Virus record (IMG/VR): IMGVR_UViG_3300037517_001919
Coordinates: 1 to 34,196 of that record
Origin: a virus
Strand: one strand, 5' to 3'
Length of the DNA stretch: 34,196 bases
The first letter of the stretch is position 1; each line of letters starts with the position of its first letter. Below are positions 1 to 34,196 of this stretch, in pieces. The notes beneath the pieces were generated by a model that was not told where the DNA came from, did no database searches, and saw nothing but the letters and a program-made list of their open reading frames with translations. A program made the translations under genes and the position numbers.

Positions 1-47
1 GTGATGATTATGATTCAGATTTAGTTAAACAATTAAATATATTCTAA
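1..47 (+). CDS. 3' end of an upstream gene (partial)
   Basis: The third reading frame is open from the left edge and ends with TAA at 45-47. It gives the short acidic tail DDYDSDLVKQLNIF. It stops ten bases before the next ATG, which fits the tight spacing seen throughout the window. Only about 14 residues are visible, so no function can be assigned and the reading frame itself is a guess from spacing. Confidence 0.4.
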   Translation, partial: DDYDSDLVKQLNIF

Positions 48-56
48 TAAGAAATC

Positions 57-305
57 ATGAGTAAATGTAGATTCTATGACGATGGTCATGGTAATGGTGA
101 ATACATATCAGGTAGTAGTTGTGAATGTCCATCATGTTCTTTAGGAGGTAATGAGTCTTGCGATGGTAATGTTAGTAAATGTAATGTAAAAAGTTTAAGA
201 CTTTTAGCTTTAGCAGACATTGTAAACAAGAAGATCGATACTATAAACCAAATAAAAAGAGAAATAAAGAATGAAAAAGGTAAGAGTAGTAAAACTAGTA
301 GATAA
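57..305 (+). CDS. Small cysteine-rich protein, unknown function
   Basis: This 82-residue protein has six cysteines in its first half (C4, C22, C24, C27, C35, C42). The CxCxxC cluster sits in a Gly/Ser-rich stretch and suggests metal binding. The second half is a Lys-rich, probably helical segment (residues about 46-75). No known family is recognised. The start is the first ATG after the upstream stop, and the end overlaps the next gene by 35 bases, so the two are probably translated together. A role as a small host-directed factor is possible but not shown. Confidence 0.65.
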   Translation: MSKCRFYDDGHGNGEYISGSSCECPSCSLGGNESCDGNVSKCNVKSLRLLALADIVNKKIDTINQIKREIKNEKGKSSKTSR

Positions 306-516
306 TAAATTTGGTGGTAATCATCCTAATGGTGTTAATGAGGGGTATGAGAAGATAGGATATGAAGTAAATCCTCCTAAAATAGGAGATAGATATCGAT
401 TAATATCTAAGTATGGTGGAGGTTATTTCCTTTCTTCTACTGTAATATCATTACCAGATGAAAATGGTATATTCAAAACAAATAACAGTACTTATAAACT
501 AGAATATTTAACATGA
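271..516 (+). CDS. Small beta-rich phage protein, unknown function
   Basis: This protein of 81 residues begins with a basic strand (MKKVRVVKLV) and ends with the segment FKTNNSTYKLEYL. That ending resembles the close of small beta-barrel phage proteins in which a strand reads F-x-T-x-N-S-x-Y-x-L. The family is not identified. It overlaps the preceding gene by 35 bases, and its stop overlaps the next start (ATG at 513), which shows translational coupling. Composition matches its neighbours. Confidence 0.65.
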   Translation: MKKVRVVKLVDNKFGGNHPNGVNEGYEKIGYEVNPPKIGDRYRLISKYGGGYFLSSTVISLPDENGIFKTNNSTYKLEYLT

Positions 517-1478
517 TAACTGCATTAAAATTACTTAAAAATCTTGGTAAAACACCAGCAAAATTTAACGTGTTAATAGCTGAAGAACCTCCAGCACCAA
601 GACCCGCATCAACACAAAGATACTCTAGTGATATAGAGATGATTCATCATGAATTTGAGGTAGCTTCTGATAAACTATTAGAGGAAGTAAATAATATTAT
701 TCAAGAAGCTGATAGTAAGAATGTTGATAAAGTTAAAAGGTTGGAAGCTTTAGGTTTTAAATTATCTTCTGAAGTTAGAAGTATTAGACCTTTAATACAA
801 AAGGCAGAAATTAGTAAAACACAAGCTGATCTTATAATGTCTTATAAAAGAAAGTATCCTTTAAATAAGTTTATTACCGAAGATCAAGTTAAAATTATTT
901 GTGAAAAATATAATTTAGTTTGTGGTAATATTTCTCGTTACAAAGGTTTTGTACCTGAAACTAATTTAAGAAGTATAGAAAAGTTTAAATTACTTCCTCA
1001 AGATGATACAAGCCCTAAGTTAGGTAAATTTTATGTTATACTTAATGATTGGAGTTTAATAGACTTTGATGATTTTAGTAAACATAATATACAAATTAAT
1101 AAAGATTTATCTTCATTAAAAACAGAATTAAAGGATATAGATTTTTCTTTTATAGGAAAAGAAGGTGCACACGGTAGATTTAGAAGTAATATAGAAGGTT
1201 GGGGTAGGTGTTTTCAATTAAAAGATATAGATTATAGTGTTAAGCCTACTGATATATCACAAGCTTTAAATCGTAATTCTCAACAATTAATGATATGTGC
1301 ACCAGTTTCAGATATGGATATGACTAATGTTAGTTATCTTGACAGGATGTTAAAAGAAGGTATGAGAGAAGTACCAGATCCTGTTGTATTAAAACCAGTT
1401 AAAGGTGGTTACTTAATTGTTACAGCCTGGGGTGATGAGGCTTCAGATCCTATTGTAGTTAATGAGATTAATAATTAA
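513..1478 (+). CDS. Conserved-looking phage protein of unknown function (321 aa)
   Basis: Residues about 1-35 hold a short N-terminal region with a Pro/Ala stretch (EEPPAPRPAS). A long acidic and basic helical part follows (about 45-110, likely coiled coil). The remainder is a mixed alpha/beta region with many aromatic residues, ending in a strand-rich tail (VVLKPVKGGYLIVTAWG). No catalytic motif or known family is recognised. It starts inside the stop region of the gene before it (4-base overlap), so it belongs to the same operon. The Pro-rich linker followed by a folded domain is also seen in the protein at 6320. Confidence 0.7.
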   Translation: MITALKLLKNLGKTPAKFNVLIAEEPPAPRPASTQRYSSDIEMIHHEFEVASDKLLEEVNNIIQEADSKNVDKVKRLEALGFKLSSEVRSIRPLIQKAEISKTQADLIMSYKRKYPLNKFITEDQVKIICEKYNLVCGNISRYKGFVPETNLRSIEKFKLLPQDDTSPKLGKFYVILNDWSLIDFDDFSKHNIQINKDLSSLKTELKDIDFSFIGKEGAHGRFRSNIEGWGRCFQLKDIDYSVKPTDISQALNRNSQQLMICAPVSDMDMTNVSYLDRMLKEGMREVPDPVVLKPVKGGYLIVTAWGDEASDPIVVNEINN

Positions 1479-1481
1479 ACA

Positions 1482-1595
1482 ATGAAAATAAAAATAACAA
1501 CAATTGAAAAAGCATTTGCTGGTAAATGTCCAGTAACTGGTGGTACTTGTCTTAACCCTTTCTGCGCATTTGGTTGTGTAGAAGATAGAAATTAA
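1482..1595 (+). CDS. 37-residue four-cysteine miniprotein
   Basis: A short frame runs from ATG 1482 to TAA 1595 and exactly fills the gap between its neighbours: 3 bases after the upstream stop and 4 bases before the next ATG. The product begins MKIKITTIEKAF and then has Cys at 16, 23, 28 and 32 with several Gly and Pro, as in a small zinc-binding or disulfide-stabilised knuckle. Packing into the operon and the non-random cysteine spacing support it as a real gene. Its function is unknown. Confidence 0.55.
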   Translation: MKIKITTIEKAFAGKCPVTGGTCLNPFCAFGCVEDRN

Positions 1596-1599
1596 AAAT

Positions 1600-1929
1600 A
1601 TGTTCTTTAGAGTTCATCACCCAGACAATTTAGGTTTATGGTATAATAGTAAAGGAGAGTTTACTAAAGAAGTTAGTAAATTTGAACTTTCTTGTAAAGA
1701 TCTAGAAATGGATTTTAATAATGAGTGTACTGGAGGATTCTTATCCTGTACAGATACATTAGATAACTTATTTAATTGGTTTTCACGTAAAGAGATTCAA
1801 CAACTTGAAGAGGCTGGTTATAAAGTTTGTGTATTCAATGCTAAAGAATCAAAATTCCATGATAAGTACAAACACTTCTTATTTAAAGAAGAGGGTTCTA
1901 TATTAGTCGCACAAATAAATTTAATCTGA
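1600..1929 (+). CDS. Small phage protein of unknown function (109 aa)
   Basis: The protein starts MFFRVHHPDNLGLWYN and has a middle segment LSCTDTLDNLFNWFSRKE, followed by a strand with the sequence GYKVCVFNA. It reads as a compact alpha/beta fold without signal peptide or membrane segment. No known domain is recognised, although the layout looks like a small conserved phage protein. Its TGA overlaps the ATG of the NAMPT gene (TGATG at 1927-1931), so the two are translationally coupled and it may relate to that gene. Function is not assigned. Confidence 0.7.
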   Translation: MFFRVHHPDNLGLWYNSKGEFTKEVSKFELSCKDLEMDFNNECTGGFLSCTDTLDNLFNWFSRKEIQQLEEAGYKVCVFNAKESKFHDKYKHFLFKEEGSILVAQINLI

Positions 1930-3704
1930 TGTTTACAATTAACCCATTATATTTAACAGATGGTTATAAAGTAGGTCACAAAGCTATGTTAGCTCCTGGA
2001 ACTACTAGATTATATGGTACGTGGATTCCAAGAAGTACCAAACATGCACCTAAAGGTATTACTAAGATAGTATCATTTGGTCAGCAATTAGCTTGGAAAT
2101 ATATTCATGATGTGTTTGAAGAACATTTCTTTAATCTCAATTTATCAGGTGCTTTAAAATTTGGAGAGGATATGAATAAATATCTTGGAATGGAATATAA
2201 TGATAGACATTTTTTAGAACTTCATCATTTAGGTTACTTACCTTTAAAAGTAAAAGCATTACCTGAAGGTATTGAAACTGATCCTAATATTCCTCATATG
2301 ACCTTCATTAATACAGTTGATGGATTTGCTTGGTTAACTCTTTATATGGAAACTATGGTATCTAATTTAGCATGGAAAGCTTCTACAGCAGCTACTATTG
2401 CTAAGTTATATCGAAGACAAGCTGAAGAGTGGGTAACTAAGACTGATCCTAAAAACTTATGGTTAGTAGATTATATGTGTCATGATTTCTCTGCTAGAGG
2501 ATTGAGTGGTCCATATGATATGATAAGTGTAGGATTAGGTCATGCTACATCATTCAGAGGTAGTGATACATTAGCAGCTATACCTGCTGCTAGATATTAC
2601 TATAATGAACCTAACGATGAAGTTATTATTAATTCTGTAAATGCATCAGAACACTCTGTAAGTACTACTAAGATATTTACTGTTGGTGAGAATCAAATGA
2701 TTGCTGATTGGATTAAACTATTCCCTAAAGGTATATTATCAATTGTATCTGATACATTTGATTTGTGGAAACTTATTACTGAATATTTACCAGCTAACAA
2801 GGAAGCTATTATGGCTAGAGATGGTAAATTAGTAATTAGACCTGATTCAGGTGATCCTGTTGATATTATTTGTGGTGTTTCTACTAAATATGAAGACTTA
2901 ACTAAATGGTTTCCAGAAGGAGATGTTTTACCTAAATATTTCAAAGATTCATTATTAGAAGAAGTAAAAGAAAATACACCTCACGGAGAATATGGAGTAA
3001 CAGAATATACACAAATTTATTTAGTAAGAGGTAAGCTATATAAAGCTACTATACATAATATTCAATGGAATAGATATGATAAACAATACTATTTTATAGA
3101 AATGTATGAAGAAGCTAAAATTACTGTTGAAGAATTAGATTGGAAACCTTCTGATAAAGGCGTAATTGAACTTCTTTGGGATATATTTGGTGGTACTGTT
3201 AATGAGCAGGGCTATAAAGTATTAGACCCTCATATTGGAGCAATCTATGGTGATAGTATTACACCTGATAGACAACGACAAATATATGAGAGATTAGCTG
3301 CTAAAGGCTTTGCTTCTACTAACATTGTATTAGGTGTAGGATCATTTACTTACCAATACATTACTAGAGATACATTAGGATTTGCTGCTAAAGGAGCTTG
3401 GTTTGAAGTTAAAAATGGAGATTCTTGGACAGATGATGATGGAAATATTCACAATGTTAAAAAATCATACAACATCTACAAAGATCCAGTAACTGATGAT
3501 GGTACTAAGAAATCTTTGAAGGGGTTATTACAAGTACAAGATGTTTCTTCGGCTGGAGATTATCAATATGCTGATATAAAAGTTTTTACAGAATGTACTC
3601 CTAAACAAGAAGAAGTAGGCTTACTCCAAGTAATCTATGAGAATGGTAAATTCTATAACCAAACTACCTTTAAGGAAGTTAGGGATAGATTATTAAAAAT
3701 TTAG
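1929..3704 (+). CDS. nadV: Nicotinamide phosphoribosyltransferase (NAMPT/NadV family)
   Basis: Predicted to make nicotinamide mononucleotide from nicotinamide and PRPP, the first step of NAD salvage, in the host cytoplasm. Family landmarks appear in order: TDGYKVGH at the N-terminus (D11, Y13), SARGLSG, the GHATSFRGSDT loop, ASEH with H242 at the catalytic histidine position, SDTFDLW, and RPDSGDP (R304-P310) for PRPP binding. KGVIELLWDIFGGT, GIAYGDSIT-like and GVGSFTYQ segments follow. At 591 residues it is longer than the usual 460-500. The extra length is mainly an insertion of roughly 100 residues between RPDSGDP and KGVIEL, containing an aromatic strand-rich stretch. It overlaps the gene before and lies 4 bases from the HAD gene. 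No NMN adenylyltransferase is visible in the window. Confidence 0.95.
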   Translation: MFTINPLYLTDGYKVGHKAMLAPGTTRLYGTWIPRSTKHAPKGITKIVSFGQQLAWKYIHDVFEEHFFNLNLSGALKFGEDMNKYLGMEYNDRHFLELHHLGYLPLKVKALPEGIETDPNIPHMTFINTVDGFAWLTLYMETMVSNLAWKASTAATIAKLYRRQAEEWVTKTDPKNLWLVDYMCHDFSARGLSGPYDMISVGLGHATSFRGSDTLAAIPAARYYYNEPNDEVIINSVNASEHSVSTTKIFTVGENQMIADWIKLFPKGILSIVSDTFDLWKLITEYLPANKEAIMARDGKLVIRPDSGDPVDIICGVSTKYEDLTKWFPEGDVLPKYFKDSLLEEVKENTPHGEYGVTEYTQIYLVRGKLYKATIHNIQWNRYDKQYYFIEMYEEAKITVEELDWKPSDKGVIELLWDIFGGTVNEQGYKVLDPHIGAIYGDSITPDRQRQIYERLAAKGFASTNIVLGVGSFTYQYITRDTLGFAAKGAWFEVKNGDSWTDDDGNIHNVKKSYNIYKDPVTDDGTKKSLKGLLQVQDVSSAGDYQYADIKVFTECTPKQEEVGLLQVIYENGKFYNQTTFKEVRDRLLKI

Positions 3705-3708
3705 TATC

Positions 3709-4125
3709 ATGAAAAAATACATTGAAAGGCTATTTAATGAGTGGAAGGAACATGGTAATATTATTATAGGACTAGACTTTGATGATACTATCTTCCCTTA
3801 TAGAGAAGATATAACAGATCATGAAGAAGTTATAGCTACTGTAAAATTAGCTGTTAGTACTGGAGCTCGTGTTATTATCTATACAGGATCTGCTCCTGAT
3901 AGATATGACTTTATTAAATCTTATTGTGATAAAATTGGTATAAAAATAACTGCTATCAATGAGAATATTATTATACCATTTGGTGATAATAGGAAAATCT
4001 ATTGTAATGTTTATATAGATGATAGAGCTGGATTAACAGAGGCTTTAAATATCTTAAGACAAGCTACTTATCTATACAGAGCACATAAAATAACTGAATC
4101 AATCACTAACGAACAAGCTGAATAA
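3709..4125 (+). CDS. HAD-superfamily phosphatase
   Basis: The protein has 138 residues with the HAD motif I DxDxT as DFDDT (D23, D25, T27), a motif II strand ending in T (RVIIYTGSA), and motif IV as YIDDRAG. It is a minimal HAD fold without a large cap domain, so it probably hydrolyses a small phosphate ester, a nucleotide or a polynucleotide 3'-phosphate. Its position 4 bases after the NAMPT gene suggests a role in nucleotide or NAD metabolism, for example removing a phosphate from a mononucleotide; that link is inference. The exact substrate cannot be read from the sequence. Confidence 0.8.
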   Translation: MKKYIERLFNEWKEHGNIIIGLDFDDTIFPYREDITDHEEVIATVKLAVSTGARVIIYTGSAPDRYDFIKSYCDKIGIKITAINENIIIPFGDNRKIYCNVYIDDRAGLTEALNILRQATYLYRAHKITESITNEQAE

Positions 4126-4156
4126 TGAAAATTATTGTAGTTTGGCCCTAATCAAC

Positions 4157-4591
4157 ATGGCTACCATTCAAAAAACCCCAGATGATAATTGGTATTCACT
4201 GCTAATTATAATCTTTATAATGTGGTTATTAATAGCACTTACTAGCTCTTGTAATGCACAACCTTGCTTAGGTTGCGATCATAAAGATTTAGTGACTATA
4301 ACCCAACCTGAAATATTAGAAAAAGAAATTATTTCAGGTATTACTTACTTTTACATTGATACATTAGGCACAGTAAGATTGTGGGAAATGTATTACAACA
4401 ATGTAAAAAACTATTCCTTATGGTGTAAGGATAAAGAGATATATAATATCTTCCTAAACAAAATTAAAAATAGGTACGATCTCGTATCTAAAGTATTAGA
4501 CAAAGATTATGAAATCTATGTCTTTCCAGACTATCAAATCTACTGTAAAAAGGTAGAAGATTTCTGGATGTTCTTATTCATCCCAATTTAA
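4157..4591 (+). CDS. Probable membrane-anchored lipoprotein, unknown function
   Basis: I chose ATG 4157 over the in-frame TTG at 4142 because ATG is the rule here. The product has about 144 residues. A hydrophobic segment (about residues 14-29, LLIIIFIMWLLIAL) leads to TSSC with C32, followed by C37 and C40. This looks like a Bacteroidota-style lipoprotein signal with a relaxed lipobox, though an uncleaved membrane anchor is possible. The rest is a small folded domain rich in Tyr, Trp and Asp. It is followed 19 bases later by a second signal-bearing protein. Phage lipoproteins often act in superinfection exclusion; that role is inference. Confidence 0.7.
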   Translation: MATIQKTPDDNWYSLLIIIFIMWLLIALTSSCNAQPCLGCDHKDLVTITQPEILEKEIISGITYFYIDTLGTVRLWEMYYNNVKNYSLWCKDKEIYNIFLNKIKNRYDLVSKVLDKDYEIYVFPDYQIYCKKVEDFWMFLFIPI

Positions 4592-4610
4592 CTAATTAAA
4601 AACAAACAAA

Positions 4611-5096
4611 ATGAAACGATTCACAAAATTGCTTCTAATGTCATTAGTAATGCTTACAGCAACATTAACTCAATCATGTACACCATCTCCAGCGTCTCAA
4701 GACGATCATTACTTGGTGTATGACACTAAGAATGAAGATACACTCTTATGTGGTGTATACACTGTACCAAATGAGAATATGGAAACATCATCAATGTATA
4801 TCATTATTATGAATCAGCAATTGATGCGTAATTTGTACAATAGTGGTGGAAGTTCTGCAGTTATTAAGTATAGCCAAAATCATTCTGATGTAACTTATAC
4901 AAAAATATACGATAGACCAAATAATGTAGCTTATAATGGTAAAATAAACGGACAGTATAGATTACTTAAATCTGTAACAGTCTCAAATAGTTATCAACCA
5001 AAATCCAATGCTGTTACTAGTAGGAATACTGTTAGACCAACAACAACTCCTATTAGGACTAGCCGATCACACATACCACATAGCTATCACCATTGA
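4611..5096 (+). CDS. Predicted lipoprotein, unknown function
   Basis: The N-terminus is a classic lipoprotein signal: basic MKRFTK, a hydrophobic core (about residues 7-19), and LTQSC with the lipidated cysteine at C23. No acidic run directly follows the Cys, so the surface-export signal described for Bacteroidota lipoproteins is not obvious. The mature part has about 140 residues with strand-like segments, and ends in a low-complexity Thr/Arg/Ser/His tail finishing HSYHH. It is paired with the preceding signal-bearing protein. An A-rich leader (AAAACAAACAAAATG) precedes the start. The function may be envelope-related, for example blocking a receptor or entry of other phages, but this is inference. 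Confidence 0.75.
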   Translation: MKRFTKLLLMSLVMLTATLTQSCTPSPASQDDHYLVYDTKNEDTLLCGVYTVPNENMETSSMYIIIMNQQLMRNLYNSGGSSAVIKYSQNHSDVTYTKIYDRPNNVAYNGKINGQYRLLKSVTVSNSYQPKSNAVTSRNTVRPTTTPIRTSRSHIPHSYHH

Positions 5097-5119
5097 TAGT
5101 AAAAGGAATCAAGTTCTAG

Positions 5120-5137
5120 GGGGATAGAAATATCCCC
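5120..5137 (+). other. Stem-loop upstream of the tRNA
   Basis: GGGGATA pairs with TATCCCC over seven base pairs around a GAAA tetraloop, which is a very stable hairpin. It begins 23 bases after the lipoprotein stop and ends 4 bases before the tRNA. There is no T-tract after it, so it may be an RNA processing or mRNA-end protection element rather than a complete terminator. Confidence 0.6.
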
Positions 5138-5141
5138 TTAA

Positions 5142-5215
5142 GGGCCTTTAGCTCAGTTGGTCAGAGCAAATGACTCATAATCATTAGGTCCTTGGTTCAA
5201 TCCCAAGAAGGCCCA
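5142..5215 (+). tRNA. tRNA with anticodon CAU (elongator Met or Ile2)
   Basis: All arms can be drawn. The acceptor GGGCCTT (5142-5148) pairs perfectly with AAGGCCC (5208-5214), with discriminator A at 5215. The D stem is GCTC/GAGC. The anticodon stem AATGA/TCATT holds the loop CTCATAA, giving anticodon CAT. The variable loop is AGGTC, and the T stem CTTGG/CCAAG holds the loop TTCAATC. The 3' CCA is not encoded (ACAA follows). Position 1 pairs with position 72 (G:C), which argues against an initiator tRNA. Whether it is read as Met, or as Ile2 after lysidine modification, cannot be decided by eye. Phages with AT-rich genomes often carry tRNA-Ile2, because AUA codons are frequent in such genes. 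Confidence 0.93.
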
Positions 5216-5231
5216 CAATTAAAACAAAACT

Positions 5232-5534
5232 ATGGTAAAAATAGATTTACAACAAGAAGAAATAATAGAAGATTTACTAAAAAGGCAGTCGCCAGAGTAT
5301 AATAACCTTAAAGCTGCTGAGGAGTTTCAAGAACTATCATTAGCTTTAATGCAGAAGCACTTAAAGCCTAATAAGGTCAAAGATCAAGAAATTATTGATG
5401 AGATTGGTGATGCTATTATTAGATTAAATATACTATGTAAAAAGTATGATAGTACTTTAATAAATCATAGGGTTTATGAAAAGTTATCTAAATTTGCAGA
5501 GTGGTCTAAAACAAAAAGATTTGAACAAATATGA
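5232..5534 (+). CDS. MazG-like nucleotide pyrophosphohydrolase
   Basis: This protein has 100 residues and is all-helical. It shows the paired acidic motifs of the MazG/dUTPase-like all-alpha NTP pyrophosphatase superfamily: a helix with E30, E31 and E34 (AAEEFQEL), and a second helix with E57 and D60 (DEIGDAIIRL). Such enzymes bind Mg and hydrolyse (d)NTPs to the monophosphate and pyrophosphate, or degrade alarmones. It overlaps the next gene by 4 bases. Two other proteins with this kind of fold occur in the window, at 13248 and 25900, and they differ in sequence. Confidence 0.8.
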   Translation: MVKIDLQQEEIIEDLLKRQSPEYNNLKAAEEFQELSLALMQKHLKPNKVKDQEIIDEIGDAIIRLNILCKKYDSTLINHRVYEKLSKFAEWSKTKRFEQI

Positions 5535-6316
5535 GTAAAGAAGACTTATCAAAAGACTTACCAAAGATTAATATAACTTGTAGTAGAAATCCTCTACATG
5601 AGGGTAGAAGTACAGGATTAGCTTATGCCCTACTAAAGAAAATTGATGATAATACGTTTGAAACTATTAGCCCATTTTCTTGCTGTAAAGATTATCTAAA
5701 TGATGTTATTTACACTGAAAATACAGGTGTAACTATGAATGCCTGTGGTCTTAAAACATTACCTAAAACTGGTATCTTAGAGGAAGATTATATTTATATG
5801 GGATTAACCTGCTTGTATACGAAGGATAGTCCTTATAGTGAATATAACTTAATTTACAACAATAAACTCAGACGTAATCGTACTCAAGACTTAAAGTTTT
5901 TAAGAGAAAACTTACAAACTGTAATAAAACCTTTAAATGAGATTGAACGTTTAGGTGATTTAGAATTAAGTACAATTTACTCAGCTAAATGTTCTGATGA
6001 TAAATCAGAATATTACATAGTTAAACTATCTAGTTATTGGGGTAAAAGTGGTGTATTAATTTCATTAGCTTCTGGGTTATTAAGACTTGGTATGCAGTAC
6101 AATGATAATACCAATATAAAAGATTTTTGTATGGAAGAGTCTAAAAATCATAATACTGATATAGGTTTGATGGTAAAAATATTAAAACTAATCAAATTTA
6201 TAGAATTAAGTATTGTATCCGTACAACCATTCATTTATATGGAACATCAAGATTACGAACAATATAAAAGTAATCCATCCCAATATCATTCATTAGGATT
6301 TCAAAGCGTATTTTAA
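5531..6316 (+). CDS. Phage protein of unknown function (261 aa)
   Basis: Nothing in the protein is recognised with confidence. It has a Cys-containing N-terminal part (ITCSRNP, FSCCKDY, NACGLK, GLTCLY) and a C-terminal helical region ending FQSVF. The early cysteine cluster could hold a metal, but the spacing is irregular. It is coupled to the MazG-like gene by a 4-base overlap and followed 3 bases later by the next gene, so it is part of a co-translated run of small unknown genes ahead of the DNA polymerase. Confidence 0.65.
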   Translation: MSKEDLSKDLPKINITCSRNPLHEGRSTGLAYALLKKIDDNTFETISPFSCCKDYLNDVIYTENTGVTMNACGLKTLPKTGILEEDYIYMGLTCLYTKDSPYSEYNLIYNNKLRRNRTQDLKFLRENLQTVIKPLNEIERLGDLELSTIYSAKCSDDKSEYYIVKLSSYWGKSGVLISLASGLLRLGMQYNDNTNIKDFCMEESKNHNTDIGLMVKILKLIKFIELSIVSVQPFIYMEHQDYEQYKSNPSQYHSLGFQSVF

Positions 6317-6319
6317 ATT

Positions 6320-6889
6320 ATGGCTATAATCGGAAAAAAAGGAATAATAGGTGGTGTTAAAAAAGTATTAACTACTAAAACCACTCAAGTTAAATTACCA
6401 ACTCCTGCACCTGCTCCTGCACCTAAACCTGTAGTAAAAAAGGTAGAATTACCAGTAGATAATTTTAGAGAATTAACTAAGGAACAGGAAATTGAAACTA
6501 CTAGAAATTGGTATGGTAATCACACTATAACTCTATCTAATAATATTAAAGTATCTATTGTAGGATGTGCTACAGGTTGTGGATTAATGCAGTTGTATAA
6601 TATTACACCATTACTTAACGCAATACATAAGTGTGGTACAGAGGATGGTAGAAAAGTTATAGTAAAAGACTTTTTAGATAATCTATCTAAATACTTAAGT
6701 TTAAAGGGTATGTTATGTTCTGCATTTATGTTTACTTTAGGTGATACTTACGATATTTATAGAAAAATAGCTCAAGAATATCTTAAAACACCAACTCTAA
6801 AAACTTATAATAATAAACAACATGGTAAAGGTTATAACCAAACAATATTTATATTAGATTTAGATGAGCACGATACAACCAAAAACTAA
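6320..6889 (+). CDS. Phage protein with Pro-Ala linker, unknown function
   Basis: The protein has 189 residues. A basic N-terminal tail (about 1-25, rich in Lys, Thr and Gly) leads into a PAPAPAPKP linker (about 28-36), then a folded domain from about 48 onward. The folded part has a Gly/Cys strand-turn (VSIVGCATGCGLMQL) followed by helices and a last strand IFILDLDEH. The tail-linker-domain arrangement suggests a flexible tether to nucleic acid or another protein. No family is recognised. The last 26 bases overlap the next gene. Confidence 0.65.
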   Translation: MAIIGKKGIIGGVKKVLTTKTTQVKLPTPAPAPAPKPVVKKVELPVDNFRELTKEQEIETTRNWYGNHTITLSNNIKVSIVGCATGCGLMQLYNITPLLNAIHKCGTEDGRKVIVKDFLDNLSKYLSLKGMLCSAFMFTLGDTYDIYRKIAQEYLKTPTLKTYNNKQHGKGYNQTIFILDLDEHDTTKN

Positions 6890-7064
6890 ACTAAAAATAA
6901 ACATACCTAATAAAATAATACATAACTTATACGAGTATGTATTTCATTTTAATGAGTATGAAGATCAAATGTATGCTATACATAGAGACTACTATGTAAA
7001 GTATTTTGAAAATAAAAACAAAATACCTAAAGGTAAATTAATTAAAGTTGAAAGTTATGTATGA
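6864..7064 (+). CDS. Small protein of unknown function (66 aa)
   Basis: The protein has 66 residues and is rich in Lys, Tyr and Asn: a basic start (TIQPKTKLKINIP), a Tyr/His/Phe-rich middle, and a Lys-rich end. No motif is recognised. It is bracketed by overlaps with both neighbours (26 bases upstream, 8 bases downstream), which supports real translation in this compact operon. Confidence 0.55.
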   Translation: MSTIQPKTKLKINIPNKIIHNLYEYVFHFNEYEDQMYAIHRDYYVKYFENKNKIPKGKLIKVESYV

Positions 7065-8088
7065 TAAAGTATTAAAAGCTGAATTTATTTATAATAAGGA
7101 TAGTGAGAGGGGTACTTTAAATAGTCAGTTTTATAAGTTAGCTATAAATCTAACTAAAGTGATGTTAAACTTTCATTATGTCGTAAAATACAATTTAATC
7201 GATAAAAATAATCTTTACGATATAAATTATTTAGCAGTAGATAAAAAGGCTACTCTAACAGGAATAACTTTATTAAACCACTTATACAATTTATATTTTG
7301 TAGATAGTGATAGGGCTGCCTCTAATTATCATAAAGCTTATAGAGATTTAACAACTTCATTATTAAGTAATTTAGAGACTTTTACTAAATTTAACTACTC
7401 TCCAATATCTTGTGGTGAGAATAGTCTTGGTACATTTGAGTATATAAGTCTTGACGTTATGTCTAATGATATTTTAACTTCAATGTTATTTGATTTAAAT
7501 CCAAAATTTAATAAGATGAGATTGAATACTAGAGGAAGTGAAATTAATAATGGTCCTTTATTTAAAGAACTTACAGTAATTTCTTTCCTATTATCTAGAG
7601 GTATAGTAAATAAAATGGGGAGTGCTGCTAATATTATTGATTTAACTATAGTTCTTAATAATGATGGCTATAATTTTATCAAAGATTCTTACATATTAAA
7701 CAAGTTAACTTTCCTAACTGTTGATTATACTAATTCTAATACTGGTAATAATTTGCGTAAGTATTTCTTTAATACTCACGATATTATAAATAAGCTACAA
7801 CAAAGTGAAAATAAAGACTTCTTAGATACGATATTAAATAGTTTTAATAAATTTTCTACAAGTCAGTATAAAAAACCAAAAATAGAAGATATTATTATTG
7901 AAAAAGTTAATAACATTGTAATCGATGGGGTTGCTTTAAAAGAACAATATCCTTATAGCCAAATTGAAAATACTATTAGTGATCTTCAAGTAGCAAAACA
8001 GAATATAAGTAAATTACCTGAATCAAAACCTACCCAAGCATTATTTAACAAAATTAAATCAAAAGCTAATGAATATCTTGCTCAATAA
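7057..8088 (+). CDS. Phage protein of unknown function (343 aa)
   Basis: I chose ATG 7057 (MYDKVLKAEF) over the in-frame TTG at 7048 because it keeps an 8-base overlap with the gene before and ATG is the normal start here. The protein is rich in Asn, Leu and Lys and mostly helical, with no Cys cluster, Walker motif or membrane segment. The last 60 residues look like a coiled coil (SDLQVAKQNISKL and following). No family is recognised. Its end overlaps the next gene by 20 bases. Confidence 0.65.
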   Translation: MYDKVLKAEFIYNKDSERGTLNSQFYKLAINLTKVMLNFHYVVKYNLIDKNNLYDINYLAVDKKATLTGITLLNHLYNLYFVDSDRAASNYHKAYRDLTTSLLSNLETFTKFNYSPISCGENSLGTFEYISLDVMSNDILTSMLFDLNPKFNKMRLNTRGSEINNGPLFKELTVISFLLSRGIVNKMGSAANIIDLTIVLNNDGYNFIKDSYILNKLTFLTVDYTNSNTGNNLRKYFFNTHDIINKLQQSENKDFLDTILNSFNKFSTSQYKKPKIEDIIIEKVNNIVIDGVALKEQYPYSQIENTISDLQVAKQNISKLPESKPTQALFNKIKSKANEYLAQ

Positions 8089-8467
8089 CGGAAATACATC
8101 TGTAAGAATTAACTTTAAACACCTAAACGGTGAATTTAATAAGAAAACTAACCAATTCGAACCTTTTAAAATTCGTACTACAGTTGTTACAACTCATGTC
8201 GTAGATAAAATTACTGGTAAGGAAACTCATTATAGTGCTACATCAGGTAGACTATTTCATAAAGATACTTTCAATAAGAGGTTAGGAAGATATAGGGCTT
8301 TCAAAAAGCTTATGTTTGACTTAAATGTGAAGAAGGTATTCACTAAAGAAGAACGTAGATTCTTATGGAAACAATTCTTTGCTACGTCCCCAAGCTGGGA
8401 AAATATCTTTAATAAAATAGGAGCTACTAACCATAGTAATACTCCTAAAATGGTAATAGCGCTGTAA
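8069..8467 (+). CDS. Basic protein of unknown function (132 aa)
   Basis: The protein is strongly basic. An N-terminal strand region (residues about 10-55) is followed by an Arg/Lys-rich helical part (RLGRYRAFKKLM, KEERRFLWKQFF), suggesting nucleic-acid contact. No known domain is recognised. It is the last gene before a terminator-like hairpin whose 5' arm includes the TAA stop region, so it closes the transcription unit ahead of the DNA polymerase. Confidence 0.6.
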   Translation: MNILLNNGNTSVRINFKHLNGEFNKKTNQFEPFKIRTTVVTTHVVDKITGKETHYSATSGRLFHKDTFNKRLGRYRAFKKLMFDLNVKKVFTKEERRFLWKQFFATSPSWENIFNKIGATNHSNTPKMVIAL

Positions 8468-8487
8468 TAATATTTACAGTATTTTTT
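8462..8487 (+). terminator. Terminator-like hairpin upstream of DNA polymerase
   Basis: CTGTAA (8462-8467) pairs with TTACAG (8474-8479) around a six-base loop. A run of six T follows (8482-8487). The stem is short and AT-rich, so termination may be partial. Its position at the end of one gene block, and 17 bases before the polymerase ATG, fits a transcription boundary or attenuator. Confidence 0.5.
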
Positions 8488-8503
8488 ATAAAAACCCTTT
8501 TCA

Positions 8504-10408
8504 ATGATCTACTTTTTATCAAAACAAACTAAAATTCCAGATTCTAATACTACACCATTAATAGAAGAATGTACTCTAGAAGATATTCTTGAATATTTTA
8601 AAGATTATAAAGATTATATTGGTGTAGATACTGAAACTGAAGGTAAGGATTATCATTATAAAAAGATACTAACCTTACAATTAGGAGATGCTGAAAATCA
8701 ATTTGTAATTGATTGTAGGCATTATAATATCCTATTATTTAAAGATATACTTGAGAAAAATAAGCTTATCTTACATAATAGTAAATTTGATTATAAATTC
8801 TTTAAAGCTGCTGGTATCAATATAGAAAATATATACGATACTATGCTAGCTGAATGTGTAATATATTGTGGTTATCCTAAGTGGGGATATGGTCTTAGTG
8901 CATTAACTACTCGTTACTGTAATGTAACATTAGATAAGACGATAAGAGGAGAATTCTTTCTTACTAAGAGTAATCCTTTTACGTTAAATCAAATATTATA
9001 TGCCGCACGAGATGTAACATATCTCCACGAGATAAAAGCAAAACAAGAGGATTTCATTAATAAGTATTCTTTAAACTATGTAGTAGCTTTAGAGAATAGT
9101 GTAGTTAAAGCTCTAGCTGATATAGAGTACAATGGTATGTACTTAGATAGTAAAGATTGGTTAGAAATAGCTGAAGAAAATGAGGGTAAACTTATACATA
9201 TCGAAATAGAGCTAGATGATATACTACTTAATGATCCTAATCTTAAGAACAAAATAGTTCGTAATGAACAGCTTGATTTATTTGAGACTAATCTTAGAAA
9301 GACTAAAATAAATTATGGCTCTCCACTTCAAATAACTAAAGTACTTAACCTATTAAACTTAACCTTTGAAGATACTAGTGATAGGAGCTTATCGAAGCTT
9401 CAAAAGAGTCACTTATTTATCCCTAAGCTACAAGAATACCGTGAGGTTAAGACTGCTGTGGAGAGATATGGTAGGCTCTTTCTTAATAATATTAATAAGT
9501 ATACTAATCGTGTACATACAGATTTTTGGCAGGTACTTAATACAGGACGTATTTCATCTGGGAATGATGAGATGAATGCTCCTAATCTACAGAATATACC
9601 AGCATCTAATAGATATAGGAATTGCTTTAAAGCTAGACCTGGATTTATGTGGGTATCAGTAGATTATTCTTCTCAAGAATTAAGATTAATGGCTGATGGT
9701 AGTAATGAAGATGCTTTTATTGATTGTATCAATAGGGGTGAGGATTTACACTGTTATGCTGGATCAATAATGTTTAAAAGGCCCATAACCAAGGCTGATA
9801 AAGATCTTAGAAATAAAGCTAAGACTATTAACTTTGGTAAACCGTATGGTATGGGACCATTTAAACTAGCAGATACATTAAGTATATCAATTCAGGAAGC
9901 TGAGGATCTATTTAGAGTATATGCTGAATCATTCCCTAAACTTAATAAATGGCTTGATTCACAAGCTAATTTTGCTTTAACTAATGGTTATTCACTAACA
10001 TTTGCCCCAGCATTGCGTAGGAGATGGTACCCTGAGATTAAAACTTATCTAGAATTAAAGTCTAAACAAACTCTTGATAAAGAAGAGTGGAAAGAGATGG
10101 GTAAGATTAAAGGTCAGATACTACGTAATGGTATGAACATGCCAATTCAGGGTAGTGGCGCAGATATATGTAAAGAAGCTTTAGTAGAAGTTAGAAACTT
10201 AGTAAAGGAATATAATAACAAGTATAATGAAGAGGTAGCATATTTAATATGTACTGTTCATGATGCGGTTGATGTTGAAGTTAGAGAAGATCTAGCTGAA
10301 ATATTCTGTAAAGAAATGTCTACTTTAATGATTGAGGTAGGAAATAAATATGTTAAAAACGTAAAAATGGATGTAGATCCTACGATCACCAGAAATTGGA
10401 CCAAATAA
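8504..10408 (+). CDS. polA: DNA polymerase I, family A (3'-5' exonuclease plus polymerase)
   Basis: This is the replicative polymerase of the phage: 634 residues, T7-like size. The N-terminal exonuclease domain has Exo I (GVDTETEG, about residue 42), Exo II (HNSKFDYKFF) and Exo III (AARDVTYL), so proofreading looks intact. The polymerase domain shows motif A VDYSSQELR with D387, motif B around N437-G445 (KAKTINFGKPYG), and motif C VHDAVD with H586-D587. A primer-grip-like QNIPAS precedes motif A. No 5'-3' exonuclease domain is fused; that activity is supplied by the separate FEN-type gene at 25190. No intein interrupts the motifs. A terminator-like hairpin lies just upstream. Confidence 0.97.
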   Translation: MIYFLSKQTKIPDSNTTPLIEECTLEDILEYFKDYKDYIGVDTETEGKDYHYKKILTLQLGDAENQFVIDCRHYNILLFKDILEKNKLILHNSKFDYKFFKAAGINIENIYDTMLAECVIYCGYPKWGYGLSALTTRYCNVTLDKTIRGEFFLTKSNPFTLNQILYAARDVTYLHEIKAKQEDFINKYSLNYVVALENSVVKALADIEYNGMYLDSKDWLEIAEENEGKLIHIEIELDDILLNDPNLKNKIVRNEQLDLFETNLRKTKINYGSPLQITKVLNLLNLTFEDTSDRSLSKLQKSHLFIPKLQEYREVKTAVERYGRLFLNNINKYTNRVHTDFWQVLNTGRISSGNDEMNAPNLQNIPASNRYRNCFKARPGFMWVSVDYSSQELRLMADGSNEDAFIDCINRGEDLHCYAGSIMFKRPITKADKDLRNKAKTINFGKPYGMGPFKLADTLSISIQEAEDLFRVYAESFPKLNKWLDSQANFALTNGYSLTFAPALRRRWYPEIKTYLELKSKQTLDKEEWKEMGKIKGQILRNGMNMPIQGSGADICKEALVEVRNLVKEYNNKYNEEVAYLICTVHDAVDVEVREDLAEIFCKEMSTLMIEVGNKYVKNVKMDVDPTITRNWTK

Positions 10409-10419
10409 CTTAAACACTT

Positions 10420-11385
10420 ATGAGTATAGAATTAGATTCATACATAAATAGAATAGAACCAACTCAAGAAGAATTAAAAGCTTTAGAGAAAAAATATCCT
10501 AATATACCTATTAAATATATTAAGGTATATAAATTTGGAGAAGCTTATTATATAGAATGTACAGGATTTGTACACTCTATGGCGGGAGATATAAATCTTT
10601 TAATAGAATCTAATTCTGTATTAGAAGACGCTACAGCAGCTAAACTCCCTATACTATTACGTGATGATGCTTTATTCTCAATATCAGATAAAGAATCACC
10701 ATATATAACGAGTCAATTTCATTTACTAAATCGTATAAAAGAATTAATACCTAGAGAGGTAGAAATAAAAAACATTATATATGGTATGTTTCAACCAATA
10801 ACTGTTAAATTTTCAATAGAAAATTCAGAAGTTTATAATAGAGACTTTTTTAATAAGTGGATGCATTATCATAGGATAGGTGATAAAGGTTATTTAAATG
10901 TGTTGCTAGATTATATTAAAAATATATCTAATAGTAAAGAGATTCTATCATCTGGATACCATGAATATTGTTTGAAGGGAAACTATATAGATAACCTTAC
11001 TACAAATTTCTATATTGGGTTAGATGATTTAGAGGAGAAGATAAAGAATATGTTTGGTACTATTTATTATATAAAAAGACAATTTCTTGATAGAATATCA
11101 CCTACAAATACTTTAAGAGAAGTATTTACTACACATAATACTATGATAGATAGTTTAAGAAATATTGCTTATAGAAACTTCGATGCTTGTCCTTTAGAAA
11201 GTACAATTTTAGATACCTTAAAAAGGGTTATATTAGAAGAACAAAAATTATTAAGCGCTAATAATGAGAAAAATACAAAATCCAAAACTAGTAAGCAAAT
11301 TATCTCGCCACCTGTGTCCAGATACGATGGAACGCAATTTACACCAACCCCAGCTTGGGCATCAATCTGGAAGACTAAAATTTAA
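10420..11385 (+). CDS. Phage protein of unknown function (321 aa)
   Basis: No family is recognised. An N-terminal mixed region with strands (IKYIKVYKFGEAYYIECTGF) is followed by a long helical middle with many charged residues. The C-terminal tail is Lys/Ser/Thr-rich and ends PTPAWASIWKTKI. The gene lies between the polymerase (11 bases upstream) and a zinc-ribbon gene, so a replication-associated role is possible but not shown. Its last 122 bases overlap another open frame that starts at 11264. The codons in that tail are less AT-biased than the rest of the gene. Confidence 0.7.
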   Translation: MSIELDSYINRIEPTQEELKALEKKYPNIPIKYIKVYKFGEAYYIECTGFVHSMAGDINLLIESNSVLEDATAAKLPILLRDDALFSISDKESPYITSQFHLLNRIKELIPREVEIKNIIYGMFQPITVKFSIENSEVYNRDFFNKWMHYHRIGDKGYLNVLLDYIKNISNSKEILSSGYHEYCLKGNYIDNLTTNFYIGLDDLEEKIKNMFGTIYYIKRQFLDRISPTNTLREVFTTHNTMIDSLRNIAYRNFDACPLESTILDTLKRVILEEQKLLSANNEKNTKSKTSKQIISPPVSRYDGTQFTPTPAWASIWKTKI

Positions 11386-11458
11386 AAATAAATTAAGGTC
11401 TAAGGCTAGAATTGAAGAATTAGATGCTTATTTCTTATACAAAAACATATTCATTTAA
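11264..11458 (+). CDS. Possible overlapping small basic gene (64 aa)
   Basis: This frame starts inside the 3' end of the preceding gene and extends to 11458, two bases before the next ATG. The part beyond the overlap (FKNKLRSKARIEELDAYFLY) uses codons typical of this genome and would otherwise be unexplained DNA. The overlapped part (KIQNPKLVSKLSRHLCPD) is basic. It could be an independent gene, the product of a frameshift from the gene before, or a trace of a frameshift mutation. It is listed as a candidate only. Confidence 0.45.
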   Translation: MRKIQNPKLVSKLSRHLCPDTMERNLHQPQLGHQSGRLKFKNKLRSKARIEELDAYFLYKNIFI

Positions 11459-11460
11459 CT

Positions 11461-11661
11461 ATGAGCGGAGAACCAAAACTAGTAAAAGAATGTACTAATT
11501 GCTTTAATACTAGAGAAATTTGGAATGGGAAAGAAATGATACCATGCCCAGATTGTACTGACTCTTCTTTTAAGAGTCAAGATTATCAAACTATAAAAAA
11601 GAAAATATTAGATGAAAACTTAAAAGATGAAGGTAACATTGAACTTGAAAAAATTGATTGA
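11461..11661 (+). CDS. Small zinc-ribbon protein
   Basis: The protein has 66 residues with a clear four-cysteine ribbon: CTNC (C11, C14) and CPDC (C29, C32) separated by 14 residues, as in structural zinc ribbons. A charged helical tail follows. Such small ribbons in phages often bind nucleic acid or a replication or transcription partner. It lies among replication genes and overlaps the next start by 35 bases. The zinc binding is inferred from the cysteine spacing. Confidence 0.75.
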   Translation: MSGEPKLVKECTNCFNTREIWNGKEMIPCPDCTDSSFKSQDYQTIKKKILDENLKDEGNIELEKID

Positions 11662-12196
11662 GCTGAAAATTAATGCCACTCAATACCTTTTACTATTAGC
11701 TATTACGCATGATAAATTAGATAATATGTTAAAATATGTTCTATTTAATGATCTGGATCTATATACATTACAATCTCTAAAAGTATTAGAGATAAAGGAT
11801 ATTACAAAATTAACGTTTTCTATTAGACCTGAAAATATAGCGGAAGCTAAGAAATTACTATCTATAGATAACATAGTTTGGGTTCGTGAGTGGTTAGACT
11901 TATGGCCTGAGGGTGTTAAATCTATGGGATATTATGTTAAAAGTAATGTGGAAAGTGTTGAAACCAAAATGGAGGCTTTCATCCATAAGCATGATTATAA
12001 CAAAAATGTAATTATGACTGCCACCAGTAAGTACATCGAAGAGATGAGACATAAGGGGTGGAAAGGTATGCAGCTAGCACAGTACTTTATCGAAAAAAAT
12101 AAAAGTAGTACCCTTGAAACTTATTGTAGAGAAGTTACTCGTGTTGAAGATCACGAGTCTAGAATTATAGATGACTTCAATGGGATATCTGCTTAA
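11627..12196 (+). CDS. Unknown protein in helicase-loader position
   Basis: The protein has 189 residues. The N-terminal half starts with a basic strand and a hydrophobic helix (INATQYLLLLAITHDK), resembling the winged-helix starts seen in some phage replisome organisers. The C-terminal half is helical and charged, with YIEEMRHKGWKGMQLAQYF and a final acidic stretch. It directly precedes the DnaB-like helicase (21 bases), the usual place for a helicase loader or replication initiator in phages. That role is inferred from position and a weak resemblance; no ATPase motif is present. Confidence 0.65.
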   Translation: MKVTLNLKKLIELKINATQYLLLLAITHDKLDNMLKYVLFNDLDLYTLQSLKVLEIKDITKLTFSIRPENIAEAKKLLSIDNIVWVREWLDLWPEGVKSMGYYVKSNVESVETKMEAFIHKHDYNKNVIMTATSKYIEEMRHKGWKGMQLAQYFIEKNKSSTLETYCREVTRVEDHESRIIDDFNGISA

Positions 12197-12217
12197 TTAA
12201 CTTAATAACCAAAACGA

Positions 12218-13279
12218 ATGCTTTTTGATGACGCGTGGCATAAACTTCAAAGTAATAGAAACAATGAAATTAATGCCATACCATTCGGTTTTAAAAAATT
12301 TGAACAGTACTTACCTGGAATTCTAAAAAAGCATTATTATATCTTAACAGCTAACGCTGGAGTAGGTAAGAGTCAGATAACTGACTTTATGTTCTTATAT
12401 CAACCATTCAATTACTGGTTACAACATAAAGATAAATTTGATATAGAGATACACTATTTCTCCTTAGAAATGGATCGTGAAAGCAAGATTATTGCTGGTA
12501 TGGCTAAACGCCTATACGAAGAACATAGATTAAGAGTATCACCTACACAATTATTATCTTTTAACCGTAACAAATTACCAGCTCATATCTTTGATGCCGT
12601 ATATAAAACTAGAGAATATTTTGAATTACTGTCATCGAAAGTAAAATTTTATGACGATCAAATGACTCCAACTCATATAAATGACATCGTACAAAAATAC
12701 GCCAAAGAAAATGGTAAAGAGGTAACTAGAACGGTAGATGGGCATGTCTACTTTGATAAATACATTCCTAATAATCCTAATAAATTTGTTATTTTTATTA
12801 CTGACCACCTTGCTGAATTAGACCTTGAAAGAGGTTTAGATCTAAAAGGAACAATTGAACGTCACAGTGACAATAATAGAAAGAACAGAAATAAATATGG
12901 ATTTACTTTCATAGATGTACAGCAGCAAATGGCTGCTAAAGAAGATCAAGAGTTTTACCAAGGGCTTAGTATAATAACCAAACTGGAACCAAGTTTACAT
13001 GGTCTGGGAGAGAGTAAATTAACTCAACGGAAAGCAAACATAGTATTAGGACTATTTGCGCCTAATAGGTTTGAAATCCCAGAATATAGGGGATATAATA
13101 TTAAAGCTTTACAAGATAACTTCAGATCTTTATCTATATTAAAGAATAGGAATGGTGTCTCAAATGTTCACACTGGACTTTACTTCGATGGTGCTACAAA
13201 TTACTTTGAAGAATTACCACGAGGTACAGAAATGACAACAGCTTTTTATGAAGAACTTAGGAAAAGAACCAAAGATTGA
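12218..13279 (+). CDS. DnaB-like SF4 replicative helicase
   Basis: This is a RecA-fold helicase of 353 residues. The Walker A is ANAGVGKSQ (K51, S52). FSLEMDRE is the conserved segment after the first strands of DnaB-family proteins, a Walker B-like strand ends KFVIFITDHLAEL, and a Gln-rich sensor follows (FIDVQQQMAAKE). There is no long N-terminal domain and no fused primase, unlike T7 gp4; the primase is a separate gene at 15497. It probably unwinds DNA at the fork together with the family A polymerase. Its 3' end overlaps the DUF1599-like gene by 32 bases. Confidence 0.88.
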   Translation: MLFDDAWHKLQSNRNNEINAIPFGFKKFEQYLPGILKKHYYILTANAGVGKSQITDFMFLYQPFNYWLQHKDKFDIEIHYFSLEMDRESKIIAGMAKRLYEEHRLRVSPTQLLSFNRNKLPAHIFDAVYKTREYFELLSSKVKFYDDQMTPTHINDIVQKYAKENGKEVTRTVDGHVYFDKYIPNNPNKFVIFITDHLAELDLERGLDLKGTIERHSDNNRKNRNKYGFTFIDVQQQMAAKEDQEFYQGLSIITKLEPSLHGLGESKLTQRKANIVLGLFAPNRFEIPEYRGYNIKALQDNFRSLSILKNRNGVSNVHTGLYFDGATNYFEELPRGTEMTTAFYEELRKRTKD

Positions 13280-13541
13280 AAAACAAATTAAACAAGAACT
13301 AAAACAGATAGAGAAGTTATTAATTAGAAAAAACCGTTCGTATGGAGATTCTATTAATAACCCTATACTTGTATTTGGTATCCAACAAAACAAAGATAAC
13401 TTAAATGTACAACAATTCGCTATTTGTTGTAGATTAGATGATAAGTTAGCTAGGTTAAAAAACGGAGGTATTACTAAAGACACTATGGATACCATAGATG
13501 ATATTATAGGATATCTCATAAGACTAAAAATAGCATTATGA
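13248..13541 (+). CDS. DUF1599-like (nucleotide modification associated domain 1) protein
   Basis: This 97-residue all-alpha protein has the segments KNRSYGDSINNP, CCRLDDKLARLKNG and DTIDDIIGYLIRL. They match the pattern of DUF1599, a small family related to MazG-type nucleotide pyrophosphatases and found near nucleotide-modification genes. The acidic residues in RLDD and DTIDD are the likely metal ligands. It overlaps the helicase by 32 bases and the next gene by 4 bases. The substrate is unknown: hydrolysis of an unwanted dNTP, or supply of a precursor for modified bases, are both possible. Confidence 0.7.
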   Translation: MKNLGKEPKIEKQIKQELKQIEKLLIRKNRSYGDSINNPILVFGIQQNKDNLNVQQFAICCRLDDKLARLKNGGITKDTMDTIDDIIGYLIRLKIAL

Positions 13542-13894
13542 TAAAAATTATAGATCCAGCACTAGAACCATTCTTCTTAGAAGTAGACAAATCAGGTATA
13601 ATGATTAAGGAGAATGTAGAAGACAAACATGGTAAACTTACTAAAGTAATTAATCATGTTCGTGTACATGAAATTTCACATGCTCTTGGCTTTATTTCAG
13701 ATCAGATATTCTTCAGGGAGAATATGGGTCAGGAAATGGGTATTAAAGAGTTTGTGGAAGGTAAACAAAATCAATTTAACTCTTTAATTTCAGCTTTTGA
13801 GCCTAGACAAATTACAGCTGCCACTGAAACCGAGGAAACCATTGAGGCAGAACCCCAAGAGGTTGCTGATTTACAGCAAACCGAAAACGGGTAA
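13538..13894 (+). CDS. Small protein with acidic tail, unknown function
   Basis: The protein has 118 residues. The folded part (1-85) begins with a strand MIKIIDPALEPFFLEV and includes INHVRVHEISHALGF. The HEISH string looks like HExxH, but it lies in a protein this small with no other protease feature. The C-terminal 30 residues form an acidic disordered tail (TEETIEAEPQEVADLQQTEN). The DNA of this tail (13797-13894) also encodes, in another frame, the N-terminus and P-loop of the next protein. An acidic tail next to SSB and recombinase genes may mediate protein contacts. Confidence 0.65.
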   Translation: MIKIIDPALEPFFLEVDKSGIMIKENVEDKHGKLTKVINHVRVHEISHALGFISDQIFFRENMGQEMGIKEFVEGKQNQFNSLISAFEPRQITAATETEETIEAEPQEVADLQQTENG

Positions 13895-14534
13895 AACCAC
13901 ATTAGTTTCTAAACTAGAAAACTGTTTTATATTAGACTTAGAGAGAGGTTCTGAATTCTTAGAATGTATCTCTCTACCAGCAGATAATATTGAAGATATT
14001 AAGACTATAGGGAAGGCTATAAAAGAAGCTGATTACCCTTATAGTTACTTTGTAATAGATACCGTTACTAAATTAGAAGAACTGTGCTTACCACTAGCAC
14101 TTGACCTTTATAAACAAACCCCTATGGGTAGAGCATTTTCGGGGGATAATGTTCTGTCCTTACCAAATGGGGCTGGTTATTATTGGTTAAGAGAAGCTTT
14201 TAGTAAAGTACTAAATTACTTGGAAACTTTAGCTCCTACAATTATTATGTTAGGTCACGTACTTGATAAAGTTGTAGAAGTTAAAGGTAAAGAAGTAAAT
14301 GCTTCTGATATAGATTTAACTGGTAAATTAAAACGAATTGCCTGTCAGGATGCTGATGCTATAGGCTTTTTGTACAGGGATGGTAATAATACCTACCTTA
14401 ACTTCAACTCATCAGATACTGTTACTTGTGGAGCAAGACCAGACCATTTAAAAGGACAAAACATCCTTTTAGGTGAAGGTGATGCTCAAGGTAACTTAAT
14501 TTCAACCCATTGGAATAAAATATTTATAAACTAA
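13797..14534 (+). CDS. Sak4-like RecA-fold ATPase (AAA_24 type), non-ATG start
   Basis: This is a P-loop ATPase related to phage Sak4/RecA-like single-strand annealing or recombination factors. The Walker A is SKPKTGKT (residues 27-34, with Ser in place of the first Gly), followed by the typical FILDLERGSEF. The Walker B strand is SYFVIDTVTKLEEL, and a sensor-like strand is IIMLGHVLDK. The frame has no ATG before the P-loop: it opens after a TAA at 13785-13787, and the candidate starts are TTG 13797, 13842 or 13863. I give the longest. It overlaps the preceding gene by 98 bases. Its position just before the SSB-like gene fits a role on single-stranded DNA. Confidence 0.85.
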   Translation: MSLDKLQLPLKPRKPLRQNPKRLLIYSKPKTGKTTLVSKLENCFILDLERGSEFLECISLPADNIEDIKTIGKAIKEADYPYSYFVIDTVTKLEELCLPLALDLYKQTPMGRAFSGDNVLSLPNGAGYYWLREAFSKVLNYLETLAPTIIMLGHVLDKVVEVKGKEVNASDIDLTGKLKRIACQDADAIGFLYRDGNNTYLNFNSSDTVTCGARPDHLKGQNILLGEGDAQGNLISTHWNKIFIN

Positions 14535-14538
14535 AGAA

Positions 14539-14841
14539 ATGCGAAAAACAAACAACACACCTAGAAAAACTACCTCAACTTCATCAAAGACCACAACAAC
14601 TTCAATGGTTTCGGATTACCTACGTACTAATCGTAATGCTTCAGATTCTGAAGTTTACATGCATATATTAAAGCAAAACAAAATTCCTGTAACTAAGACT
14701 ACTATCAGTAAGTTCTTCTCTGACTACAAGAGCTATCCTAGCTTCCGATCAGTAATTGAGATTTCTAGACAGGTACGAATGTCTATGCGCCCACGTACTA
14801 CTAAAGGTACGATACTGCCTACCCGTAAAAAAGTATCCTAA
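14539..14841 (+). CDS. Small basic Thr/Ser-rich protein, possibly DNA-binding
   Basis: The protein has 100 residues. A low-complexity basic tail (Arg, Lys, Thr, Ser; residues 1-22) is followed by a helical section, VSDYLRTNRNASDSEVYMHI and ITKTTISKFF-like, with a helix-turn-helix look. The protein ends in an Arg/Lys-rich tail (MRPRTTKGTILPTRKKVS). It is very basic and lies between the Sak4-like ATPase and the SSB-like gene, so DNA binding is plausible. No family is identified. The gap downstream (14842-14882) is A-rich and may hold a promoter or leader for the SSB-like gene; nothing definite is seen. Confidence 0.65.
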   Translation: MRKTNNTPRKTTSTSSKTTTTSMVSDYLRTNRNASDSEVYMHILKQNKIPVTKTTISKFFSDYKSYPSFRSVIEISRQVRMSMRPRTTKGTILPTRKKVS

Positions 14842-14882
14842 GTAAATCAACAAAAATAACTTTAACAAAAACATTTTTAAAC

Positions 14883-15446
14883 ATGAGTTTATTTAACGAA
14901 TCAATTTTAGACAGCTCCCCTAGTGGAGATTCATTGTATCTCTCTAAAGGTATTAATTCTGATGTTATGATTGGAGCAATCGAAGGTGTAATTCCTGAGA
15001 CTGGTGCTCCTTATATCTCTGTAGCCTTATTTAAGAAAGAATCTAACCCTGAAACAGATAGTAGAGTCTTCAAATTCTACATGTCTGAGAAAGCTCAGGG
15101 TAAATCACTTGAAAAGCTAATCCACTTAGCTAAAGAAGTGATTAGTAAGGAAGATATTAGAAATATTAATAATAACTCTAAGACATTAGAAGAGTTTGCC
15201 TCACATCTTTCAGCAGCTTTGAAAGGAGCTACTATTAAATGGTTTAAGCTTTGCGCTGAACAGTATATTAATGCTGAAGGTAAAATAAGAGATAGATTAA
15301 CTATCGGTTTACCACGATTTGCTTCACAGAAAGAGACATGCCCATTGAAATGGGATGAAACCAAGTCTCATGACTATAAGCGTCTTGACACTAGTGCTAC
15401 AGTAGGTAGTACAGCTAAAGAGAAATCAGATGGTTTACCATTCTAA
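14883..15446 (+). CDS. ssb: Single-stranded DNA-binding protein-like
   Basis: The protein has 187 residues. It has a strand-rich middle (GAIEGVIPETGAPYISVALF; RVFKFYMSE) and a later strand segment (ATIKWFKLC...DRLTIGLPRF), followed by a disordered Ser/Thr/Lys region. The last residues, KSDGLPF, end like the acidic D-x-[IL]-P-F tips of SSB proteins that recruit partners. The fold assignment rests on that tail, the size and the position between the recombinase-like ATPase and the primase. A stable hairpin lies 14 bases after its stop. It is preceded by an A-rich leader, in keeping with strong expression. Confidence 0.72.
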   Translation: MSLFNESILDSSPSGDSLYLSKGINSDVMIGAIEGVIPETGAPYISVALFKKESNPETDSRVFKFYMSEKAQGKSLEKLIHLAKEVISKEDIRNINNNSKTLEEFASHLSAALKGATIKWFKLCAEQYINAEGKIRDRLTIGLPRFASQKETCPLKWDETKSHDYKRLDTSATVGSTAKEKSDGLPF

Positions 15447-15460
15447 AACATTTAATGTTG

Positions 15461-15483
15461 GTGGGGAGTGTAATGCTCCCCAC
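15461..15483 (+). other. Stem-loop between ssb-like and primase genes
   Basis: GTGGGGAG (15461-15468) pairs perfectly with CTCCCCAC (15476-15483) around the loop TGTAATG. No T-run follows, so it is better read as an mRNA 3'-end stabiliser, a processing site or an attenuator than as a full terminator. It lies inside the longest possible primase frame, which argues that the primase starts after it, at ATG 15497. Confidence 0.65.
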
Positions 15484-15496
15484 TGCATTACTCACT

Positions 15497-16822
15497 ATGA
15501 CAGCACTATTTGATCTAAACAATCTACTAGCACCATTAACTCCTGAAGAAATCTTAAAAAGAGTAACTCACGAGGAATTATGGTTCAGGTATTATGGTAA
15601 ATTTGAATTAAATAAGAAGATAAGGATTCCTCATTTTCTTAGGGAAAGTAATAAGGAAGATAATAATCCCTCAGGATCATTTTTACTAAGTGCTACTCTT
15701 GAGATATTATTATACGATCATGCTTACCATCAAACATATAATATATTTTCTTTCCTAAGAAAACAATATCCTAGTAAGTCATTTAATGATATATTAATTA
15801 TGATTAATGAGGATTTTAACTTAGGAATAGGTACATCAAAAATTATAAAAAAACCAATGCTTCAACAAGCAACATATTTAGAAAGACAAAAAAATGATGA
15901 TACTGTAAGTAGTTATTCTACAGCTGTAGATATAGACATATCTACTACTATGATGGATAAGTTTACTCCAGAAGCATTAGCATATTGGAAAAGTCATGGT
16001 ATATCAGAAGATACCTTAATATTTTCAGATGTTGTACAAATAACAGGATATACTATAAAAAAATATGATACAGATACTAGAGAAATGAAGGAGATGAAAT
16101 ATACAGCAAAGAATAATGAGTTATTATTTGCTTATATATTCTTTGATCCTAGTACTAGATATAAAGAACTTGCTTCTATTAAAATCTATGCTCCCCATTC
16201 TAGTAATAAATGGATTACTAATACTACTAAATTTGTAATAAATTTTAGTAAACAAATCTCTACAGTAATAGATTATTTCAATTTCTTATTCTATAATTCC
16301 AATTGGGATAGTTTACAAGACCTACCAGAAGGGATATTCCTTACAGATTTCAAATATAGCCCACTATTTGATAGACTGCCTATCTTTGTAGAAATAAATA
16401 AAACTTATGAAACTACAGATATAGTTCAAGAAGAGTATTACGGTATATTTAAAAATATAATTCAGTCATCATCATTGAAAGATAATATGGCTTGGTTAGA
16501 ATTAGGTTATTTAAGTTTCTCACAACAAGCAGAATATGGTAAACTATTCAATAGGGTTGTTAGCAAGGATATCTTAAAACCATTTGAAAAGGTAATCATA
16601 AATTATGATAATGATACTGCAGGATATAATAATGCTTTAGAACTACAAAGAAATTCAGGGCATTTTATAAAGGATCTAACTAGATCGTCAGTTTTAAATT
16701 TATTATTTGTTGGAGACTCCAATAATAAAGATATAAGCGATTACACAAAAACCTATGGGTTTAAAGAAACTTTTAAAAGATATGGTAGAGAAAATTTTGC
16801 CTTATACGCCAGAACCGAATAA
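15497..16822 (+). CDS. DnaG-type primase with degenerate zinc site
   Basis: ATG 15497 (MTALFDLNNLL) is preferred to ATG 15455, because the upstream start would place the strong hairpin at 15461-15483 inside the coding region. The N-terminal part matches the primase zinc-binding domain layout (IPHFLRESNKEDNNPSGSFL; a Tyr/Phe-rich segment) but the whole protein has no cysteine, so zinc cannot be held by Cys. The C-terminal TOPRIM-like part has IINYDNDTAGYNN with D371 and D373, and ends KDISDYTKTYG as in phage primases. The expected TOPRIM glutamate motif EGxxD is weak, perhaps VEINKTYETTD. It makes RNA primers for the replisome. The last 68 bases overlap the next gene. Confidence 0.7.
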   Translation: MTALFDLNNLLAPLTPEEILKRVTHEELWFRYYGKFELNKKIRIPHFLRESNKEDNNPSGSFLLSATLEILLYDHAYHQTYNIFSFLRKQYPSKSFNDILIMINEDFNLGIGTSKIIKKPMLQQATYLERQKNDDTVSSYSTAVDIDISTTMMDKFTPEALAYWKSHGISEDTLIFSDVVQITGYTIKKYDTDTREMKEMKYTAKNNELLFAYIFFDPSTRYKELASIKIYAPHSSNKWITNTTKFVINFSKQISTVIDYFNFLFYNSNWDSLQDLPEGIFLTDFKYSPLFDRLPIFVEINKTYETTDIVQEEYYGIFKNIIQSSSLKDNMAWLELGYLSFSQQAEYGKLFNRVVSKDILKPFEKVIINYDNDTAGYNNALELQRNSGHFIKDLTRSSVLNLLFVGDSNNKDISDYTKTYGFKETFKRYGRENFALYARTE

Positions 16823-17729
16823 GGATTTAAGTTTAGGAAGATTCAGATCTTTCAATGAATTTTCTGACTTCATTAACTCCTTTAATTTTTATGTATTAAA
16901 AATAACAAATCCTAAGTCAACTAGAAATTCTATTTATGGTATTGGTATATACAGACCAGATAAGAATGATATTATTTATATAGAATGTAGTAATTTAAAC
17001 TCATTATTAACAAAGATTAATCCTAAAAATGTTAAGCTAAAGCATTTAGATATTCAATCTTTGTCTCACGATCATGTGCCTGTATCATTATTAAATTACT
17101 TTAAGGAGTTAACAGAAGAGGGTAAATTACTAAATAATGGTGGTATTAATATTAGTCATTTATCATTAGTATTATCTAAGCTATTCGTTTTATTTAAATT
17201 TAAATTCTCAGTTAAAGAACTTGTTAATAATAAATTCTTAAGCTACCCTAAAATTAAAGCTAATTTATTTGATAAGGGATTATTAAATAACTTGCCTATT
17301 AGAGCTATGAGAATTGTTCCTACTTATGATATTGCCTTAGATTTAAAATCATTAGATAGTTCTTATCTTGTATTAGAAGATACTAAAACTCATAAAAGTA
17401 TCTTTCATACTAACTCATTAGATGTTATATTAACAACAAAGTTAGAAGGTTTAACTACCACATTAAAATTCTATGCTGAGTTGTGTAATATCCATTCTAA
17501 TTCCTTTAATGGGTATAACCCACCAAAAGATAAGACTATAAGAATTGGTGACTTAACTAAAGTTATTAAAACTGATTTCAAATATAGTCAATTCTTATAT
17601 GGAGATAAGTTAGTAGTATTACAAATATTTCATAACTCCAAAACCCCACAAAAACACTCTGCATTATGCGAGAGAACAAAAGATGGGTTTCAAGCATTAA
17701 TTCACATCAATAATTTAAAGAAATTATAA
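16755..17729 (+). CDS. Phage protein of unknown function (324 aa)
   Basis: No family is recognised. The protein starts MGLKKLLKDMVEKILPYTPE, contains mixed strands and helices with many Asn, Leu and Lys residues, and ends LIHINNLKKL. A later ATG at 16782 is an alternative start that would shorten the overlap with the primase from 68 to 41 bases. Its stop overlaps the ATG of the ATP-grasp gene (TAATG at 17727-17731). The coupling to the ligase cluster suggests a possible accessory role there, but no motif supports a specific function. Confidence 0.65.
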   Translation: MGLKKLLKDMVEKILPYTPEPNKDLSLGRFRSFNEFSDFINSFNFYVLKITNPKSTRNSIYGIGIYRPDKNDIIYIECSNLNSLLTKINPKNVKLKHLDIQSLSHDHVPVSLLNYFKELTEEGKLLNNGGINISHLSLVLSKLFVLFKFKFSVKELVNNKFLSYPKIKANLFDKGLLNNLPIRAMRIVPTYDIALDLKSLDSSYLVLEDTKTHKSIFHTNSLDVILTTKLEGLTTTLKFYAELCNIHSNSFNGYNPPKDKTIRIGDLTKVIKTDFKYSQFLYGDKLVVLQIFHNSKTPQKHSALCERTKDGFQALIHINNLKKL

Positions 17730-18637
17730 TGGAACACAAACCAATTCCACTTAAAGTAACAAAAAAGACTATTAAAAAAACTACTACAACTACCACTGTA
17801 GGTAAGAAGGAGTATACTAAATTTAGAGCTCAAGTAAGATCAAGACATCCATCACATGATGCTATTAGAGGTACTTTAGGAATGTATCCTAAAAGAGTAA
17901 TTGTTCGCTTTGGTAGTTCTACGCCTACACTAGGTAACCCTATTGAAATTAATAGTATTAAAGCTTGTCAGACATCAGCTAATAAATTAGCTATGAAGAA
18001 AGCTTTTTTAGAACATAATGTTAAAACTGCAGAATGGTTTGTTTTAAATGGTAAGGAATTTGTTAGTAACGATAATAAAGTTAGCTTACTACAATTACCT
18101 TACCCAATGGTAGCTAAATCACACTTCGGTTCACGAGGTAATGGTAATTATCTTATCGAATCTGCTGAGGATATGGAAGTATTCTTAAAAGATATGAAGG
18201 ACAAAACTGGTTCTAATTATATCTTTGAGAAATATTATAACTACGATAAAGAGTACAGATTACACGTAACTAAAGACGGTGTATTCTATACTAATCGTAA
18301 AATGCTTAAGAAAGATACACCAGAGGATCAACGCTGGTATAAAAATGATAATAACTGTGTATGGATTTTAGAGGAAAATCCGTTATTTGATAAACCTACA
18401 TGCTGGAATAAAATTGTAGAAGAGTCTGTTAAAGCTCTAAAAGCTGTAGGATTGGACTTTGGTGCTGTAGATGTACGCGTACAAAAGAATACTACAGGTA
18501 AAACTAAAATTAAGAATCGTGAGGTTGTAGATTTCATTATTATTGAGATTAACTCAGCACCTTCATTTGGTGAAGGTACACTTAAAAAGTATCAACAAGA
18601 ATTACCAAAACTTATAAAAAGTAAATTCAATGATTAA
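17729..18637 (+). CDS. ATP-grasp ligase (RimK-like)
   Basis: The protein has 302 residues. A basic Thr-rich tail (residues 7-22, including TTTTTT) is followed by an ATP-grasp fold. Visible landmarks are: FGSSTPT and the helix around KLAMKKAFLEHNV in the N-terminal part; the ATP-binding VAKSHFGSRGNGN with K130; YIFEKYYNYDKEYRLHV; GLDFGAVDVRV; and the metal-binding IIEINSAPS with E273 and N275. These enzymes join a carboxylate to an amine or thiol through an acyl-phosphate. It is coupled at both ends (start overlap with 16755; 8-base overlap with the amidoligase). Together with the next four genes it forms the apparent amide-bond synthesis cluster. The substrate is not known. Confidence 0.88.
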   Translation: MEHKPIPLKVTKKTIKKTTTTTTVGKKEYTKFRAQVRSRHPSHDAIRGTLGMYPKRVIVRFGSSTPTLGNPIEINSIKACQTSANKLAMKKAFLEHNVKTAEWFVLNGKEFVSNDNKVSLLQLPYPMVAKSHFGSRGNGNYLIESAEDMEVFLKDMKDKTGSNYIFEKYYNYDKEYRLHVTKDGVFYTNRKMLKKDTPEDQRWYKNDNNCVWILEENPLFDKPTCWNKIVEESVKALKAVGLDFGAVDVRVQKNTTGKTKIKNREVVDFIIIEINSAPSFGEGTLKKYQQELPKLIKSKFND

Positions 18638-19580
18638 AATTGCTCATATTGGAACCGATCCAGAATTTGTAGTATTAGATGCTGAAGGTAATTTAGCCTC
18701 ATCTATAGATTTCTTACCTGGTACTAAAGAAACCCCATTTGATTTGGGTAATGGTACTTACGTACAAGTTGATAACGTTATGGCTGAATTTTGTGTTCCT
18801 CCTACAAATTCGCCTAAAGAATTATGGGATGCTTTACAGTATGCTAAACAAGCAGCCCTACAATTTTTACCAGCAGGATATTCATTTGCTACTATAGCAA
18901 GTGCTGTATATCCTGATAAACTACTAGATAACCCAATTGCTCAGGTTTTTGGTCGTGAACCAGATTTTACACCATATTATCCTAAGGGTACATTAAAAAA
19001 TAATGTTTCAAATAGAATTACTGATCTTTTTAGTGGTAGTATGAGAGTTAACCCAAAACCAAATTGTGCAGATAAAAATTTAAGATCTTGTGGTGGTCAT
19101 ATCCATTTAGATTACTTTGATTCTATTTGTATTATTAAAGATCCTACTACTTTACAAAGACTTACTTCTATTATAATCTTGTTATGTGATTTGTATTTAG
19201 GTATCCCTTCTGTATTAGAAGACCCTGATACTAACAGAAGATTATTATATGGTAAACCAGGATCTCACCGTCCTAAAAGTTATGGTTTAGAATATAGAGT
19301 CCTTTCTAATTATTGGTTAGAGTCTTTAGATATGATTACTGCTATCTTTGAGAGGATTAAGCTAATAGAAAAAGCATTAAATTCAAGAATAACTAGTATA
19401 TCTGGAGGTACAATTTATGGATATAATGAGTTAAATAGTCATATTAATAGTATATTAAATAAATTTAACATCAATACTATTGAAGATCTTGACGATATTA
19501 TTATTAATAACAACACTAAGGTTGCTGGAGAAATCTGTAGCTTCTTAGAAATCAAACCGTTAATTAAAGAAAAAGTATAA
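18630..19580 (+). CDS. PhiEco32-like COOH-NH2 ligase type 2 (amidoligase)
   Basis: The protein has 316 residues and belongs to the glutamine-synthetase-like COOH-NH2 ligases described in phiEco32-like phages. Its signature parts are IGTDPEFVV near the start (D10, E12), a metal or ATP motif CGGHIHLDYF (C154-H159), a DPDTNRRLLYGKPGSHRPK segment, and LEYRVLSNYWL (E221-R223). It should form an amide bond between a carboxylate and an amine using ATP. It overlaps the ATP-grasp gene by 8 bases and lies 12 bases ahead of a class II glutamine amidotransferase, as in the phage clusters in which this family was defined. Confidence 0.92.
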   Translation: MIKIAHIGTDPEFVVLDAEGNLASSIDFLPGTKETPFDLGNGTYVQVDNVMAEFCVPPTNSPKELWDALQYAKQAALQFLPAGYSFATIASAVYPDKLLDNPIAQVFGREPDFTPYYPKGTLKNNVSNRITDLFSGSMRVNPKPNCADKNLRSCGGHIHLDYFDSICIIKDPTTLQRLTSIIILLCDLYLGIPSVLEDPDTNRRLLYGKPGSHRPKSYGLEYRVLSNYWLESLDMITAIFERIKLIEKALNSRITSISGGTIYGYNELNSHINSILNKFNINTIEDLDDIIINNNTKVAGEICSFLEIKPLIKEKV

Positions 19581-19592
19581 TCAAAAAAAGAT

Positions 19593-21236
19593 ATGTGTGG
19601 ATTAGTTGGATTTCAATCGATAGATTCTGGTAAACTAAATATACTCAGAGCAAAAATGTTATTACAATATCTTTCAGAATCTAGAGGTAAAGATTCTACT
19701 GGAATCTTTTCACCAGAAATTGGTGTAGTAAAAAATGCAGATTCTGCCTCTAAATTTCTTGAAGGTATGTATGATACTAAAGATATTGACTTTAGTAAAC
19801 TAAATGACTCTAAAATATTTATAGGTCACGTACGACAAAAAACTCATGGTGAAAAGAAAGCTACAAATGCTCATCCTTTCAGATATGAGAATATCGTAGG
19901 TGCTCATAATGGTGTAATAAACAATCATACCAAATTAATACCTGAGGGTCAATTTCCTATTGACTATCCTGTAGATAGTATGGTTATATTCGCCAGATTA
20001 CATAAAGATAATAATTACAAAGTACTATCTGAAATGATAGGTGCTGCAGCAATATTATTCTATAATTATAAGGAACCTACAATTCTTTATGCTTATAGAA
20101 ATAGTGATAGGCCCTTATGTTATGGGTTTATTGAGGGTGAGGGTATTTACTTTGGTTCTACAGAAGAATCTTTAAAAGTAATTGATTGTACTAATATCAA
20201 AGAAATTAAAGAAAATATATTGTATAAATTTGAGAATGGTAAAATAAAAACCAGTTTCAAGGTAGCAAGAGCTTCTGATCCAGATAGTCTTTTAGTTTCT
20301 AATTTCTCTGAAATTAAAGAGCTTAAAGATTTATTTGGATTTAATTTATTAGTTAAACAAACATCAAGTTATTATAATAAGGGTATTCTGAATGATTCAG
20401 ACTACACTTATATAAAAGGTTATATTAAAGCTAGTCATGGTCCAGGTAATAGTTCTTTTCAAGTACAAGCTGCTCAAAACTTTGAAGATAAGGATAATTC
20501 AGGTTCAGTTTATACATCAGAGTTAGATATAAATTCTTATAATGCTTTCTTTAAAAAAGGTAATATTGTAAGAGCTGTACGAGACTTTGATTATCAAACT
20601 ACTAAGAAGAATAAAAAGAAAGTAAGAGCTTGTATTAAACATGAATTATTTATTATAGTTAAACCACTTACATCAAGAACTCAAAGAAGTGTAACTGTCA
20701 CATCCTTACTAGACTCTAACAAGGACTTATTAATGGATGTATCTCATTTAGAAGCTATAACAACTCAGAAACTGTTAACAGAAACTGCTGATGAGATAGG
20801 CTTTAAACTTGAAGATGAGGTAAAAAGAGTGGAAACACTTATTGACAGTGTATCTCCAGAAGAGATTAATAAGTTTAAAGGTATTACTGAAGAGAAAATC
20901 TATTCAGTATTAGATACTAAATTACGTAAAGTACTTAATTTAGAGTCTAAAGCTTTAGATAATAATCAATTTAGAAGTATTATTGAAAATCAATTAAACT
21001 TAAACTTTGATGAGCTTGATAATAATAATTTAACTAAAAGTCTAGAAAGAACTTACCAAAATATAACAAAATTAAAAGAGCAAATTGCTAATAGTTTAAA
21101 TTTGTTAGGTGATGACTTCAAAATAGGTGATTTAGCCTTAGCTACCCTTTTAGATGAATTAGAACAAATTTCTATGGATGTAATATCCATTTATGATAAT
21201 CATTCTGTCGAAAATAGTGAACATGCCTTAAGTTAA
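19593..21236 (+). CDS. Class II glutamine amidotransferase with long C-terminal extension (first copy)
   Basis: The Ntn-type glutaminase domain occupies the first 200 or so residues. The catalytic Cys is at position 2 (exposed after Met removal), followed by ESRGKDSTG (30-37), GHVRQKTHG (78-86), NAHPF (92-96), AHNGVINNH (104-112) and PVDSM. It is expected to release ammonia from glutamine for a partner, or to cut a glutamine-like amide. About 320 residues follow with no recognised domain, the last 150 of them charged and helical (likely coiled coil). No synthetase or isomerase domain is attached, so it is neither GlmS, PurF nor AsnB. It is paired with the COOH-NH2 ligase just upstream. Confidence 0.88.
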   Translation: MCGLVGFQSIDSGKLNILRAKMLLQYLSESRGKDSTGIFSPEIGVVKNADSASKFLEGMYDTKDIDFSKLNDSKIFIGHVRQKTHGEKKATNAHPFRYENIVGAHNGVINNHTKLIPEGQFPIDYPVDSMVIFARLHKDNNYKVLSEMIGAAAILFYNYKEPTILYAYRNSDRPLCYGFIEGEGIYFGSTEESLKVIDCTNIKEIKENILYKFENGKIKTSFKVARASDPDSLLVSNFSEIKELKDLFGFNLLVKQTSSYYNKGILNDSDYTYIKGYIKASHGPGNSSFQVQAAQNFEDKDNSGSVYTSELDINSYNAFFKKGNIVRAVRDFDYQTTKKNKKKVRACIKHELFIIVKPLTSRTQRSVTVTSLLDSNKDLLMDVSHLEAITTQKLLTETADEIGFKLEDEVKRVETLIDSVSPEEINKFKGITEEKIYSVLDTKLRKVLNLESKALDNNQFRSIIENQLNLNFDELDNNNLTKSLERTYQNITKLKEQIANSLNLLGDDFKIGDLALATLLDELEQISMDVISIYDNHSVENSEHALS

Positions 21237-21241
21237 AAAAT

Positions 21242-22963
21242 ATGTCATTAGAAGAAATATTAAGAAAACCTGGAACGTATGGGTCTGGGCCTAAAAAACC
21301 AAACAACAAACCAAAAGATAAAACGGTTAGAAAACTTGATATTGGGAAGTCTTTAAAGAGCTCAGCCTTCTCAAGTAATACCTGGGATATTATAACAGAG
21401 GCATATGATTTAAGAGTAAAATCTTCTATACTATACTTACTGTCTAATTATTCTAGAAGAATTGGTGCTGGTTTATTAGGGTCTAATAAGGCTGAAATCA
21501 AGGAGCCCACATTAGATGTTTTACAAGAAACATTTAATGAGATGAGTAAAAATAATACCTTTACTTGCTCATTAACTAAGTTAAAAGTGCCTGCTGACCA
21601 CTTTGCTCCTAAGAATGTAATAACGAAATTTGATGTAAATAAAAATATTATTACACCTCATTTTGAGAAAGCTTTAGATGTATTTATGGAAGGATTACCT
21701 TCCTATATAGATCATAAAACAGGTCATATCTATAAAGTTACAATACCAGCTTTAGAAACTTTAATATCAGAGACTCCAGCAGATACTATTGTAGAATTTC
21801 CTGGTATAGGAGCTTTTGGTGTTAATACTATAGATAAAGACCTTGTTAGCTATAGGGATTATAATAAGTTTGATGAGAAGATTTCTTTCAAAGAGGTAAG
21901 AGATAAGGAGAGTGCTTATAGATTTGGTCTTCAAAGCCCCTCTTTCAGATCTACATTTGGTCTAACATACACCTTTGGTGTTGAAGTAGAATGTGCTACA
22001 TCTTTTGTAGCTAATAATGTAAAGAATATCTTTAATATGTCTTGCGTTAGAGACGGTTCTCTAAATGGTGGTAAGGGCGGACCTGAATATGTTACTGGTG
22101 TCTTAACTGGTGATGCTGGTCTTATGCACTTACAGAAAATAGTAAACTATTTATCAGCAAGATCTACTATTGATAAGTATTGTGGTATACACGTACATGT
22201 TGGTGGATTTGTACCTAGTCAAGAGTTTAGTGTAGCTATATTCTTACTTTGTCATGCCCTTCAAGATGACATATTCTTAACTCTACCTATTACTCGTAGA
22301 TCTAATGAATATTGTAGACTTATACCAAACAGTATTATTAAAAAATTAGCAGCACAACATAAAACTAATACTATTGATAAATTCGTTGTAAACAGAATTT
22401 ACGATGATATTGTTGAATATGTTGGTGCTCTAGACTTGTTAGGTGGTAAAGAACAATTCTTGTTAAGTAAAGCTAAGGACAAAAATGCTCCTTTAGGTAA
22501 ATACTTAAATAAGAATTGTAATCACCCAATGGGTAAGAAAGCTAATTACAATCATAAAACACCAAGGTATGAGTGGATAAATCTTGTACCATTACTATTT
22601 AATGAGAAAGGTAAGGATGTCTTTACTATTGAGTTTAGACCTCACCCAGCATCATTAAACTTTATTAAAATTAAAAACTGGATATTGTTATGTATGTTTA
22701 TTACTAAATATGCTGAAACTTATGCTAGTAGAATTATATCAAATTTCTTATCTGGTAACTTAAAACCTCTTACAATCGAACAAGTATTAGAAGATATCTG
22801 CCCTTTAAAAATTGAAAGCGCATCACTATCTAAATACTTCAATGAGCGTAAGAATAAGTTTGACTCTAGTTCGAAAAACTTAGAGAAGGAAGAAATTAAA
22901 GAGTACGAATCTGAATCATTAACTGTAGTTAAAGACCTAAAATTGAAGGAAATATGTGCATAG
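21242..22963 (+). CDS. Amidoligase_2-like enzyme (second amidoligase)
   Basis: The protein has 573 residues. A basic Pro/Lys N-terminal tail is followed by about 220 residues of unknown fold. A glutamine-synthetase-like amidoligase core then shows FGVEVECATSF (E248, E250), CGIHVHVGG (C314-G322, with H317 and H319) and FTIEFRPHPASLNF (near residue 463), which match the metal, ATP and acyl-phosphate positions of the Amidoligase_2 group. The C-terminal 60 residues are acidic and helical. It begins 5 bases after the first amidotransferase and overlaps the second by 10 bases. This is a second, diverged amide-forming enzyme beside the phiEco32-type ligase. Confidence 0.82.
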   Translation: MSLEEILRKPGTYGSGPKKPNNKPKDKTVRKLDIGKSLKSSAFSSNTWDIITEAYDLRVKSSILYLLSNYSRRIGAGLLGSNKAEIKEPTLDVLQETFNEMSKNNTFTCSLTKLKVPADHFAPKNVITKFDVNKNIITPHFEKALDVFMEGLPSYIDHKTGHIYKVTIPALETLISETPADTIVEFPGIGAFGVNTIDKDLVSYRDYNKFDEKISFKEVRDKESAYRFGLQSPSFRSTFGLTYTFGVEVECATSFVANNVKNIFNMSCVRDGSLNGGKGGPEYVTGVLTGDAGLMHLQKIVNYLSARSTIDKYCGIHVHVGGFVPSQEFSVAIFLLCHALQDDIFLTLPITRRSNEYCRLIPNSIIKKLAAQHKTNTIDKFVVNRIYDDIVEYVGALDLLGGKEQFLLSKAKDKNAPLGKYLNKNCNHPMGKKANYNHKTPRYEWINLVPLLFNEKGKDVFTIEFRPHPASLNFIKIKNWILLCMFITKYAETYASRIISNFLSGNLKPLTIEQVLEDICPLKIESASLSKYFNERKNKFDSSSKNLEKEEIKEYESESLTVVKDLKLKEICA

Positions 22964-24699
22964 TATGTGTATTCCCAAAAGGGATAGATAAAACAACAGC
23001 CGAAGTAAAACAAGCTATAGAAAGTGGTTTAAGTACTAACGATCATAGCGCAGGTTTTGCTTTACGTCGTGCTGGTGAATCTGAAATTTATATTAAAAAA
23101 GGTTACGTACGTAAAGTAACTGATATTTACAAAGATATTATGGGACTAAAACCTGGTATTGATGATGTACTTATTGTACATGGTCGTATAGCTACTCATG
23201 GTGGTAATACTGCGGAATTAGCTCACCCATTTGTATGTTCTGAAGATTTAGATGAAGTTTTAACAACTGAAGGTAAAGTTACTAAACCAATATTAGCTCA
23301 TAATGGAGTATTTAGAGGTTTAGGTGATAGGGGATTACTAGCTAATAATTCAGACACTTCAGACTTTGCTCATAAAATAGCTGGTTCTAAGTTATTTCAA
23401 ACAGCCCTGTTTAGAAATCCTAAAAAAGTAGAGAGGCTATTAGACTCAGCTCCTTATAATATTTTAAGTTGGAGTAAGGTAGTATTCTTATACCCAATAG
23501 CTGATACTGAACCAGTTTATATTGGTACAGGTTGGAAAACTGTAGATAACTTAGGAGTATTTTCTAATGAAGGATACTCTAGAAAAGTTTATGATTTTGG
23601 AGGATCTTCATCAAACCCCCATCTGGCTCTGCAATCGACTTCAAAGAGTGGAGTGAACAACAACATATGTGGTGTTACTAATAAAAGTCTTGTAGGGCCT
23701 CAAACTGAAATAAATAGGAATGAGGAGGATTCTAACGATGAGATCTTTTTTCGCTACGACTCTTATGGGGTCTGTTCTACTTTCAGTAATTCTACTTTTA
23801 GGGTTAACGTATATAATTATCCGTTTCTTAACTTTAGGGTAGATAAGGTTATTTATAATAAAATGATAGCTAATAATAATTATCGTAAATCTTATGGTGT
23901 TACAACTTCTGATTTAAAACTATTGAATAGTTTATTATTCTTTGTAAATTATAAAATAATGTCATTCTCAGATGAGGATTGTTTTATAAAGTATGACTCT
24001 ACCAATAATATGTTAAATGTAAACAGAGTTAACGTTTCTAATGTCGATAAAAATGTATTTATCGAAACACCAATTAGATTATTAGAGAGCGTATTTATTA
24101 TAGAACCTAAATGGGCTAAACGTAGCAGAGTAGATCAATTAACTGGTGAAATTATTACTGATAGTGTAAGTAATATGGCTTTAAGTAATTTTATAGTTTC
24201 TTATAATGCCTTACGTAGACTCTCATTATTTAATAAGGATGGTACTATTAGTTTAAGTTACACTAAAAAGCTCTATAATATTGTAGAGGATAATATTTAT
24301 ATTTGTAAAGATGAGGAATTTATAAGAGCCTTTAATTCAAAATCACATTCTAATAGAAAAGGTGTGATTATTAAGAATAATTGTAGGTCCTTATTTATGT
24401 TAGGAGAGAATCTTATAAAGAAGATAACAAGTAATACTAATGTATTATTATATGATGTATCACCACTAGCTTTAGCATTATTTCTTTTAGAAAGATCTAC
24501 AAATTTAACTAAGTTCCAAGAAGAAAGTATTAAAGAAGCTATTAGCTCTTTTGCTTTCTTAAATCAGCTTATTAAATCTGACTTCATGTTCTATACTCCT
24601 TATAATGTAGAAACTAGTAATTTAGATTTTACTAGAAATTCAAGTAAGGCTAATCCTAAGGAGTACAATCCAAAAGAAGTACCAATTCTTTTAAACTAA
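22954..24699 (+). CDS. Class II glutamine amidotransferase with long C-terminal extension (second copy)
   Basis: Catalytic Cys2 is followed by DHSAGFALR (31-39), VHGRIATHGG (75-84), AHPF (90-93), AHNGVF (115-120) and NSDTSDF (132-138). These are the usual class II glutaminase positions in the same order as the first copy, but with clearly different sequence. About 380 residues follow with no recognised domain; part is Asn/Ser-rich. Its start lies inside the stop of the amidoligase (10-base overlap), so the two are made in step and may act as a complex. No acceptor synthase domain is present. I infer that it feeds ammonia to, or trims the product of, the second amidoligase. Confidence 0.87.
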   Translation: MCIVCVFPKGIDKTTAEVKQAIESGLSTNDHSAGFALRRAGESEIYIKKGYVRKVTDIYKDIMGLKPGIDDVLIVHGRIATHGGNTAELAHPFVCSEDLDEVLTTEGKVTKPILAHNGVFRGLGDRGLLANNSDTSDFAHKIAGSKLFQTALFRNPKKVERLLDSAPYNILSWSKVVFLYPIADTEPVYIGTGWKTVDNLGVFSNEGYSRKVYDFGGSSSNPHLALQSTSKSGVNNNICGVTNKSLVGPQTEINRNEEDSNDEIFFRYDSYGVCSTFSNSTFRVNVYNYPFLNFRVDKVIYNKMIANNNYRKSYGVTTSDLKLLNSLLFFVNYKIMSFSDEDCFIKYDSTNNMLNVNRVNVSNVDKNVFIETPIRLLESVFIIEPKWAKRSRVDQLTGEIITDSVSNMALSNFIVSYNALRRLSLFNKDGTISLSYTKKLYNIVEDNIYICKDEEFIRAFNSKSHSNRKGVIIKNNCRSLFMLGENLIKKITSNTNVLLYDVSPLALALFLLERSTNLTKFQEESIKEAISSFAFLNQLIKSDFMFYTPYNVETSNLDFTRNSSKANPKEYNPKEVPILLN

Positions 24700-24703
24700 A
24701 ACC

Positions 24704-25168
24704 ATGAGAAGAAGACACAAAAAACCAAAAATTAGAAACGATACAATGGTTAAAAAACCACCAAAGGCTCCTAAGGCAACTAAGGTTGATAATAGGAAAG
24801 TCAAGAATGCTAGAATAACTGTAATAGATGGTATAAAGTTTCACTCTGCATTAGAAGCTTTTACCTATAAGCTACTGTTAGAATCAGGTTTAAAATTTGC
24901 TTACGAACCCACATCATTCGAACTTATTCCCCCATTCGAATATGATGGTAAAAAAATACGTGGAGCAACTTATAAACCTGATTTTGTCGGTATAGATCAG
25001 GACTGGATAATAGAAGTTAAAGGATTTGAAACAGATGCCTTTAAAATCAGATGGAAGTTATTTAAATATATTTTATCAACTTCAGAAAAGAAATATAAAC
25101 TATTCTTACCAAGAAACCAAAAAGATGTAAGGGAAGCTATTGAGAAGATAGTAAACAAAGAAACTTAA
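24704..25168 (+). CDS. PD-(D/E)XK endonuclease (DUF1064-like)
   Basis: The protein has 154 residues. A strongly basic tail (Lys/Arg/Pro, 1-33) is followed by a compact nuclease fold: FHSALEAFTY with E51, YKPDFV with D93, and WIIEVKGF with E104 and K106, matching E...PD...ExK. The arrangement resembles DUF1064 and other small phage resolvase or endonuclease proteins. It could cleave branched DNA during replication or degrade host DNA. It sits between the amidotransferase and the FEN-type exonuclease, in a DNA metabolism run. Confidence 0.82.
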   Translation: MRRRHKKPKIRNDTMVKKPPKAPKATKVDNRKVKNARITVIDGIKFHSALEAFTYKLLLESGLKFAYEPTSFELIPPFEYDGKKIRGATYKPDFVGIDQDWIIEVKGFETDAFKIRWKLFKYILSTSEKKYKLFLPRNQKDVREAIEKIVNKET

Positions 25169-25189
25169 TGAAACAATTTTTTATCAATT

Positions 25190-25903
25190 ATGATTACCGC
25201 CCTAATTGACGGTGATTTCTTAATGTATATTTGCTCATATCAAAAAGCAAATACCCCTCAAAACACTCTTGAGTCCGTTATAAATTCTACGGATACTTTT
25301 TTACAAGAGATTTTTAAAGTAACAGAAGCAACACACTATTTAGGATTTTTAACAGGTTCCCCCAATTTCAGAAAAGAAATTTCGCCTGATTATAAAGCTA
25401 ATAGAGTGAAAAAAGAATTACCTGAATTTTTCAGAGATGTTCGTAATCATCTAGTAGATAATTGGAACTTTACTTATAAAGCTCCATATGAAGCTGATGA
25501 CTTATTGAACATGTATAAGAATGATAATACTATTATAGTATCTACTGATAAAGACCTTTTACTATTACCAGGACTACATTATAACCCAGTTAAAAAAACA
25601 TTTATAAGTACTACACCAGAAGATGCTGAAAAAGCTTTCTGGTCTAGCATGATAACAGGAGATAGGTCTGATAATATAAAAGGATTACCAGGTAGAGGTA
25701 TTAGATATGTAGAAGCTTTATTAGTAAATAATGTTAGGTTAGAGTTAAGTCTACCAGCATTAATTCTAGGAGAGTATATCAAATACTATGGCGAATATTC
25801 AGGTATAAACAAATTTAACACAAACTATAATTTACTTAAAATTCTAGAAAAGCCCTTAGAAACGGATTCTAATTTTCAATATTTAGAACCAATACAATTA
25901 TGA
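25190..25903 (+). CDS. FEN/T5-type 5'-3' exonuclease
   Basis: The protein has 237 residues and the structure-specific 5' nuclease fold: LIDGDF (D7, D9), YKANR (78-82), YEADDLL (E101, D103, D104), STDKDLLLLPG (D120, D122), and GDRSDNIKGLPGRG with the helix-3-turn-helix (D158, D161). It should remove RNA primers and flaps, complementing the DNA polymerase at 8504, which lacks this domain. It is shorter than T5 exonuclease and similar to T7 gp6-like proteins. Its stop overlaps the start of the MazG-like gene by 4 bases. Confidence 0.92.
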   Translation: MITALIDGDFLMYICSYQKANTPQNTLESVINSTDTFLQEIFKVTEATHYLGFLTGSPNFRKEISPDYKANRVKKELPEFFRDVRNHLVDNWNFTYKAPYEADDLLNMYKNDNTIIVSTDKDLLLLPGLHYNPVKKTFISTTPEDAEKAFWSSMITGDRSDNIKGLPGRGIRYVEALLVNNVRLELSLPALILGEYIKYYGEYSGINKFNTNYNLLKILEKPLETDSNFQYLEPIQL

Positions 25904-26256
25904 CTTTTGAAGAATTTAGTACTAAGACCAGCCGTACTATGGCTGATCTACATGATACAGAAAAAAATATAAACCACACCCTATTTGGTATGGTAACAGA
26001 ATTAGGAGAGATTACAGACCTGTTCAAAAAGAAAATGGCTTATGGGAAATTATTCTCACAAGAACAACTTATGGATGAGACAGGTGATTTACTATTCTAT
26101 CTTAGTGAATTTATAAGATTTAATAAGATGGATATCAGTGTAATATTACAGAAGAATTGTGACAAGCTAAAGATCAGATTTCCTGAAAAGTTTGATTCGG
26201 AAAGAGCTATTTCCCCAGATAAAGATACTGAAATGCAAATTTTTATAAAAGAATAG
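25900..26256 (+). CDS. MazG-family NTP pyrophosphohydrolase
   Basis: The protein has 118 residues with both metal-binding helices: MVTELGEITDLF (E34, E37) and LMDETGDLLFYL (E60, D63). A following segment, CDKLKIRFPEKF, is common in MazG-type proteins. It hydrolyses (d)NTPs or related alarmones. It is coupled to the FEN exonuclease by a 4-base overlap. It is closer to canonical MazG than the two other such proteins in this window. Confidence 0.88.
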   Translation: MTFEEFSTKTSRTMADLHDTEKNINHTLFGMVTELGEITDLFKKKMAYGKLFSQEQLMDETGDLLFYLSEFIRFNKMDISVILQKNCDKLKIRFPEKFDSERAISPDKDTEMQIFIKE

Positions 26257-26259
26257 TAT

Positions 26260-26862
26260 ATGCGAAAGAGTCTTTCATCAAATACAAATGTATCTAAAAC
26301 GTTTATTTACATGCTTCCATTACTTAACATTTCTCAAAAGTTAGTAAAGGAATACTGTATTGATGCTTTTTGTGGAGAAGCAACTATGCCTGAATTAAAC
26401 AATCATATTTTTTTATTATTTGAGTTTCATGCTGACCCTATAGATGAGAAATTACAGAGAGAATTTTCATCTTCCCCAGATTTTTACAACCGTTATCACG
26501 TAGATAAGAACTATGTGATGTTCATATTTAAAGTTGGAGAGAAGTGGGAGAAAGATTATTTACAATTTAAAGATTCTAAGTATTCTAAACTATCAGAAGA
26601 AGCAAAGAAAACAATTAAAGCTTATCACCATTTAGATGTAAGATCTAAAACACATGGTATATTATATAAAACAGAGGGTAGGAGACAATGGTTAGAACAG
26701 TATCTCAGTACTCATGACGATGGTACTCCACTTGGACAAGTAACTGTACCAGTTGATAATGAGTATGATGATGCGCTAGATTTAAACCAAGAGATATTCG
26801 ACCCACTTAGGTTTCAAACAGATTTCAATTTAAATTTAACTTTAACAGGGGAGAAAATTTAA
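26260..26862 (+). CDS. Phage protein of unknown function (200 aa)
   Basis: No family is recognised. Visible features are NNHIFLLFEFHADPIDEKL, FYNRYHVDKNYVMFIFKV and GRRQWLEQYLSTHDDGTPLG, suggesting an alpha/beta fold with a Trp/Arg-rich helix. The last codons form the 5' arm of a terminator-like hairpin, and the stop lies in its loop. Its place between MazG and ribonucleotide reductase suggests a link to nucleotide metabolism or virus assembly, but the sequence does not settle it. Confidence 0.65.
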   Translation: MRKSLSSNTNVSKTFIYMLPLLNISQKLVKEYCIDAFCGEATMPELNNHIFLLFEFHADPIDEKLQREFSSSPDFYNRYHVDKNYVMFIFKVGEKWEKDYLQFKDSKYSKLSEEAKKTIKAYHHLDVRSKTHGILYKTEGRRQWLEQYLSTHDDGTPLGQVTVPVDNEYDDALDLNQEIFDPLRFQTDFNLNLTLTGEKI

Positions 26863-26880
26863 TCTCCCCTGCTTTTCTTT
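26846..26880 (+). terminator. Rho-independent terminator-like hairpin before the reductase
   Basis: CAGGGGAGA (26846-26854) pairs perfectly with TCTCCCCTG (26863-26871) around an eight-base loop that contains the stop codon of the upstream gene. The pyrimidine run CTTTTCTTT follows, directly against the reductase ATG at 26881. It could end the upstream transcript, act as an attenuator for the reductase, or both. Confidence 0.72.
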
Positions 26881-28728
26881 ATGGATAAAGGATTAAAACT
26901 ACTTTCTCAATTAAACATTTTTGATAAGTACTCTAAGTATATACCATCCCTCAAGCGTAGGGAAACTTGGGAAGAAATATGTAATAGGTATGAAAATATG
27001 ATGATAGAAAAATACCCTATGCTCAGTAGGGAAATAGTACATCATATGCACTTAGTAAGAGCTAAAAAGGTATTACCATCAATGAGAGCACTTCAGTTCG
27101 CTGGAGATGCTGCTACACGTAATCCTAGTAGAATTTACAACTGTGCTTACTTACCTATTGACTCTATCTATTCCTTCTCAGAAACCATGTTCTTACTTTT
27201 AGGAGGAACTGGGGTAGGATATAGTGTACAATATAGTGACATCGAAAAATTACCAAACATAATAAAGCCTACTTTAAAAAGAAGGTATTTAGTACAAGAT
27301 AGTATAGAGGGTTGGGCTGATGCTGTAAAGGTTTTATTAAAATCTTATACAGGATACTCAAACTCTTTACCCATCTTTGATTTTAGTGATATTAGAAAAA
27401 AAGGTACTAGGCTAGTAACCTCAGGAGGTAAAGCTCCAGGACCAGATCCCTTAAAGAGATGTTTATTTCTTATTCAAGAAGTACTAAACTCTAAAGAGAA
27501 TGGTTCTAAATTAGAACCTATAGAAGCACATGATATATTATGCTACATAGCAGATGCTGTATTAGCAGGTGGAATTAGAAGAGCAGCTATGATTGCTCTG
27601 TTTAGTTTCGATGATATGAAGATGAAGACCTGTAAGTCAGGAAACTGGTGGGAGTTAAACCCGCAAAGAGGTAGAGCTAATAACTCAGCTATTATTATTA
27701 GGAACAGAATTCAAAAGAGTGAGTTTGATGAATACTGGTCTCTAATAGAAACTAATAAATCTGGTGAACCTGGTATTTATCTTACAAATGATTCAAGATG
27801 GGGAACTAACCCATGTGTTGAAATAGGTCTTAGACCATATCAATTCTGTAATCTTTGTGAGATAAATGTTAGTGATATAGTAGATTTAGAAGACTTTCAA
27901 GCTAGAGTTAGAGCTGCTGCATTCTTAGGTACCTTACAAGCAGGCTTCACTAACTTCCATTACCTTAGACCTATATGGCAGAGAACTACTGAAAAGGACG
28001 CTTTGCTAGGTTTAGGACAAACTGGTATAGCATCTAAAGAAGCTGAGAAGTATAACTTAGAAAGTTTAGCTAATTTAGCTAAAGAAGTTAATCTAGAGGT
28101 TTCAACCATAATAGGTATAAACCAAGCAGCTAGATTAACATGCGTTAAACCTAGTGGTACTACATCATGTGTATTAGGTACTAGTTCAGGCATACATGCG
28201 TGGCATAGTGATTATTATATTAGAAGAATGGAACTATCGGGTAACAACCCATTAGTTGAATTCTTATCAAAAAATTATCCTCAACTAATTAAACCATTAG
28301 TTAGATTACCAGGTTCTTATTGTGTTGAAATACCATGTAAAGCTCCAACAGGTGCTGTTACTAGACATAATGAAACCGCAACATCATTACTTGAAAGAGT
28401 TAAACATTTTACTATGAACTGGGTTAAACCTGGTCATATTAATGGTGCCAATACTCATAATGTTAGCACAACTATTACAGTAAAAGATGGTGAATGGGAT
28501 GAAGTAAAATCTTGGATGTGGGAAAATAGAGATATATTTAATGGTATGGCTATCTTACCTTTTGATGGTGGTACTTATAAAGAAACACCATTTGAAGATA
28601 TAGATGAAAAGACATATCATGAAATGTTATCTAAAATACCAGAAGATATAGATTTTACATTATTAGTAGAGGAAGAAGATGAAACAAAATTTGCACAAGA
28701 AATAGCTTGTGCTGGAGGAGTATGTTAA
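26881..28728 (+). CDS. Class II (adenosylcobalamin-dependent) ribonucleotide reductase
   Basis: Predicted to reduce ribonucleotides to deoxyribonucleotides using a B12 radical, independent of oxygen. The protein has 615 residues, against about 740 in the monomeric Lactobacillus enzyme. Conserved parts: PSMRALQFAG, NCAYLP with redox C88, LLGGTGVGYS, NPCVEIG with C312 (thiyl radical position) and E314, then QFCNLC with C323. The 11-residue spacing C312-C323 equals that of C408-C419 in the Lactobacillus protein. The segment KPSGTTSCVLGTSSGIH follows, and the C-terminal pair CAGGVC (C610, C615) would re-reduce the active site. No intein or split is seen. It begins just after a terminator-like hairpin. 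Confidence 0.93.
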   Translation: MDKGLKLLSQLNIFDKYSKYIPSLKRRETWEEICNRYENMMIEKYPMLSREIVHHMHLVRAKKVLPSMRALQFAGDAATRNPSRIYNCAYLPIDSIYSFSETMFLLLGGTGVGYSVQYSDIEKLPNIIKPTLKRRYLVQDSIEGWADAVKVLLKSYTGYSNSLPIFDFSDIRKKGTRLVTSGGKAPGPDPLKRCLFLIQEVLNSKENGSKLEPIEAHDILCYIADAVLAGGIRRAAMIALFSFDDMKMKTCKSGNWWELNPQRGRANNSAIIIRNRIQKSEFDEYWSLIETNKSGEPGIYLTNDSRWGTNPCVEIGLRPYQFCNLCEINVSDIVDLEDFQARVRAAAFLGTLQAGFTNFHYLRPIWQRTTEKDALLGLGQTGIASKEAEKYNLESLANLAKEVNLEVSTIIGINQAARLTCVKPSGTTSCVLGTSSGIHAWHSDYYIRRMELSGNNPLVEFLSKNYPQLIKPLVRLPGSYCVEIPCKAPTGAVTRHNETATSLLERVKHFTMNWVKPGHINGANTHNVSTTITVKDGEWDEVKSWMWENRDIFNGMAILPFDGGTYKETPFEDIDEKTYHEMLSKIPEDIDFTLLVEEEDETKFAQEIACAGGVC

Positions 28729-29945
28729 AAAATCATGATTTATTATTATCAGAAGGCATAAAAAGTGAAGAGCATAATGCTGCTAACCTAATTAATTTAT
28801 CTAATATTATAGAGAATATTTACCAAGACTTTTTAGACCTTTTATATGATAATTTTGAGATAGAATATTTATGTGATTTCACAAAGTATTTTGTTAAATT
28901 CCCGTCATATGATTTAGTTAAAGGTAGTGGATCTACTTTAGGAGAACATATGAATAATTATACTACCATAGTAAAATGTTATGAAAATATGTTTCATTCT
29001 TATTTAAATAAGATATTTTATGCTTTTTACTTAAATAAGTTTGGTATAGTAGATCCTAGTAGGAAAGAAACTACATATGTAAATAATATAGGAGGAAATG
29101 ACTTAAAAAATTATAAGTTAGTTATCCTTGATAAGTCTTTTATAGATCATATATGTAATATGTTTAGAATAAGTTATAAGTTAGACTCATTACAAAAGAT
29201 ACCAATTAATAAAAAATTACCTCAAGTAGAAGATTTAGAAACAATGCCAGTAATGCTTAATAATAATAATCCATATAAGCATATGTATGATGGTAATTAT
29301 TTTGAGACTAGTTGTTCTAGTATCTTTGTAGAGAACCCATATTGTAATTTAAAGTTACACGTTCCTTTAAAGTCTTACCATAATGAGGCTTTAGGTTATT
29401 TCGATCTTATTACAAGTTCTTACATAAATAAATCTTATAATGTATATTGTTTAAATACTTTTAAAGTAAACAATCCTGTAAGATATGCTGACTTTTTAAT
29501 TTATCAGGAAGATAAAAATCTAACTCAAGAAGAATTACTAAACTTATACAATAAGATTGATAATAAAGCTTCATTTTTAAGTAAGGTTGAAAGTACTTAT
29601 AAACAAATGACTGATCGAAATCCTTATTATTTAAAAGGATATCAATCAAGAATATTTATTAAAACTAAAGAACCTACTAAAGAGGAGATTAAAGTAGCTA
29701 AATCTAGAAGAAAGGGTACTACTTTAAATGGTGAACCTGGGTTTATACAAGATATACCTGTACCGCAAGAACCTAATATTCATTTTGGTCATGGTATGGG
29801 TAATCATATAAATGTAATATGGGACCATGAAGCTGAACTCGCTGCAGCAGAGAATGCACACCACCAAGCTTTATTAGACGAGGAAGCGCTTAATAATATG
29901 ATTGCACAACAAGCTGCAGAAGCAGGTAATAATATTCAAATGTAA
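28722..29945 (+). CDS. Phage protein of unknown function (407 aa), last gene of the rightward operon
   Basis: I chose ATG 28722 over the in-frame TTG at 28707; ATG leaves a 7-base overlap with the reductase. The body (1-330) is rich in Tyr, Asn and Phe with no recognised fold. A basic linker (KEEIKVAKSRRKGTT) leads to a His-rich stretch (HFGHGMGNHINVIWDHE) and an Ala/Glu helical tail ending NNIQM. The His-rich segment could bind metal. Nothing indicates a membrane location. It closes the rightward block, 34 bases before the bidirectional terminator. Confidence 0.65.
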   Translation: MLKNHDLLLSEGIKSEEHNAANLINLSNIIENIYQDFLDLLYDNFEIEYLCDFTKYFVKFPSYDLVKGSGSTLGEHMNNYTTIVKCYENMFHSYLNKIFYAFYLNKFGIVDPSRKETTYVNNIGGNDLKNYKLVILDKSFIDHICNMFRISYKLDSLQKIPINKKLPQVEDLETMPVMLNNNNPYKHMYDGNYFETSCSSIFVENPYCNLKLHVPLKSYHNEALGYFDLITSSYINKSYNVYCLNTFKVNNPVRYADFLIYQEDKNLTQEELLNLYNKIDNKASFLSKVESTYKQMTDRNPYYLKGYQSRIFIKTKEPTKEEIKVAKSRRKGTTLNGEPGFIQDIPVPQEPNIHFGHGMGNHINVIWDHEAELAAAENAHHQALLDEEALNNMIAQQAAEAGNNIQM

Positions 29946-29980
29946 ATAATAAAATAGTTAGTTCAAATAATACACACACA

Positions 29981-30021
29981 AAAAAGGGGAGGTAGATTAA
30001 TTCTACTTCCCCTATTTTTTT
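29981..30021. terminator. Bidirectional intrinsic terminator between converging genes
   Basis: GGGGAGGTAGA (29986-29996) pairs with TCTACTTCCCC (30002-30012) with one G-U pair, around the loop TTAAT. A run of A precedes the left arm and a run of seven T follows the right arm (30015-30021), so it can work on both strands. It lies between the end of the rightward block (29945) and the end of the leftward giant gene (30036), where transcription converges. Confidence 0.88.
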
Positions 30022-30035
30022 GTAAGCTGTTATTA

Positions 30036-33000
30036 TTAATAATTATTATACCAAGGATCTTTAATTAACTGGTTATAAGCAACAGAGAAAGGCATTAAAG
30101 TTGTAGCACCTTTCATACCCACTAAGTCCCCATCTCTATTAGTATTTCCTTCTAATAAACCACTAAAGAATAATTTATCAACACCTTCACCAGTCTCTAA
30201 TAAAGCTGGTAATATTACAGTTGGTTTATTAACTAAGTTCAACATCTCTAAGATATTAAATTCAATAGTTAAGTCTCTTAACAAGTCTATACTTCTACGT
30301 TTAAGAACATCTTTGTCGTCATCATCAGCATCACCATAAGCATATATAATACCCATAGTACCAGCTACCCAAACAAATAAGTTTAAATACTGATTTAAAA
30401 CTAATTGTTTTTGTTCTGGTGATAATGTAGACCATACAGTAACAGCCTCTTTAGAATCGTTTAGCATAGCTTTATTTAAGTAAAGTCCTCTCATCATCAT
30501 CTTATAACCTCTTAAGATAACATCATTATAAGCAACACTAGCAGCTAACAAGGACATACCTTTATCTAATTGAGCTTCCCATCTTAATACTGGATTACCA
30601 TCAACTTCTATAGGCTTACCACTGTCATGATCTAATACTTCTATATACTTACCAAGTGAGGCATTTTCAAACTCTCCTTGGAAAGCCATCTCAAACTTAT
30701 TAGGTATAAACTTCTTAAACTGTAAGAACATAGCTGTGAAGGCATTAGATTCCATCTTACGTTTCATTTCAGGATCATATTCACCTACAATTCTAGCCAT
30801 AATCTTCTTGAATTTTAAAAGCTCTTGAGCTGTCATTCCACTAATAACTTCACCGTTTTCAGTTACACCTCTAGTACCACCTTCCCAAACCAACTGACCA
30901 TCTTTTACATTGTAAGCATCCCACATATTGGTTTCACCATTAGCAGTTTTAATTTTCTTATTCTTTAATATACTAATAAAGATTAATGAGTTAGCTAAAG
31001 AATCACCTAAACCATAAGTCATATAAAGCCATCTATCATCAACAGCTTTATTTCTAGCCATAGTTAACATTTGTTTACTATTAGCACTAATGAACTGCTG
31101 TTGCTTTATATTATATATATCATCAAATAAGGTAAGCTTATCAACTTTACCTGTAAGTTTATTATATAAGTGTTGGAAGTATATACCATAAGCTTGGGTA
31201 AGTGTAGATAAAGACCAGTTGATGTCATCCTCTTCTATACCATCTATACGTTTAGCTAAACTACCTTTAACAGCATCTTTAACAGTATTTAACTGGTTTA
31301 ATACTAAGTTAACAGTAGCACCTAATGTAGAGAATGAGAGCTTAGCCATTGTAGCTAATCCCATAAGGCTTCTTAATGCCCTTTCTCCAGATACTTCTAT
31401 ACCTAATACTTTCTTACGTTTATGTATGTTTGAAGCTAAGTTATTTTCTTCTTCATTATAAACTTCATGTAAGTTATTATCAATATAAGATCTTAAGAAA
31501 TTAGCAGAGTTTTTCATAGCACCTATCTTAGAACCACCTGATTCAAATATAGTAGCTAAACTTAAACCATAAGCAGATACATTATCATAGAATCTTTTAT
31601 TTATCATGTTCTTAGCAAACAGTTTCATGATTAATTCTGTATGCATAGTTTGATTAGGACTATGTGCATTATAGTTATTAATATACTTTAATGGTACACC
31701 AGCTCTACGTAAACCAAAGGTATCAGCAGGCTTAGCACTGTAAGCTGTTACTTTATGTAAAGCCCAGTTTCCTAAAGTATTAATAATCTCCTTAGTTTCA
31801 GTAATACTATACTCTCCTGTAAGCTTAGGTAATCTTGGTGTGAAGTCTTCAGTGTAAACAAAATACTTACCAAGCTCAGCTTCCCACTTCTCAACAGGTT
31901 CCATATCTAAATACATATCTATTTTAGCTTGGTACTTAGCAGCAAGTTCTTGTTTAGTGAATAGTCCTATCAATAAGTCTGAATCAACATTATCTAACTT
32001 ATTCTTATAATACTTTAAACCTCTAGTAGTTGATAATGTGGAGAATAACATATCTCTAATACTATCTCTATAGAATACATTATACTTCTTCTGAGCAGTA
32101 GATAATAAAGCCCAATCAGTACTAGTTTCAGTTTTAATAGTCATACCATCCCCTTCAGATGTATCCCACATAAATTTAAATGCTTTCTCATAGTTAAGCA
32201 TATTTAAACCTATCTTACCACCAATCATAGATAAGAAGTTATTACCATAGTATTCTTTTAATACATCTTTAAGTAAAGAGTCAGACTCTCTAAATAACTT
32301 ACTTCTAGTTTCTGATATAAGTTGTAATGCCCTAGTCCGAAGCTTCATGAAAGTCTTCAAGAGCGGATTCTTAACATTAAATCCTACTGAAGTATAGGTT
32401 TCTTTTATATCTATATCAGAATTAACATCTGTCATAGATCCAAATTCAGCACCTTCTAATTCAGATATCTGTAATATTAATGACTCTAACTGCTTTTTAA
32501 CTAGTGGGTTAGAATTAATATAAGCATCAGTTAATGGTTGCTTATCCTTACCTCCAGATCTTTGTAGAGTATCTAATTGCTCATATAATCTTTGTAATAC
32601 AATTTCTTTAGCTGCGAATACTGAAGCTGCTCCTTTCTTTAACTCTTCATTAATACGATCAGATACATTAGTAGATATAGCTACATATTCCTTATGATTT
32701 AACAGATAACTATTAGTCTTAATAAAGTCATTAGGATTATGTGTAAAGTAACTAGCTAAGTTTAATAATACAGAGGACCTATCAACTTCTAATAAAGCTG
32801 GTGTAGTAGTATGTTTATTTAAATTAACTAATGTTATATTTCTAAATCTAGCATTAGGATATAATGATTTAACAAGTAAAGCATAAGTACCTAACTGCAT
32901 TTGATAGTTATTAGTAGAATTAAATAACATACCAGTACGCTCAGCATACTTCATTTCACCGAAATCTTCATTAGGGTTAAATGATTTACCTGTCTTAAAG

Positions 33001-34196
33001 TCAATAATTGAGAAGGTACCATCAGCATGCTCTATTAACATATCTATTGTTCCACCCAAGTTTAACTGTTCATTGTATACTAAGAACTCAGAATGTATCT
33101 TATCAGTAGGTTGTATATTCAACCTTTCCATAAGGGCAGTTAAATAAGTATCATTACCCTCAATCCAATTGAAGTCAGAATCTTTACCACCTAAAGTTAT
33201 ATATTGTTGTAGTAAATCAGCTTTCTCTTGACCAAACTTTTGAAACTGTGGATCACTATTACCTACAGTATACATCTGTATAATCTTATGTATAATTTTA
33301 CCAGTTATTCTACTACGCTCACCAATCTTAGTAAAGTAGTCTAATAACTCTTCATAAGTAACTAGTGTACCAGTCCCATCTGGATGTTGTACAGGCCTAC
33401 CTAATAAGGTATTTACCTTACCATAGTACTTCTTAGCCATTACCTCAGCTTGAGTTAACTTCCTATTGTAACTTAAAAAGTTACCTAAGAAAGTACTCAC
33501 ACGATCTAATACTACAGATCTACCAGTAGAAGATACTACAGTATATCCTGTATCTCCTTCAATACCAGTCTGTTTAGTAATAGTGTAGTTATTATTTAAG
33601 TACCTTAACTCAGATGTCCCTTGAACATTACTAATGGTATCCGAGAACTCAGGACCATTTAACATCAGTTCAGCTAATTTAGAGATACTTGTTTGAGGAT
33701 CTAACTCAGTAATATTGGTAGGTTTATATAATCCTATTACACGCATTATAGCTTGATATACGCGCTTTACAGCACTTATAAGGGTATTAGTCCAACCAGA
33801 GGTTAATCCTACGCCATATCGTCCTATAGCGGTTACTATAGCCTCGTCTATCTGATCTTCTAATGAGAGGTCAGGATAGCTAAGTTTAATCTCAGCTAAG
33901 ATAGGACTATCCAGTATATTACGTTTTAAGTTATCATATAGAAGCTTGTTCTTAGACTTAATCATTATTAATAGTCCGTGACCAAACTCGTGTATAGGAG
34001 TTTCTAAACTATACTTATTAGAGTTTATGTATACCTTACCATTATGGAAGAATCCATATATATCAGGATTTAAACCTAACGACTTAACTAACTCACTATT
34101 AGTAAAGTCTAATACCTCATACTCAAACTTCAGTTTAGAAGCTAATTTACTAAGAAGTTTATTAACTACTCTAGAACCAACTACCTTATTACTATA
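30036..34196 (-). CDS. Giant multidomain phage protein with zincin and RecB-like nuclease motifs (5' end outside window)
   Basis: The frame stays open to the right edge: 77 more codons lie beyond the first internal ATG at 33965, so at least 1386 residues are visible and the N-terminus is missing. In order on the minus strand: a zincin site TPIHEFGHGLL (HEFGH at 33978-33992) followed by DEAIVTAIGRYG with a possible third ligand; a RecB/Cas4-type nuclease with GKIIHKIIQMY, GGTIDM, IIDFKTGK (DFK at 32994-33002) and QMQLGTYALL; a long helical region; and a hydrophobic stretch near 30340-30390 followed by an acidic GDADDDDKD. Such polyvalent proteins in crAss-like and related phages are thought to be packaged and ejected into the host. 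That role is inference. Confidence 0.85.
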   Translation of the reverse strand, partial: YSNKVVGSRVVNKLLSKLASKLKFEYEVLDFTNSELVKSLGLNPDIYGFFHNGKVYINSNKYSLETPIHEFGHGLLIMIKSKNKLLYDNLKRNILDSPILAEIKLSYPDLSLEDQIDEAIVTAIGRYGVGLTSGWTNTLISAVKRVYQAIMRVIGLYKPTNITELDPQTSISKLAELMLNGPEFSDTISNVQGTSELRYLNNNYTITKQTGIEGDTGYTVVSSTGRSVVLDRVSTFLGNFLSYNRKLTQAEVMAKKYYGKVNTLLGRPVQHPDGTGTLVTYEELLDYFTKIGERSRITGKIIHKIIQMYTVGNSDPQFQKFGQEKADLLQQYITLGGKDSDFNWIEGNDTYLTALMERLNIQPTDKIHSEFLVYNEQLNLGGTIDMLIEHADGTFSIIDFKTGKSFNPNEDFGEMKYAERTGMLFNSTNNYQMQLGTYALLVKSLYPNARFRNITLVNLNKHTTTPALLEVDRSSVLLNLASYFTHNPNDFIKTNSYLLNHKEYVAISTNVSDRINEELKKGAASVFAAKEIVLQRLYEQLDTLQRSGGKDKQPLTDAYINSNPLVKKQLESLILQISELEGAEFGSMTDVNSDIDIKETYTSVGFNVKNPLLKTFMKLRTRALQLISETRSKLFRESDSLLKDVLKEYYGNNFLSMIGGKIGLNMLNYEKAFKFMWDTSEGDGMTIKTETSTDWALLSTAQKKYNVFYRDSIRDMLFSTLSTTRGLKYYKNKLDNVDSDLLIGLFTKQELAAKYQAKIDMYLDMEPVEKWEAELGKYFVYTEDFTPRLPKLTGEYSITETKEIINTLGNWALHKVTAYSAKPADTFGLRRAGVPLKYINNYNAHSPNQTMHTELIMKLFAKNMINKRFYDNVSAYGLSLATIFESGGSKIGAMKNSANFLRSYIDNNLHEVYNEEENNLASNIHKRKKVLGIEVSGERALRSLMGLATMAKLSFSTLGATVNLVLNQLNTVKDAVKGSLAKRIDGIEEDDINWSLSTLTQAYGIYFQHLYNKLTGKVDKLTLFDDIYNIKQQQFISANSKQMLTMARNKAVDDRWLYMTYGLGDSLANSLIFISILKNKKIKTANGETNMWDAYNVKDGQLVWEGGTRGVTENGEVISGMTAQELLKFKKIMARIVGEYDPEMKRKMESNAFTAMFLQFKKFIPNKFEMAFQGEFENASLGKYIEVLDHDSGKPIEVDGNPVLRWEAQLDKGMSLLAASVAYNDVILRGYKMMMRGLYLNKAMLNDSKEAVTVWSTLSPEQKQLVLNQYLNLFVWVAGTMGIIYAYGDADDDDKDVLKRRSIDLLRDLTIEFNILEMLNLVNKPTVILPALLETGEGVDKLFFSGLLEGNTNRDGDLVGMKGATTLMPFSVAYNQLIKDPWYNNY

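Follow-up and report, generated by a model that had tools for sequence, protein, structure and literature searches.

A phiEco32-type amidoligase cassette with a second class II glutaminase in a putative crAss-like phage

The DNA analysed here, which we refer to as the window, is a virus record of 34,196 nt and represents a fragment of a genome. From position 17729 to 24699 it contains five intact, nearly touching open reading frames on the + strand, encoding in order an ATP-grasp carboxylate-amine ligase of RimK/MptN-like type (302 aa, 17729..18637), a phiEco32-type COOH-NH2 ligase (316 aa, 18630..19580), a class II glutaminase designated GAT1 (547 aa, 19593..21236), an Amidoligase_2 enzyme (573 aa, 21242..22963) and a second class II glutaminase designated GAT2 (581 aa, 22954..24699). 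The junctions between successive frames are -8, +12, +5 and -10 nt, and the cassette spans 6,971 of the 34,196 bases (20%), the fifth of the window given in the preliminary description of this DNA. A DNA primase (15455..16822, + strand), recognised by a crAss-like primase family profile (1.7e-27), sits one ORF upstream, so that the cassette shares its location beside the primase with the phiEco32-type cassettes. The ORF in between (16755..17729, + strand, 324 aa) overlaps the start of the ATP-grasp gene by 1 nt and is of no recognised kind: it shows only a phrog_13658 hit at E=0.028, Pfam and NCBIfam profile searches gave no match, and its relatives are only overlapping copies of the same phage. 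Directly downstream of the cassette is a DUF1064/resolvase-like nuclease (24704..25168, + strand; PF06356 5e-11, phrog_190 1.2e-19). A PADLOC search gave no match.

The five-gene cassette is real, with matches that lie far beyond chance, and alignments of relatives show that the catalytic residues are kept in all three ligases and both glutaminases. The ATP-grasp protein matches phrog_2599 at 1.2e-32 in a PHROGs profile search, while its PF02222 match (5.9e-6, 26.5 bits) lies 0.5 bit below the cut-off of 27 and those to the NCBIfam models rimK_fam (1e-9) and MptN (1.6e-9) are likewise below cut-off. It is 38-57% identical to 39 aligned IMG/VR relatives, and K130, E167, D248 and E273 are invariant in all 40 aligned sequences. 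A pattern-based scan of 85k genomes with this protein, limited in its reach, found one phage-like contig. The COOH-NH2 ligase is placed by PF14395 (1.7e-10, 41 bits against a cut-off of 25) and phrog_3815 (5.3e-48), with D10, E12, D48, N49, E53, R152, H157, R203, R214, E221 and R223 invariant in 38 sequences. GAT1 scores above the GATase_6 cut-off (7.4e-15, 55.6 bits against 27); its GlmS/PurF-like Ntn domain covers residues 1 to about 220 and is followed by a poorly conserved C-terminal region, and C2, R31, H79, R81, N106-G107 and D128 are invariant in 42 sequences. Amidoligase_2 also exceeds its cut-off (PF12224 5.1e-15, 56.4 bits against 22). Its glutamine-synthetase-like ligase domain occupies residues 243-559, modelled mostly at pLDDT >90, and all of the 50 VIA fold matches listed are enzymes of the GS/GCS/YbdK/Dop fold (Z 10.0-11.9).

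Despite having no match in a Pfam profile search, GAT2 is a class II glutaminase, as judged by its motifs and predicted fold. The motifs of the class (Cys2, HxR, HP, HNG and SD(T)) are kept in 15 family members, in which C2, H76, R78, P92, H116-N117-G118 and D134 are invariant. An AF2 model of the Ntn domain (residues 1-213; pLDDT mostly 80-96, with one block near 58) aligns with the GlmS glutaminase at Z 15.3 and an rmsd of 3.2 over 177 residues, and with EgtC at Z 14.0. The domain thus shares fold and catalytic residues with EgtC and the glutaminase domain of GlmS, but only about 12-17% sequence identity, and where GAT1 and GlmS have R-G-x-D-S it has an N-x-D-G-x-G motif. The C-terminal extension (residues 214-581) is predicted at pLDDT <50 almost throughout and is dispensable in the family, because relatives of 220-241 aa lack it. 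The five domain calls made in the preliminary description were therefore right, both ligases being placed by profiles and GAT2 by motifs and model.

In order to see how the genes are linked in relatives, 80 ATP-grasp loci from IMG/VR together with Amidoligase_2 loci had their ORFs called and labelled by profile, and near copies were removed to leave 75 deduplicated loci for the adjacency counts. GAT1 and Amidoligase_2 are directly adjacent in 59/59 loci that have both, mostly overlapping or no more than 13 nt apart, and GAT2 follows Amidoligase_2 in all 14 loci with both. The COOH-NH2 ligase lies directly before GAT1 in 44 of 61 loci, while ATP-grasp adjoins the COOH-NH2 ligase in 5/61. The slot after Amidoligase_2 alternates between GAT2 and UDG, the two never occurring in one locus. 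No fusions among the five genes were seen in the profile-labelled loci of the IMG/VR relatives. From these counts the unit is a GAT1-Amidoligase_2-GAT2 triad with two separable ligases, rather than the two ligase/glutaminase pairs proposed earlier; its fixed core is GAT1-Amidoligase_2, and both ATP-grasp and the COOH-NH2 ligase are separable from it, which shows which proteins to co-express first. The expectation that the five genes would be found travelling together elsewhere was borne out: all five occur in nine flanked loci that are independent of one another, the window being one of them, and also in L031 and L079. An orphan protein family, represented in the window at 5531-6316, is conserved, and several relatives have a member of it next to the module.

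The prediction of cassettes of this kind reportedly goes back to Iyer et al. 2009, as cited in later papers. The link to phiEco32 drawn in the preliminary description is correct. In phiEco32, genes for a gamma-glutamyl cyclotransferase (GGCT), ATP-grasp, a glutaminase, an amidoligase and a COOH-NH2 ligase adjoin the primase/helicase, and PaP3 and RIO-1 both have the two ligases, ATP-grasp, one glutaminase and GGCT beside the primase. UFV-P2 likewise carries PF14395 and PF12224 ligases in such a set (PMC3890496), and for PSA-HP1 the set has been described, with a list of other carriers, as a cassette that modifies peptidoglycan and, by hypothesis, blocks superinfection (PMC5498523). The window therefore shares with the phiEco32-type cassette (phiEco32, PaP3/LUZ24/UFV-P2, RIO-1/PSA-HP1) its ATP-grasp, PF14395, PF12224 and class II glutaminase proteins and its primase-side location, but differs in gene order, in having GAT2 of another family, and in showing no GGCT in the part seen. 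Closer in order is Cellulophaga phage phi14:2 (Crassvirales, Asinivirinae), whose g038-g041 encode ATP-grasp, COOH-NH2 ligase, glutaminase and Amidoligase_2 exactly as in the window. Its ATP-grasp is 47% identical to ours, whereas its Amidoligase_2 is only 28% identical over the domain, GGCT lies upstream, and a uracil-DNA glycosylase, not GAT2, follows Amidoligase_2. A doubling of the ligase is rejected, since phiEco32 already has both the PF14395 and the PF12224 enzyme, as do PaP3, RIO-1 and UFV-P2; of the "doubled set" suggested earlier, only the extra glutaminase stands. The cassette is thus mostly not new, and the new part is the second glutaminase. Cassettes of this type are spread over unrelated phages of enteric, Pseudomonas, marine, Bacteroidota and cyanobacterial hosts.

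Glutaminases of the GAT2 family are found in much smaller units. In Methylophilales phage MEP402, Mycobacterium phage Marvin and a Christensenellales phage, a glutaminase matched by the GAT2 profile (E 1e-39 to 5e-21) lies downstream of a PF12224-like ligase, and in MEP402 the two genes overlap by 10 nt, the same overlap as between Amidoligase_2 and GAT2 in the window. Against PF12224, the ligases of MEP402 and Marvin fall slightly short of the cut-off. Unlike the window, these units have no ATP-grasp, PF14395 or GAT1-type protein annotated in the stretches shown, where several neighbours are hypothetical. This kinship offers, in Marvin gp105-gp106 and MEP402 gp06-gp07, a small model in which to look for the reaction.

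In a maximum-likelihood tree GAT1 and GAT2 form separate clades (100/100), and the GAT1s of GAT2 carriers belong to one clade (96/97), whose remaining members, L054 and L070, stop short of the GAT2 slot. When the glutaminases of known phages are compared, GAT1 falls with phiEco32_83, PaP3_45 and RIO-1_9 (100/100) and GAT2 with those of MEP402, Marvin and the Christensenellales phage (100/100). The second glutaminase is therefore not a diverged copy of the first, as had been supposed, but a member of another family, and a recent duplication is rejected on both the separate clades and the single GAT1 clade of the carriers. Because the carriers share one GAT1 clade, GAT2 was probably gained once and then passed on together with GAT1. 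Judged by sequence, the cassette of the window brings glutaminases of two known phage types together around one ligase. In quick trees the Amidoligase_2s of GAT2 carriers group together, two rows from non-carriers falling within the group, and the ATP-grasp proteins and COOH-NH2 ligases of carriers are intermixed with those of non-carriers. In a tree of Amidoligase_2 with the Marvin and Christensenellales enzymes long branches meet and no origin is resolved, and single-sequence scans with Amidoligase_2 and with GAT2 yielded nothing beyond a copy of this phage.

We infer that the window derives from a crAss-like phage (Crassvirales), because its primase belongs to a crAss-like family and because a crAss-like terminase and major capsid protein were found in 7 of the 8 large GAT2-carrying records tested. 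Both proteins are absent from the window's fragment and from the overlapping record.

Taken together, we favour, with a probability of roughly 60%, the reading that this is a phiEco32-type amidoligase cassette in a crAss-like replication block, in which a GAT1-Amidoligase_2 core and a lineage-added GAT2 serve one cytoplasmic amide pathway. The proteins would work in the cytoplasm with glutamine as the source of nitrogen or of glutamyl groups. The GS-like Amidoligase_2 would activate a carboxylate with ATP to form an amide, GAT1 would hydrolyse glutamine to supply its nitrogen, and ATP-grasp and the COOH-NH2 ligase could add further glutamate-like units, while a possible role for GAT2 is either as a second ammonia source or in EgtC-like stripping of a gamma-glutamyl group. 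The assignment of which enzyme feeds which is drawn from gene linkage, and the literature searched gave no biochemical assay or product of any cassette member.

The GGCT and C26 families cleave gamma-glutamyl amides, and a logic in which a gamma-glutamyl group is put on and later taken off is known in ergothioneine and butirosin biosynthesis and in the Puu pathway. Among the flanked loci, GGCT (PF06094) was labelled in 46 of 58 and C26 hydrolase (PF07722) in 50 of 58, and Pfam confirmed these labels on examples. That relatives usually add such gamma-glutamyl-removing enzymes points to gamma-glutamyl or amide chemistry, and a put-on/take-off logic is plausible for the cassette by analogy; this reading leans on the relatives, as a profile search of the window and of the overlapping 35.5 kb record found neither GGCT nor C26, the genome being a fragment. 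Relatives without GAT2 have C26 and/or GGCT nearby in 39 of 40 loci (both in 34/40). Neither enzyme is nearby in 4 of 11 GAT2 carriers as against 1 of 40 loci without GAT2, and three GAT2-carrier records of 65-83 kb have no GGCT and no C26 anywhere in the record. This signal, weak and mostly from one clade, is a hint but no proof that GAT2 can stand in for GGCT/C26.

GAT2 might accordingly be read as an EgtC-like gamma-glutamyl hydrolase doing the job of GGCT/C26: the ligases would attach a gamma-glutamyl handle and GAT2 would take it off once the acceptor is modified, the order of events in ergothioneine and butirosin synthesis. With this agree the place of EgtC among the best fold matches, the N-x-D-G-x-G motif and the gene counts above. 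However, GlmS scores slightly above EgtC, some records are incomplete, both GGCT and C26 are retained in 4/11 carriers, and the carriers are essentially one lineage, so that loss of GGCT/C26 may reflect shared ancestry; we regard this role as somewhat unlikely. The fuller version, a closed cycle in which Amidoligase_2 and GAT1 build a gamma-glutamyl amide on some phage product and an EgtC-like GAT2, akin to the glutaminase of the small units, removes it in place of an ancestral C26/GGCT, is more doubtful still.

As to the acceptor of the favoured amide pathway, GGCT and C26 act on free gamma-glutamyl groups, a poor fit with the D-iso-glutamate linkage inside peptidoglycan. The leading candidate, which we hold tentatively, is nevertheless a precursor of the host envelope or peptidoglycan, modified early against superinfection, as has been guessed for the published cassettes (PMC5498523, PMC10580990). 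Further candidates are a metabolite, a protein and a nucleotide, and the two-step pathway put forward in the preliminary description, with a virion protein, the envelope or a nucleotide as its target, is likewise a conjecture. Modification of a protein is an unlikelier outcome. Here host or virion proteins would receive glutamate or short peptides from the ATP-grasp and GS-like ligases, in the manner of RimK or Pup ligase, and the best curated ATP-grasp relatives do include a RimK-family alpha-L-glutamate ligase, the Foldseek search with Amidoligase_2 brought up PafA and Dop among its matches, and the orphan family at 5531-6316 could be an acceptor; yet the RimK matches are far below cut-off, GS, GCS and YbdK are matches as good as Dop, and no conserved acceptor tail was identified. 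Least probable is that the cassette, lying between primase and nuclease/UDG genes, makes an amide-linked modification of a nucleotide or DNA base that would shield the phage genome: we know of no nucleoside data for these phages, a scan covering part of the window's ORFs recognised no base-modification enzyme, and many unrelated early genes share the replication block, even though the module lies there next to the primase both in phiEco32, PaP3 and RIO-1 and in most of its crAss-like relatives, many of which have UDG in the slot after Amidoligase_2.

An orphan protein of 261 amino acids, encoded at 5531-6316 of the window and marked by the conserved motif C[KR]DY..D, has relatives close to the amidoligase module in six of the IMG/VR loci that carry cassette relatives (L003, L015, L026, L058, L064 and L079). 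It is possible that this protein is an acceptor or partner of the module. Directly before the cassette, a 324 amino acid protein without family matches (16755-17729) shares one base at the 3' end of its gene with the start of the ATP-grasp gene, and its only relatives are copies of the same phage. The ATP-grasp proteins of L003, L056, L062 and L066 carry C-terminal extensions of approximately 150-230 amino acids.

In L103 (4175-6899), L009, L050, L051, L062 and L084, module genes are interrupted or separated by ORFs that are likely homing endonucleases; in L103 the reading frame of the COOH-NH2 ligase stops short, and two LAGLIDADG-like ORFs come after it.

Elsewhere in the window, a nicotinamide phosphoribosyltransferase (phrog_448, 4e-156) is followed by a small protein that matches phrog_1238, annotated as phosphoheptose isomerase, and that looks HAD-like. 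A possible role for this gene pair (1929-4125) is NAD salvage, countering an NAD-depleting defence. One tRNA-Met(CAT) gene is located at 5142-5216. At the right end, a minus-strand gene (30036-34196) runs off the window; its protein, at least 1386 amino acids long, contains an exonuclease domain (phrog_298, 7.6e-13) as well as a metalloprotease-like motif, HEFGH. The 35.5 kb record IMGVR_UViG_3300035662_001474 (L005/L007), whose cassette proteins are identical, overlaps the window and should extend about 12 kb past this end.

Follow-up and report, generated by a model that had tools for sequence, protein, structure and literature searches.

A giant crAss-like phage protein with predicted RNA polymerase, zincin and nuclease domains and linker-bounded cassettes

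The window analysed here, a stretch of 34,196 nucleotides from the IMG/VR virus record IMGVR_UViG_3300037517_001919, ends in a reading frame that encodes the C-terminal fifth of a giant crAss-like phage protein; this explanation in full is held with good confidence. Judged by its sequence, the giant is a polyvalent protein, uniting a polymerase, a helicase, a nuclease and two proteases (all predicted) in a single chain. Sequence comparison shows that the linkers of many related phages are nearly identical and hold unrelated payload domains between them, that the synonymous positions of the linker DNA are conserved, and that near-identical payload DNA recurs in unrelated giants. It is moderately likely that environmental crAss-like phages possess a cassette system within their proteins, in which a pair of short, DNA-conserved linkers brackets interchangeable domains in giants containing the virion RNA polymerase (vRNAP), the domains being swapped in frame by recombination and injected with the genome as early effectors.

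The crAss-like phages are very abundant, and to our knowledge little is known of what they inject besides the RNA polymerase. In the relatives the slot is standard and the linkers are constant, while the contents change. Should the cassettes prove to be early effectors, the linkers would let many unknown injected proteins be listed from sequence alone. If the system operates as proposed, it would clearly exemplify the retention of recombination sites within a coding frame, where they make a protein modular.

The giant reading frame

The frame lies on the minus strand, as do all features below. It is open at the window edge (34196) and stops at 30036, yielding the last 1,386 residues of the giant (30036..34196). 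The 5' part is situated to the right of the window and is present in contigs L002 and L006. The former (IMGVR 3300035662_001474) supplies the DNA beyond the edge, with 100% identity to the window across 14,157 bp; base 34196 is outside the match, so that the first residue, Y in the window, reads as D in L002. The start ATG is visible in L006 and L007, which have, respectively, nine and eight mismatches and no gaps relative to L002 over the approximately 9 kb compared. In the overlapping IMG/VR contigs the frame continues without a stop up to this ATG, giving about 6,550 residues. In the contig L008, the giant is divided into two ORFs (2,583 and at least 2,612 aa), therefore a single continuous chain is dispensable.

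The original prediction, made from the window alone, described one very large protein that has a zincin and a RecB-type nuclease and continues past its first visible ATG (33965). Indeed, both motifs are in frame in the chain of about 6,550 residues, the HEFGH motif is upstream of that ATG, and the frame is open. A possible stop or start between the zincin and the remainder was looked for, and neither is there. The upstream sequence, expected to reveal the N-terminus and perhaps an RNA polymerase, provides both, the latter with the motif DFDVD and a profile match to the PDB entry 6vr4. The acidic C-terminus following a hydrophobic stretch was not borne out: the last 160 residues contain 20 D+E and 16 K+R and are not acidic overall, and no 19-residue window in either of the two scanned protein pieces has a mean hydropathy above 1.6. 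The sole acidic trace near the C-terminus is a local DADDDDKD behind a mildly hydrophobic stretch.

The N-terminal part of the giant is helical; then follow, towards the C-terminus, an SF1 (RecD/Dda-like) helicase (AAA_30 match, E 1.6e-13), a slot with two linker-bounded cassettes, zincin-1, the DxDxD virion RNA polymerase, zincin-2 and a PD-(D/E)XK nuclease. The C-terminal region of about 900 residues (30036..32756) has no family match in Pfam or PHROG, and its only relatives among the fetched loci come from the same phage. A tblastn search with the C-terminal 1,386 residues yielded nothing at 1e-5 in deposited phages, hence the relatives were taken from metagenome contigs.

The polymerase is assigned to the crAss type of virion RNAP by its DxDxD motif and the flanking DPBB sequence. 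The RNAP alignment comprises 20 rows selected by us; its profile (A5) matches 6vr4 with E 1.1e-45 and has invariant positions R225, I226, P227, G261, D263, F264, D265 and D267, while the DFDVD motif is at position 2339 of P0002. A tblastn search with the giant retrieves a 'putative RNAP' (E 2e-8). The entry 6vr4 is gp66 of phage phi14:2, a virion RNA polymerase (Drobysheva et al. 2021, as presented in the accessible parts of PMC10770324 and PMC10136315). Its DxDxD motif and about 336 surrounding profile positions align with the giant; however, the 6vr4 chain has 2,194 residues, whereas here the polymerase is embedded in about 6,550 residues together with a helicase, two zincins, a nuclease and cassettes.

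By sequence, the phage belongs with the Crassvirales. Genes for the major capsid protein (MCP; phrog_11589, E 3e-84), the portal (phrog_6547, E 5.5e-127) and TerL (phrog_6681, E 4.3e-124) lie on G003, a contig that overlaps with the giant ORF. The MCP retrieves 121 phage records by tblastn, the best rows being crAss-like, with about 31% identity over 98–99% of the query. The gene layout fits this assignment, as the giant ORF ends the structural block and the replication genes of the window run towards it on the other strand.

The zincin and nuclease domains

The zincin-2 domain occupies residues 1–160 of the window frame (33717..34196). Its HEFGH motif, noticed earlier in the context TPIHEFGHGLL, is located at 33978..33992, and the zincin region has homologues in other giant ORFs. 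In an alignment of 19 rows, which were selected by us and are not exhaustive, G48, H69, E70, H73 and E118 are invariant (19/19). The earlier reading depended on catalytic residues conserved in homologues, and the HExxH residues and a downstream glutamate are indeed retained in all aligned rows; Glu118 (33843..33845), situated in helix 112–128 of the structure model, is a candidate third zinc ligand. Given the homologues and the invariant residues, the HEFGH motif of the predicted domain is beyond chance.

The AlphaFold2 (AF2) model of zincin-2 has a mean pLDDT of 83.9 and suggests an M34/PPEP-like fold, PPEP-2 being the best VIA-align match (Z 8.7, rmsd 3.8, 135 aligned). The best Foldseek match in PDB has E 0.078, with none at E ≤ 0.001. 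The giant has zero zincin matches in Pfam and PHROGs, zincin-2 itself being without a Pfam match, and hmmsearch of PDB with the zincin profile yields weak matches (best E 0.0033, to FtsH). Zincin-2 is a predicted metallopeptidase, by virtue of the conservation and the model. The Pfam names found on the 19 members (42 families) are at the chance level among the matches listed, including Peptidase_M41 in two of the 19. Another alignment (A4, 22 rows selected by us) was judged to be mis-aligned and left out of the fold work. In one group of relatives, the second histidine of zincin-1 is replaced by glutamate (HExxE), and in these zincin-1 looks inactive.

The nuclease signature GGTIDM...DFKTG, about 330 residues past HEFGH, had been read as RecB-type, and the PDDEXK_1 profile agrees (PF12705, 37.6 bits against the cut-off of 22 bits, E 3e-9), as does the exonuclease family phrog_298 (E 8.4e-13). 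The domain, a predicted member of the PD-(D/E)XK family (RecB/Cas4-like exonuclease), spans residues 295–449 (32850..33314). Its first acidic motif, GGTIDM (33039..33056), aligns with (A/G)G(E/T/A)xD in the relatives, and the sequence and the alignment of the relatives mark DFKTG (32988..33002) as the DxK motif. The D...(D/E)xK motif is conserved in most aligned relatives and absent from L033/L089. A tblastn search with the window piece around the nuclease produces weak matches, the best listed having E 0.02.

Delivery and possible roles

The virus particle probably carries the giant and injects it along with the RNA polymerase. Analogy within the family makes packaging and delivery likely, given the virion proteomics of crAss001 and the RNAP subunit with a zincin and a nuclease in a cultured relative. 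Mass spectrometry detected the RNAP-associated proteins gp47, gp49 and gp50 of crAss001 in virions; as described in the accessible part of that study, the cargo consists of several proteins, whereas here it is one chain (PMC10172136). The cultured relative is Kehishuvirus 'tikkala', whose 2,310-aa 'RNA-polymerase subunit' (WEU69768.1) matches the phrog_298 nuclease (E 1.5e-7) and has a HEAFH zincin; its size would fit that of crAss001 gp47 (262.5 kDa). Hence the pairing of a zincin and a nuclease, as predicted from sequence, is not unique to this giant, since a cultured phage of the crAss001 genus has both. However, the nuclease precedes the zincin in the Kehishuvirus subunit, whereas here zincin-2 precedes the nuclease.

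Large proteins of the crass-like transcription block contain a PDDEXK domain (PMC7886860) and reach 'up to ~6000 aa' (PMC10136315). They share this domain and the giant size with our protein, while the accessible parts of these two papers make no mention of zincins or linker cassettes, and the word 'protease' is absent from their main texts and from that of PMC10172136. A literature search for crAss and zincin gave no crAss-phage title among the matches listed.

The N4 RNA polymerase is a single-subunit T7-like enzyme, unlike the crAss-type RNAP of the giant. As here, N4-like polyvalent proteins join a vRNAP to zincin MPTases in multidomain early effectors; linker-bounded exchange of the kind seen here is not described in the accessible part of the source (PMC5512222). 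Further, gp96 of the long-tailed Thermus phage P23-45, a tail-tape vRNAP of 5,002 residues, resembles the giant in being a very large virion protein that incorporates a DFDGD vRNAP and has a metallopeptidase domain; in contrast, gp96 is the tape measure, and a nuclease and cassettes are not mentioned in the part of the paper available (PMC10770324).

We propose that the giant would be packed in the head and ejected along with the genome, and that its polymerase would start early transcription. One or both zincins might cut the giant itself, or host targets, after entry, and the helicase and the nuclease might act on the entering or host DNA. The cassettes would then be exchangeable early effectors, swapped via recombination at the linkers.

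It is quite possible, though short of our favoured reading, that the giant is a packaged multi-effector, the zincins releasing the RNA polymerase, the nuclease and the payloads as separate units after entry. Such release was proposed by Iyer et al. for zincin polyvalent proteins (PMC5512222, accessible part), and in L008 the giant is already split; on the other hand, no cleavage site or product is known, and zincin-1 seems inactive in the HExxE relatives. It is rather unlikely that the zincins spare the giant and instead target proteins of the host, in the role of early anti-host or anti-defence effectors. The putative fold relatives in PDB belong to the M34 kind of peptidases, either secreted or injected, and HExxH motifs are found inside the cassette payloads of L038, L088 and L139. 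However, no target is known, and the recurrent place of zincin-1 in RNAP giants equally suits a structural or processing role.

Linker-bounded cassettes

In the upstream part of the giant, in-frame cassettes lie between the linkers KADIERRRQEE ... INAKYDAELAALE. The cassettes lie beyond the window, and metagenome contigs are the source of the linker-bearing relatives. The linkers are present in 107 of the 144 loci searched. Dropping exact copies reduced 114 cassettes to 97 distinct ones, and after removal of payloads shorter than 30 residues, the remaining 87 fall into 61 families. All linker pairs identified by the DNA pattern are in frame and contain no stop (20/20). Among the 50 longer linker contigs, 44 carry the crAss vRNAP, and the remaining six carry TerL (phrog_6681).

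The codon homozygosity of the two linkers, counted in 93 cassettes (four from bacterial-genome loci were removed), is 0.80 and 0.74, compared with the expected 0.55 and 0.51. The same test in the same ORFs yields 0.58 (expected 0.58) for the RNAP motif and 0.59 (expected 0.59) for the zincin motif. By this measure, the linkers are more conserved in their codons than codon usage predicts, whereas the catalytic motifs of these ORFs are no more so.

A 445-bp block of the giant recurs with 100% identity in another crAss-like giant, all other DNA similarity between the two being in the linkers. In general, payload DNA may be 89–100% identical between giants whose flanks are unrelated, and the identity blocks stop at the linkers. 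Unrelated payloads also sit between flanks that are 84% identical, and in L026 and L027 the payloads differ in the same slot.

These observations make it improbable that the giant is ordinary crAss-like RNAP cargo with a fixed zincin and nuclease, the variable stretch upstream of zincin-1 simply evolving fast and sharing an old linker, without being an exchange system. The presence of a zincin and a PD-(D/E)XK domain in the Kehishuvirus subunit agrees with such fixed accessories, as do the many cassette pairs whose flanks are homologous at the protein level, implying a homologous slot. However, the shared payload DNA between unrelated flanks, ending at the linkers, the linker codons that are more conserved than the catalytic motifs, and the unrelated payloads in closely similar flanks all argue against it and for the exchange of cassettes. 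Finally, it is very improbable that the giant frame or the 445-bp block is an assembly artefact: although the contigs are metagenome assemblies and linker-like repeats can mislead assemblers, three contigs of the giant's own backbone and two of the other backbone match exactly or almost exactly over kilobases, and the wide occurrence of the linkers and their uniformly in-frame spacing also oppose it.

Polymorphic toxins have a variable module beside a conserved boundary, and Rickettsia palindromic elements are in-frame mobile stretches; here, in contrast to both, the payload lies inside the protein, flanked by a linker at either end, and its sequences vary. The reading of the cassettes as polymorphic toxins was set aside, as the frame runs on for thousands of residues and the variable module is not C-terminal. 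Domain mosaicism, in which phages continue to exchange fragments of their proteins, has been described (PMC10684548, accessible part) and resembles the exchange proposed here; unlike the former, the latter is bounded by a constant DNA-conserved linker pair in vRNAP giants. The words 'linker', 'ejection' and 'crAss' do not occur in the main text of PMC10684548.

The 61 payloads match eight Pfam families at E ≤ 0.01, with one member each, all weak, and no Hint-type (intein) family is among the eight. The ART-like look of the payloads in L033, L105 and L032 has no Pfam support. The structure model of the giant's own two cassettes is poor (pLDDT 44.6), so the helix-hairpin appearance of the linkers and the acetyltransferase-like appearance of payload 2 are an impression only, and Pfam gives no support (best DUF4318, E 0.061). 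The possibility that the linkers are zincin-1 cleavage sites is weakened: since the HExxE relatives still bear linkers, the latter are not simply such sites. A composite linker query gave no match at E ≤ 1 in 50,697 phage records, payload 2 gave none at 0.01, and the linker strings did not occur in the literature within the searches made. In bacterial genomes, the 3' linker pattern is seen in 13 stretches, several of them apparently by chance (Nocardioides, Rhodoferax).

The giant protein and its domains

The window is the entire IMG/VR record (34,196 bases), and its terminal ORF, on the minus strand, ends at 30036 and is open at the right edge after 1,386 codons. The original prediction of a protease and a nuclease motif in one large ORF holds: HEFGH is found at 33978–33992 (minus strand), GGTIDM and DFKTG follow downstream in the same frame, and Pfam PDDEXK_1 spans residues 295–449 of the ORF (37.6 bits, cutoff 22). 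The proposed acidic C-terminus with a preceding hydrophobic stretch is not borne out, as the last 160 residues hold 20 D+E and 16 K+R, and there is no strongly hydrophobic 19-residue segment.

L002, another contig from this phage, is 100% identical to the window over 14,157 bp and extends the frame, which has no end there either, to 4,718 codons. In two further contigs, L006 and L007, the frame starts at an ATG 1,832 codons upstream of the L002 portion. The giant protein totals about 6,550 residues (summed lengths of unjoined sequences; in the full-length numbering, the N-terminal piece P0003 is 1–1832, and 1832 is added to residues of the remainder, P0002). The N-terminal third contains an SF1 helicase (L006:7970–9550; AAA_30, 1.6e-13; Dda-like phrog_325, 1e-22). 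Further on are two tandem cassettes recognised by their linkers (residues ~2284–2526; L002:1319–2101, L006:11318–12100, right of the window), zincin-1 (HEAFH, residue 2644), the RNA polymerase (DFDVD, 4171), zincin-2 (HEFGH, 5233) and the PD-(D/E)XK nuclease (5459–5613). The sequence to the right, where the N-terminus and possibly a polymerase had been expected, supplied both. The size is not unique, since open frames around the RNA polymerase reach 6,681 residues in other linker-carrying contigs, and a passage in a review puts the crAss RNA polymerase gene at "up to ~6000 aa" (PMC10136315). The frames of 6,681 and 6,253 residues with a crass-type RNA polymerase inside are in G045 and G011, the contigs behind loci L084 and L032. 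In L008, a different crass-like contig, the giant is divided between one ORF of 2,583 residues and another of 2,612 or more.

Over 101 residues, the RNA polymerase matches by tblastn at 40.8% (E 2e-8) the "putative RNAP" in a crAssphage entry; its profile (20 rows, our giant included), compared with structures, yields 6vr4, the phi14:2 polymerase, at 1.1e-45, the runner-up being at 0.0056. The zincin residues G48, H69, E70, H73 and E118 are invariant in 19 hand-chosen rows, in agreement with the expected conservation of catalytic residues. The nuclease D and DxK are retained in most aligned rows and absent in loci L033 and L089. The zincin-2 model (mean pLDDT 83.9) resembles Pro-Pro endopeptidases and other peptidases of the M34 type; the best VIA-align hit has Z 8.7 and rmsd 3.8 over 135 aligned residues. 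Since the best Foldseek E is only 0.078, this fold assignment is of moderate confidence.

Many crass-like giants contain zincin-1. In one set of them, including L034, L140, L017, L023, L050 and L142, its second His is replaced by Glu (HExxE, e.g. HEIFE, HEVFE), which suggests that the activity has probably been lost or the metal site altered. The zincin-1 domain of locus L073 matches 23 deposited phage records by tblastn. Kehishuvirus "tikkala", whose host is Bacteroides cellulosilyticus, has its match, with HEAFH, within a 2,310-residue "RNA-polymerase subunit" that also matches the phrog_298 exonuclease (1.5e-7); hence the pairing of zincin and nuclease in one chain is not new, and the feature in the window is real and of an already known kind. 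HEAFH occurs in the matched stretch of all four records opened ("tikkala", cr4_1, cr1_1, cr112_1); in cr4_1 there is an in-frame stop near it under the standard code. Judging by size and annotation, we infer that the "tikkala" chain is the counterpart of crAss001 gp47 (262.5 kDa), reported as detected in virions by mass spectrometry (PMC10172136).

Linker-bounded cassettes

A search using the giant's upstream portion retrieved loci L008 and L009. Their DNA shares with it one 445-bp block of 100% identity, from just 5' of KADIEKRRQE to the final base of YDAELAALE, that is, the second of the two tandem cassettes; beyond it the only matches are copies of the linkers (29 and 37 bp). Degenerate patterns, one for each linker end, hit 99 and 56 stretches in a scan of viral contigs, and 107 of the 144 loci searched contain 114 cassettes, 97 once exact copies are removed. 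The linker motifs have 122 and 136 matches in forward ORFs versus 5 and 6 in reversed ones. The 87 payloads of at least 30 residues fall into 61 families by sequence similarity. Because payloads of L038, L088 and L139 contain HExxH motifs, zincins too seem to be among the domains that cassettes carry. Of 93 ORFs, 35 also encode a zincin-1 downstream of the cassette, 30 of them at a distance of 58–283 residues (many loci end early).

In a chosen set of 50 long linker contigs, 44 encode a crass-type RNA polymerase and 31 the TerL family phrog_6681 (0/14 control genomes); all six without the polymerase carry this TerL. The TerL match in G049, the contig behind L094, contains five internal TGA codons, which suggests recoding of TGA or decay. 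Since a composite linker query matched no deposited phage, the system may be absent from gut crass phages. We found no description of linker-bounded cassettes in the papers searched.

The linkers are conserved at the DNA level. Rare codons dominate their fixed positions in 93 cassettes: CTA 58/92 (background 0.11), ATC 44/81 (0.11), GCA 76/93 (0.33). The mean codon homozygosity of the two linkers, with phage kinship ignored, is 0.80 and 0.74 versus the expected 0.55 and 0.51. The catalytic motifs of the RNA polymerase (0.58, n=26) and zincin (0.59, n=33), serving as a control, equal expectation, and a third control, RIPTQ (n=12), has 0.63 versus 0.50. In all 20 distinct pairs, the independently matched DNA patterns lie on the same strand, spaced by a multiple of three with no stop in between.

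Probable exchange between backbones and possible mechanism

Fourteen payload pairs are 85% or more identical in DNA along most of the payload, and in seven the flanks have no detectable similarity; two of these seven represent one event, and two have a flank that is incomplete in the retrieved loci. Both flanks are seen and dissimilar in ours/L008-type, L044/L061, L035/L121 and L099/L146. The other seven share a similar flank, five being near-copies of one phage. In most pairs examined, both ends of the identity block fall a few bases at most from the linkers (for instance L035/L121, −3 and +1; L065/L096, −17 and 0), unlike L099/L146, where the block runs 57 bases past the linker. L146 (QCWD01000113.1), binned as a Nitrososphaeraceae archaeon, has two linker cassettes and a payload 89.6% identical to that of phage locus L099; it is probably a mis-binned phage contig. 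In L026 and L027, flanks of about 600 bp each are 83.8% and 84.9% identical, and the payloads are unrelated.

On the simplest view, the linkers would provide short homology for recombination and joints tolerant of any payload. They could possibly be protease sites, which is not favoured where zincin-1 is HExxE. For polyvalent proteins, Iyer et al. (PMC5512222) proposed processing by zincins, which is plausible for the giant too. Most likely, the giant would be packed in the virion and threaded out via the tail, refolding in the host, where its RNA polymerase would most likely initiate early transcription; exit of cargo through the tail has been proposed for crAss001 (PMC10172136).

Gene neighbourhood

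On the contig that overlaps the giant's start lie genes for the major capsid protein (phrog_11589, 3e-84), the portal (phrog_6547, 5.5e-127) and the large terminase (phrog_6681, 4.3e-124). The capsid protein matches 121 deposited phages by tblastn, the top ones crass-like at about 31% identity over 98–99%. The structural block closes with the giant, which is convergent with the window's genes for replication: a family-A DNA polymerase, a DnaB-like helicase, a 5'-3' exonuclease and a ribonucleotide reductase. A second nuclease-like gene (24704–25168; DUF1064, E 5e-11) lies within the replication block. The cluster at 17729–24699, which may serve to modify peptides or a surface, comprises an ATP-grasp-like gene (just under the cutoff), COOH-NH2 ligase PF14395, glutamine amidotransferase PF13522 and amidoligase PF12224. 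The nicotinate/nicotinamide phosphoribosyltransferase family gene at 1929–3704 (PF04095, E 2.8e-28) may possibly act in NAD salvage that counters NAD-depleting defence. Finally, a small ORF at 13538–13894 contains VRVHEISHALG, with a weak Zincin_1 match under the cutoff (E 0.011).
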